A DNA stretch of 64,000 nucleotides, from positions 4,030,001 to 4,094,000 of the forward strand of contig NC_064681.1 in NCBI RefSeq assembly GCF_023278565.1, given 5' to 3'. The notes beneath the pieces were generated by a model, which ran no database searches, had not been told where the DNA came from, and saw only the letters and a list, made by a program, of their open reading frames with translations. This document shows positions 1-64,000 of the stretch, piece after piece. Both the position numbers and the translations under genes were made by a program. The stretch is from Colletotrichum lupini (taxonomy: Eukaryota > Ascomycota > Sordariomycetes > Glomerellales > Glomerellaceae). The stretch's first letter is position 1, and every line of letters begins with the position of its first letter.

Positions 1-1002
1 CTCACCTGGTCGCGCATCCAAAGCTGAGAGAGCGGCCCTGGGCCGCCGAGGCGCCTGGGGGTTGGTCGGGAGCAAGGTCACCAAGGAAAGGTTGAGAGGG
101 CCAACGTGGGTTGGGTTACCGAACATAGCCGGGCCAGCGTCGATCCATTTGCAGAGTGTGAGATGAAATCTGACCGGACATACGCCAGGCCGGGTAAGGG
201 TTAGCGGAAGCGCAAGAGAAGCGAGATGGGTTTGTTCTACTTTTGGCTTCGTACCTCGCATGGTCGCGTGCAAACAAGAAACAACAATACCCCCACGGGG
301 AAGAGCAAAGTCTTTGGCATATGCTGGGTTTTCTGCGTCACACAAAACAATGGTCTCCAACCAGCGACAAATTCAGCGAAGTCGCGTGTGTAAGGAAAAT
401 AAAACCACGCCGGTTTCCACCGCGGATGTCACCATCTCGACTGATCAACACGCTGATTCCGGCCCGGAACAGTCCAGATACATGATCTGCTTGGGCAAAC
501 CATTGTGGAGAAGAAACAGTGGAGTCTGATGGGGTTGGTAGGTGGGAAACCCAGAATTATTTGGTACCAGAAACCGCCCCCCGCGGGTTTAGTCTCCGAC
601 ACTTTCGTTTCCTCCGTTCTGTGGGGGGTAGGGAGGAGGCTTTTCGATGGCTTCGGACGACGAAATAGTCTACCATTAGACTCGTCTTGGAAGAGGTGCC
701 GGCGTGGGGGTTCGGACTGCGTGGTTACATGGGTCGTTCCTACGGCTTATGTTACCTATTTTCGTGCCTGACTTACACCGACAGAAGGGAAGGGGGCGAA
801 AGTCGATCCCATGATCATCCATGTTGCGCTGGCCTGTCTGACTTCCTTGCATTCTGAGTTTGGATGGGTTCTTTGTTACAAAAGCTTTGTTCGCGAGTAA
901 GCTAATCTACCAAAACTCTCCTCACATCCCACCGCTGCTCCTGAATCTGCTCCCGCAAACTACTTGCTCCCTCGTGCCACAAACCCGCAGAATCAGTCCA
1001 CA
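1..1002. other. No recognisable gene; upstream region of the aldolase gene
   Basis: This stretch has only short overlapping open frames without recognisable domains, and several of them begin at non-ATG codons. Base composition is that of ordinary host DNA, with no RIP signature. The last 150 bases are probably promoter and 5' leader of the aldolase gene. I see no RNA gene, repeat or mobile element. Confidence 0.5.
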
Positions 1003-2010
1003 ATGTCTCCCTCAGCAAACGGCGGTCCCGCCAGTCACAATGGCAACGGCACACAGCACGGAGCACGGCCGGCTCTGACTCCCGGCCTCTACGTCCCGAC
1101 CGTGGCATTCTTCCGCTCCGACGACTCAGTAGACGTCGAAACCACACGCTCCCACGCCGTCCGTCTCGCCAAAGCCGGCGTCGCGGGCCTTGTGACCCAC
1201 GGCTCCAACGGCGAAGCAGTGCACCTCGACCACGATGAGAGACAACTCATCAACCGCACCACACGAGCCGCGCTCGATTCAGCAGGAAAGACAGAACTAC
1301 CTCTGATTGTCGGTTGCGGCGCGCAGTCGACAAGGGAAACTATTCAACTCTGCAAAGAGGCTGGTGCATCAGGAGGCGACTATGCGCTCGTCCTCCCACC
1401 AGCTTACTACGGTGGCCTCCTCACCACCGACCTCATCCTACAACACTTTCGCGAAGTCGCAGACGCAAGCCCGATTCCTCTTCTCATTTACAACTACCCT
1501 GGCGCCTGCAGCGGCCTCGATCTCAACTCAGATACCATCATCAACCTCTCGAGTCACCCCAACATTGTCGGCGTAAAGCTGACCTGCGGTAACACTGGCA
1601 AGCTGGCTCGGATAGCTGCTGCTACAGCCCCCAAGAAGGGCGACAACAACACGACACCATTCCGGACATTTGGCGGTAGCGTCGATTTCACTCTGCAAAC
1701 ACTCGTCGTCGGTGGCCATGGCATCATCGGTGGAACCGGAAATATTGCACCTCTTGCTTGTGTGAAGCTGATGCAGCTTTGGGATGAGGGCAAGTTGGCA
1801 GAAGCGAGAGAGCTGCAGGCAGTTGTGGCCCGCGGTGACTGGACTGCTATCCAAGGAGGATTTGTCTCAGTCAAGGCAGCATTGCAGGAGTACTACGGCT
1901 ATGGAGGGCTTCCGAGGAAGCCTTGTACATTGCTCGAGGGAGAGAGCCTGACAAAACAGGTTGACGGATTTTCAGAGTTGATTCAGGCTGAGAAGGCATT
2001 GCAAAAATAG
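1003..2010 (+). CDS. DapA-type aldolase (2-keto-3-deoxy-sugar-acid aldolase / dihydrodipicolinate synthase family)
   Basis: Intronless gene for 335 residues. The frame is open further upstream only through a TTG; the first ATG at 1003 has a good context (CACAATG). The protein is a class I Schiff-base aldolase of the DHDPS/N-acetylneuraminate lyase superfamily. A GSNGE phosphate/carboxylate-binding loop lies at about 67-71, the tyrosine of the YNYPG motif at 163-167, and the Schiff-base lysine is K192 in GVKLTCGN. Fungal members cleave 2-keto-3-deoxy sugar acids (for example 2-keto-3-deoxy-L-galactonate) to pyruvate and an aldehyde, or act as 4-hydroxy-2-oxoglutarate aldolases. Nearby SDR and galactonate-dehydratase-like genes favour a sugar-acid role over lysine synthesis, which fungi perform by the aminoadipate route. 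The family call is firm; the substrate is inferred. Confidence 0.88.
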   Translation: MSPSANGGPASHNGNGTQHGARPALTPGLYVPTVAFFRSDDSVDVETTRSHAVRLAKAGVAGLVTHGSNGEAVHLDHDERQLINRTTRAALDSAGKTELPLIVGCGAQSTRETIQLCKEAGASGGDYALVLPPAYYGGLLTTDLILQHFREVADASPIPLLIYNYPGACSGLDLNSDTIINLSSHPNIVGVKLTCGNTGKLARIAAATAPKKGDNNTTPFRTFGGSVDFTLQTLVVGGHGIIGGTGNIAPLACVKLMQLWDEGKLAEARELQAVVARGDWTAIQGGFVSVKAALQEYYGYGGLPRKPCTLLEGESLTKQVDGFSELIQAEKALQK

Positions 2011-2352
2011 ATGCTTGTAACAAGGTGGGTTTTGGCTTAGGTTTCAAGAGAATCATAGCGTATTGATCATTGAATGAGCTTTCACCTGAACATACTGGCA
2101 AGACAAGTGTTGTAATGAATGACAATGGTCGCGTCCCAATTCCCCGTCGACAAATTGGACGTCACTTTGTCGCCTACTGCATGCACTTTGGCTGATATTC
2201 AGTGGATTGGTTGGGGAATCTCCCAACCTAGAAATGGGTGCTGTACTACTCCGACGAGACGGGGCGCCTCTTCAATCTTTCCGTCTTAGTGCCTCTGCAT
2301 AGATGATGTTGTTCGATCCTCTGATACAGCTTCGACAAAACACTCATTGCGG
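2011..2352. other. Intergenic, 3' regions of convergent aldolase and GNAT remnant
   Basis: Short spacer between the aldolase stop and the end of the reverse-strand acetyltransferase remnant. It presumably holds both 3' untranslated regions. I see no gene or repeat in it. Confidence 0.5.
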
Positions 2353-3130
2353 TTATTCTTGCTTCAAGATCATAAGAGCCCTGTAAACGCGCCCGTTTCC
2401 GCCGTATTTGGTATCATCTTGGAGAAACTCTATTCCGATCACGAAGCCAAGGCGCTTGTAGAGGTCCACCCCGTCCTCTATAGCATGTATGAAGATGGCA
2501 AGGCCCAATTCTTCGGCTTTTGATATGCCACTTTTGATCAAAGCAGTGCCTATGCCTTTGCCTTGGTTGTCCGGATGAACTGCCAGGTAGCCCAGTTGTC
2601 ACAAAAAGCGGGCCCACTCTATGTGGGCAGCATTAACCACATCCATATCTCGTGACACCAGTCCTACATGACAAGCATAATAAGCACTTGGGAGATGGAA
2701 GCCGCAAGTTAGAGGAAAGACACACGCATGGAAGCTCTTCTACTTAGAATTCATCCTCCGCCTCCCGAATAGGGACAAGCAAATCGTCCGACTCCTCGTT
2801 AGGATCCCAATGAGCTGTCACGGCAACGCGCTGGATCTCCGCTTCTTCCTCTTGGCTGACAAACGGAACCACGGCATCGGGCCAAGCCGGGGCCCCGCCG
2901 ATGCTCTTGGCGTGGGATGCGGGCAGAATCCACCGAGCATATCCCACTATTCGCCCGGTGACGGAATCCACGGCCTTTTGATGTCGCTTCGTATCGGGGT
3001 CACTGATGAGGTTTCGCGGCGTTCGCTTGGCTATCTGCATGATATGGTACTCATGGGTCCGATGGCACCAGGCGAGCTGCCAGTGGGGATCTGCCCAGAA
3101 GGCGGGGATGTTATTTCTGGTCAGCCAGCT
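2353..3130 (-). pseudogene. GNAT-family N-acetyltransferase, broken
   Basis: The reverse strand encodes the core and C-terminus of a fungal GNAT protein in two blocks. The upstream block (about 3130-2744) contains a segment ending KRHQKAVDSVTGRIVGYARWILP, followed by an acidic linker, and stops at TAA (2744-2746). The downstream block contains the acetyl-CoA loop HPDNQGKGIGTAL (about 2590-2550) and the C-terminus ending at 2353. Between them are in-frame stops, including a TGA directly before the LGYLAVHPDN strand, and no GT-AG pair joins the blocks in frame. The N-terminal first strand and helix expected of the family are not recognisable. I read it as a decayed gene; an assembly error or an odd splice pattern cannot be excluded. 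Confidence 0.55.
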
Positions 3131-3382
3131 CATGGCTGTCGGCCACAGTGCAGCCCGTAATGATGATTTTGGATGTAGTTTCCATCGCTTCGACTTGCGA
3201 AAACAGCGCAAGACCATGCTGGTTCTTTGGACAGAAGGACCGCAGCAAAGCGATATCTTGTGGGAGCTCATGACACTTTTGGACAACGTGGTCACTTGGT
3301 GGGTTTTCTGCCGTGGCCCGGCTATCGGCATTTTGGAACTGCATACAGCACCACCCCTGCATGCCAGGCCATGAACCAACAT

Positions 3383-4565
3383 GTCAGCCTGACTGCTATC
3401 TAGCTCGGAGCTCAGCCAAGTTTTCGAACGACAATACAGTCCTTTGGAACAATAAATGGGCGTGTAACAGAATTGAAGAAGCTGTTACGGATCGAAAGAC
3501 ACCTGCTTAGTACACCTTCTATCTCGAAGGGCTACAATGACTCACCATCTGTGATTTGAGACTTTCGTTGAATACGTTCATGTATCGAAGCCGAAAGCTG
3601 TTCTTAAGAGCCTCAACACTCTGCCTCTTCACCCTGATGCAAGCTGTCGATCCTTCTACAGCTATGATGCAGGTTTCTAGCACTCACAGACGGCGACAGG
3701 CTGGAGAAGTCCGTCTGCCTTTCCCCGCCTTACCCAAGTCTCCAACGCTCTCAGAACAGTGTCGCGTGACCGTCATTCTCACCTCAACTCGTGATGATTC
3801 ATCTCGTTGTCTTGCATAAACCTCCTTCCTTCTCTTTTCACTTGTCGTCAAATGATCACCATGGCAATTCTTGTCATCCATCACCCAATGAATACCGCCT
3901 CTTCAAACCCCGCATCAAACCCCGTGCTTCGTGCCCCGACCTAATCGCGACTAAACTCTGACGACGTGCCAACAAGGCCAGGCTATCCCCGGAAGAGGAA
4001 ACGAGCTGACCCCCACGGAGGGATCTATGTATTTCTGGCTTGTCTGGCGTTTCTGTTCGGGGCCTAGCCCGACGTCCGAGCGGCTCTGCGGGTCCGGATC
4101 TGCGGGGCTGACCCCCATCCATCCCGTAATTCATGCGGGGAGCGGGTCGGACGCGAGACCACGAATCCGCGAAGAGGTTGTGTGTACTTGAACCGAAATG
4201 GTCTGATGCGTCTCTGATGGTTGCTCCCCTCTCTTCTCTCAAGGCTTGACATCTCAAGTCAGCTTTCCCCGCAGGTACCTCAATTCGCATCCTACCGTAC
4301 GAGACGGCGCACGAATCACCTGAGTTTGGCTCCATGCAGAAACCCGTTTCGAGCCGACAATCGAATCTAGTGTAGCTGGCGGCAAATCATGCGGGGACGA
4401 CTGGGCACCGACGTGGGGGTCTATGAACGTGTCGTAGGTAGATGGGGGGGCTTTTGATCTCCATGAAGCTCATCAGGGTAGTAACTCCAATAAGCATATG
4501 AAGAATATCCAGGAGGAACGAGTGTTGCAAGTTGTTTGGCAACATTTATTCAGACAACCACAACT
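3383..4565. other. Intergenic region, nothing recognised
   Basis: About 1.2 kb without a supportable gene. Short frames on both strands overlap each other and have no domain signature. Base composition is normal for the host. The last few hundred bases are presumably the promoter of the SDR gene. Confidence 0.45.
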
Positions 4566-5409
4566 ATGCCGACTATTCTGGAAAAGCTCTTTTCTCTGGA
4601 GGGCCGCACAGCCGTGGTCACGGGAGGTACCCGGGGAATTGGCCAGGCCATGGCAGTATCACTTGCAGAAGCAGGATCAGATATCATCCTCATCCAAGTA
4701 AGAAAGCATGACCACGTAAATATGTAGCTTGACGTTAACAAAAGGAAAGAGAGACGAAAGCAACACTGAAACGAAAACACAAGTCGAGACCCTGGGCAGA
4801 AAAAGCTTCATCTACACAGCAGACCTTTCAAATCAAGAGGAAGTGGAGAGCTTGTCGAAGCGCATCTTAGCCGATGGCCACGATGTCAGCATTCTAGTCA
4901 CCTGTGCCGGCATTCAACGCAGACATCCCGCGCACAAGTTTCCCATGGGCGACTGGGACGAGGTCCTCCAAGTCAACCTCAAGACAGTCTGGACTCTTTG
5001 CCGAGACTTTGGCGCTTACATGCTCACACGCAGCCCCAACTCGATAAACGGCCACCGTGGTAGCATCGTCAACGTGGCGTCGCTCGTCAGCTTCCAGGGA
5101 GGCATCACGGTGCCGGCCTACGCAGCGGCCAAGGGCGGCATAGCACAGCTGACCAAGGCGCTGAGCAACGAGTGGGCGAGCCAGGGTGTCAACGTGAATG
5201 CCATTGCGCCTGGGTATGTTGCAACAGATATGAATGAGGCGCTGATCAATAATCCGGAGAGGGCGGCAAGTATTCTGGCCAGGATCCCCGCGGGAAGATG
5301 GGGTACCCCGGATGACTTCAAGGGTGCCACAGTGTTCCTCGCGGGGGCGGGGAGTTTGTACGTTTCGGGAGAGCTGCTTACTGTCGATGGGGGCTGGATG
5401 GGCCGATGA
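4566..5409 (+). CDS. Short-chain dehydrogenase/reductase (2-deoxy-D-gluconate 3-dehydrogenase-like)
   Basis: Two exons, 4566-4697 and 4750-5409, around a 52-nt intron (GTAAGA...AG), giving 263 residues. The first ATG in frame is at 4566; the frame is open upstream only through a TTG. Classical SDR features are present: TGGTRGIG dinucleotide loop at 19-26, catalytic Ser155 in NVASL, Tyr168 and Lys172 in YAAAK, and a PGYVATDM segment after the active site. The usual NNAG motif reads TCAG at 95-98. The C-terminal [10 protein letters not shown] is typical of KduD-like enzymes, which oxidise or reduce the 3-position of (2-deoxy/keto-deoxy) sugar acids with NAD(P). Together with the aldolase and the dehydratase-like gene it fits a sugar-acid pathway. 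The exact substrate is not shown by sequence. Confidence 0.88.
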
Positions 5410-6012
5410 TACTTGAAGCTGTGTACTTAGTCAAGTAGAGATGTGAGAATACAACATAAAGTAACATCTGGTCCAGAATAGTATCGACATGATCTGCAAA
5501 CTAAAGCACTGCTCATGGGACGGCATCTTGAGCTGAGTGAACCCCACGCCTTGATGTGTCTTGTATACAACGGCACTTGCTTTCCCCGCTTGGCCACAGG
5601 TCAGACTGACGCTCGATTCCAGATGGGCGTGGAGCCAGGAAGAACTCCTCTGTTTGAACATGGTGTGATGTGGCGTGGGGGTTCGGACATTTTCCGATCC
5701 TCTGATGGTGTAATGTCATGCATTTACGCACATCATCCCGAGGTTGGATATCTCTGACCTCTAGAGTCAAATAATGTCGAGTGGCAAGAGGACCGTAAGC
5801 AAAACCCTCCAACAATAGCTCAAAGCACAACCGAACTCGCGGAAGTGATTTGGAAACAGCTTGATCGGACTATTCGAAGTGATATACTGGCAGTGATTTG
5901 GCAAATAATGCGCTTCCAGATAACTGTCATATATCGAGGGATGCTGATGACAGCAATTGGACTAATTCAGTTGCTAAAACTGCAGTATAACTCCAACAAT
6001 TGAGCCGTCCAA
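5410..6012. other. Intergenic spacer between convergent SDR and dehydratase genes
   Basis: About 600 bp between two stop codons facing each other. It contains only short frames without domain signature and is probably two 3' untranslated regions. Confidence 0.5.
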
Positions 6013-7333
6013 CTACCATTCTCTGATGCTGCCGTCGGGGCCATGGAAAACCTTGCACTGCCACGGCTCTGTCTCTTTGGAAATTTTGATAACCATCTCC
6101 TCATCGATATCAATGCCCAACCCGTAGCCCGTCGGCGCTTTTACATAACCGCCCTCGATATCGAACACCGTGGGATTCTTCAGATATGTCAAGAGATCGA
6201 TGTCTCCTGCCTCAGTATTGTAGTGCATTCCCAGACTCATCTCAAGAATAGAAAAGTTGGGCGCTGATAAGGCGACTTGTACGCTTGCCGCAAAGGCGAC
6301 GGGACCAAGAGGGCAGTGGGGTGCAATTGCCACATCATAGGCTTCGGCCATTGTAGCGATGCGCTTTGTTTCGGATATACCTCCAGCATGAGCAATATCC
6401 GGTTGAAGGATGTCGACGCTGGCGTCCTCCAGGAAGCGTTTGATGTCCCATCTCGTGTAAAGACGCTCACCAAAAGCAATCGGAATCGTCGTCTGATTTG
6501 AGAGCTGCTTGATGGCTTCCGGGTGCTCGCAAAGTAGGGGCTACTCGATGAATAGGGGTTCATATGGTTCTAGAGCTCTGGCCAGCTGCTTTGCCATTGC
6601 CTTGTGCAGGCGGCCGTGGAAATCGAGACCAGCGTCGAGACCAAGAGCCTTGACCTGTTTGAGACGCTCAACTGTGTCTTTCAGGGCTCTGGGAGAGTCA
6701 ACCCAGTTCATGTCCTCTGTTGCGTTCATCTTGACGCATGTCAGACCTTGAGCAATGCGCTTTTTTCTGAACGGATTATTAGTATCGTAACTTCCTGCCG
6801 AATATCGGGATACTTACGCTGCGGCCTCAACATCTGATGGTCTGTCGCCCCCAATCCAGCAGTACACTTGAACCTTGTTGCGGACCTGGCCGCCCAGTAG
6901 CTCGTAAATGGGAACTTTCAGGTTGCGACCTATAGATCATGACTAATTAGACATTTTTCTCGGCTATGTGGAGTCTTCGTGTAGGATATTGCACATACCT
7001 TTCAGATCCCACAACGCAATGTCAATGCCTGACATTGCTGACATGAAGACGGGGCCTCCTCGATAAAAGCCATGGCGCCAGAATGTTTGCCAAATGTGCT
7101 CAATGTTGCTGGGCAGAAGTCAGACAAAGTCTTACGAAAGTAAGTTGAATACTTTACCCTGCTTCAAGACCGACTATCCTAGGGATCATCTCCTCAAGAC
7201 AGCCCTCAACAGCCAGATCATGACCCTCGAGCGTTGCCTCGCCCCAACCATACTCGCCATTCTCGTCGGTGATTTTCACCATGAGCCAACGAGGCTTTAC
7301 GCGGTAATACCGCACGGACGCAATCTTAGCCAT
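6013..7333 (-). pseudogene. D-galactonate dehydratase-like enolase-superfamily gene with one in-frame stop (codon 208)
   Basis: Four exons on the reverse strand (7333-7158, 7108-6999, 6929-6818, 6766-6013) with consensus introns of 49, 69 and 51 nt give a 384-codon frame. Against E. coli DgoD (382 aa) the functional positions follow with a constant offset of two: metal-ligand region Asp181 and His183 (LDFHGR), Glu207 (PLFIE), Glu233 (FGERLY) and catalytic His283 (APHCPLGP). The enzyme would remove water from a sugar acid such as D-galactonate to give a 2-keto-3-deoxy acid, the substrate type of the neighbouring aldolase. The anomaly is a TAG at 6543-6541, exactly where the family has the second Glu of FIEEP. 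Frame and conservation continue undisturbed after it, so the lesion is recent, a base-call error, or read through. Start ATG is at 7333. Confidence 0.8.
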
Positions 7334-8591
7334 GATGTACTAGAGGACGGGAATGGCTCAATAGTGTTCAGATGATTCGAAGCTGGTCGTGATAGAACTC
7401 AATACAGTTCAAGCAGTCGTAAAGCACATACAATCATTCATGATTCATCCCATTCTTAACAATGGCCCCCGCATCGTGAAGCTCTGCCATGCAGCGGTAC
7501 ATGTGTAACAATACGATCCACAAGGCCTCAAGGATTGGGGTCACCGGGTATGCCCTCCACGTCTGGCGTTGGTGGTTCATCCCCCACGTCTGGCACGACC
7601 CCCACCGAGGCTGGCACAATTGTTCAATACGTGGAGAAATCGTGGAGAATGCATGGGAAAATCCACGATCTCCACCCATTTTACGGGCCGCGGCCCAACG
7701 CGGTGTTGTTCCCGTTCCACGTTAGACACAAGTTGTCCGGCTCGGACAATCTAGTCATGCATTTCTTGTTCTCGTGCCTCGTGCTCACCTCATTATCCAC
7801 ACATGAAATTGTGCGCCCTAGCTCGTTCCCAAACATGGTAGTTTCTTTTACGAACCGATTTCGTGGTGTGGGTTTGTCATGACTCGAAGGGATCTAGCTG
7901 GCACGGCTGACGCCCGCTGATGTGTTGGGTGCAGCGGAATTGCTTCGAAAGCTCACAAACATGTCTCTAATCACCTTCAACGTCAAGCAACTATGCTGCC
8001 GAGATATGGCTATTTGACTGGCTAGGTAGGTACTGAGGCAATCAACGTAGTGAGACAATCAACTGACTGCGAGGAGTACGGATAGACGGGCATTTGTGGC
8101 TGCATAATTCCTTCAGGTAACCCAGGTACTCAACTTAGTAGGGTGAGGTACCTTGTTTCTCAGCAAGGGGCTGCTGAAGGGCAGCTCATGCCAAGATGTT
8201 GAGGATTTTGTGAAGAGCCACATCGGTGTTCATACCGAAGCTGTGTGTGTCGCCGCGCATCTGGGTGGATACTGATTCATTGCCGTTCGAGCAACTCTTC
8301 TTACGCTCCCCCGCCAGGCCCGATCGGAGTTGGCCTTCCGCCGACACTCAAGAGGCGACTGACACCGTGAGACAGAAAAGTGGCGTCGTTGTGAAAGCGG
8401 CTGATTTGCCCACACTTTGGATCATTTATAGGTGTCCAATCAGCGATGAGTTTTGATAGCCGACGCGTATTCTTACGTTCATCTCCAATCCTCCGTCTAT
8501 TAGTCTATCATTCCACATTAGTCGTCATCTATTAGTTCGCATTTTATCCCGATCTCATCTTTTCTCTCCACCTTGCAATGATCATGCAGTC
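7334..8591. other. Intergenic region with one imperfect hairpin
   Basis: About 1.25 kb upstream of the dehydratase-like gene and downstream of the MFS gene. No coding region is supportable. An imperfect inverted repeat lies at 7632-7647 (GTGGAGAAATCGTGGA) and 7663-7676 (TCCACGATCTCCAC). Composition is normal host DNA. Confidence 0.45.
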
Positions 8592-10451
8592 TCACGTCCT
8601 CCCGGGTTGTTGCTGTGGTGCGCTGGTGCGCTGTGCCAGCACTTGCTCGTGGCTGTCGTGGTTGCCATCATGTGAGCTTTTCTCACTCGGGTGTCCCATT
8701 TCTTCATCCCTACTCTCACTGAACGTGTTATCTGGCTTCGCCTCCTCGATCGGATGCAAGCCTCTGTCTTTGATCAACAGACAGCCCACCAAGCACAACC
8801 CAATCAGTGGTATCTGAAGAATGAAAACTGCTCGACTTGCCGCCATGTATGCGTCGAGGACCGCGGACTTATCTTGCTCATTCAGTTGCGGTATCGAGTA
8901 AGTACTGCTGGCGAGGTCCTTGAAGCCTGAAGGCAGGTTTGCTCGCAAAGTTGCTTGAAGCACTGCCGCGGAGACGGCTAATCCGCAAGCACCACCGGCA
9001 CATCGAAAAAAGTTGCGATTTGAGGTGATGACTGCCCGGCGAGACTTGATGGAGTGCGCCTGCAGGGCCACCAGCGTTGGCTGGAAGATGAATCCGACAC
9101 CAATGCCGATGATCAGCAGAGGAATTACGATGATTCCAGGCTTGGTATTTCGGTCGAAAATAAGTGTGAGACCAGCTCCTCTATGTCATTTGTCAGATAG
9201 ATGCAAACGTAGTAGCCGAGATCGGGAAAGCCCTCGACTCACAGCGTCCAGAGGCCAAAGCCTGCCCAGATCACTTCTCCATACCGCTGAGTTCTCGATA
9301 TGTACTGTCCCGAGATGATTGAGAATACGGATTGACAAACAACTAAGGAAACATAGATTCCCGCCGAATGAATGACCGAGAATTGATGAGCGTTCTGGAG
9401 ATACAGCGGGATGTAGTAGAGATATCCTTGGTACGCTGCTCCGAACAGAAATGACTGTGCCAAGAGGACAACAACAACCTTGTTCTTGAAGATGGGAACT
9501 GTGTATTGTTAGCTAGCACTCGGGGACATATTTCTTGTGGACGAATATTACCTGGCATCATCGGAAGCTTGGCGAACTTCCACTCCACAATGACAAAAGA
9601 CACAAGAGCAAGCGCCCCTATTGTCAACATGCTGATAACCATTGCTGAATTCCATGGAAAATATGCGCCACCTGGCAGACTTAATCAGCTTTTGCTCTAT
9701 CAATGCACGGGATCGAGCCGAGGAATAACTGACCTCCAGAGATGGGAATAAGCAGCAAAATAACGCCGGCCGACGAGGTGAATGAGCCTGCATAGTCGAT
9801 CTTTCTGACACTCTTCATGAAGTCGTCATCTGGAGGCTTAGATGGCAGGAAGAAGTATGAGATGATACCGACGATAACACCGAGGGGTGAGAGCATCCAA
9901 AAGAACGCTCTCCATGTTGCCCTCTCAACAAAGGCGGCAGCAAGAAAAGGGCCGAGAACATTTCCAAGACCAACCATCGAGCCCAAGATTCCTTGATACT
10001 TGCCTCTTTGTTCCAAAGTAACAACATCGGAAACAATGATCATGGCGAGATTCGTGATACCGCCTCCGCCGATGCCCGCAACGCCACGGAAGATGTAAAA
10101 CATTGTCGCATTCTGTGAAAGCCCACAGAGCAAGTCTGCAATTGACAAAAGACCGATGGCGCTCAGAAATACGGCTTTTCGGCCGAAAATATCTGAGAAA
10201 CGCCCGTAGAGCGTCTGAAATGTCGTGTTGGCGATGAGCGATGACGTACCCGCCCATGATATCGTATCCTCCGCGTTGAGGTCCGCAGCAATCGTTGGCA
10301 AAGTGATACTGATGCCATTCTGGTCGATGAATGAGACTAATAAAGTCACTGCAAGTGTTGCAAAGACAACTAGGAGTTTCTTCAAAGGTAAGATGTTTGT
10401 CTGGTCGTGGAGAGCCTTTTCGGCCTTGGTTGTTTCCTGATCGCCCCTCAT
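8592..10451 (-). CDS. MFS transporter, DHA2 type (14 membrane spans)
   Basis: Four exons (10451-9734, 9671-9552, 9498-9243, 9180-8592) with introns of 62, 53 and 62 nt encode 560 residues. The start is the ATG at 10451; the frame is open upstream only to a TTG. After a charged N-terminus come membrane segments, the family motif A region GRFSDIFGRKAVF between spans 2 and 3, the conserved GIGGGGITNLAMIIVSD stretch, a central SGGGAYFPWNSA loop and a hydrophilic tail rich in His, Ser and Glu. Length and motifs match proton-antiport drug/toxin carriers with 14 spans. Plasma-membrane export of small organic molecules is the family role. It is divergent from the NCS1 permease across a 783-bp spacer with CGG palindromes, so the two may be co-regulated. 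Confidence 0.9.
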
Positions 10452-11234
10452 GCTGCAACCCTGGGTAGTCGATCGCTTGGGACAAAGTACAACAATTACG
10501 ATGGCAAGAATATCGGCGTAAAGTATGGCCGAGTGATTAGGAAGCTCCAAGAGAATATGCGGCTGAAACTATGAGTAAAAGACCAGCGCATGAAAACTTT
10601 TCGTGAGACAATCCGACGTTGAGAGCGGATACCAGCGTCCGGAGGAGCCAAGACTCGGATCACCGCCGTCAAAGATTGGTCAATCGGCCTCATCTCGGCT
10701 CCGGGTTCGGCAGCGAAAAAACTGGGCTGAAAAGTTGAAGGGGGGCGAATTCAACGTTGACTATTGAAAAAATGGGTGCGTCATGGCTAGGCCAGACCAA
10801 CAAGGGATTTCGGCAAGTTTTGAAGCGATGGACTCCACAAAAGTCGTTGCTGGTCGGAACGTCCGATGCCGTCGGCTGGTCGCCAATGTGGCTCGCTTAT
10901 CATTCTCGGCGGATGTCCGACGCTATTTATCCCGCATGATTCGCTCACCTGGAGACCATGTTATCAGAAAGCATTCGCTCGTCTGGTCGGTAGAAGGTGC
11001 CAATTTGGCAGCTAAGCTACTTCTTATCGAAAGGTTGAGATGGAGATGAGATAGCGGCATCAAGGGAAAGGCAGCTTTCAGTCATGATAAGGAAATACAA
11101 CCTCAACTTGATAAATAAAGTAATGACGGCGAAGAATCGCAACTTGACATGAAACTTCGTAAGGTGTGTTGATGGTACTGGTTGAAAGGCACAACAAGTG
11201 TATCTGGAATTATTCAAACAATTTACACTGAGCG
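10452..11234. promoter_or_regulatory. Divergent promoter region between MFS and NCS1 genes with CGG/CCG palindromes
   Basis: 783 bp separate the two start codons. Two Zn2Cys6-type inverted half-sites stand out: CGG-N5-CCG at 10855-10865 (inside TCGGAACGTCCGA) and CGG-N4-CCG at 10910-10919. Further single TCGG/CCGA triplets surround them. The same TCGGA...TCCGA pattern occurs upstream of the regulator gene and in the deacetylase-amidase spacer. Binding by the local regulator is an inference. Confidence 0.5.
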
Positions 11235-13200
11235 ATGATGTTCTTGACGAGGCTCACAAGAGCTTGCTCGTCCCGGCACGAGTTCAAGCAATTCATCCAA
11301 ACCAAAGAACATCCCGAAGAGGGGACGGCGTACTTCAACGAAGACTTGCTACCTACTCCTTCAGGTCAGTTGTCAGTTGAAAGCTTTTCGACACAATGAG
11401 CAAATAGCTTATTTTTCTCTGAAGAGCATCGAAGTTGGACAGCTTTACACTTCTTCACGTACTACTTGACCCAGACATTTTCTCCAGGCTCTTACAATCT
11501 TGGAGCAACTCTCATCTCAATTGGCTTAGTATGTTGAGTCTAGTCTCTACCGTACATTATACTATGAGGAGTCTCTTACAATCAATGCGCAGCAATGGTG
11601 GCACGGCATGATTGCAGCCGTGATCGGCTCCGCTATCCTCAGCGTTGTGGTGTTCCTCAACTCCCGCGGTGCAACTTGCTATCATGTTGGATTCCCCGTT
11701 TACGTTCGCGCTGCTGCCGGTGTTAGCGGTGCAAACCTATTTATAGTCGTACGCGCCTCCGTCGCCGTCATCTACTTCGCAACTCAGTCATTCTATGGCG
11801 GTATGCTCACTTCAGTGGCCCTCAGGGCCATATTCGGCTCCGGGTGGGATAATATTACTAACCGCCTCCCGACAAGCGCGGGGATTACTTCCAAGAACCT
11901 GTTGGCATTCTTCATCTTCTGGATCATGCAGTTTCCGGTGATGTTCATCCATCCGACTATGCTTCGACACCTATTTGTGGTGAAGTCCGTGGCTACAACT
12001 GCAGGTCTAGTCGGCGTCCTAGGATGGGCAGTACATGCGAATGGAGGGAGCCTGGGTGGTTTTAACTTTGGAGCAAAGTCTCTAAGCGGCGCGGCACTTG
12101 TGTGGCCCATGATCCAAGCTATTAACAGCGTCATGGCGGCCCTCTGCCCGATCCTGGTCAACCAACCTGATGTCGCTCGGTACGCTACACGTCCAGCACA
12201 GGCAACCTGGTCACAAGCCATTGGGATCCTGGTCAGTAAGGTGCTCGTCATGTTTCTGAGCTGTGCCACAACTAGTGCGGCTGCTGGTGTTCTTGGCAAG
12301 AGCTATTGGAACGTCTGGGATCTCTACAACGCTATCTTGACTGAGTACTGGGGTCCTGGAGCCCGCGCTGGGATGTTCTTCGCTTCGGCGGTAAGATGAA
12401 CATCGTCCAGAGCGGTTTTCGGTTTGCTAATCGGTGTATCAGGGCATGATTTTGGCGATTATCGCGACCAATGCCGGCTCAAATTCCCTGCCTGTCGGTG
12501 CTGATACCAGCGGGCTGTGGCCGAGGTATATCAACATTGTCAGGGGTCAGGTGATATGTGCTCTGCTTGCACCCCTTTGTGTACCGTGGAAAATTATCGC
12601 CAGTGCCAGTTCCTTCCTCACTTTCTTGGGGTCATACACCGTTTTCTTGATGCCGACCTGTGGTGTAAGTACAAGTAGTCTTTATCCCTACAAGAAATCC
12701 CCGTCGTATTAATGAATCTCCAGATCATGGTTGTAGACTACTGGATCATCCGTCGAGGAAACCTCCATGTTCCAAGCTTGTACACAAAAGTAGAAGGCGC
12801 TCCTTACACGTACTACAAAGGTTGGAATTTGCGCGCGGTCGCCGCATGGGTTGCTGGCGTTGCATTTACTGTACATGGCATTGCTGGAAATCTTGACCCC
12901 GACTCCGTTAACCAGGCAAGCAAGAACATGTATAAGCTCGGTTTTCTGCTTTCTCTCGCAATGGGTTCGCTAGTCTACTTCGTAGCTTGTGCTATCTGGC
13001 CCATTCCGGTTTATCCACAAGAGCTGGAGTCAGAGATACGCACGGGCTTTGAGAGCATGGCGCCATCAGAGGGTTTCTTTCCCGGAGAGAGTGTTGATAC
13101 TATTCGTGGAGTCTTTTATGCCGTTGAGGAGACTGAAGTCAAGCAGACTACGGGGAAGAGCGCCGGCGCTGAGTCTATCAGCGAGAAGTATACGGTTTAG
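11235..13200 (+). CDS. NCS1-family permease (uracil/allantoin/ureide type)
   Basis: Five exons (11235-11364, 11425-11528, 11593-12390, 12443-12664, 12724-13200) with introns of 52-64 nt encode 576 residues. Two adjacent ATGs (11235, 11238) start the frame. The protein has the fungal NCS1 order: cytoplasmic N-terminus with EHPEEGTAYFNEDLLPTP, then TYYLTQTFSPGSYNLGATLISIGL at span 1, QWWHG, the QSFYGG loop, the QPDVARYA stretch, NAGSNSLPVGADTSGLWPRYINI, and a long charged C-terminal tail ending SEKYTV. These are plasma-membrane proton symporters for nucleobases, nucleosides, allantoin, hydantoins or related compounds. Neighbouring PuuE-like hydrolase and amidase genes suggest a ureide or cyclic amide as substrate. 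The family is certain; the solute is not. Confidence 0.92.
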
Positions 13201-13496
13201 AATAAGGTGTGGTCAAATACTACGTACTCGGATAACAAATTTGTACGTTTCATTTCGTCAGATTTTCGCGTCTTCCAAACAAACTGGTCTAACTTCCTAA
13301 TGGAATTATCAAGAGTCTTCGATTACTTGTCTTATCACCATAAAATCACCGTTGAAATTTGCCCCAACTGGTGAAAGGTTTCGACAACCTTTTCCCAGAA
13401 AAGATATCTTCTGCTAAATGCAAGGGACCAGACAGTACTTCCATTGTATTCCATTTCAAGGAGAACCGTTTTTAGATTTAATTCGATTCAAATGCT

Positions 13497-15768
13497 CTAT
13501 TCGTTCCAAGTGCCTGAAAGACTCTGTAGTAACTCAAAATTCGGCATCCAGACAGGACTTGCACCTTCTGTGTCCTGATCGATCCAATTTGCAAGCTCTG
13601 CAACCATCGGCCAAGCGCCCTCAAACTCCCCAAGCGCTATTCCACCGTCTTCAGACATCAAGAATTGATTGTAAGTGCTATCAATCGGACGCGTCGTGGT
13701 CTCGTTCCCACTGAGGTCAGGATTTTGTACTCCACGGCTATCAGCCGCACCCGGTGCTTTGCCGGCTCTCATTTGGGCCGAGGCCATCTCAGCAAGGCCA
13801 GCCTCGTTGTCCTGAAGCTTTTCCATGGCTGCATTGACAAGCACCTCAAATGCGTCTCGGTACTTACGTACCCAGGGAGCCCTCTCGCTCATGACGAAGA
13901 GCACTAGGGAGCAAGCTCTGATATCGTTTGACACAGCCACCGACCAAAGGGCATTACCCTGGGTCCAGATTCCATACACGAGAGTGACTCCTGCAACAAA
14001 GACTGTTTGGACTGCGATGAAGCTGTGGCCGTAGTCTAGCGTCTGATGCAATCTCTTATGTGCTTGGCATATGTCACCTGCGGCTCGCATGCACAGTCCG
14101 TAGAACGGGTCTGTTGCTGGTAGTATCGGCAAAAATGGCTGTATCAGAAGACGGAGCGCACGATTGTAGAGCAGAAGCGCATAGTTCAGATCTGGATGAC
14201 CTGCAGGAATCCAATCCCTCAGAGAGTCCCGCCAGAATTTGAGTTGCTGATGCAGCCGGTCTAGTTTGGGCCGGAGTGCGTCCAAAGTCTTGTCCGTACG
14301 ATAGACCGAGTGGTGAATCTTGGACTCGATCCTGCGAAGCTTAAAAAGAACAAGTGCTAGAGTGATGTCGTTCCCGACAAGGACCGAAGCAGATGGGCTC
14401 CCGTTGATGATGGTATTCGGAAGCTCAACGTCGATCTGGTTATCTGCGATGCTTAAAGGCCGACCCAGCGACACTGCTATGGTTCTTTCAAGAGAATAGA
14501 CAGACCAAAAAAGCCTGCGTCTTCTTTGAACGATAGGACCATCAAGATTTTGTTCATGTGCCGCATGATGTAAGCCGAGATCGATTGATGTTCTCATTGC
14601 TAGGCCAATCATGTACCACAGCCCATGACTAGATGTTGACCGAAGATGGAACATCACGAGTAACGTCATTGCCTCGATGTTCTGGACTGTTCTCGACTCT
14701 CTGGCTGCTGAGATATGCTGTAAAGCAGTGATATAGAGAGCCTTCAGGAATGATGTCAACAATCTCAAACCTAAGGTACTTAATAATGGTGTCAAAAGCA
14801 TACCTCTGGAGATAACACTGGCCCCCTTTGCGTCAATTGCACTAAAGTTGCCCCCATAGCGTATACAAGGTACAACTTGAAGATACCGAAGCGTTCAATC
14901 CTTGTAAGAGTTTGTGTTGGTTTAGCAGCCAGAGTCATTCTCTCGCTATGCAACTTCCACAACTCCTCAGGCTCCAGGAAAGGGTACTTGGAGTGCAGCT
15001 GAGAAGTGTACGCTTTGAGCATTTGAGAACCCTGCTCATCACTTGGAGGTTCCTTGACACTATGAGCCAAAAGATCTTCCACTGTGATGCATCTCGGACT
15101 GGGATTGATGCAGTTAGCTTGATTGCCTGTAGTGCTATCCTGTATGTCTGGCAACATCTTATTCCAGACAGTCGCTTGAACCATCTCGCCAAGATTCAGG
15201 GCTAGGGATAGTCCAGACGAGGGTCCAACATAAGCCGGCGCCTCGAAGTTTCCTAGCGAGACGTGTGCTACAACGTCACTGAGGGCATTTTTGTCTCTAC
15301 CCGACGGAACCGAGTAGTTGCTTGCGGTTTCCCTTGGAGTTGTGGTTGCTTCTGGGGTAGGGACTTGGGCTAGCTTGTTCTCCAAGAAAGCTACTCGCTC
15401 TTCGAGAGCTCGTGTGTATCTGCATCGGAGTTCAGTCTACATACATTCGATCAAAACTTTACAACTTAATCGGCATCGAAGGACCAACTACTTACGCAAT
15501 CGATGAAGCATCGTCGGAGACATCTGTCTTATCACACTGTGCTCCTGATTTACGACAATTGGAGCAAATAGGATATTGGTCGTCACACTGGACCTAGAAT
15601 CAGAGGAAAACGTCCTGCGTGCAATTTTGATTGGCTCTGGGTAAGCACCTTCTGCTTACGACTTTTGCATCTCGTACATGCAGTCCTGCCCCTCTTCCGG
15701 GGGTTCACAGCTACAGCCCCGGGCGTGGCCAGGGGCGGTGATACCGAGTTCTGAGTTTCGGACGTCAT
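13497..15768 (-). CDS. Zn2Cys6 transcription factor with fungal-specific middle homology region
   Basis: Four exons (15768-15649, 15587-15496, 15419-14804, 14741-13497) give 690 residues. The binuclear cluster is split by the first intron and is perfect after splicing at TGT: C31-x2-C34-x6-C41-x6-C48-x2-C51-x6-C58. If the intron ended at the earlier CTAG, the spacing would become x8 and break the cluster, so the 15588 boundary is preferred. A short coiled-coil (YTRALEERVAFLENKL) follows. The middle homology region contains RRRRLFWSVYSLERTIAVSLGRPLSI. It should bind CGG half-sites in the nucleus. It sits between the permease and the hydrolase genes, and its own upstream region carries several TCGGA/TCCGA palindromes, which suggests a pathway-specific, self-regulating activator. 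Confidence 0.9.
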
Positions 15769-16230
15769 GCCCGTCCTTCAATGCCAAGGTTTGTTGTGCT
15801 GCCCAAAAACTTCGTTCGGATGATAGTGGCGGAGATCCGATTTACATACTTGTCGGATCCTCCTAAAATTTGCCGATGCCGCCTGAGCGCAGTTGATTGT
15901 TGGGACTAATCCGTGCAGGGCTAGTCTCTTCGGACAACATCCGATTCTATGAACAGTCACCTCCGATCGGAGGTTCCGACCATATTTGTGTCAACTGGCC
16001 GTTTTCGGCATTCGACCGTCTCGACAGGGTGCTTTCTGGCCGAAATCTGAGAATCCTAACAACAAGCGGTGTTTGGTCGACAACCCATTGCGCGACGATT
16101 ATTCGCGTTATACCATTTGTTTCGGCTAGTCTACGTCTATTGGTTCTGACCCCGAGCTAGTTCTCGATTCCAATGAGCCTGAGAAGGCTCACACGGTCAA
16201 ACAATTTGATATTGACTACATACATGTGAT
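15769..16230. promoter_or_regulatory. Promoter region of the Zn2Cys6 regulator, dense in TCGGA/TCCGA sites
   Basis: 462 bp hold a TCGGA at 15816, CGG-N4-CCG at 15830-15839, TCGGA at 15853, CGG-N7-CCG at 15931-15943 and a perfect 14-bp palindrome CCTCCGATCGGAGG at 15960-15973. This density is far above what the surrounding DNA shows. The region is the 5' flank of the regulator and the 3' flank of the deacetylase-like gene. Confidence 0.5.
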
Positions 16231-17328
16231 TCATTTGCCCTTCATCCACTTCCTGTTTGGCTCGTATGGAAATTCCGCTCTCATGTGTTTGGCGATATCT
16301 CGTCTCGTTGTAACCCAAACTCCTTCTTTTTCCGCAATGTACTTCATGAACTTCCTCAAAGCCTCCGATCTGCCTGGTTTGCCAATGATACGTGTATGCA
16401 ATGGAATGTTCATCAGCTTGCCGCCCTCTCTGTACAAGCAATCAAAGGTGTTCTTCAAATACTGCTCATACGTCTCCGCAACAGAGCTGCCAAAGCCGGG
16501 CGACATGTGAAATTTTCCATCGTTGCAATCATAATTGTAGGGGATAAGCAGCATGCCTTCTCGCTTCTCCTCTGGCAACTCCTTCTCCCATGGCAAGTCG
16601 AGCCAGTAAGGAACATCATCGTTGTAGCATTCAGAAGACCAGAGAAACTCTCCTCCAAGACTCTTCCATACTTCCGGGAATAGCGAGGGGGTATTGGGTG
16701 TACCACGGCCAAAGTAAGCGCCGACGGGCATCTCACCTGATACTTCCTTCAGCATCAGGATGTTCTGTTTGATGTATTCCTTGTCCTCCTCGAGTGAATA
16801 GTTCCAGATATCCAGCCATCTGAGTCCGTGACAAGCGATTTCGTGCCCGTCTCGGACCAGCGCCTTTGCAAAGGTTGGGTTACGCTTGAGCGCGTGCGCT
16901 ACAGCGTAAGTAGTGAAGCTCCAGCCAAACTCTTTGAAGAGACGGATAAGACGCCAAGAGGCTGAGCGACTGCCATACTCAAAGTCTTGCTCAGCATTGA
17001 GGTACCTGGCGCCTTCTTTGTAGCCACCGGATGCGCCTTTCTCCCATAAGTAAGGTTCTGAGAAAGGGTCTCCGTCCAATGTGCTTCGTTCTCCGCCTTC
17101 CCTAATCATGTTTAGTGACAATATCGTCGAGTTGGTGATAACCAAACCTACTCATAGTTGAGGACGAAAGAAACCGCGATACGGGCACCATCTGGCCATT
17201 TTGGATCGAAGCCCTCCTCGCCGAAACCTAAGGGTTATTGTATCAGTTATCGCGACTACGCTGAAAGTAACAACAGACTCACCCTCAAAGTCCCGGGGTA
17301 TCTGCAAGCTTTCTTCGACATGAACCAT
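16231..17328 (-). CDS. Polysaccharide-deacetylase-fold hydrolase (PuuE allantoinase / chitin deacetylase-like)
   Basis: Three exons (17328-17283, 17227-17152, 17101-16231) with introns of 55 and 50 nt encode 330 residues starting MVHVEESLQIPRDF. No signal peptide is visible, which argues against a secreted chitin deacetylase. The NodB-fold features are VSFVLNYEEGGERS near the N-terminus, EYGSRSASWRLIRLF, GHEIACHGLRWLD with metal-type His residues, the FGRGTPNTPSLF strand, NDDVPYWL, and LMNIPLHTRIIGKPGR near the end. This arrangement is that of cytosolic PuuE-type allantoinases and related cyclic-imidase or ureide hydrolases. With a permease and an amidase alongside, ring opening of an imported cyclic ureide or imide is a reasonable role. 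The substrate cannot be read from the sequence. Confidence 0.85.
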
Positions 17329-17946
17329 TTTGTTAAGTGTAAAGATTAATCGGGTTGTTGATGATGGATTCCAGTAATGAGAGAGAATGTGAAACAGTCG
17401 CTTTTACCAGTTATTTGAACTGGCACATAACATTTTTGAAAGAAACATGAATGCATAAAGGCGCACCCATGATATACATCCAGCTCAAGGAAATGCTCTT
17501 CGATTAAGGTATATTCACCGAGGCCAATCAGGCGTTATCGCGATATGCTTGATACCAAGCGGGGTATTCCTGATGGTGGGGAGATCCTTCACGAGATAAG
17601 GCGATGGCGGGGAATGCCTACCGCAGTAAGCACCTAAGATGCGTTTTACTGCCGGTTCATTACCTCCGATCGCTTGATAACTTGCATGTAATTTCGGACG
17701 CCCGAAAACGCTAAGATAAGTCATTTCTAATTAGGCCGATGGAGATAGGCAGGTTGGCCAACGATGCTGATGTGGACTTACCTATCTTGGTACGTTTTCC
17801 GCGATTCAAGCCAGGCATAATAACCTACACTTGACGCCTTGATAGATGCACAATCTGCGACAGACCATAACTCAGGTGCAAAGTTTATTGCCCGGCTGAG
17901 TGTGAAATCTTACAAATCTTGATTCCCTTGGAACTATATTGACAAC
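17329..17946. promoter_or_regulatory. Divergent promoter region between deacetylase-like and amidase genes
   Basis: 618 bp lie between two divergent start codons. A CGG-N4-CCG palindrome (TTTCGGACGCCCGAAA) spans 17692-17707 and a TCCGATCG lies about 30 bp before it, repeating the half-sites seen beside the regulator and the permease. No gene is visible in between. Confidence 0.45.
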
Positions 17947-19665
17947 ATGTCTGTCTTCTCGCTGGAAGTAGAAAAGGCAAACCCAGTGACAGCAGGAGTC
18001 CTGGACGACAGCTTGCGAGCACTTGGCCTTACGATCAAACCGGAAGAAAAGGATGAATATCAGAGGCTTCTAGCCGTGTTCCACGAGTCTGTAGTGGGTC
18101 TTATGTCACTCCCTGGTAGGTTTCGTGTCCCGACCTTAGTTGAAGACATACTAATGACGATTTACGTCGCAGATTATGTGCCTCCAGTAGATGAGGAAAG
18201 ATTCCCAAGGGAGGAAATTCGATTTCCGGTTGTCTCAGAGAATCCTTTGGGTGCTTGGGCTTGGAGGTGCCGAGTAGAGGACAAGACCAAAAGCGGGGGA
18301 TTGCTGGCAGGTAAAACGATAGCCATCAAAGACAACATCGCAGTCAAGGGCGTTCCGATGCTTCTCGGTACCAACTTTGTTAGAGAATACGTTCCAGTAA
18401 GTCAAATCAATATGACTCACCAGTATTCTCATCAATTATACTAACCTAACTAGAACACCGACGCAACGTGTGTGGCAAGGCTGCTAGAATCCGGCGCAAT
18501 CATTGCTGGAAAGTCCGTGTGCGAGAATATGTGTCATTCCGCTACGAGCAGCTCTTCCTCAACCGGGCATGTACATAACCCCTATGCCAAAGGCTACAGC
18601 AGCGGGGGAAGCTCAAGTGGCTCAGGGGCACTCGTAGCCAACGGAGACGTGGATATGGCTCTTGGCGCTGACCAAGGCGGTTCAATACGTGTCCCTGCCG
18701 GATGGTGCGGTCTCTATGGGCTGAAGCCGACCTTTGGACTTGTGCCCTACACCGGTTGCGGCTCAAATGAGCCTACCAATGACCATGTCGGCCCCATGAC
18801 ACGAACACTTCTCGACAACGCGTTGATGCTTCAGGTCATTGCGGGCAACGACAACATTGACGACAGATCGTTCGCAGCACCGAACCCAGACAACGTTCCC
18901 AAGTACTATGATAACTTGACGAAGCTGGAAACCCCGAAAGATCTGTCCGGTGTCAAGATCGGCATCTTGATAGAAGGTATGAACCAGCCGTCAGTGGAAC
19001 CTCGCGTCAAGGCATGTGTCGAGGCTGCGATCCAAGGTTTTAAAAATCTTGGGGCGACCGTAGATGAAATTTCAATTCCCTTTCACTCCAAGGGAGCAGC
19101 CGTTTGGACTGCTATCAGCAAGAGTGGAGGTTACCTGGCGAAGAGAAATCTTGCATTCGGCAGGAGAGGCCACATCATGACCGACTTGGCGGACAAGTTT
19201 CAGGACCTTACGCAGAAACAGTGGGATAACGCATACGTTTCGTCAAAGAACATCTATCTCAACGGGGTCTACGCGCAAGCAGCGTTCCCAGGGTTGCTTG
19301 GAAAGGCGACGAATCTCAGCAGAAAGCTACGAGACGACTATGACAATGCTCTGCGAGAGTTTGATATTTTGGTGACGCCGAACTTACCCTACGTTGCCAA
19401 TTTCCATACTCCCTATGACGCGTCCCCGCTCGAGAAGATCGGAAAGCAAGTCGGACTCACTGCTAACACCGCCCCTTTCAATCAATCAGGCCATCCGGTC
19501 CTCGCTATGCCGATTGGTATGCTTCCGATTGAGGAAGGTCCTCTGAAAGGTTCGGGAACAAAACTGCCGGTGAGCATGCAAATCATTGGCAAGTGGTGGC
19601 ATGAAGAAGATGTTTACCGCGTCGCATACGCCTGGAGCTTAGAGTACGATTGGAAGACTAGATGA
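17947..19665 (+). CDS. Amidase-signature hydrolase
   Basis: Two exons, 17947-18396 and 18454-19665, separated by a 57-nt intron, encode 553 residues from an ATG at 17947. The amidase-signature triad is visible: Lys128 in GKTIAIKDNIAVKG, the cis-serine within GGSSSGSG (about 201-208) and nucleophile Ser227 in GADQGGSIRVPA. The C-terminal half keeps the family landmarks LVTPNLPYVA and HPVLAMPIGM. These enzymes hydrolyse amides, carbamoyl compounds or allophanate-like substrates to a carboxylate and ammonia. No secretion signal or transmembrane span is seen, so it is probably cytosolic. It is divergent from the PuuE-like hydrolase gene, which fits a two-step ring opening and deamidation route. 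The family is certain; the substrate is inferred only from neighbours. Confidence 0.92.
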
Positions 19666-20855
19666 ATGCATTCGGCGATCGATAATGACGCCGTAGACTC
19701 TAGACGGGTGTATGTACTCGCGAGACTTAGCAGGGGGGACTGCACATGCAGTCGTTAGAGGTTTTAAAGCCAATGCAGTCAGGCAATCTTAAAACCATGG
19801 TCTGCACATTTGTAAAGAAGGTGGCGATTGAATACATTAAAGAGGATTGACTGATTGAAAACAAAAATTCAGGCCTGTCAGACAATTGCTTGACTCAGAC
19901 TTGAAGTGGAAGTTCGGGTCTCATTGCTCCGAAAATCGGAGCTACTGTAGTGCTACTCCTCTAGCGGGCGCAACCACGATGTAGCGGTAATACGATAAAA
20001 TCCCTTACTACAAATGATCGAGCTGGTGGTCATTCACTTCAGAGACAGGCGGTGTGCAATGCTACTGCAACACTACATTGTGCGACGTTCCGGCTGTAGA
20101 CGGACCCGTGTCCGGCCCTCGAACGGCTCTCGGAGGCCTAAAAGCCGGCCGACCTCGGGGGCTGCGATTTCGGCCTTCTTGCCCTGCGCCGGTTCATCGG
20201 CGCCGACAGGAGGGGCCAAAAATGCTAGGTGAACCCCCACGCCCCGGCTCCGGCTCATTTCCGTATTTTCCAAGATGGCCCAGACTTTTCCAACCTGGAG
20301 AATGATGTTAGATAAGACACTTACGGCCTTGGTGGAGCTCCAGGTCGTCGCCCTTGTCCAATATCAAAGCCTGATTCCAACCCGAAGTGGAGGTGACAGA
20401 CGTAAGAGGTTGCAGATATTCCCCGCTGCGGAGACGCTCCGCTAGCACATAAGTCCAAAGACCGGGGCCCAATGAAACATTTTTTGCTGATTTTGGGGGC
20501 AGTTTTCTCACAAAGACCATGGATGATGTCTTTGAAGGCGTTTCGGCGGTGATAGTCCCAGTGCCCGACTTCGGAATCATGATCCCGAGGTGGGTAAGTA
20601 TGCAGCCGAGAATTTTCTGACGTTTTTCTGGTGTGGTCTTTGATGCTTTATATACAGCGCTTTGCCCCCCTCAGAAAACGGAACAATTCAGGACTGGTTA
20701 TTCATGATTTTGGTGGACACATTTCCTTGGCAATCCCTGTCACTCTCTCTTGTCAACTCTTCGCTCTCATCAGCTGCCTAGTTGAACTTCAAGTTGTCAA
20801 TACAGCTTCCCCACTACTGTTGCTTCTATTCCATGTTCGAATCATCACCATCATC
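19666..20855. other. Intergenic region with a perfect GCTCCGA/TCGGAGC inverted repeat
   Basis: About 1.2 kb between the amidase and the second MFS gene. A perfect 7-bp-arm inverted repeat GCTCCGA-AAA-TCGGAGC lies at 19926-19942 and contains the same TCCGA half-sites found in the neighbouring promoters. The segment around 20090-20240 is GC-rich. No coding region is supportable; the reverse frame at 20580-20308 has no domain and starts without context. Confidence 0.45.
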
Positions 20856-22761
20856 ATGTCCATCATGTCTGAACACACATTGTCAGAGGTCCCCACGAGG
20901 AAGGACGAATTACCTCCCGACCTGCTTGCGTTGAGAACCTCCAACGCTGAGAAGGGTGTGAACATTATTGCTCAAACGCCCAGCCGACCATACTCGTACC
21001 GTGAAGATGAGACAGTCTACGATCGCTTTACACCCGGTCGTAAGCGAATTATCACAGCCATCGTGTCCTTCGCTGGTTTGGGCATTAACCTAGCTTCACT
21101 GCTCGTGCTCTCAGCGTTGCCGGAGGTAGCAGCGGCTTTCAACACAACTGGAACAGTCATCAATTTTACCAATGCTCTTTTCCTATTAATGATGGGCATC
21201 GGTGTTCTCTTCTGGGGCCCATTAAGTCAGGTCTACGGTAGAAAATGGGTAAGCAAAACCACCTTTGTACATCCCACCGTCATGTATCATAGTTGCAGTC
21301 AGCTCTCAATCGGCCAATTTGGCATATATCTCGCCCTACACTTGAACTAAATGTCCTAGATCTTCGTCATATCGACAGTGTTGTTCTGCACGTTTTCACT
21401 GGCTACAGCGGTTTCCCCCAATCTGCCAGCTTTCTTCATCTTCCGTTCAATCACTGCATTTGCCGGAACCTCTTTCCTTATCGTTGGGTCTGCCTGTCTC
21501 AGTGACATTTATCGTCCGACTGAACGTGGCACGGCATTGGGTTGGTTTCTTGGAGGCACCCTGTGAGTCCAAGCCCCTTCACGCTCCGTTTTCTGGTCGA
21601 TCGAACATTCATGGCTGATACATGTACTCTTCATAAGTATCGGGCCTGCTCTTGGTCCTTTCATCGGAGGTGTCATCGTTACGTACTCAACCTGGAAATC
21701 TCTTTTCTGGTTCCAGGGCGCTCTCGGTGGCGCTGCTATGGTCCTGGCAGTCGCATTCCTCCCGGAAACAAGTCACGGAAAGTGGTCTGAAGAATTGGAG
21801 GGAATGACAACCAAAGAGAAGATTAGCCAGATCTGGGAGTGGGCGAATCCGTTTCGAGTCATCAGTCTATTTCGGTACCCCAAGATCCTCATCGTCGTGA
21901 GTTCTCCTCGCCCTTTCGTCATCAACGAGCCTTTGAGGTGTTCACCAGACCGATTACGGTAGAACAACGGCCGTCCCAGTGGATGTGTAGCTACAGCCTA
22001 CGGCGGTAAGGCCCTTCACCAATGTGTATCATCAGCTGACTATGCACCCAGGGTGTTGCGGCATCGTCTGTCCTGTGGAATATGCAGGTTCTCTTGACAC
22101 CAGTTCGCTACGTTATCAACCCGAGATTCCACCTTACCTCCCCTCTGCAGTCAGGATTCTTCTTCTTGGCACCTGGAGCAGGATATCTCGTTGGTACCTT
22201 TTTTGGCGGCCGATATGCCGATTACACCGTGAAGAAGTGGATCGCTAAGAGGGGACGGCGTATTCCGGAAGACCGTCTACGGAGTGCCTTTATCGCGCTA
22301 GGGGTTGTCATCCCGGCGACCACCATCATCTATGGATGGGCAATCGACAAGGCTAAGGGCGGTATCCCACTCCCCGTCATCTGCATGTTCTTGCAAGGCG
22401 TTGCGCAGATGGTCTGCTTCCCGTGTCTTAACAGTTACTGTTTAGATGTCTTCAGAGAGAGGGCAGCTGAAGTCATGGGTAAGCATGCTCAACCTCCTCC
22501 CCTCGGCCTAGTGCCAGATACGCTGACAGTATTTTGCTAGCTGGCAACTACTTCATCAGGTACACTTTTGCTGCCATCGGTACGGCAGTGGTACTTCCAG
22601 GTATTCAGGGCATTGGTGTGGGTTGGTTCTCCACAGTGAGTGCTCTCTTCGTTGCGATTTCAAGTGCTGCTGTGTGTGGTATCGTCATCTTTGGTACGAG
22701 ACAGAAGAACAGGGAGGAAAAGTCGGAACGCGCCCAAGCACATGGGATTGCTGGAGTTTAA
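20856..22761 (+). CDS. MFS transporter, DHA1 type (12 membrane spans)
   Basis: Five exons (20856-21248, 21360-21562, 21638-21896, 22052-22478, 22541-22761) encode 500 residues. ATG codons occur at 20856 and 20865 in the same frame. After a cytoplasmic N-terminus (YDRFTPGRKRIIT) the protein has the span 2-3 loop GPLSQVYGRKW, the RSITAFAGTSFLIVGSACLSDIYRPTERGTALGW region and the central PFRVISLFRYPKILIV segment. The fourth block joins as ILIV-GVAASSVLWNMQVLLTPVRYVINPRF across a long 155-nt intron, matching the usual fungal pattern. Family members export drugs, polyamines or mycotoxin-like compounds by proton antiport at the plasma membrane. It may belong to the amidase group or stand alone. Confidence 0.88.
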
Positions 22762-23536
22762 ATGGGTAACATCAATCAAGCTAAGTCTTCAGTTTCTGTT
22801 TCGTCGTTCATCTAGCAAACATTCCGGTAGCTTATACCTTAAATTCCAATATCATTGAGATTCCTTCATCACTGAATGTTTGAGACTCTGAGAATGTAGA
22901 CTGAGTCATGATAAAGGTAGGTCAATCGACGTGCGAAGATATCTTTAGCGCCTGAGATTTCTGCTCTGAAACATCAAGTGGAAAAGACTCGGAAGAACTT
23001 CCACCTAGATACGTCACTTTCGAGAATTGTCCAGAACATCTGGTTCTGTTGATGTGATGGAGATAAATCGAGTGCAGATTTCGGTCATGACCGGTGTCGT
23101 GCCAAGGGCGCAGGCCAGATGGAGACTTTTGAGCAGATGCAACCAATCAGTTTGCATCTTGACCTGTGGCTTGACAATAAGGCGCCCTAACAAAGGCGAG
23201 ACTTTCCTCTAATAGCCGCACGGAGACAACAGCCGATGCGGCTCGACGCGCCCTGTCAGTGGGAATTTAGCGTTTTTAGCGACGTGTCTTCCAGAAGCAT
23301 CGATTTTGGGAAAGTCTTCTGGCTAGGGTCAAATGAAGATGATAACAGGTCTGGGATATCTTGGAACCGTACAAAAGGGCGTTAGAACCAGATCGCTGGG
23401 CTTGAGAAGTAATCCGAACCATCCGATCAGATCTGCCATCGTTGTGGGCCATCAATTGCACCAAAAAAGCACGCCACGTAACGCCACGCATATCCCGATT
23501 CACTACAATTTATTCTCAACCTTGACTACATCGACC
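22762..23536. other. Intergenic region, nothing recognised
   Basis: About 775 bp of ordinary composition between two genes on the same strand. An open frame extends upstream of the GNAT start from 23333 but begins at an internal codon without conserved content. No repeat or RNA gene is seen. Confidence 0.45.
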
Positions 23537-24094
23537 ATGACAAAGTCCTCCAAGGTCCAAGAAGGCGTTCGCGTGACGGCCACGCTCAGGCCAGCAACTC
23601 TTGATGACGCCACAGCAATATCAGAGCTCGCCACCCATGTCTTCACGGTCACATTCGGCCATTCAGTCGAGCCGCATGAGCTCCAAGCGTTCCTAGAGGA
23701 GTCCTACAGCCTCGAAGCCATCACAAAAGATCTCGACGACTCAAACAAAGACACACTACTCGCGGTTGATCCTACTGGAGACATCCTGGGTTTCGCCATG
23801 CTCACCCGGGGCTCCTCAGAGCCATGTATCTCACATCTTGACGGTACTGTTGAGCTGCAGAGAATTTACATGTATCCAAAGGCACAAGGCACGGGCGCTG
23901 CAAAGCTTCTGGCAGACAGGTTAGAAGACATGGCTAGGGAACAAGGGTTCAAGCACATGTGGTTGGGCGTCTGGGAAGACAATCTTCGGGCGCAAAAGGC
24001 GTATGGGAAATGGGGATATGAGGAATGTGGCACCCATGACTTTGCCATTGGATCAGTGATCCAAACTGATAACATTATGGTGAAGAAACTCTGA
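23537..24094 (+). CDS. GNAT-family N-acetyltransferase
   Basis: Intronless gene for 185 residues starting at the ATG in CGACCATGAC (23537). The frame extends upstream, but conservation with the family begins near ATLRPATLDDATAISELATHVF. The acetyl-CoA-binding motif A is VELQRIYMYPKAQGTGAAKLLADRLEDMA (Q-x2-G-x-A loop), followed by the motif B segment MWLGVWEDNLRAQKAYGKWGYEECG. This is the small-molecule/PaiA-like branch of GNAT enzymes, which acetylate amines or amino groups. No targeting signal is visible, so it is presumably cytosolic. The substrate is unknown, and no neighbour gives a clear hint. Confidence 0.87.
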   Translation: MTKSSKVQEGVRVTATLRPATLDDATAISELATHVFTVTFGHSVEPHELQAFLEESYSLEAITKDLDDSNKDTLLAVDPTGDILGFAMLTRGSSEPCISHLDGTVELQRIYMYPKAQGTGAAKLLADRLEDMAREQGFKHMWLGVWEDNLRAQKAYGKWGYEECGTHDFAIGSVIQTDNIMVKKL

Positions 24095-24279
24095 ATGGCC
24101 CTGTTACGAACACAATAGAAGTTTGGAGTATATATATTTCAGGTTAGATTTGATTGCGTTGGGGACTCTATCTCAGGTGTTACACCCTTAGACGTTCTAG
24201 TAGACTCTATGCTTCATTTAGAAGTACTCATAACTTCATCGACTTTCCTCATGCAGCAATGGTGCGTCCTCTCCGAGTA

Positions 24280-25846
24280 TCATCGAGTAGGTCTTTTGTC
24301 AATGTTATGCAACTCTAGCGGGAATCTCAGGCGGCAGCTTGCCCCATTGCAACTCTCCCGAGGACACTGGTGGCCAAATACGCAATTTGGATCGGTGCAG
24401 CTGAGACCTGTATGGCAGTGAGACTGACGAGCGACAGCCCAGAGAACTTGCAACTCTTTCGGGCTCAGCCTGCCTTTGTGCTCGTGCGAACACTTCCCAT
24501 AAGCTTCCCTATAGGGACATCTACCCAAAAGATGAAGACTGTTGCACAACTTGCGGTTCTTCATCAGAATGAAGTCCTGGTGGGTAAAATCGAGTGGTGG
24601 ATCAATTCGCTGCCCGGCCTTGTTCCGAAGCACCTGCCCTAAAGGAGGCATCCTGGAGTTGACCATGGCTTGTTGGCGTACTGGCAGGTCTCCAGCGAGA
24701 ACCGATGGAGCTCTGGCAGCGGCTGACGCATAGTTGGGCGAGGGCGTCAATGGTGGTGTGATGTTATATGAAACCTTACGCTTGATGTTGTTGAACAGTT
24801 TCTGACGCCTGAAAACCCTGTTGAAAATAGCGACGCGGAACTGGTCTTTAATCTCGGCTAGCTCCTGCGCAAATGGAGGTCCCTCGAGAAGGACGACCTT
24901 CTTGCGAATCTCATCGTTATCGAGGTACGATCCCAACACGCGAGCGTAACCGCTATCTGCCGAACCACCAAACAAAACATGTCGACAGTGAACATCGGAC
25001 ACACTAGACTCAAAATTTGCTGGAAGATCTTAGTCGTCGCCCTTTGGATGCTTTTGTAAGTTCACTCACCCTTCAACTTTTCATCCGTACACTCCTTGCC
25101 ATTACCCGCGTCAACAAAGTCGCACATTGCGTTCCACATGTTGAAGCCTCGGACGAAATCATCCAAAACGCTCGGATCAGGGATAATGCCCATTTCGGTG
25201 TAAGTCTTGGCCAGACCCTTCAAGTTGGCGTAAACGCGGACGGCAAGTTGTAAGTGATGCGGAAGGCAGGGGTCAATGGCCTTTAGCTCATCAAAAACAG
25301 CGAGACGTAAAAGGCTTGCAGCTTTCTTGCCTCCCTCGAGTCCTTGCTCAATAAGATCATCCAGAAACTGATTGTTCGCCAAGTCATCAGAAAACTGAGA
25401 TATTGGTAGATGGCAAGCAAAAAGGTTGAACATTTCCGACTTACTGGCATACAGTCGCCGTCAACGAGGACCATTGCAAAACAGTGTTTGTCCTAGCTGG
25501 GTCAGTGTCTTTCTGACTGGTAAAGCGGGTTGTACAACATGCTTTCTCGTTTTGCAACTTTTCGATCTGATATTTGATCCTGTCATCGGTATCGAAAAGA
25601 GACCGTACCAGCATCTTCTTTTCCTTTAGCTCCATCTTAACCTCGGAGAGCTTGTCGGAAAGCTCTGCAATGTGAGAGAACAAATCCTGAGTGGGCCGGT
25701 CAGTTAGGTACTTGGCAAATCATGCATGAACCAGCCAGAGAGTACGAAAATACCTCAATGAGGGAAGCCTTGTGGTCATCCTGAATTTTGCACATTTGCC
25801 ATCTTTTTTCCAGCGATAGCGGTCCTTGGCTGTCTGCGTTTGACAT
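24280..25846 (-). CDS. Tandem CCCH zinc-finger protein with N-terminal coiled coil and a fungal nuclease-like domain
   Basis: The reading order is MSNADSQGPLSLEKRWQ (25846-25754); an exon from 25686 with DLFSHIAELSDKLSEVKMELKEK (coiled coil); a central block FAMVLVDGDCMP, FSDDLANNQFLDDLIEQGLEGGKKAASLLR (exon from 25394) and FVRGFNMWNAMCDFVDAGNGKECTDEKLKG; then the final exon 25019-24280 with DVHCRHVLFGGSADSGYARVL and Cys/His clusters C-x8-C-x8-C-x3-H and C-x4-C-x5-C. This architecture is a recognised fungal family, probably RNA-binding and nuclear or cytoplasmic. Introns at 25753-25687, 25444-25395 and 25069-25020 join cleanly. The junction between the coiled-coil exon and the VLVDGD block (about 25550-25480) does not: no consensus intron restores frame, so a frameshift or non-canonical splice is likely there. 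Confidence 0.72.
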
Positions 25847-26646
25847 GTTGAACACTCACCGATTTCTGTGAGACGTGATCGGGAGAAACTTGTACATGAC
25901 CTCAAGTTCAATCAATAGCCCTTGGAGTGCCAACTGCCTCTATTTAAGTAAAGCTGTTCACGCGGTGAAGTCACGCAGCCTTGAGGGCTTCAAGGCGTAC
26001 GGGTTGGTTGCACTGCATTGCCATCAGCGAATTAAAGAGGCCGATTCTGTGGCACATGGTTTGGCGCCAGGCCTCCTTCAACAGCACCGCCGCGATTCAA
26101 GATATTGGGGCTGGCCGCATATTGGTTGGCCTGCTGCGGCGAGTGGTCGGCCAGATTTGACGTGGTGAATCTGCCTTGTGTTGGCGCGGACTTGCACTTT
26201 AAGTCTTCAGAGAAGCAAACTGAATGACCAACTGCATAATCAAAGCGGAACCTATCGTTCTTCTCAGGAAAGGCTGTGTTTCAGAAGGGGATCACGACAA
26301 CGCCTGCACCGCTCGATATCGATGTACAGCTTATGAGTTATATCAACGATGACATCATTTAGAACAAATTACAACAAGCAGTAATTATTTGGTTACATTG
26401 ATTACAAAGGCTTATTCAATTATTCTCATCGCTAAATTTCAAGCAGGACAACTCCACTGACTCCAATACCATGCTAAGCAAAACCCAACTACTCAAAACG
26501 CCAGCTAAAGTTCCCTTTCCGAGTTCCAGATTTTGATTCGTGTAAATTCCACCCATTCATGCCGTATTACCAGAACCACGAACAGCCACCGTCAGCAACT
26601 TTCATTCTTTTGAACCTTTCGCAAATCCGCTGTCCTGGTGAGAGAA
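25847..26646. other. Intergenic region, nothing recognised
   Basis: About 800 bp between the start of the CCCH gene and the 3' end of the monooxygenase gene, both on the reverse strand. The part nearest 25847 is the CCCH promoter. No gene, repeat or RIP signature is seen. Confidence 0.45.
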
Positions 26647-28791
26647 CTACGACTGGACAGCTTGAGGCGTTCTGCTAAAGCTGAATGAACGCCAAGAAGA
26701 CCGCTGAGCTGGTTTGTTATGAGTCACCAGGCTAGCCAAGAACGCCGGCGAAATCTCAGAGGCGGATACGGAAATTTCTGCCCTCTTTTTCTTCTTGTCT
26801 TGCTTTTTCGATTTTGTTTGCTTTTCAACCTTCGAAATTTCTGTCGGCCTACGGCCACTCAAGCAGGCGTCAACTACAGACCTCTCCGGAAGGACTTCGG
26901 CCCCGGCCATTTCCTGCGTAGGCCATGGGAACGTCGCGGCCATCTCCTGAAGGGTAACGACATCCATCTTCTCGAGAATCTCCCGAAGCTGCAGTTCGAG
27001 GTTGTTAACCTGCTCAAAAGCCCAGTCGGCACGCCTTTGAATGCGGACACCATCACGACGCATCTGACCGACTAGCCACTCCATCGCCACGTGATGCGGG
27101 ATAAGTCGAGCGTTGCGCATCAGCCAGGCCATCATATCAGGATCGCCGGTCTGCTTGACGATGGGCAAGCTGCGACCGCCGTGCTCCCGCTCTTGGAGCT
27201 TTTGCAGAAAGTCGTGATACATCCCCAGCGAAGAGGTCTGAAGACCAACGAATTGGCCGTGGAAGAGAGCACGAGTAACTTCATCGGCCCAAGCAATGCC
27301 TGCCTTCATGCCGGAGTTCGCACCTCTCCCAGGCCAGAAGTGCACCGTCATTGCCGCATCCCCAGCCAAGGCAACCAGACCGTGGGGTCGGCGCAGGGCT
27401 GTAGAGTCGCACTGCGGAACCTGCTCGACGGCTTTGTTGATCCTGCGTACAACAATGGGAATGCGAACAATGTTTTTCAATTCGCACTGCTTGAAACCGT
27501 AAAGCTCCAGACCATCAAGTATTGCCTTCCACAACGGGCTGTCAGGTTGCTGAGACGGTGCAAAGACCTGGTTCTCCTCAAAGCCATGAGGCAGACAGTC
27601 GTCGACCTTCAGGCAACTTGGTCGCCCGAATGTGCAAGGATGGCCATCTACGGAGACCATTTGGTGCCATTCAGTCTCGGTCAACTGCATGTTGAGATAT
27701 CCTGTGCCATCGAAGTCGCTGGCATTGAGGAGGTAGCGAGTTTGGCCCATGGTGAGGAAGATGTTGATGGGCTGTGAGAAAGGAAGACCACGAGGCCGAT
27801 CAAAAGCAAGCCCTAGGGCATAGCTCTTTCCAACCTCCTCTTCTTGCCCCGGAAAGTAAGCACTGCGAAGCCAAGAACCAGCGCCGTCGGCACCAAGCAT
27901 CAGGTGGAAGTCGCCGTACTCCGAAAGATTGTCCTGTCTGACCTGTGAGGCATGTAGGAAGATGAGATCGCGGAACTGGCTGTCTTGTGCCCGTCGCAAG
28001 AGACCGTCTTCGAGCTTGCGGATCTGGAGATTGCTGGAACCAGGCCAAACACGCTCTGGATTTCCGCCAAAGACAGCTTGTCTCGTTCTATCGCTCATCA
28101 AGTCTGTCACGGTGTCTTGGAGCCTGACTACCTGGTCGCGACGACGGGCCCCTGGTGGGTAACTGACGAAAGAGCTACCCGGCTGCTGAATCCATCTGCC
28201 TTCGTAAAGATGGACCTCCACTCTGGCCCCAGCCTTCTCGGCCAGAGCAATCGCAGAAGCCAGGCCTGTGGGACCTCCACCAATGATCATGACTTTCAAA
28301 GGGGCTGCTGGGTATTGATAGACAATCGGGTCTTGGGGGAGCTGAGGTAGGTTACGAGCTACCGATGGGTCAAAAAAGAAATCGCGAACTGCATTCGTCT
28401 TGGTAGATGTAAGAGCTTGGCTCTTAATGAGCACGAAACGCATCCACTGCAAAAGGGAGGTTGTGTTGAAGGTCGAGTGGCGGTTGCCAAAGACAATTCG
28501 CTGGACTGAAGCTGCAAGAGAGACGACATCTCGATGCCTGGGATTTGCTGCGATGGATCGGAGCTCGCTGTTGGTAGAAGCGTCATCTCCACGGTAGAAG
28601 AACAGAAAAGCTTGCGCGCGCTCAAAGTTGGTTTGGCCCGCTGCTTCCCAAGCCGCTTCCCAAGAGCGCGGGAATTGAATGTTATCAATCTCAGGTGATT
28701 GATTAGGAAAAGGAGCACGGCTGTCAAGCTTAGAGCTGGGCATGGCCGGGGGAGAGCCTGAGCGGCTGCGAATAGACGTGAGCATGGGCAT
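26647..28791 (-). CDS. FAD-dependent monooxygenase-like protein with long N-terminal extension
   Basis: Intronless frame for 714 residues, start ATG at 28791. The FAD domain begins only at about residue 166: VMIIGGGPTGLASAIALAEKAGARVEVHLYE with the GxGxxG dinucleotide loop at 171-176. The second FAD contact is LMLGADGAGSWLR, and the GD motif is LVALAGDAAMTVHFWPGRGANSGMKAG. This order is that of class A flavoprotein monooxygenases (PHBH fold), which hydroxylate aromatic or other small substrates with NAD(P)H. The first 165 residues are low in recognisable motifs and contain FERAQAFLFFYRGDDASTN. The C-terminus ends in a lysine-rich run (KSKKQDKKKKR), a possible nuclear localisation signal, which is unusual for a metabolic monooxygenase. 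The fold is firm; function is open. Confidence 0.85.
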   Translation of the reverse strand: MPMLTSIRSRSGSPPAMPSSKLDSRAPFPNQSPEIDNIQFPRSWEAAWEAAGQTNFERAQAFLFFYRGDDASTNSELRSIAANPRHRDVVSLAASVQRIVFGNRHSTFNTTSLLQWMRFVLIKSQALTSTKTNAVRDFFFDPSVARNLPQLPQDPIVYQYPAAPLKVMIIGGGPTGLASAIALAEKAGARVEVHLYEGRWIQQPGSSFVSYPPGARRRDQVVRLQDTVTDLMSDRTRQAVFGGNPERVWPGSSNLQIRKLEDGLLRRAQDSQFRDLIFLHASQVRQDNLSEYGDFHLMLGADGAGSWLRSAYFPGQEEEVGKSYALGLAFDRPRGLPFSQPINIFLTMGQTRYLLNASDFDGTGYLNMQLTETEWHQMVSVDGHPCTFGRPSCLKVDDCLPHGFEENQVFAPSQQPDSPLWKAILDGLELYGFKQCELKNIVRIPIVVRRINKAVEQVPQCDSTALRRPHGLVALAGDAAMTVHFWPGRGANSGMKAGIAWADEVTRALFHGQFVGLQTSSLGMYHDFLQKLQEREHGGRSLPIVKQTGDPDMMAWLMRNARLIPHHVAMEWLVGQMRRDGVRIQRRADWAFEQVNNLELQLREILEKMDVVTLQEMAATFPWPTQEMAGAEVLPERSVVDACLSGRRPTEISKVEKQTKSKKQDKKKKRAEISVSASEISPAFLASLVTHNKPAQRSSWRSFSFSRTPQAVQS

Positions 28792-29659
28792 TGTGAATGA
28801 TTAGTATAAGGAAATGAGATAGTAATAATTTATGCGGAGTATAAGGGTTGAAAGAAATGACTTTGGGGACTGCAAGGAGAAAAGGGAAAGGAATATGATA
28901 AAACCAGAGAACAGAAGAAAAGAAATATTTGAGATGTGGTATATGATGATTAGTATTGCGAATTCATCTTTGGTGTCGAGAAGCAACTAGTCTTAATATA
29001 TACTGACTGAGACCGAATTCCGATGCTTTGAGAACAGACAGATAGTCACGATCTCCAGACGAGCCCTAAGCTGCATCGCGCCCGACGTAGGGGCAGTGCC
29101 ACCTTACCAGCACTGCCCACCGGCCTTGCATCATGTCTGTCCCAAAACATCAGCCCTATGAAGGCGCGCAACTTAGGCTTCCCCACGAGGTTCTGCCGGA
29201 GAAAAGGTGCGTGCATATTGTAGGTTGTGGCTGGGCGACAGGTGTCTGCATCTACTGCGTGTCGTCTCAGTGTGGAAGCTGAGGAGTGCGGGCACATCAT
29301 TCTGGTCCAAGAAGAGCGAGCTAGCACTTGAAGGATCTTAGGTAGCATGGATGGAAGGGCCCCCAGCCTTCCCGCCGCACGTGTGCATCTATTCGCACAA
29401 ACCGTGACATCCACTCAGAATGATTCTCGGTACCGCGATTATGGCTTGGAGTGCGGGGACGAACAGAGCAAGCATTTACGGTTGACTCCAGTCGGCTCGG
29501 CCCTAAATAGATGGGCAAAGCAATTTCCCTGATCGGGAAGAACTGCTGCAGGTCAAGGTGGTAGTATCGTTGAGAGCCACTAATATCTGACCACCCTCGG
29601 CTATACCACCTCAACGAGTGCTTCATACCAGACTGCAGTCTTGTGCTTACTTCCATTAC
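28792..29659. other. Promoter of the monooxygenase gene and intergenic DNA
   Basis: The first 200 bp are A/T- and purine-rich and probably the promoter of the reverse-strand monooxygenase gene. The rest is normal host DNA. No gene is supportable. Confidence 0.45.
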
Positions 29660-29836
29660 TGTCACGTAACAGGGATAGTAATCGCACCTCACGAAGTGCC
29701 CGTCACGTGCTAAATCACGTGTCTATCTCAGACATCGTGTATATAGACCTTTTCCTTTTGTCTGTTTCCACTTTGATAGTTAAGCCACTTTTACCACACT
29801 CCGTATGCCCATTGCTGCGTGCCATAACTCGTGACA
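29660..29836 (+). repeat. Solo LTR of copia family 2 (same family as element C), almost free of RIP
   Basis: 177 bp beginning TGTCACG and ending CGTGACA, flanked on both sides by the 5-bp target-site duplication ATTAC (29655-29659 and 29837-29841). It aligns end to end, without gaps, with the LTRs of element C (51384-51560 and 58820-58996), which are also 177 bp. Differences seen against those copies are C-to-T or G-to-A in the C copies. An intact duplication around one LTR indicates LTR-LTR recombination that removed the rest of the element. Confidence 0.93.
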
Positions 29837-30771
29837 ATTACTGTGCCGCCGGCCAGATAGCCGTCAAGCTGGGAGCAGCCACCTTTGATGTATCTAGCTA
29901 AGGGTGATAATAGGATTCGTTCCATAGGGTGATCGATCCGATAGGCCATGACGCCTGATGTACACATCACATCGCATATAATTAACTTGACATGGGGTTG
30001 CATCGAGAAGCTACGTGTGCCATTCTCACTGCGTACATGTCCTCCCCACGGCCATTCAGTACTTTCCTTTGTTCGAGTTGGGCACGAGATATGAGAGCTG
30101 ATGCCTCAGCAACCTCGATATCCATGAGCTCTAGTCTCTTTGCTGTACTCAGCCACCACTAACAAGTCCCGGGAACACAGCCCACACGATCTCGGCATTA
30201 TCCAGCCGCTCGCTCCAATGATGATATCCGCGGTTGCTGGTCCGCCTTCTTCCCTCAAGGTACAAGACATCTTACTGGTTTCTTTGGCGCAGCCGCTGGA
30301 ACACTCTCTGCGGCTGAGGGTGCGTCTAAGTTTTCAATGAGCTTTCGATTATGATAATATACGTGTAAATAGTTTGGACAAGTTAATAGGCAAAAGTCGA
30401 GATGCGAGCTTCTGCCAGCTAAGACCGGTGTGAGAAAGCTGACTTCAATTCGCGGCACATTAAGCCCGACCATCTGACCATGCCTCGGGCGAAGGATTCC
30501 GAGGAAGTATCTATGTTGCTTATTTCTGAACAGACCTCAGCTGTTCTATTTCACAGACGTGAATTCTATACTAGGAGATCATTTTAGAAGTATTGGGGAA
30601 CTAACGATCCAGCTAGCTTCCACATCACTCTAGTGATATTCGGAATAGCATTTGGGCACTGGGCATAGCTCTCGAGTTTTAGACGATCCTCCAGCACTGT
30701 TCTCACACATTTTAATCCATTATTAGAGGCCCTAATTCTGCTCTAAACCACAGTCGAGTACATAGTTACAT
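29837..30771. other. Intergenic DNA between solo LTR and element A
   Basis: About 930 bp of mostly normal composition with no supportable gene. The final bases (30767-30771, TACAT) form the left target-site duplication of element A. Confidence 0.45.
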
Positions 30772-30976
30772 TATTAGTCTCCCTATTACAGGGTAGTTAG
30801 TTCGAACCGTAGTTAACGAAGAGATTAATTAAACTATATAAATATCTGCGTAGTAGGTATAAAAAGGAGGTTCTAACCGTAGGTTAGGCTAGCTATAATA
30901 ATCGTAAATAGGGCCCCTAATTAGCCCCTATATAGTTAGCTATATACTATAGTTAAATTAGACTTTTAATCTAATA
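30772..30976 (-). repeat. LTR of element A, 3' copy on the element's own strand
   Basis: 205 bp. It starts TATTAG where the unmutated family sequence has TGTTGG, and ends CTAATA for CCGACA. It is heavily RIP-mutated along its whole length, unlike its partner at 37987-38191. Confidence 0.9.
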
Positions 30977-33900
30977 CTAACTTTCTTTTTTTTTATTAAT
31001 TTAACCGCTATAATTAGAAATATAATTCGACCTCGGGCCCGTTTATTAAGTCGTTTCCTTTTCCCCCTTTTTTTTATTCTTTTTATATAACTTATCCCTC
31101 TATTTATATAATAACTTTTCCGCTACTTACGAATTATTTTAATCCCTTATTTAGTACTATTTTTATAAAAGCGTTTATAAGGTTGTTTTTATTATTAATC
31201 TAACGGATCTCGAGTATTTTATACCTTTTATACGATTACCTAAGGGCTATAATATCGATTATAAGCCTCTTTTCCTTTGTTATTCCTAATTTAACGAGGT
31301 ATTCGTATAGTAAGTAAGAATTAATATAAATAATTATTAAAATAGGTAAAAAGCTAATTCGATCGGTAATTTCTTTTAGCGTTATTAAAATTACGTAAGA
31401 GAGGTTAACGCCGTTAACTATACTATAAACTTCTAATATTAATATACTTCTCGTTACCCGCTTATTTTTAATTAACGAGTAGTAGATTATATTATTATAT
31501 ATAGTAAATTCGCTCTTATTTATACTCTCGTTAACTAGGATAATAATATACCCTAATTACGAAGTAAGGTCGTTATTATTCGTAAATAACCTATTAATAA
31601 AAACATAAAGCTTATTAATTATAAGGTTAATTGGGTAGTAAATAAGACTTCGATTAAGATTCGTTTATTACTACTTAAGCTACTTATTAAGTACCTCGAT
31701 ATCTTATTTAGTTAGATCTATAGCCTACGCTACTTTAGCGTAGTTAAAAGTTACCTTAAGCTAATAAATACTTATAATATATACCCCTCGCGCGAGCTTA
31801 GCCTTATATTACTTCTTAATATTAATTATATTTAGATCGATAAGGTTAATCTTCTTACCCTACCCCTTTTATTAAAAAACAACGGTTTCCCTTTCGATTA
31901 TAAAAATCCTACTATTAAATACTAAGGGGGTATTTATTATAAGGACCTTTTTTAGCTTTATTACAAAGCCCGCTTTTTAGAGCTCCTTATCCTCCTTTTT
32001 TATAAAGTTAATGTTAAATAGGCCTAATATATTATTAATCTATATTCTAATAATCCTAAATTAATTACCTTCGTACTCCGCGATTAATAAGCATAAGTCG
32101 TACGTAGAGGTAACTATTAATAGTTAATTAATATAAAAATCGTAATATATAGCCTATTAATAAGTACCCGATTCTATAAGCCTATATAATAGCTTAAGTA
32201 TTTTAATAATCGTACTTTCTAAGTACTTACTAGCTATTTCCTTCGGTAAATAGACTAGGAATTTTTTTATAAGCCCTATAGCCGATTAGGTATAGGCCTA
32301 AGTAATATTACGGCTCTAAATCTCGTATCCCTTTTTCCGTAGCGATATTATTAGTATTATTATTAATCGTTAGCTATAGCGCTATATAGTAAGCGATTAT
32401 ATAAGTAGCGTCGCCTTTTTAACATTACCGTACCCCTAAATTACGTATTTAGACTTCTTATATAGCTAGGGTATTCCTTTCCTTTTAATCTTACGAATTA
32501 TTTATAATTTAAATATATAGAGGTTTATATATTTTTTTAAGTTATATAAAATAAATCGATAGACCCCTCGATCGTAAAGAGTATTTACTTTAATAAGATT
32601 TAATCCCTTATACGGCTTTTTAGTAATTATAATTACGCCTTCTTTACGTAATTTAACTGCTAGCTCGAAATCGGCTTTCTTTTTTACTATATAAAAAGTA
32701 TTAATTACCTCGTTATTAGTAATAAATTACGGCGTTAGGGCTTACTATTATAGTTTTTTATAACGTTTTATTAGTAGTATTAGTACCCTTTTAATAATTT
32801 CCTTTTCCTCGTCGTTTATTAATACTACTACGACGATTTTATTAAGGATAATTTCCTATACCTCTACCGCAAGTTATATAGTTTCCCCTAGCTCTTCTTC
32901 TTTTTATAAATTAAAAATTACCTCGTTAAGATTTATATAATACGGTCTAACTACCGTAATTAATACTTTAAGTAGCTAGTTACGATCTCTCGTAACTATA
33001 TAAGAGCGCTCGTTAACAAAAATTAATTTATATAGCCTAGCCTATTATTAAGTAATTTCGCGCTATATTTATATATTTAAATTTAGTAATATATCCAGAT
33101 TACCCCCTATATTAAGCTTATTACGTATAATAATTACCTCGTTAACTTACTTTTTTATACTTACCTCGCGTAGTACTTATATTACTTTTTTAATTACTCG
33201 GGCTCGTTAGCTTATACTTAGCGACGGTAATAAGGCTAAGGTCGTTTTTAAATATACTCTAAATACTAATAGCGTTAGTATAAGTCCGTTAGGCCCTATA
33301 GTATCGTTATAGTATTTAAGTACTATTTAGAGGTATTCGTCGTTAATAGAATCTAGATTTTGCTTTTTAATAATTCTAAACGCCCTTTTTAATTACTAAT
33401 ATACCCTTTCTACTTTTCTAATACTATAGTGCGCTTTAATAAGTACGACTTTTAGCTATATACCGTAGGCCGTCGTATTATCCCTAAATTTTACTAACTT
33501 AAAGTCAGTATTAGTATCGGTTTTAATACTATTTAGCGGTCCTTAGTATATATTAATCTAGCTTTTTCGTAGGGCTACTTATATTATTTTTACTTATAAA
33601 TCCTAGAGGAATTACCTTATTTAGAAGGATATAGCTACGTTAATTATATATATTACTAACTAACTATTTAAATAAAAAATATCGACGACGATTTCTTAGT
33701 TAAAGTTAAGCTTATTACGTAATTTAAACTTAAATTTACGTAGGCTCTACGTATTTATTTAGTATTAATAATATACTTTTATTAACTACTCTAGCGCCCC
33801 TATTTCGATATTATTATTACTTAATTACTTTAGGAGGTTATATAGCTTCGTAACTAACGGGTACCTAAATCTCTAGTATAGTTTTTTAAGCTTACTTTCC

Positions 33901-36900
33901 GTTAGGTAATTAATTAACTTTATATTATTAGTAAGCTTTATAAACGCATACCCCCATTGTCGTTCGACTATTTTAAAATACTTATTACGAAAAATTCTAT
34001 TCCTCGTATTATTAAATATAATACCTAATTAATCTATATCTTTTAAATATAAGAGAAATAGGGTATTAATAGGTAAAATATAAAAAGTTATTATTCCGAA
34101 ATACGTCTCTATTTTTATTATACCTAGGGCGATAATTTCCTTACTTAAGCTAAAACTAATCCTCGTAATACCCGCTATTAATATATTAAGTATTACTAAC
34201 GCGATCTTTTATAGTACTTAGAATTACCCTTTTTTTTTAATTAACTATTATAATACCCTAATATTTAGAATAATCCTATAGAAATTATCTAAGCCGTACT
34301 TTTTACTTATATAGAGTACTTATACGAGCTTAGTATTCGAGGGATCTAGGTAGTATAAAAAGGACCCCTCTAGCTACCCCTAGATTTACTTAGTACTATA
34401 TTCTTTTTTTTTAAATATTAAAAAAAATAGCGTCTTTTCTTTAATCGTTAAGAGAATAGGCTTCGGCCCTATTAAATTTACCCTTTTAACTACTTCTATA
34501 TCTATTATCTAAGGGACCTTCTTTTATTATCTATAAATAAAAGCCTACTTATTAAGAGCTTTTACTACTTTCTATTCGTTTAGCTTCGTATATTTTCTAA
34601 AGGCTAATAGGGTAAAAAAAGAGTAGTTAATATCGTCGATTTTATTATAATTTAATTCGTTAATATAGGGGGTAAAATCTTTTTTATTTTCTAAATTTCT
34701 TATAGGGAGTATATACTTTAGGCCGCTACTTTAGCTACCGTCGCTAGGTTCCGTACTCCTAAATCTACCCTTATATATAATAAGGAATTAGTTAAACTAA
34801 CGAGAGCTAGTTTTACTATTTACTACCCTTAACTTTTTATACTTTTTATATAATTTAATACGCTCTTTTGTAAAATAGTTACTTAATTAATATCTATCCT
34901 TTTTATAAATATAATATTACCTCTTTTATTACCCTACTTATAAGTTAAACTTTTATTTATTTAATAAATCTAGGCCTCTTTACTAGCGAATACTATATCT
35001 AGCCTCTTTTTTTTTTATTATACGTTCGATTAACTTAATATTATTAATAAGGGCCGTTATATACTTAGAAGTAAGTTTAGTACGGTATTCTTATTTTAAT
35101 ATTAAAGCTAGATCTTAGCTTCGAGTAAAGCGTCTCGTAATCTTCGGGTACTTAATATAAAGTTATTTTTACCTCTAGTATATACTAGATTATAATATAA
35201 AGATATCTAACTTTTTACTTATTTATCCCCTTATTTAGCTAGGTTTTCGCTAGCTTATCGATTTAATTAATAAGCTCTTTAAAGATCTCTATTCGTAATT
35301 TACTTTTTATTATCTTAGTTATAAATATTAAAGAAATCGCTCGTAGCTTAGATAGGAGCTCTAGGTTCTTATTATAAGTCTCAAAGCGGCTTCGGATTGC
35401 GTTAATTATATTAAAAAAGTCGTTTCGATCGAAATTACGTACCGCTTCGTAATAATAATTAGAAGCTTTACTTACGAGTACGATATTAATTACTAAATAG
35501 TACTAGTATTCCCTAATTCTAACTTTTTTATAATAATTATAAAATATCGTTAGGGTTTTTTATAAAACCTTATACTTCCCCCTAGAATATAATTTCTTTT
35601 TTAAAAAGATCTTTTTAAGGTTTATAAATTACTTTATATTTATTATTAGATTTTCGGTATTTATATACGATCCTTACGTCGCTATATATTATTAATAACT
35701 TCGGGTTATTTACCTCTTTTCTTATTAACCGATCGGTACCGAATTTCGTATTAATAACGGTAATAAGTTATAGATCGAAATAGGTAGAATTATCGATTAT
35801 CGTACTTTTAGTACTATATTTTGCCCCGGTATATCCTTTTATAATAATAGATTTCCGTTAGTAATTATAGGGAGGAAATTTAGGTCGTTTACCCTTTTCT
35901 TAAATTCGTTAAAATAATTATACGCTCTATCGACTTATATCTAATTTTATAATACGAATTCCTCCTTTATAATTATTACTATTAGTATTTCGTATAGCTC
36001 TTATAATTATAATTATATTAGTAATACCCCTCGCCCGTAAAGGAATTTATTAACTACTTTTATAATTCCTAGGCTTACGCTCGCGAACTATTCGTTTAGT
36101 TAATAACTAAGGTCGTTTGCGATTTTATAAAATAGGGGTTACCCCTATAGCCCCTTTTTCTTATAGACCTTAGTTAAATAAATTAATACTACGTTAATTT
36201 ACTTACTATTAAGCTAATTTACGATTTTATATATCTACGTCCCCTAATAGTCTAGGTTAATATTTATTTACTTATAAAGGATTAGGATTCTATTTAAAAT
36301 CGGGTTTTGTCCTCTTTTTTTTTACCTTAACTTATTAAGGGTCGTGCTCTAGCTTATGCCTATATTAGTAATCGTTAGTATATTTAATTTTAATAGGGAT
36401 ATATTTAATCTGCGCGCTAGTTATAATAAATCCGTACTTTTACTACTTAACGAATTTATTAAGGTTTAAGAGATTCCCGCTTCCTCTTACTATCTCGCTA
36501 CTACTCTCGTTTTTATTATTTTTAATAATTACTATTACTTTTTTAAATCGCTAGCTATTATACTTACTAAGATCCTCCTTTTTATTTAGTATAAAAGGGT
36601 AAGTTTCAATAGTTCCTTTTTATAATAATAGTAATAGACGTTTATATTACTATAAAAAAATATAATAATTAACCTCGGGATCTTTATTAATTATTAATTT
36701 CCGCTATCCCGTATACTTCTAGCCTCTTAAGCCTCGTACTTTTTATAATTTTTAAATAACTTCTTTTTTTAACCTACTTTTATTAGGGTAGTATTTTATA
36801 AGAATAGTTAAAAGTAGATACTAGGCAGCTCATAAAGGAGCTATATAAGCTATTAAAAACCGTATAGGCCGTTAAGTATAGTTAATAAAGTTAAGCTTTT

Positions 36901-37986
36901 TCTTTTATAAAATCGTAGATTTTGAGGACTTATTAAAAATATTTACTTATTACTTATACGTAATAGGGTTAAATACTTTAAAAATCTTATTTTTTACGGC
37001 CTCTTAGTACCCTATTTTATATTTTTTAAATAGTCTTTTTTATAACTTAATTATAATTAAATAATTATTACTTACTAGCGATCCCTTTTATTACTTAATT
37101 AATTTTTTAAAATTAATAATCTCGTACTAGGAGCTAATATAAAAAAAAGCCCTTTATTAGCCCTTTAAAAAATTCTTTTTTTTTCCCCTTAGATCCTCGT
37201 TTTTTTAGCCTTTTCTTAAGCTAATAATAACTTAAATAGGAGGTTATAGGACTACTTTAGAGTAGCTACTTTTTTTTTAAGTTAATCTCCGAGATTTATA
37301 ATATTCTTAATTTAATATTATTAAAACTTCTAAATCCCCTCCTCCCTTATTAAACCGTCCTTTATATTATATTCTTAAGTAATACCCGGGGGGTAGTTAA
37401 GGGAGCTATAAAAAAGTCGTTTAAATTATAAGCTTAAGGTCGTATTTATAAAATCCTCGTAATAATAAACTTTTCTATATACTATAAATTTCTTAGCTTA
37501 ATAACTCCTATAGGGTTACTTTTATTACTAAATAAGAATGTTTATATTTAGAGATCCCCTTTTTTAATTACGTAATACTTTTTTTTACCGTATTATTAAG
37601 CTCGTTTATTATACTAATTAATTAAGTAAGTAGTCGTTATATAGGTATTTCTTTTTACTAATTTAACTAGTTAATTTCTAATTACGGGCTAGCTATAAAA
37701 AAGTCGTTTAGTAAAAAAGCTACTCGGGGCGATAATAAAAAACTAGTTATTTAAGTAATTCCGTTAATTAATATAGTTTAACGTAATAAACGTCGACCTC
37801 TCGTAAGTAATAAAGGGCTACGATTACTTAATTCTATACGGTATTTAAGAATCGCCTCCTTTTTCGTTTATTTTTATAAGGTTAATTAATATAAATTTCT
37901 TATTTTATATAGTATTAAAAAGTCGTCTCTTTTACGTAATAAGATACCTTACTAATCTATAATAGTAGAATTTAATTACTAATTAA

Positions 37987-38191
37987 TATTAATATCCTTA
38001 TTATAAAGTAGTTAGTTCGAACCGTAGTTAACGAAGAGATTAATTAAACTATATAAATATTTGCGTAGTAGGTGTAAAAAGGAGGTTCTAACCGTAGGTT
38101 AGGCTGGCTATAATAATCGTAAGTAGGGCCCCTAATTGGCCCCTGCGCAGTCGGCTGTATGCCGCGGTCGAATTGGACTTCCAATCCGACA
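37987..38191 (-). repeat. LTR of element A, 5' copy on the element's own strand
   Basis: 205 bp. The inner half is RIP-mutated, but the outer 80-100 bp (from about 38095 to 38191) keep CA and TG dinucleotides and end in an intact CCGACA. It adjoins the acyltransferase-bearing host DNA. Confidence 0.9.
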
Positions 38192-38808
38192 CACATCGCT
38201 ATCAAGCCCAGCTGGGCTGGTACAACATCGAGGCGCTCGCAATTCGTCCATGTCATGCCCAAGTTATTCTCAAACCTCACCTTCATGAATTAGCGAGCAT
38301 ATAGAAGCGAGCATATTCTAGGAGTAGCACAGGTAAGAACAAGCGTTCCACTCTCATCCAGCTCGTCATCAACAAACTACGTGAGGCACAGCAGCTTGAA
38401 CGGGAACTTGTGATCTGACATGCATCAGCCAGAAGCTCGCTTAGACGCTAGAACACTTTGTTGGTCATATCGCAGCGAGATCAACAGGGGTCAGGACCCT
38501 CCCGCGCGCCATATCAGACTCAACGCCCAATCAACAAGTGATGAGCTAGTCGACTTCAGGCATGATGCAGAATGAATCATACCGGAGCCACATCAACTGC
38601 TCGCCGAACCACGAACGGGCACCCATGTCGTCTCTCGCCTCTAGCGTCTTGTCTGTGCGCGTTGAAGACTTGGACCTATTAAACACGCAGCATCTTGCCC
38701 ATAGGCTTACTTGGCACCTTGGTTCATGTTAGAGCTCACTTTATGTCACAGCGAGACACTGCAACATTCGAAACCTCTCACAGCCATTCCTAACGAGAGT
38801 CAATAAGA
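38192..38808. other. Host DNA between element A and the acyltransferase gene
   Basis: About 620 bp of normal composition without RIP signature or gene. It includes the promoter of the acyltransferase gene. The first five bases are the target-site duplication of element A. Confidence 0.5.
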
Positions 38809-40419
38809 ATGTCAGCAACCACAAGCGCTGCGCAACGTTGCAACATCGACGCAACTCGGAGAATATTACCCAACTCACCTTCCACCGGGCCCGCCGTCTC
38901 CAAACTCTCAATACTTGATTCAACAGTCGCCCGTTTCACGCCTACGGCTGCGATATGGCTTTACGACAAGCCAGAAACGTCACAGTTGTCACGCACTGAA
39001 TTCTTTGGGAACCTCAGCCACTCACTCAGTCAAACACTAAACGATTATCCGCACTTTGCAGGGCAACTCCAATGGGCTACACCCGAGCAAGTCAAAGACG
39101 ACGCAGCGTCGCGACACCTTGGCCGGCTAGTAGTTGCGTATGGCTCGACCGAAGATCCCGGGGTTGAGTTATCCATCGCCACTCATGACTCAAAGCTCAG
39201 CGATATAGTCCCTAGCCGGGCTGAGAGGGCGACGAATTTGAAAGAGTGGAACGCCTCAAACTTCCAGCAAAGCGAGTTCTTGCCAAAAACCAAGATTGCG
39301 CTCATGTCTTTGAATGCTATCGACGGGCTGCCTGCTATGGCCGTTCAGCTGACGTCGTTCAAGTGTGGAGGCTTTGGGATCAGCGCAATGGTCTCGCATC
39401 CTCTCGCAGATGCTGTATGCTTGATGAACTTCATGTACTCTTGGGCAACAAGGTCGAGGGTTCTACTGGGCAACGTTACTGCAATCGATGGTCTGATCAT
39501 ATCCAAACCTGTCTTTGATCCAGCACAGCTTGACCAAGCTGCAGGGCTCACACCCGGAGGTCTCCCGGACGCATCAATAGTTGCAAAGGCTCGAGCATTG
39601 CCGATGCATCGGTTTGACTGGTGGGCAGAAGATGCACCAGGATATCCTCCAGGTGTCAGACCAGCTTCACTAGCCACCATGCCACCACCGGACGAATTAA
39701 GAACAACCAAACTCAGTCCGTCAACATATCCTCCGTGGCCGACTTGGGACATGAGTGCGCCAGTTGAGCATGTTCAAATACGTTTCGCGGCAGCCGAGTT
39801 GACCCGGCTGAAGGAAGCTGCGCAAGCAAGCCTGCCGGACGACCTGCAATCACTCCGAGTCTCCCGGCTCGATGCAGTTCTGGCCCATATCTGGACTTTG
39901 ATGAACCGTGCGCGCGGCCATGAAGGAAAACCTGAACAAGCATATCTGAACATCACCTTGGGTCTTCGAAATTGCGTCGATCCACCCTTACCAGACACTT
40001 TTGTTGGATCTCCTCTCCTTCTAGGGTATGTTGAGAAAACCGCCAACGAAGCGAGCTCAATCCATCTTGGGCCTATCGCCGGCGCTATCAGGCAGATGAT
40101 GTCTCGCTTCACGCCAGATGCGGTTGCAGCTTACATCCATGACGCCGCACACGAGGTCAGCCCTCAGCGGTTATGGCAAGGCTTCTTGGGAACTCATCAC
40201 ACCCTCGTGACGTCGTGGGTGAGAGCCAAAACCTACGAGCTTGACTTCCTGGGCACGGGGGAGTTAGCTCGGTATGTCCAGGGCGTCATGCCAAAGATTG
40301 ATGGCTTGGTTCAGATCATGGATGTTGCCTACACTGGTGACTTTGATGTGAGTGTATGTATGCAGCGAAGTGCCATGGACCGGCTGTTGAAGGACAGTTC
40401 GCTGCGTCAATACGAGTAG
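38809..40419 (+). CDS. BAHD acyltransferase (trichothecene 3-O-acetyltransferase / hydroxycinnamoyl transferase-like)
   Basis: Intronless gene for 536 residues from ATG 38809. The catalytic HxxxD motif is HPLAD at 197-201 (ISAMVSHPLADAV). The C-terminal structural motif, DFGWG in plants, reads DFLGTG and is followed by MPKIDGLVQIMDV, as in many fungal members. The N-terminal half has the typical LSILDSTVARFTPTAAIWLYD start and the LNDYPHFAGQLQW strand. These enzymes move an acyl group from acyl-CoA to an alcohol or amine, often in secondary metabolism or detoxification. No biosynthetic partners adjoin it: it stands alone in 2.3 kb of host DNA between inverted copies of one retrotransposon. 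It shows no RIP damage and appears functional. The acyl acceptor is unknown. Confidence 0.9.
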   Translation: MSATTSAAQRCNIDATRRILPNSPSTGPAVSKLSILDSTVARFTPTAAIWLYDKPETSQLSRTEFFGNLSHSLSQTLNDYPHFAGQLQWATPEQVKDDAASRHLGRLVVAYGSTEDPGVELSIATHDSKLSDIVPSRAERATNLKEWNASNFQQSEFLPKTKIALMSLNAIDGLPAMAVQLTSFKCGGFGISAMVSHPLADAVCLMNFMYSWATRSRVLLGNVTAIDGLIISKPVFDPAQLDQAAGLTPGGLPDASIVAKARALPMHRFDWWAEDAPGYPPGVRPASLATMPPPDELRTTKLSPSTYPPWPTWDMSAPVEHVQIRFAAAELTRLKEAAQASLPDDLQSLRVSRLDAVLAHIWTLMNRARGHEGKPEQAYLNITLGLRNCVDPPLPDTFVGSPLLLGYVEKTANEASSIHLGPIAGAIRQMMSRFTPDAVAAYIHDAAHEVSPQRLWQGFLGTHHTLVTSWVRAKTYELDFLGTGELARYVQGVMPKIDGLVQIMDVAYTGDFDVSVCMQRSAMDRLLKDSSLRQYE

Positions 40420-40495
40420 GCAGGCTAAAGAGCCAATCGCAATGGTAAATTAGCGTTAGCACGGACAGAGATGAAACCTGAAATAGAATCCAGAC

Positions 40496-40501
40496 AAAAA
40501 A
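40496..40501 (-). terminator. Possible original Pol III terminator of the tRNA-Lys gene, now cut off
   Basis: Six A residues on the plus strand read TTTTTT on the reverse strand. If element B and one copy of its ATTTT duplication are removed, this run lies about 32 nt beyond the 3' end of the tRNA-Lys gene. No run of four or more T occurs between the tRNA and the element on the reverse strand. The role is inferred from position. Confidence 0.4.
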
Positions 40502-40511
40502 GAAGTATTTT

Positions 40512-40713
40512 TGTCGGATTGGAAGTCCAATTCGACCGCGGCGTATGGCCGACTGCGCAGGGGCCAATTAGGGGCCCTATTTACGATTATTATAGCTAGC
40601 CTAACCTACGGTTAGAACCTCCTTTTTATAACTACGCAGATATTTATATAGTTTAATTAATCTCTTCGTTAACTACGGTTCGAACTAACTACTTTATAAT
40701 AGGGATACTAATA
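40512..40713 (+). repeat. 5' LTR of element B
   Basis: 202 bp, TGTCGG...TACTAATA. The outer 50 bp (40512-40565) are unmutated; the inner part is RIP-mutated, including the terminal CCAACA, which now reads CTAATA. Confidence 0.92.
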
Positions 40714-43700
40714 CTAATTAGTAATTAAATTTTATTATTATAGATCGGTAAGGTATCTTACTATATAAAAGAAACGACCTCTTAATACCGTACGGGATAA
40801 GAGATTCGTACTAATTAACCTTATAAAAGTAGATAATAAAAAAAGCGATTCTTAAATACCGCACGGAATTAAGTAATCGTAGTCCTTTATTACTTACGAG
40901 AGGTCGATATTTATTACGTTAAACTATATTAATTAATAAAACTACTTAAATAACTAGCCTTTTACTATCGCCCCGAGTAGCTTTTTTACTAAACGACTTT
41001 TCTATAGCCGGCCCGTAATTAAAAATTAACTAGTTAAATTAGTAAAAGGAAATACTTATATAACGACTACCTACCTAATTAATTAGTATAACGAACGAAC
41101 TTAATAATACGGTATAAAAGAGCACTATGCGATTAAAAAAAGGGATTTCTAAACGTAAATATTCTTACTTAGTAACGAAGGTAACCCTTTAAAAGTTATT
41201 AAACTAAGAGATCTATAGTATATAGAAAAGTCTATTATTATAAGGATCTTATAGGTATAACTTTAAGCCCGTAATTTAAACGACTTCTTCATAGCTCCCT
41301 TAACTACCCCCCGGGTATTATTTAAAAATATAATATAGGGGACGGTTTAACGAGGGAAGAGGGGATTTAGAGGTCCTAATAGTATCGAGTTAAGAATATT
41401 ACGGATCTCGGAGATTAACTTAAGAAGAAAGCGGCTACCCTAAAGTAGTCTTACGACCTCTCGCTAGAGTTATTATTAGCCTAAGAAAAGGCTAAAAAGA
41501 TAAGGATCTAAGGAGAAAAGAAAAGACTCCTCTAGAGGGCCGTTTAAAGGCTTCTTTTTATACTAGCTCCCGGCGCGAGATTATTAATTTTAAGAAATTA
41601 ACTAAGTAATAGAAAGGATCGCTAGTAAGCGATAATTACCTAACCGTAATTAAGTTATAAAAAAGACTACCTAAAAAATATAAAATAAGGTACTAAGAGG
41701 CCGTAAAAAATAAAATCTCTAAAATATCTAACCCTACTGCGTATAAGTAATAAGTAAGCATTTTTAATAAGTCCTTAAAATTTACGATTTTATAAAAAAG
41801 AGGGCTTAACTTCGTTAACCGTACTTAACGGCCTATATAGTTCTTAATAGCCTATATAGCTCTTCTATAAGCCGCCCGGTATCTACTTTTAACTATTCTT
41901 ATAAAATACTACCCTAGAGGAGGTAGGTTAAAGAAAAAAGCTATTTAAAGATTATAAAAAGCATAAGGCTTAGGAGGCTAGAAGTATACGGGATAATAGA
42001 AATCGGTAACTAATAAAAATCCTAAGACTAATTACTATATCTTTTTATAGTAATATAAACGTCTACCGCTACTATTATAAAAAGGAACTACTAAAACCTA
42101 CCTTTTTATACTAAATAAAAAGGAGGATCTTACTAAGTATAATAGCTAATAATTTAAAAAAGTAATAATAATTACTAAAAATAATAAAAACGAGAGTAGT
42201 AGCGAGATAGTAAAAAGAAGTAGGAATCTCCTAAACCCTAATAAATTCGTTAAGTAGCAAAAGTACGGATTTATTATAACTAACGCGCGGATTAAATATA
42301 TCCTTATTAAGATTAAATACGCTAGCGATTACTAATACGAATATAAGCTAAAGTACGACCCTTAGCGAGTTAGGGTAAAAAAAAAGAGGATAAAACCCGA
42401 TCCTAAATAGAATCCTAATCCCTTATAAGTAAGTAAATATTAACCCGGACTATTAAGGGACGTAAATATATAAAATCGCAAATTAGCTTAATAATAAGTA
42501 AATTAACGCGGCATTAATTTATTTAACTAAAGTTTATAAAAAAAAGGGGCTATAGGGGCAACCCCTATTCTATAAGATTATAAACGACCTTAGTTACTAG
42601 CTAGATAAATAGTTCGCGAGCGCAAGCCTAAGAATCGTAAAAGTATTTAATAAATTCCTTTACGGGCGAGGGGTATTATTAGCGCAATTATAATCGTAAG
42701 AGCTATATAAAATACTAATAGCGATAATTATAGAGGAGGAATTCGTACTATAGAACTAGGTATAGGTTAATAGAGCGTATAATCGCTTTAACGAATTTAA
42801 AAAAAGGGTAAATAACTTAGATTTCCTCCCTATAATTACTAATAGAAATCTATCGTTATAAAAGGATATACCGGGGCAAAATATAATACTAAAAGTACGA
42901 TAATTAATAATTCTGCCTATTTCGATCTATAACTCGTTACTACTACTAACGCAAAATTTAGCACCGATCGGTTAATAAAAAAAGAGGTAAATAACTTAAA
43001 ATTACTAATAGTACGTAGCAACGCAAGGATCGTATATAAATACTAAAAATATAGTAGTAAATATAAGGTAATTTATAGACTTTAAAAAGATCTTTTTAAA
43101 AGAGAAATTATACTCTAGGGGGAAGTATAAGGTCTTATAAGAAACCCTAATAATATTTTACGATTACTATAAAAAAGTCGGAATTAGGGAGCATTAGTAC
43201 TATTTAGTAATTAATATTATACTCGCAAGTAAAGCCTTTAATTACTGCTACGAAGCGGTACGTAATCTCGATCGAAACGACTTTTTTAATATAATTAACG
43301 TAATCCGAAGCTGCTTCGAGACCTACGATAAGAATATAGAGCTCCTATTTAAACTACGAGCAATTTCTTTCGTATTTATAGCTAGGACAAGAGAGGGTAA
43401 ATTGCGAGTAAAAATCCTCGAAGAGCTTATTAATCGAATCGATAAGCTAGTAAAAACCTAGCTAAATAAGGGGATAAATAAGTAAAAAGTTAGATATTTT
43501 TATACCGCAATCTAGCGTATACTAAAGGCAAAAATAACCCTATACTAAGTACCTAAAAACTATAAAACGCTCTACTCAAGGCTAAGATCTAGCTTTAATA
43601 TTAAAGTAAAAATACCGTGCTAAACCCACCTCTAAGCATATAACGGCCCTTACTAGTAACATTAAGTCGATTAAACGTATAAAAAAAAAAAAAAAGAGGC

Positions 43701-46392
43701 TAAATACGGCAATCGCTAGTAAAGAGGCCTAGATTTATTAAATAAGTAGAAATTTAACTTACGGGCAGGGTAATAGAAAAGGCAATACTATATTTATAAA
43801 AAAGATAAATATTAGTTAAGTAACTACTCCGAAAAAGAGCGTACTAAATTATATAAATAATATAAAAAGTCAAGGGTAGTAAATAGCAAAACCAGCCCTC
43901 GTTAGTTTAACTAATTCTTTATTATATATAAAGGCAAATCTAGGGGCACAGAACCTAGCGACGGTAGCTAAAGTAGTAGCCTAAAGCATATAGCCCCTAT
44001 AAAAGATTTAAAAAATAAAAAAGATCTTACCCCCTATATTAACGAATTAAATTATAACGAAATCGATAGTATTAACTACTCTTTTTTCGCCCCGTTAGCC
44101 TTTAGAAAATATACGAGGCTAAATAAATAGAGGGTAGTAGAAGCTCTTAATAAGCAAGCTTTTATTTATAAATAGTAAGGGAAGGTCCCTTAGATAACGG
44201 ATATAGAGGCGCTTAAAAGGGCGAATTTAATAGGGCTAAAGCCTATTCTCTTAATAATTAAAGAGAAAACGCTATCTCTCTCGATATCTAAAAAGAAGGA
44301 ACATACTACTAAGCAAATCTAGGGGCAGCTAGAGGGGTCCTTTTTATACTACTTAGATCCCTCGAATACTAAGCTTATATAGGCATTCTATATAAATAAA
44401 AAGTACGGCCTAGATAATTTCTATAAAATTATCCTAAATACTAGGGTATTATAATAGTTAACTAGAAAAAAAGGGCAATTCTAGGCGCTATAAAAGATCG
44501 TACTAATAACGCTTAATACGTTAATAATAAGTATTACGAGGATTAGTTTCGGCCTAGGCAAGGAAATCGTTACCCTAAGTATAATAGAAATAAAAACGCA
44601 CTTTAGAACGATAACTTTCTATATTTTACCCGTTGATACCCCATTTCTCCTATATCTAAAAAACATAAATTAACTAGGCATTATATTCGATAATACGAAG
44701 AATAAAATCTCTAGCGATAAGCACTTTAAAATAGTCGAATAATAATAAGGGTATGCGTTTATAAAGCTTACTAATAACATAAAATTAATTAATTACCTAA
44801 TAAAAAATAAGCTTAAAAAACTATACTAGAGATTTAGGCACCCGTTAGTTACGAGGCTATATAACCTCCTCAAGCAATCGGGTAATAATAATATCGAAAT
44901 AGGAGCGCTAAAGTAGTTAATAAAAGTATATTACTAATACTAAATAAATACGTAGAGCCTACGCAGACTTAAATTTAAATTGCATAATAAGCTCAACTTC
45001 AATTAGGAAATCGTCATCGATATCTTCTACTTAAATAATCGGCTAGTACTATATATAATCGACGTAACTATATCCTTTTAAGTAGGGTAATTCCTCTAGG
45101 ATCTATAAGCAAAAATAGTATAAGTAGCCCTACGAAAAAGCTAGATCGATATATACTAAGGACCGCTAAATAGTATTAGAACCAACGCTAGTACTAGCTT
45201 TAAATCGGCAGAATTTAGGGATAATACGACAGCCTACGGTATATAGCTAAAAGTCGTACCCGTTAAAGCGCACCATAGTATTAAAAAAATAAAGAGGGCA
45301 TACTAGTAGTTAAAAAGGGCGTTTAGAATTATTAAAAAAGAAAATCCGGATTTTATTAATAACAAATACCTCTAAATAGTACTTAAATACTATAACAATA
45401 CTATAGGGCCTAACGGACTTATACTAACGCTATTAATATTTAAAGCATATTTAAAAACGACCTTAGCCTCGCTACTATTACTAAGTATAAGCTAACGAGC
45501 CTAAGTAATTAAAAAAGTAATACGGGCACTGCGCGAAGTAAGCATAAGAAAGCAAATTAATAAGGCAATTACTATGCGCAATAGGCCTAATATAAGGAAT
45601 AATCTAAATATACTACTAAATTCGGATATACGAGTATAGCGCGAAATTACCTAATAATAAGCTAGGCTATATAAGTTAATTTTCGTTAACGAGCGCTCTT
45701 ATATAGTTATAAGAGATCGTAACTAGCTACTCGAAGTATTAATTACGGTAGTTAAACCGTACTATATAAATCCTAACGAGGTAATTTCTAACTTATAAGA
45801 AAAAGAAAAGCCAGGGGAAACTATATAACCCGTAGCAAAGGCATAAGAAATTATCCTTAACAAAATCGTCGTAGTAATACTAATAAACGACGAAGAAAAG
45901 GAAATTACTAAAAGGGTACTAATACTACTAGCAAGACGTTATAAAAAACCACGATAGTAAGCCCTAACGTAGCAATTTATTAATAATAACGAGGTAATTA
46001 ATACCTTTTATATAGTAAAAGAGAAAGCCGATTTCGAGCTAATAGTTAAACTACGTAAAGAAGGTATAATTATAACTACTAAAAAGCCGTATAAGGGATT
46101 AGATCTTATTAAAGCAGATACTCTTCGTAATCGAGGGGTCTATTAATTTATCCTATACGACCTAAAAAAATATATAAACCTCCGCATATTTAAATTACGA
46201 ATAGTTCGTAAAATTAAAAAAAAAAGAATACCCCAGCCGTACGAAAAGTCTAAATACGTAATTTAGGAGTACGGTAACGTTAAAAAAGCAACGCTACTTA
46301 CATAATCGCCCACTATATAGCGCTATAACTAACGATTAATAATAATATTAATAGCATCGCTACGGAAAAAAGGATACGAGATTTAAAGCCGT

Positions 46393-47620
46393 AATATTAC
46401 CTAAGCCTATACCCAATCGGCCACAGGGCTCATAAGGAAAATCCTAGCCTATCTCCCGAAAGAAATAGTTAGTAAGTACTTAGAAAGTACGATTATTAAA
46501 GTACTTAAGCTACTATATAGGCTCGCAGAATCGGGTACCTATTAGTAGGCTATATACTATAATTTTTATATTAATTAATTATTAATAATTACCTCTATAT
46601 ATAACCCGTGCTTATTAGTCGTAGAGTACGAAGGTAACTAATTTATAATCGTTAGAATATAGACCGACGATACATTAGGCCTATTTAATATTAACTTTAT
46701 AAAAAAGGAGGATAAGGAGCTTTAAAAAGCGGGCTTCGTAGCGAAGCTAAAAGAGGTCTTTATAATAAACACCCCCCTAGTATTTAATAATAGGATTCTT
46801 ATAATTAAAGGGGAAACCGTCGTTTTTTAGTAAAAGGGGTAGGGTAAAAAGATTAACTTTATCGATCTAAACGTAACTAATATTAAAAAGTAGTATAAGG
46901 CTAAGCTCGCACGAGGGGTATATATTACGAGTATTTATTAGCCCGAGGTAACGTTTAACTATGCTAAAGTAGCGTAGGCTATAGATTTAACTAAACGAGA
47001 CGTTAAAGTATTTAATAAGCGGCTTAAGTAGTAGTAAATAAATCTCGATCGAGGTCTTGTTTACTACCCGATCGACCTTGCGACTAATAAGCTCTACGTT
47101 TTTATTAATAGGTTATTTATAAATAATAACGACCTTATTTTATAATTAGGGTATATTATTATCTTAGCTAACGAGAGTATAAGCGAGAGCGAATTTACTA
47201 TATATAGTAATATAATCTATTACTTATTAACTAAAAATAAGTAAGTAACGAGAAGTATACTAGCGTCGGAGGTCTATAGTATAATTAACGACGTTAACCT
47301 CTTTTACGCAATTTTAATAACGCTAAGGAAAATTACTAATCGAATTAACTTTCTATCTATTCTAACGGTTATTTATACCGATTCTTACTCGCTATATAAA
47401 TACCTTATTAAATTAGGAACGACGAAGGAAAAGAGGCTTATAATCGATATTATAGCCCTTAAGTAATCGTATAAAAGGCACGAGATACTTAAGATCCGTT
47501 AAATTAATAATAAAAATAACCTCGTAAACGCTTTTATAAAAGTAGTACTAAATAAAGGATTAGAGTAATTCGTAAGTAATAGAAAAGTTACTATACAAAT
47601 AAAAAGATAAGTTATATAAA
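46393..47620 (+). pseudogene. Reverse transcriptase and RNase H remnant of copia element B
   Basis: Reading across stops in the RIP-mutated DNA shows the C-terminal reverse-transcriptase fragment (46393-46573) and the RNase H domain (about 47040-47620), with family motifs TRSILASEVY, TDSYSLYKYL and RLIIDI. Stops arise where CAA, CAG or TGG codons would be expected, as RIP produces. No functional protein is encoded. Confidence 0.85.
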
Positions 47621-47726
47621 AAGAGTAAAGAAAAGGGGGAAAAAGAAACGACTTAGTAAACGGGCCTGAGATTAGATTATACCTCTAACCGTAGTAGTTA
47701 AATTAATAAAAAAAAAAGAAAGTTAG

Positions 47727-47928
47727 TATTAGATTAGAAGTCTAATTTAACCGCGGCGTACGGCTAACTACGCAGGGGCTAATTAGGCGCCCTATTTACG
47801 ATTATTATAGCTAGCCTAACCTATAGTTAGAACCTCCTTTTTACAACTACGCAGATATTCATATAGTTCAATTAATCTCTTCGTCAACTACGGTTCGAAC
47901 CAACTACCCTATAATAGGGATACCAACA
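47727..47928 (+). repeat. 3' LTR of element B
   Basis: 202 bp. The start is mutated (TATTAG for TGTCGG), while the last 80 bp toward the tRNA-Lys gene are essentially unmutated and end in TACCAACA. Confidence 0.92.
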
Positions 47929-47955
47929 ATTTTAGTCAATCGCTGACGGGAATTG

Positions 47956-48085
47956 AGCCCGACGTGGCTATGAGATGTTAGACATTGAACCTAAATCAGT
48001 TCCTAGGTGTCGAGATAGACTTACGGGTCGAACCCACAACCTTGAGATTAAGAGTCTCACGCTCTACCGATTGAGCTAGCCGGGC
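47956..48085 (-). tRNA. tRNA-Lys(CUU) interrupted in the T-stem by a spliceosomal-type intron
   Basis: Reverse-strand gene. Exon 1 (48085-48025) gives nucleotides 1-61: acceptor strand GCCCGGC, D-stem GCTC/GAGC, anticodon stem TGAGA/TCTCA with loop CTCTTAA (anticodon CTT at 48052-48050), no intron at 37/38, and T-arm GTGGG-TTCGACC-C. Then 57 nt (48024-47968) begin GTAAGT, contain TCTAAC ten bases before their end and finish CATAG. Exon 2 (47967-47956) supplies CCAC, GTCGGGC and discriminator T. Exact removal gives a 73-nt tRNA with five perfect T-stem pairs (GTGGG/CCCAC) and seven acceptor pairs (one G-U). Box A (TAGCTCAATCGG) and box B (GGTTCGACCC) are intact; the intron starts just after box B. 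No T-run follows within the 27 bases to the element B duplication. CCA is not encoded, as is normal for a nuclear gene. Confidence 0.85.
47968..48024 (-). other. 57-nt GT-AG intron-like insertion inside the tRNA-Lys gene
   Basis: On the reverse strand the insertion has the perfect 5' splice site GTAAGT, a fungal branch-site match (TCTAAC) and a TAG 3' splice site. Its length of 57 nt lies in the range of the protein-gene introns in this window (about 49-155 nt, most 50-65). It does not resemble a tRNA-endonuclease intron: it lies in the T-stem and not at 37/38, and no bulge-helix-bulge is evident. It also contains GGTTCAATGT, close to a second box B. Confidence 0.75.
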
Positions 48086-48565
48086 AGGCTATTGAAGGTG
48101 TGTGATTGTTACCAGCGGTTGGAGGTCCAAGATGCCGCATCGTGAGTTGTGCGTGGATCATGGAGGGCTAAGCCATGTCAAGACTCCACCCATAATATCA
48201 CTAGCGTCTTCCACACTTCGACTGAGAATCAGAGTTCATACCGAAGAAGCATGACATCAACTCGACTCATCGACAGATAGTCAATAATCATCATGTGGTT
48301 TCACCCATATATTGAGTTGAGACGTGCTTAAGAGAGACGTCTCTTTTGAGTCTCGGTAAAAGCTCTTTTGAGGATTACGACGTTACGGCGGCCAATCCCT
48401 AAATTTGCTTTTGAATCGATGGTGCAATTATTACATAGAAGAGCCTTGTATGTACAATGGTCCTGGTTGGCAATGCACTGGACCTACTCTAGCTATTATC
48501 GTGGTACTTGTGGGCATCTCTTGACCACATGCAGTCCAACCTCCAAACGAGAATCATCCCTATAC
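48086..48565. other. Intergenic DNA between tRNA-Lys and the tyrosinase 3' end
   Basis: 480 bp of normal composition. It contains the 5' flank of the reverse-strand tRNA gene and the 3' untranslated region of the tyrosinase gene. A forward frame from 48368 overlaps the tyrosinase gene and is its antisense shadow. Confidence 0.5.
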
Positions 48566-49952
48566 TCATACGTAGACGTAGCAAAGAGGAGAACCGCCGA
48601 TAGTGTTCAAGACCTCGTCGATAGTGCGGTTCTCAGCATTGACGCCAAGGTCAAGGATATCAGTCTTCAGCGCGTCCCTGCTAGCCGGCCTGTTGTTGAT
48701 GGTAATTGTACCAGCAATGTTGAAAGCGTCCCACAGGTGGAGGGCCTGCCACAGCCAATATACGCGGTCAACCATGGCATGGTGCAGAAAAAAGCTGGGG
48801 TCGACGGGTGAGGAGTACAGATCGCTAGCTTCGCCGTTGACGGAGAAGTGGCCGGACGCGTGCATGCCGAGGAAGCCGTCAGAGAAACGGCCCTGAAGCT
48901 CGTTCTGGAAAAGCTTTATGCTCTTGGAGGCCGCGCCTACCGTGATGTTGAGCATGTTCTCGTTCGTGAACCAGGTTGAGGCCGTGTAGTTGCTCAGATC
49001 GCGACTAAGGCAGCGAGGGTTGTAGCCAAGCTTGCCGGTCGGGCTGGCCTCGAGGCCGTCCATGCCGGGGTGAACCGGCCCAAGGTTGACGGTCATGCTA
49101 GGTGAATGTTAATCACCAATGCAGCGGTGCGAATATGTACGAGGGAAGCTTACTTCTTAAAAGGACCGCTCGTGACGCAGCCACCCCCATCGCCAGAAGG
49201 CAGGACAATGGCACCTGCACCGCTGACGCTGCCGTTGTGCTGGAGAAAGGCGCCGTCGCCGCTCAAGCTGGTATCGCTGCCATCAAAGACAGGGGATTTC
49301 CGGAGATCGTCCTGGTACTTCAACCAGTTCCAGTACTGTAATGTAATTGTCAGACCCATTGGAAGATCTCCCGTTCATGGTAATGGAATCCACTTACTGG
49401 CTGGGAGCCCTTGTAGCCGCATTCGTTCCGCAGAGCCTCTTCGTATGCCCAGACAAAGTAGCGGTGCCATGTCAAGAAGTTGCCCTGAAGTGCCATGTTA
49501 AATCGCGACACGATTTGTCATGAGTGTAGATGTTACTCACAGTTCCGTGGATCTTGGTTGTCTGGTTGATGTGCACGGCAACGAAGTCATCGTAACGGTT
49601 GCGAGCACCGGGAGCGAATTCTGGGTCCGACTTGGAAGGGGATGTTAATAGGCACTGGACGGCACTGATGTAGTCTTTCCTCTCTTGGGAAGAAAACGCC
49701 TCCCTTGAAGACGGGTCAGCTTTCAATTCGAGATCGACACTGTAATGGTGGGGGGGTGTCGAACCAGTCCCGACGGTAACGAGCATTGAAAATGTTGCAG
49801 CTACTGCGCTTGTTGCCCGCGCTCGATGCGGTCAGAGCACTCATAGCCTTGACCTGGAGTTCGGCGAGAACATCGCCAGTCTCGATGGGCGAGGCCATGA
49901 CCGGCGCCATCAGCAAGCCCACGGCCGCAGCCGCGATAGTGAGGGGAAGCAT
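48566..49952 (-). CDS. Tyrosinase (type-3 copper oxidase) with signal peptide
   Basis: Five exons (49952-49765, 49703-49541, 49484-49398, 49335-49154, 49097-48566) encode 383 residues. The first intron has an unusual GTTCGA donor but a good branch site (GCTGAC) and restores frame (RRDW-EAFSSQERK). A hydrophobic N-terminus ending PVMASP predicts secretion. All six copper ligands are present: CuA His107, His115 and His124 (FVAVHINQT, KIHGT, FLTWHRYFVW); CuB His286, His290 and His313 (GMHASGH, DPSFFLHHAMVD). The length fits short secreted fungal tyrosinases that lack the C-terminal shielding domain. It would oxidise phenols to quinones, for example in melanisation or phenol detoxification. It is undamaged although it lies between RIP-mutated elements B and C. 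Confidence 0.92.
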
Positions 49953-51383
49953 TGCTGAAAGTTCTGGTTTGTTCAAGATGGAATAATTAAAATGCAGGGT
50001 AGCCGCGTGCGCAAGCAAGGAACTGAGAGAGAGAGAGCTGTGGTCCGAGGCACGTCAACACTCAGAGAGAACTGGATAGGATTTCCACTAGAGGTGCGCA
50101 AGGTCAAGTGGCAAGTGGGAGCGGACAGGACGGTCCGGAACAGTCACAAGAGAATCAACGACCAGACAGATCTCGTTAGCTATATAGATAGATGCCTGTT
50201 CGACGTTGGGAATAAATTAAAAATCCCGTTGTCTGCACTAGTGCCCCCGACCGTGGCGGCCTGCAGGGCTTCGGATCCGCGGGACGGAGATGGTAACCGC
50301 ACTGGGCAGCGGGAATGTTCCAACAACGCCGCCGCTGTTGGCGGGAAGCATGGTCCTAGTATCCATTGCCAGGGGCAAAGAATCATTGAAGAGAATTATG
50401 AAGAGGGGTCACTAATCGAACGGTTTTTATGCTGCGACATTGTGGATAGGGCAGCCAGAAACCGGAAAAGTCCAATACTCGATAGCCCAGATCCGGGGCC
50501 CACGATGCTGGGATGAAGAATGTAACCTTCTTTAGGCCAAGCGCGGAGCCGGCCGGTGGACGGGTGACAGGGGAGATGCGTTGCCGTCGGTCGCCAACTC
50601 GCCACAAGTTCAAAGTGGCGGATATTAAACGGCAACTGGCTTCGGGAAGACGGCAAGTTAAAGATAAGATTTGTTAACTCAGAATGGTTTTACGATGATA
50701 ATGAGCCAAAGACTTAGTACTCGGACTAAGACAAACTGGAATCACCTTGTTCCGTGGGCCGAATCTGTGCGGCATCATACACGCTCTTAGAGCTCCATAA
50801 GCTTAAAAGTCAAAAAAAAGGTTCGGAAAACAATATGTTCGTCCCAACTGCCCGCATGCAACAGTAAATTGTAACAGACAGTGTCCAGCTGGTCGACCAC
50901 CGTCCGACTCCACAGAGTTCCGCTCGCCACCTCGAGGGTGACCAACCGATCCGGATAGATCGTATGGTGGTTTGTTCAACATCTCTATGTGATTTCCACT
51001 GTCCCATTATAATCTTGGCATGCATGCCATGTCTTCCGGCTGGCAGGCCACTAGATCCTTTCATGGGTCGGTGACACCCTCCGTGTCTCCCACCCGGTGC
51101 CGCCAACAACAATGCCCCGGTGGTTTATTTCTTCCCTTTTTCCTGTGCCGCTAGGTTCTTCAACCGGGTATCATGCAGAGATTCCCTCTTCGGTTCGATG
51201 GCCGACACCGAAACCCAGTATTTTCTCCTCTTTTTTTCCCGCGCCGACAGCGCGATACACTTTTCCAGGGTGGCTTGGAGGACTTACGAATTGCTGCTGC
51301 CCGATTGGGGTGGCAGGATCAATATCGCTCCTTGATGCCGCTCCTCACTAACAAACAATTTTAGGTAAATTACTAAAGATATC
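49953..51383. other. Tyrosinase upstream region and host DNA before element C
   Basis: About 1.4 kb of normal composition. The first few hundred bases are the tyrosinase promoter. Short frames at 50810-51364 have no domains. The last five bases (51379-51383, ATATC) are the left target-site duplication of element C. No gene is supportable. Confidence 0.5.
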
Positions 51384-51560
51384 TATCACGTAATAGGGAT
51401 AGTAATCGCACCTTACAAAGTGCCCGTTACGTACTAAATCACGTATCTATCTTAGATATTATATATATAGACCTTTTCTTTTTATCTATTTTTACTTTAA
51501 TAATTAAACTACTTTTATTATACTCCGTATACTTATTACTACGTATTATAACTCGTAATA
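51384..51560 (+). repeat. 5' LTR of element C
   Basis: 177 bp starting TATCACG for TGTCACG and ending CGTAATA for CGTGACA. It is the RIP-mutated equivalent of the solo LTR at 29660-29836. Confidence 0.92.
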
Positions 51561-53159
51561 ATTATAAGCCTAGCTTTTAATTAAGACTTTATATTATAAT
51601 AACGTACTTATTAATACGATTTTTATAATCTTTTTAAAATAATTAACTTATTTATACTTACTTTAGCCTAAGCTAAATTAATAAGTTATAATAGTTAAAT
51701 TAAATAATTTAACGTATTTTATATTATAAATAAGGGCGTTAGGGTTTAAAAATACGTTAATTTAAATACTCTAAATTCTAACGTATTCTTTAACCCCTCT
51801 ATAATACTTATTTTACTTTTAAAATTCGGACGATTAGTTATAACTTATAATAAAAAAGAACTACGAGCTTATTAAGCCTATTATAAAGCGTTTAAAAACG
51901 ACTAAAAAAACTAAAAGATCCTTTATTAATAATTTCTAAATATAATTCTTAATACGAACTTTTTAACTTCTTTAAATATAAATAACTTATAAAACTAAGC
52001 TAGGTTTCTTTTTATAAAGCTAGTTATATTACTTACTTTACGTAAATAAATCTATTTTTATACTATATTTATAAAAAGGATTTATATATTTAAAAGTATT
52101 TAAAAATAATAAGAGCTCGACGCTAAATATAAATAACTTATAGCTTATAAACGTAATATTATTAATATATATATTAAAGTCCTCGCTTAGTAACTAATAA
52201 AATTAGTTAATATTATATTATATAAATACGTATTTTAAAAAGTTATTAAGAACGGCGCTAAGTTTAGTATATAGTAAATCATTAAATATTTAAAATAGGA
52301 ATTTATACCCTCTAAATTAGTAATAAAGAATATAGTTCGAAAGGAATATTAATAAGCTTTTAATAAAGCAAGGACCGGAATTAACTCTTAACGTTAATAT
52401 AAAGAGTAATAATTTACTTATTTCTAAGCTAAAACGTATAATATTTTAGAAATTAGTAAAGAGATTATTATACTTAACTTTTTAATTATAATTAAGTCTA
52501 GACTTAACCTTATATAGGGCTAACGTATATATAAGACTTTTAGTAAATTAATAGTTTTTAAAACGTATATAAGAACCCTCGAGGAGATTACGTATATATT
52601 TAGCTTAGTAACTTAGGATATATATACTAAATAATTTTTAAATTAAGGAGGGACTTATTCTACTTTTATTAAACGCTCTAACTTAGTTAATAATATAAAT
52701 AATAAGGGTAACGTTATATACCTTTATAATTACGTATACCTATAGCGCCCTATAATATATTAAAAATTAAAATAAGTACTTATAAGCTAAAACGCTAATA
52801 AGTTATTAATACGAATACTAAGGAGCTATATAAAGGAAGTCCTTATTATTATTAAATTAAGTAAATAAAAATTACTTTATAATAAGCTTAAAAAAGCTAG
52901 TTAGCTAAAGAATAATAAAACCCCTAAGAAACCTAGGTTTTTAAAAAGATTTTTTAATTAATTTATAGCGAGCTTATTAATAAACTAGGACGAGGGCTAT
53001 ATAGTTATTATATTTATAAAGAGTTAAGACTTAGAAATAAACGCAATTCTTAGTACTTCTATAAGTAATACTTACCCCCTTTTTTAAAATATAGTAATAA
53101 ATAGTTATAAAATAATATATTTAGTTAATAATAAGAGCCTATTTAAACTTAAGAGTTAT

Positions 53160-56100
53160 ATATTATTAAGTAATAAAAACTATATTAAATTAGGAATTAC
53201 CATATTACTTATTATTATATATAATACTTATATTATAAAAGGCGTCTTAAATAGACTTAAGGAAAAGAGAACTTATAATTTAGAGCTTTAGAACGTTACT
53301 TATATTAAGGGATTTTATATTAATATAGTTTTAAAAACTTTATTAAATAAAAGCGCACTCTAATACTACGGTCTAGATTATACTTTATAATAAAGAACGC
53401 TTTATAAGAATATTATTAAAAAGTAGCTTATTTAAAAGAATAATTTAGTTTTTTTTAAATATAAGCTCTTTTAATCCTATCCTTTTTCTATAAACCTTAA
53501 ACGTATCCTATAAAGCTTAGTTAATATTATATTACTAATTAGCTATAGAAAATTCTATTACTTATATTAATATACTTATAAAAGGTCTAATAACGCGCTC
53601 TTTTAATACTTTAAAATAAGTTATTTCGGACCTAATGCTCTTCGTTAATTACTATATAAGACTCGAGGTATATATATTAAACCTCTATCATAAATTAAGT
53701 ATAAAGTATATATATTATTTAATATTAAAACGGTAGTCTTAAGAGGACTACCCTTAAAAAGAGCCTTATAGTTATAATACTATATATATTAAAATCTTTT
53801 TTATTTCGAACTATTTTTTAATAAACGATAATATATATTTATAGCTTTTAATAAATATAATAAATAGCTTAGGGGGTTCTTTTTAAAAATTAAAATAGAG
53901 GAGGAAGTACTTTTTATATTATAGAGCCTCGAAATAACGATTCGTTATTAAAAAAGGACTCTAATCTACTTTTTTTAAAATAATAATAAAACCACTCTCT
54001 TAATTATAAATATTAAACGCGTATATAAAACGTAATATAATAAGCTAAGAATTAGAATAGAACTTCTATTTCTATATATAAAAGAACCCGTAAATAATAC
54101 TAAAAAAATAAGTTAACTCGTAATTACTAAAGCTTATAAAATATGACTTTTTATAAACCTCCTTACGAATTTATAAAACGAAATAGTATTAGTAGTAATT
54201 TTTATTTATAATATTACCTTACGAGAGATTAATAAAAAAGATTTGCTTATTATAATAAAAATTAACTAATAAAAGCGGTATTAATATTAATAATAAACGG
54301 GTTACTAAGTACGGGATTTTAAACCGGTTATTTTATATCTCGGTAACCTTTATATATATAGTTACTAAATATACCCTTTTTATAAAGATTATAAGAGGGG
54401 TATATGTTAAAAAGAGTTTAAAATACTTCTTTATAAGTATATTAAATACTTAGTTAGATATATACTAAAAATATATAACTTATATAAGGTTTAAGTACTT
54501 ATACTTAAGTAAGTATTTATTATAAAGAATATTAAGTTTAATAAAAAAGTCTTTTATAATTTTATATATAAAGAATAAGCTATTATAAGCGAGTAAGTAA
54601 ATTTAATAATTTAAAAAATATAAGAACTCTTTAATACTAATAATAAGTTAGTTCGAGTACTTAGGAAAGTAAATTTAGACTTTAAAAATACTAATACTTA
54701 AGATAATTCTATAATCAAAAATAGTATTATTATTAAATTTTTAACTATTTAGGACGCTAAGTAACTAATAAACGTACTTTAGGGTATAATAAATAAGGTT
54801 AAAAAGGCTAATATAATCTTATTATTATTATTAATTTCTAAAATAACCCCTTTATATAAGCTTAGGGATAGGGGTAAGAAAAAGGATATAATAACTAAAT
54901 TATAAATAGCTTTACGTAGTTTATAATCCTTTTTGTAAGTATTTATATATATTATAGAGGTTCTCGAGCTTTTAATTCTTAATAACTCTTAGTAAAATAC
55001 TAAAGTACGTAATAAACAAGGTACTAATTATAAAAAGATAATTCTTAATACTAAAATTAATATTAATAAAGAACTCTTATAATAAACCTCTATTATTATA
55101 TAAGAATAGAGCTTATAAAAACTGCCTTATTAAGTACTAAGTAAAACTTTATTAAGTCTTAAATATTTAAACCGGGCACGTAAACCTCTATAACGCTTTA
55201 ATAATAATATTTTTATAACACTCTTATATTTAAATATAAAGAACGGTAATTATTATAACTATTTTTAAAACTACTTTTTCTTTACTTCTATACTTAATTA
55301 ATAAAAAGTTATAAAAGAAAGTAGTATAAAATATATAATACTTTATTAAGTAATAAAAAGAATAGTTTATAAAACCTATTTAGAGCGCTCTAGAGGAGTT
55401 TAAAAACTATAACTTATTAAAATTAACTTTTAAAGCTTATTAAAAAAGTTTAGTAATATTAAATATCTCTTATTATAACTATAAAAGCTACTTAAAAACA
55501 TTATAAATATAAAAATAAAAAAGCTAAGGGATACTAATATATAAGAAGAGGTCGATTATAATCCTAAATAAAAGATCTTATTTTTACTAAAATAAGTATA
55601 TACTTATAAATATAATATTAATAACGAAGTTAATAAAATAAAAGTATATATATATATATAAGGGGAGATATATAACTACTTAACCCCTTATAAAATACGT
55701 ACGCTTTAATACTTATTACAAAGGCCTTTAAGCTTATAATAATAATAGCTACCTAATTCGACCTTAAAATAAACTAATATAATATTATTAACGCATTCCT
55801 TAACGCGCTTTTTAAAAATAATAAGCTAGTAATTATTAAATTTTTAAAAAGATATAAGGTTATTAATAAAATAAATAAGCTCTAACGCGCTCTATATAGC
55901 CTCCGAGACTTACTAATTCTTTAGTTCTAAACTTTTATTTCTATACTTCGTAATATAAATATAATACATAGCTACGAGGAGATTTATATTTACTAAACCG
56001 TAAATAAAAAAGTAATATTAGTATTTTATATCAATAATTTTATTATTTTATATTATTAAGATAATTAAAAAGTAGCTTAGGGGATCGTTAATAATATAAA

Positions 56101-56480
56101 AGAATATATTAACTTTAAAGAAAATAGACTAATTAATTACTTTTTTAGAGTACGGATTTTATAAAACCGTACTATTTATAAAGTTTATTTTATTTACGAC
56201 GTATTCATTAAGCGAGTTACTAAGCGCTTCGACTTTATAAATTTATTATATTTAGCTACCCCTCTTCTTTAAAAAAAGTTTAAACTAAATAAGGGTTAAG
56301 TAATAAAAAAAGAAATAAAGAGCTACTAAGAAAAAGTCGGGAGTATACTTTATATAGCTATTATAATTAAACTAAATATTACTTTTATTTACTTATAATT
56401 ATTACGGTTCTTAACTAACCTAAGCATAACTTATATTAAAATAATTAATTATTATATTTAATATCTTTATATAACGAGAT
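53160..56480 (+). pseudogene. Pol remnant of copia element C
   Basis: Scattered polyprotein fragments are readable on the plus strand through many stops: the GAG-pre-integrase region near 53160-53470 and the end of the reverse transcriptase near 56310-56480. The integrase and RT core between them cannot be followed confidently by eye. Nothing is translatable. Confidence 0.7.
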
Positions 56481-58819
56481 ATTTTACGCTTTATTACAAT
56501 AATATATTAAGTACGTAATTATTATTTCTAGTTAGAGATACTAACTTCATAAATAATAAGGTAATACGACGATTATTTTAAAAATATATAATATTCCTTT
56601 TTAACGGCCTAATTTAATAAAAATTAGTATACTAAGTAACGGTTATAATATTAATTACTAAAACTAAGCTTTTTTATTTTAAAAAAACCATAAAAAAAAC
56701 TATAGTTCTAAAGCGCTTTTTTAAAAATATTACTTTTAACTTAGGAAAAGTATAGTTAGTTAACTACGATAATTAGTAAATAATTCGACTTATTATAAAA
56801 AAAGAAATAACTACTTAACTTTACTATATCGATATATAAAATATATAACTAAAATAAGAATGCGCTAAAAATAGTTTCGAAATTACTTATATATTAATAA
56901 AAAATATATTAATAAATAGACTTATTAAAAACTTTTTATAAGTTAAGTTCGAATATTTCTATATACTTCTTAACTTTTATAATACGTAAAAAGCTATTAT
57001 AAATAGCTGAAATAGTTAAAAATAATTAATTTAAGCTATACTTAAAAAAACTTAATACTTAAAAGTAAATAATAAATAGAACTTAGAGTACGGCCTAGAG
57101 GCTTAAAATAAATAAAATAAAAACTTTTTATAACCTAAAAGCCTAAATTCTTAAAATAACCTTATTTCGTAAGGTATATATATATAAAAATAAGACTTAA
57201 GCTTATACTTATTATTTAAATTCTTAATTTATAAAGTACGTAATTACTAAAAGTATAGCGTTACTAAAGAAGAGAGTTAATATACGTACTAAGAAACGCG
57301 TTTTATATACTTCGAAGTTTATAAAACTAAGAGTAGTAGGGGTAATAAGGGGTATAAGAGTTAGAACGATTATTAAATTAATAACTTAGAGTATAAAAGC
57401 GGGTAATATAATAAGAAGTTAGTTATAAATAATTATAATAAGTATAAAAGAGGACCGGGGGTATATATTAAAAAAGTCCTTTATATAAAAGCTAATATAG
57501 TTCTTATATGTTTTCTAATTATTATATATTTAATAAATAATACTACGGAGCTTAATAATATTTTATTAAAACTATAATTAGAAGTACGCTTTTTAATAAT
57601 AATAATAAAAAATATTTATAAAAAAGGGAGCGCTATTTATAATAGCCTCGGTAAGGGCCTAGGTTATTAGCTATAGAATAACTAATATATTAATATACTC
57701 TTTAACTAAACGGCTATTAAGATAGCGCGTATATTAACTACTACTTTTTATAAAATAATAATTATTATTTTTAAAATTAATATATTAAAAAGCTATTTTA
57801 AAATAAAATAAGTATTAAATTTCCCGTTCTTTAAGAACCTCTTTCTTAAGCTTTTTTAAAGACTAAGTATATATTAAATAGGCCTAGAATAATAAAAAGA
57901 ACTATATTTATTATAAAAAGTACTTTAGCTTCTTAGTATTCTTTTTTACTTTTTATTACTTTTTTAAAAAGAGCTAGCTTTATATTTTTTAAACCTTAAA
58001 ATAATATTAAATATAAATTCCTAAAATAATAAGTATATAATATACCCTTTTTAAAAAGCTTATTATTTAAACTAGTTTTATTTTTATTTTTAAATTCTAA
58101 AGGGGGGATAAGTAAAAGCTTATTAAAGCTCTTATTATTATTATTTACCTTATTATTACTTTTATTATCGTTATTAAAGAGAGCCTCGAACTTAATAAAG
58201 TCCTTAGTATTTTAATTAATAATTTTAATATCTTCTTAGCTAGAAAGAAAGAGCTTAATAACCGGGCTTTAATAAATAAATAAGAGGTTATAAGGGGGAA
58301 TAATAATTTAAAAGGGCTCGTTGATATTATTACTTATTTAAACTCTTAATAAACTATATAATATATATAAAAAAAGTATTTTAAAAATTACGTAAAGCTT
58401 ATTATTATTTTTAGATATATTAAATATTTATATTTAAAATAAAATAAGTAAACGATTTAATAACGTAAGTACGCGCGTATAATAAATAGGGGTACTTATA
58501 ATAACTATAAGAAATTAAAAAGAAAAAGAAAAATAATAGCTAAGTAATACTATAAGAATTTAAATATACGTAAAGTAATTAAGTAGCTTTACTCTTAGTA
58601 ATTTATATATTAAAAATAATAGAATATACGCTATTCTAAGTTAAGATTCTATTTATTTTAAATAAAAGGATATATTTATAATAAACGCGGTTTAAAAAAC
58701 GCATATCCCTTATACTTATTTTTTATTTATTTATATTTAACTAAATTAGGCCTTTATAAAGGTATTTAAAGATTTTATTTTAAATATAATAGCTCCCTAG
58801 TAATAGTAATTATGGGGTA

Positions 58820-58996
58820 TATTACGTAATAGGGATAGTAATTATACTTTATAAAGTGCCCGTTACGTACTAAATTACGTGTTTATTTTAGATATCGTAT
58901 ATATAAACCTTTTCTTTTTATCTATTTTTACTTTAATAGTTAAGCTACTTTTATTATACTCCGTATGCCCATTGCTACGTGCTATAACTCGTAATA
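58820..58996 (+). repeat. 3' LTR of element C
   Basis: 177 bp, TATTACG...CGTAATA, RIP-mutated but less so in its outer 60 bp, where TGCCCATTGC is kept. Confidence 0.92.
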
Positions 58997-59001
58997 ATAT
59001 C

Positions 59002-59165
59002 TGTACTTAGAAGCTTCGTTATGTTAATCGTTATCCGTATTAATAACTTAGGGGCAAGCTCGTGGCGTTTTCTTACTTTTTGCTGTGTTTAAGCACCTAG
59101 TAACGCTCGCGGCACTATAATAAGGTGGCACGTAATATAGGAGGCATCTATATAGCCCCCGGGAG
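59002..59165. other. Short host segment between elements C and D
   Basis: About 160 bp with normal CA/TG content and no gene, trapped between two RIP-mutated elements. Confidence 0.5.
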
Positions 59166-59173
59166 ATCCTGCA

Positions 59174-62100
59174 CAGCGCTTATATCTATATAAACAAATT
59201 AAATATAAGGTTCGTATTTAATTATTTAGCTCATTTCTCGCGCTATATTTAATTATTTAATAATTAATTAATAAATTTAACTGATTTCCTAATTAGGAAT
59301 TAAATAAAGCTATTGCGAAAGTCTTTATAATACTAATTTATAAACTTTACCTCGATTAGCTTTTTTAATTAAAAAATTAACCTCTTATTTTTATAATACC
59401 GCTACGAAGCTAGTTCTTAAAATATTAGACCTTTTTTAGTATAAAGGATCTTATTAATAATTATTATAAAGTTAAAGTTAACTTCGCGAGGCTAAATATC
59501 CTCTTATAATCTATCGCTATCGTAGGGATCGTAAAGATATTAAGTATAAGCTTACTTAACGTTAAATAAGTTAGTTAATAATTAATCTACTATTAAACTA
59601 AGTTAAGGACCGGCTAAGGGATAATTTATAAATAATATTAATTAAGCTTAAGTACGTAGTTAATTACTACGTTTATTATTTAAAATATTAACTATTATTA
59701 ATACTACGAGTCTTTTATAATACTTTTTAGAATTATAAAAGTATTAAAAGTAGTTTATAACTATCGTAGCGAAGGAGGAGGACTTAGATAACGAGGAAGA
59801 GGAGGACTTACTATCTTATTTATATACTATTTTTATTAATAATTATAAAGTCCCTTTTTTATATTAAATAGCTAATAGCTTTACTCGGGTATATCTTACC
59901 TCTTTTTTAACTATTTTAATCCTTACTTAAAGTAAAAAATAATTATTATAACGTAGAGCGGAGAGTTACCTAACTTAATATAATACTTATTAAGGACTTA
60001 CTAAGTATTAATAACTAATAATTAGAAATATCCTCGCGAGTTAAAATCATTATTAAAAAGTAGCTCTACCCGCTCCCTAAGTATATATTTAAACTAAATA
60101 TAACGAGGGATATTATTTAAAATTAGAGGTTAAGAAAGAGGTTAAGATATAAATTAATAACGAGCTAATTACTAACAAAATAATATTATTTATATTAATT
60201 ACGATTATAACGCTACGATTTAAGAAACCGTAAGATCTATTTTTTTTTTAAAAAGTTTATTATATAACTTCTTTTATTCTTTAAAATAGTTAATAAGGTA
60301 CTCGAGACTTATTATTACTTTTTATAAATAGCTATAACCGTCTCTTTTACCCTAGCCTTAGTATTTTATTATTTAGAAGTAAAGTAGTTTAAATACTACT
60401 TTTAGCTCGGTTAGTAATTACTAATTATTATTATTAAAAACGTCCTTAATAAGGATTTATTATTTTAAATTTTTATAAGCTCGACTAGTTATTAAAAAGG
60501 TATAAATCTACTTTTTCTTTTATAAAGAGCGTTATATTATAAAGTATATCAAATTCTATTTTATATTATTATTAAGCGTTAGTATAAGCTCTTATAACGA
60601 CTTTTTAAAAAGAGTAAATATATCGTTCTCATCGGTTTTATTACTAACTTCGAGGAAGGCCTTATATTATTAAAATAATGAGTAAATAAATTTAATAACG
60701 TTCTAAAACTTATTAATAGGGCCCCTTATACGCTAGAAGTTAAGATCTTTTTAAAGTTACTTAGTATTAATTAATATATTTAATTCTTATTTAAATACCT
60801 CTTTATTATTATTAAATAAAAAGGCCTTATTAATAAGGTTAAAAATATAACCGTAGTACCTTATTTTTTAATTAAGAATATCTTCTTAAGTATAGGTATA
60901 AAATAATATAGGATAAAAGTAACCTAAGTAAGTATTATTATTTAAGGTATTATTATAAATAACTACTCCGACTTAATTACTTAATTCCTAGTTATTTATT
61001 ACCGATTTTATAGTTTAGGTAATATCAGCCCTATTATAAGTACTATACTATTATCGTAAAGTAATAAAGTATTATATTTATTACTTAGTATAGTTTAGAA
61101 AGTAAATAAAAACGGCAATAATAATATTTTACGTTAGTAAGGTTTATAAATTAAATAATAAGTAAACTTTCGTTATTAACCTCCGGATCTCTATTCTAAT
61201 TATATCTTTTTTTTTAATAAAGATCTTACTTAGTTCCTTTTTTATATTTCTATATAATAATAAGAGTTTATTAATAATACTATAATTTAACTAATAAAGG
61301 AGGGCCCGGAAATAAGGATTATAAAAAGTTATAAATAGGCTATTATTATTAATAATATACTTAATTACTAATTCCTTAATTCTTATTACTTAGCTCTTTA
61401 TAATAATACTAGAGGTAAGTTTCTGTCTTTTTAGTATTAAGTCGTATTTAAAAGATTTTAATAAATATAATAACTTACTAAAGCTTAGATCTATTACTTA
61501 ATATTTTAACTTTAAATAAGCCGTTACTAAGCTCGTAGCTATTATTTTAAAATAAGTAACGATACTTATTTCGTTATAGTAATAATAAAACTAAAAGACT
61601 TTATTTTAAATATTTTTATTATAGATCTTTTAAATAAAGACCCCCTCTAAGCGGATCTATAACTTCCTTAGCCTTATACCTTTTTATAATATTAAATTAT
61701 TATTAACAAAAGTCCTTCCTTTTTAAATTACTTTTAAAAAGGCGAGGAGGCTATTATAATTATTAAGATCGGTTAATAATACGAGGCTAGTATTAATTAA
61801 AGTTTATAATTACGAAATAATCCGAAATAGTAGCTACGTACCGAAAATCGTATAACTTATTACTAATTAATTAATTATAATATAGTAAATTAATTAATAT
61901 ATAATTTAATTAATATTAATAATAATTATAATAGTTATAAAGGGTTAGAAATAGTAATACGTAACTTCGTTAGTTTTATTAATATTAAAAAAAGGGGGTA
62001 TTAGAGGTTTTTTAAATTCTTAAATATAATAGGATACTAAATTTAGGGCTCTATAATACTTAGGCTTTTTTTTTTTTTTTAGTAATTATTAATAATCTAT

Positions 62101-62392
62101 TTAGTTAAGTAATATAATACCGAACTTATAATTATAAATAAAGAGTTGCGGGTTTAAATCCCGCTCTAAGTATTTATATTTTTAATTATAAACTTCTATA
62201 GGGTATAGTTAAGAATATCGATTTTTAATTAGCCTAGCCCCGGATTTTCTTTTTTCTAAGTAACCTTATATTTAATTAAATACGTTAAATATAGGGCCTT
62301 ACGATATTTAATTATTTAACTTACTGAAATTCTTATATTTGACTGTTTGTTTAACTTATTTGTTTGATTAATTTGAATGGGTATAAGCGCTG
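59174..62392. mobile_element. hAT-like DNA transposon D, RIP-mutated
   Basis: 3219 bp bounded by an 11-bp terminal inverted repeat, CAGCGCTTATA at 59174-59184 and its reverse complement at 62382-62392. It is flanked by an 8-bp duplication ATCCTGCA (59166-59173) / ATCCTGTA (62393-62400) with one C/T mismatch. An 8-bp duplication and CA-starting terminal repeats are the hallmark of hAT elements, and 3.2 kb fits one transposase gene. RIP has destroyed the coding sequence, so transposase motifs could not be confirmed. Confidence 0.72.
62095..62173 (+). pseudogene. tRNA-like relic (Ile/Met type) inside element D
   Basis: A perfect T-arm GCGGG-TTTAAAT-CCCGC (62148-62164), a box-A-like TAGTTAAGTAAT (62102-62113) and a loop CTTATAA after CCGAA resemble a tRNA with anticodon TAT, or CAT before a C-to-T change. 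The acceptor and anticodon stems do not pair well, and the spacing is about five bases too long. It is probably a RIP-damaged tRNA-derived sequence and not a working gene. Confidence 0.35.
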
Positions 62393-62400
62393 ATCCTGTA

Positions 62401-63053
62401 CACTCTTTTCATTTTATATCCTGCCCATTACCTGCTTAGGCGATCCTGTAGGTGTAAACTGTGCAGCACATTAAATCCGTCGATCCACTTCTCTACAAGG
62501 AAAACTCCGGTACAGAATTCTCGAAGAAAAGAGTCAATGGTGCGGTCACTTCGCTACCTCGGTGCTAAATTCTAGGCCGAATGGGCTGATAGGGACGGAT
62601 CAACCTCCCTGCTTTGGAACGCAGTCTAGAAAGGCAAAGCACATCACCTTCCCGAGGCAGACAGGAGTGGCAGCACGAAGACTCCCCCTTTTGACAGAGT
62701 CCGATTCCATCATCCAATGATGATTGCTTTCACAGTTACCAGCTCCCCGTTGCGTGATGATTGAGGTCCTTGTATTCATATCCCTCCCGAAAGCCCCGTC
62801 CGTACCGCGTGCGTGGTTACTGCAGTGTGGCCCCCGTGGATCGGGTTTCATCTATCCAGTTCCTTTCTTCCTACAGAATAGATTATGAGTCCCCAATATG
62901 GAGTACTAAATTGGAACAGCAAGATGCTTAAAAGAACCCGCTGATCCCCTCGCTACTCAGTGTCCACTTTCTCGAAACTTTGTGACTTTCTTCGACTCTC
63001 CTCTCACCATCTGTGCGTGTGCTTGACGCCGCGCAGCCGCGTCATCCGCCGCA
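62401..63053. other. Host DNA upstream of the rhodopsin-like gene
   Basis: About 650 bp of normal composition between element D and the next gene. It includes the promoter and a CT-rich 5' leader just before 63054. No other gene is supportable. Confidence 0.5.
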
Positions 63054-64000
63054 ATGTCTTCGACGTCCAGCACAACGGCCGTCGACCCGGAGCGTGCCAA
63101 GGAAAGCAATACGGCCATGATCCTGGCCGTGACGGGGACTTTCCACGCGCTCGCTCTCGTCTTCGTCGTCCTCCGAACGTATACCCGCGCCGCTATTGTG
63201 AAGACGATAGGTATCGATGATTACATGATGATCATGTCTGCGGTACGATCCAGGATACTATATTGCCATAGTACTATGACAAGGGTGGCCATGCTGACTT
63301 TGACCAGCTCTGTGCGCTGGGTGGAGGTATGGTGATCTTCATTATTCAAGCGTTTTACGGACTCGGCAGACACAAAGACACAATCAGCAAGCCAGATCAA
63401 GTCTTCTTTTCCAAGGTTGGCTTCTTTCAATCAATCATATCCGCCATCGCTGCCCTGGCGTTTCTGAAGATCTCAATCGCACTATCGCTGCTACGTCTAA
63501 GCAAGAACAAGTGGTACTCGAGATCACTATGGGCTTTGATTGGTACAATGTCTATCCATACCTACTCAGTGTGGACTGCCTGGATCTTTCTAACATATCA
63601 TTAGTGTTCGTCGTGCTTTATACAATCATGGCATGGCTTAGCTTCTTCTTGTATTGCAGCCCGATGGAGGGATATTGGGACAAGAGCCTCAAGCCAAAGT
63701 GTTACAACATCAAGTTGTTCGTCAATTTCGCGCTGGTCAATACTGGTGAGCCGACATACTCATCCTTTCGCATTGCTTTAGAAGCTAATTCAGCCCAGCG
63801 TTCAACATCTTTACCGATGTCTGTTTCGCATCTCTGCCTATTCCCATCATTTGGGTCTTGCAGATGAAGTTGCGCACACGGGTGTATCTAATTGTCGTAC
63901 TTAGTCTAGGATACTTGTAAGTTTTGCTCCATTCGACACAATGGGTGCGTATCGGGGCTAACTCATTCCAGAGCTGTTATCATGGGTATCATCAAGGCCA
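63054..64000 (+). CDS. Rhodopsin-domain integral membrane protein (PTH11/SAT4-like), partial at window end
   Basis: The exons are 63054-63242, 63308-63542, 63605-63745, 63799-63916 and 63972 to beyond the window, all with consensus GT-AG introns of 53-65 nt. The start ATG (CGCAATGTCT) begins MSSTSSTTAVDPERAKESN, followed by membrane segments. Landmarks of the fungal rhodopsin-like domain are LRTYTRAAIVKTIGIDDYMMIMSA, YGLGRHKDTI, the LKISIALSLLRLSKNKWYSR segment, FFLYCSPMEGYWDKSLKPKCYN and FNIFTDVCFASLPIPIIWVLQMK. These 7-TM-like proteins include candidate receptors in plant-associated fungi. No N-terminal CFEM domain is present. The C-terminal part lies outside the window. Confidence 0.88.

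Follow-up and report, generated by a model that had tools for sequence, protein, structure and literature searches.

What removes an insert of 57 nt from the T-stem of a nuclear lysine tRNA, and does a gene carrying such an insert still make a tRNA? The question is raised by a tRNA-Lys(CUU) gene on the minus strand of the window (the whole 64,000-nt stretch of Colletotrichum lupini DNA that was analysed), which runs from 48085 to 47956 and is interrupted between nucleotides 61 and 62. Exon 1 (48025..48085, minus strand) holds nucleotides 1-61, i.e. 61 nt including the anticodon CTT. The mRNA-type intron (47968..48024, minus strand) begins with the 5' splice site GTAAGT, contains TCTAAC, with a branch-site-like CTAAC 9 nt before its end, and finishes with CATAG. 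Exon 2 (47956..47967, minus strand) supplies nucleotides 62-72, that is, the 3' part of the T-stem and the 3' strand of the acceptor stem, followed by the discriminator T73. The cut between exons and intron cannot slide, because exon 1 ends with C, the intron starts and ends with G, and exon 2 starts with C. In its minimum-energy fold the joined 73-mer forms seven acceptor pairs and five T-stem pairs. The precise insert that an earlier note had described in this tRNA-Lys(CUU) gene is thereby confirmed to the base, the joined exons being called tRNA-Lys(ctt) by ARAGORN. The Rfam tRNA model, when applied to the window copy, covers model positions 8-63 only, at 48023-48078, with 43.2 bits.

Ten genes interrupted at one site

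A dihydrodipicolinate synthetase-like protein encoded in the window is 99% identical to C. scovillei and 94% to C. orchidophilum, over 91% of the query, and the organism is thus most likely a member or near relative of the Colletotrichum acutatum complex. A query of 241 nt around the window gene was searched against the same genome (63.4 Mb, 12 contigs) and gave 27 matches: the window gene itself, nine that extend through the exon, the intron region and the trailer, ten that end exactly at nucleotide 61, and seven on the neighbouring repeat only. All 20 tRNA-containing loci (L009-L028) were retrieved and read. Half of these tRNA-Lys(CUU) genes (10 out of 20), at dispersed loci, are interrupted, every one of them at the 61/62 junction. 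The ten interrupted copies agree in the whole of exon 1 and in T73, and nine of them agree in nucleotides 62-72; the exception, L016, has one change in this segment, which breaks a T-stem pair. ARAGORN recognizes tRNA-Lys(ctt) in the joined exons of all ten copies and calls none of them from the unspliced DNA. The other ten genes are without intron and mutually identical over 72 nt. They represent a different isodecoder, with the acceptor stem GCCTTGC/GTGAGGC, as against GCCCGGC in the interrupted one, and with one different T-stem pair; no uninterrupted copy of the GCCCGGC isodecoder occurs among the 27 genome matches. The earlier note had reckoned that many uninterrupted tRNA-Lys(CUU) genes elsewhere would help to reduce the interrupted one to a pseudogene: ten such genes do exist, but all of them belong to the other isodecoder.

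The ten introns measure 53, 55, 55, 56, 57, 57, 59, 59, 63 and 69 nt. All begin with GTAAG, the next base being T in four and C in six, and each contains exactly one CT[A/G]AC (CTAAC in eight, CTGAC in two), located 9 nt from the intron end in nine cases and 10 nt in the remaining one; the chance of finding this motif at one fixed place is about 0.003 per intron. The 3' ends read CAG in seven introns and TAG in three. Information content, examined over the first 14 and the last 22 positions, amounts to 2 bits at each of the first five positions and to 0.15-1.03 bits at the next nine, and rises again to 1.28-1.53 bits in the branch motif and to 1.12-2 bits at the last four positions. The interiors have a mean pairwise identity of 0.50, compared with 0.476 after shuffling; for the 60 nt upstream of the genes the value is 0.545. 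An interruption at one site in ten dispersed genes, with unrelated interiors and the same splice signals, is far beyond chance, and all ten introns probably descend from a single insertion that predates the copying of the family; reverse splicing, named in the earlier note, is one possible route of that insertion.

Intact exons and signals beside unrelated interiors are, to judge from the sequences, the mark of selection for spliceosomal removal, and we infer that the copies have evolved apart for a long time while purifying selection acted on the exons and the splice signals. Were gene conversion at work on the exons alone, it would hardly spare an intervening intron of 57 nt, nor would it keep the signals within the intron. 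A BLAST comparison among the flanks and introns of the ten copies returned three pairs at E 0.01 or better, namely intron stretches of 20 nt (L011/L012) and 14 nt (L016/L017), plus one LTR-like remnant; the two short intron stretches suggest that some copies may be younger than others. The same comparison found no segmental duplicates within ∼300 nt on each side of the copies.

Transcription signals and the copy in the window

Exon 1 contains what we take, by eye, to be the A box and the B box minus its last base. Because the intron sits directly behind the B box, the promoter and its spacing are untouched. Nine of the ten interrupted copies, the window copy being the exception, have five or more T in a row, the run starting 28-36 nt past nucleotide 72, and by eye there are CAAC-like motifs upstream that resemble Pol III start sites. 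Taken together, the internal boxes kept in exon 1, the T-runs and the CAAC-like motifs make transcription of the interrupted genes by Pol III likely. The Pol II transcript that the earlier note had envisaged finds nothing in its favour, the T-runs of the nine copies lying where they would be expected for Pol III. TTTT is absent from all ten introns, but this is not significant when compared to shuffled sequences (P 0.196), and a depletion of internal Pol III stops is therefore unsupported.

Behind the tRNA, the first ∼20 bases of the 3' trailer (CAATTCCCGTC[A/C]GCGATTGA; 47934..47955, minus strand, in the window) are conserved in the alignment of the ten copies. Mean pairwise identity after nucleotide 72 is 0.94 over the first 23 nt (another count gives 0.97 for the first 22 nt) and 0.49 from 36 to 80 nt. 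A relation of the trailer to the intron was considered and rejected, since the intronless isodecoder also has a conserved trailer. By eye, the trailers of both tRNA-Lys(CUU) families can pair with their own 3' acceptor strand (GTGAGG-ctcaaat-CCTCAC and CGGG-ctcaatt-CCCG) and contain CGATTG, complementary to CAATCG of the D-loop; in eight of the ten intronless copies, also by eye, CGGGT ahead of the T-run offers a further partner to the leader (ACCC with G1). These pairings point, tentatively, to a precursor with a structure that has nothing to do with the intron. Among other tRNA genes of the genome, the four tRNA-Asn(GUU) genes examined (L053, L056-L058) have a common trailer stretch, CAGTGGTT...TCC, ahead of a T-run that is located at 32-43 nt. 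The seven tRNA-Met genes have short trailers, T4 being reached at 4-12 nt, which resemble one another less than those of tRNA-Asn(GUU) do (0.587 and 0.698, respectively).

The missing T-run of the window copy can be traced to an AT-rich LTR retrotransposon of ∼7.4 kb at 40512..47928 (LTR1 at about 40512-40713, LTR2 ending at 47928). It is delimited by a 216-nt direct repeat, the copies of which are 7215 nt apart and 86% alike, and by a 5-bp target-site duplication, ATTTT, at 40507..40511 on the left and 47929..47933 on the right. Its terminal kilobase, searched against the genome, gave 40 matches, its own locus among them, from 40 scored of 1503 candidates. The element inserted 27 nt beyond nucleotide 73 and has the tRNA trailer on one side; on the other, now beyond the element, lies a T6 run (40496..40501, minus strand, A6 on the plus strand), presumably the original Pol III terminator. 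With the element taken out, the distance to the start of this run would be 32 nt from nucleotide 73, or 33 nt from nucleotide 72, to be compared with 28-36 nt in all nine siblings on the latter count. From this sibling-like distance it follows that the window copy was once a complete gene and that the element arrived later. The copy now has no nearby terminator, T4 or longer not being reached until ∼238 nt past the tRNA, and may be impaired through the insertion.

A first explanation to be weighed, compatible with spliceosomal removal in the family as a whole, is therefore that the window copy alone is dying: the retrotransposon took its terminator, and it would yield no proper tRNA although the family makes one. 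The ATTTT on both sides of the element, the T6 displaced beyond it and the T5 or longer run kept by every sibling speak for this; on the other hand, the exons, splice signals and trailer of the copy are intact, and Pol III may stop later, the 3' end then being trimmed. We regard the matter as evenly balanced. The idea of a dead copy, put forward in the earlier note, thus possibly holds in part for this one gene, and fails for the family, with its conserved exons and signals.

A 65-nt LTR-like stretch, 84.6% alike, is present in the upstream flank of another interrupted copy (L017), and targeting of Pol III genes by the element is possible. The window also includes long blocks of very low GC (0.20-0.36) between its gene-bearing stretches, at 30001-38000 and 52001-62000, which we take to be the pattern left by repeat-induced point mutation.

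Removal of the insert: alternatives and other introns of the genome

Canonical nuclear tRNA introns, at 37/38 and processed by TSEN and Trl1, are likewise introns in a nuclear pre-tRNA, but the present case differs from them by its site, its spliceosomal signals and its lack of anticodon-intron geometry. Anticodon-loop introns are found in this fungus as well: interrupted genes of three other isotypes all have their break in the anticodon loop, where it is canonical. For Val(AAC) there are 27 pieces, four of which are whole genes and one a 71% match, and the junction between pieces is mostly at tRNA nucleotides 37/38; for a Lys(TTT) and an Arg(CCT) gene ARAGORN predicts anticodon-loop introns of 13 and 16 nt. 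Further T-arm introns may exist, because the isotypes examined were these three more and the Rfam tRNA scan of the genome scored 63 of 2262 candidates. Fourteen low-scoring 78-nt tRNA-like matches (18.7-38.3 bits), of which the four that were read (L073-L076) are AT-rich, have the look of a tRNA-derived repeat in decay.

The presence of anticodon-loop introns at least makes the tRNA endonuclease available as an agent of removal, and there is a precedent for its action in the T-arm. Such an intron is reported for tRNA-Ile(UAU) of Cyanidioschyzon merolae (PMC9602550), and a 2014 review credits the endonuclease of this organism with introns of this kind, bulge-helix-bulge (BHB) motifs seeming to be its critical determinants (PMC4090602). 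The same review gives the inserts of the Guillardia theta nucleomorph as 3-24 nt long (PMC4090602). The genes described here resemble those of C. merolae and of nucleomorphs in that a eukaryotic tRNA gene is interrupted in its T-arm, but they have GT, branch and AG signals and no BHB: a central helix between intron nt 2-5 and exon 2 nt 2-5 cannot form in any of the ten, in any register tried, shifted ones included. What is conserved is GTAAG, CT[A/G]AC and AG, not a structure, and the interrupted genes of the other three isotypes keep to the anticodon loop. With a site at 61/62 instead of 37/38 and no BHB in ten cases out of ten, removal by TSEN was rejected, and we would be greatly surprised to see it reinstated.

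Could the insert be retained, the interrupted genes yielding a functional, tRNA-like non-coding RNA? The conserved trailer behind the tRNA would be in keeping with this, as would the folding of unspliced precursors, where the acceptor stem closes around the intron in all three examples folded (3 of the 10 copies). When folded four bases short, the unspliced precursor does not exceed shuffled sequences in stability. Spliced precursors with leader and trailer fold as a cloverleaf in two of three cases, the one from the window failing to do so at minimum energy. A retained insert, however, should be constrained in its interior, and the absence of any constraint beyond the splice signals led us to reject this explanation; moreover, the trailer is conserved in the intronless isodecoder too and hence not tied to the insert, and an exact restoration of the tRNA in ten copies out of ten would be pointless. 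We attach next to no credence to it.

The ten copies could, alternatively, be pseudogenes or a tRNA-Lys-derived SINE that spread together with its insert. One architecture in ten dispersed copies would suit such an origin, and the 2014 review states that D- or T-arm insertions of eukaryotes mostly affect one of many synonymous genes and, except in nucleomorphs and C. merolae, are supposed to mark pseudogenes (PMC4090602). But a family of this kind is expected to decay evenly, whereas here the exons and splice signals are intact beside unrelated introns and flanks, and the copies show neither segmental duplication over ∼300 nt per side nor more than the three BLAST pairs mentioned above. As the copies are not decayed along their whole length, this origin was rejected and is, in our opinion, extremely improbable. 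Self-splicing introns were dismissed, 53-69 nt being far too short for them.

Removal by the spliceosome, on the other hand, can be set beside known cases. Fungal U6 snRNA and U3 snoRNA genes can likewise have a short GT-AG intron with a branch site in a small structured RNA, the host RNA being an snRNA or snoRNA there and a tRNA here. U6 is itself transcribed by Pol III. Two U6 genes were found in this genome (L059 and L060; 2 matches, 47 scored of 3763 candidates), and both carry introns, of 60 and 63 nt, of the form GTAAG[T/C]...CACT[A/G]AC...CACAG, and thus the tRNA-Lys introns and those of both U6 genes have the same 5', branch-like and 3' signals. Within the two U6 introns there is also a B-box-like stretch (GGTTCGAATC, AGTTCGAGTC), a possible intronic promoter element. 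No intron-sized insertion was found in three U3 matches out of three (by match length, with an alignment for one), in the single SRP RNA match or in 47 of 47 5S rRNA matches (both by match length; 47 scored of 3107 candidates for 5S rRNA). Among protein genes, a predicted intron of an amidase gene in the window (18397-18453) has 57 nt and reads GTAAGT...ACTAAC...TAG; the search that gave it admitted only candidates with common splice motifs and returned 1 for 7 ORF pairs. Without a motif filter, intron candidates of 55-106 nt were obtained for three of four exon pairs of the actin family, with the 5' ends GTTCGT, GTCAGT, GTATGT or GTTGAC. Exact-pattern scans of viral and prokaryotic contig collections gave 0 matches, which is uninformative for a fungus. 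The proposal that a nuclear tRNA-Lys(CUU) gene contains a spliceosome-type intron, made in the earlier note for one gene, is strongly supported now that ten genes have the same site and signals.

A proposed route to the mature tRNA and its meaning

It is very probable, on the sequence evidence assembled here from one genome, that ten genes of one tRNA-Lys(CUU) isodecoder carry a spliceosomal intron at 61/62 which is removed by the spliceosome. On the other side of the balance stand the T-stem pair broken in L016, the lost terminator of the window copy and the failure of its spliced precursor to fold as a cloverleaf, the unremarkable stability of the unspliced precursor, the insignificance of the missing TTTT, and the different 5' ends of the actin-family candidates. 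Pol III would most likely transcribe the interrupted genes from their internal boxes. The spliceosome would then use GTAAG[T/C], CT[A/G]AC and AG to excise 53-69 nt from the primary transcript, and the U6 introns of the same genome are presumably removed likewise. The joined RNA would adopt the normal tRNA fold and be finished by RNase P, RNase Z and CCA addition.

Half of the tRNA-Lys(CUU) genes detected (10 out of 20) would, if so, depend on the spliceosome, and we think it likely that they provide the first known case of mRNA-like splicing in nuclear tRNAs. Our literature search, in which subscription papers were thinly covered, turned up nothing on nuclear tRNA genes with spliceosomal introns, so that an earlier report is possible. 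Three sources name no such intron in the text that is available (PMC3978253, PMC11782384 and the tRNAscan-SE 2.0 paper, PMC8450103). According to a 2017 paper, U3 and U6 were at that time the only small structured RNAs for which frequent interruption by an intron was known (PMC5832005), and a 2026 review presents the splicing of tRNAs as a system apart from the spliceosome (PMC13149111). Since ARAGORN finds none of the ten genes in unspliced form, similar genes may be overlooked elsewhere.

A family of ten genes makes a stronger case than a single odd gene would. It also offers a natural test of the entry of introns into Pol III genes, the site just behind the B box being one that keeps the promoter intact. 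If the proposed explanation is true, a tRNA precursor, probably a Pol III product, can be a substrate of the spliceosome and still end up as a functional tRNA. How much of this lysine tRNA is supplied would then be coupled to the activity of the spliceosome and be sensitive to the splicing capacity of the cell.
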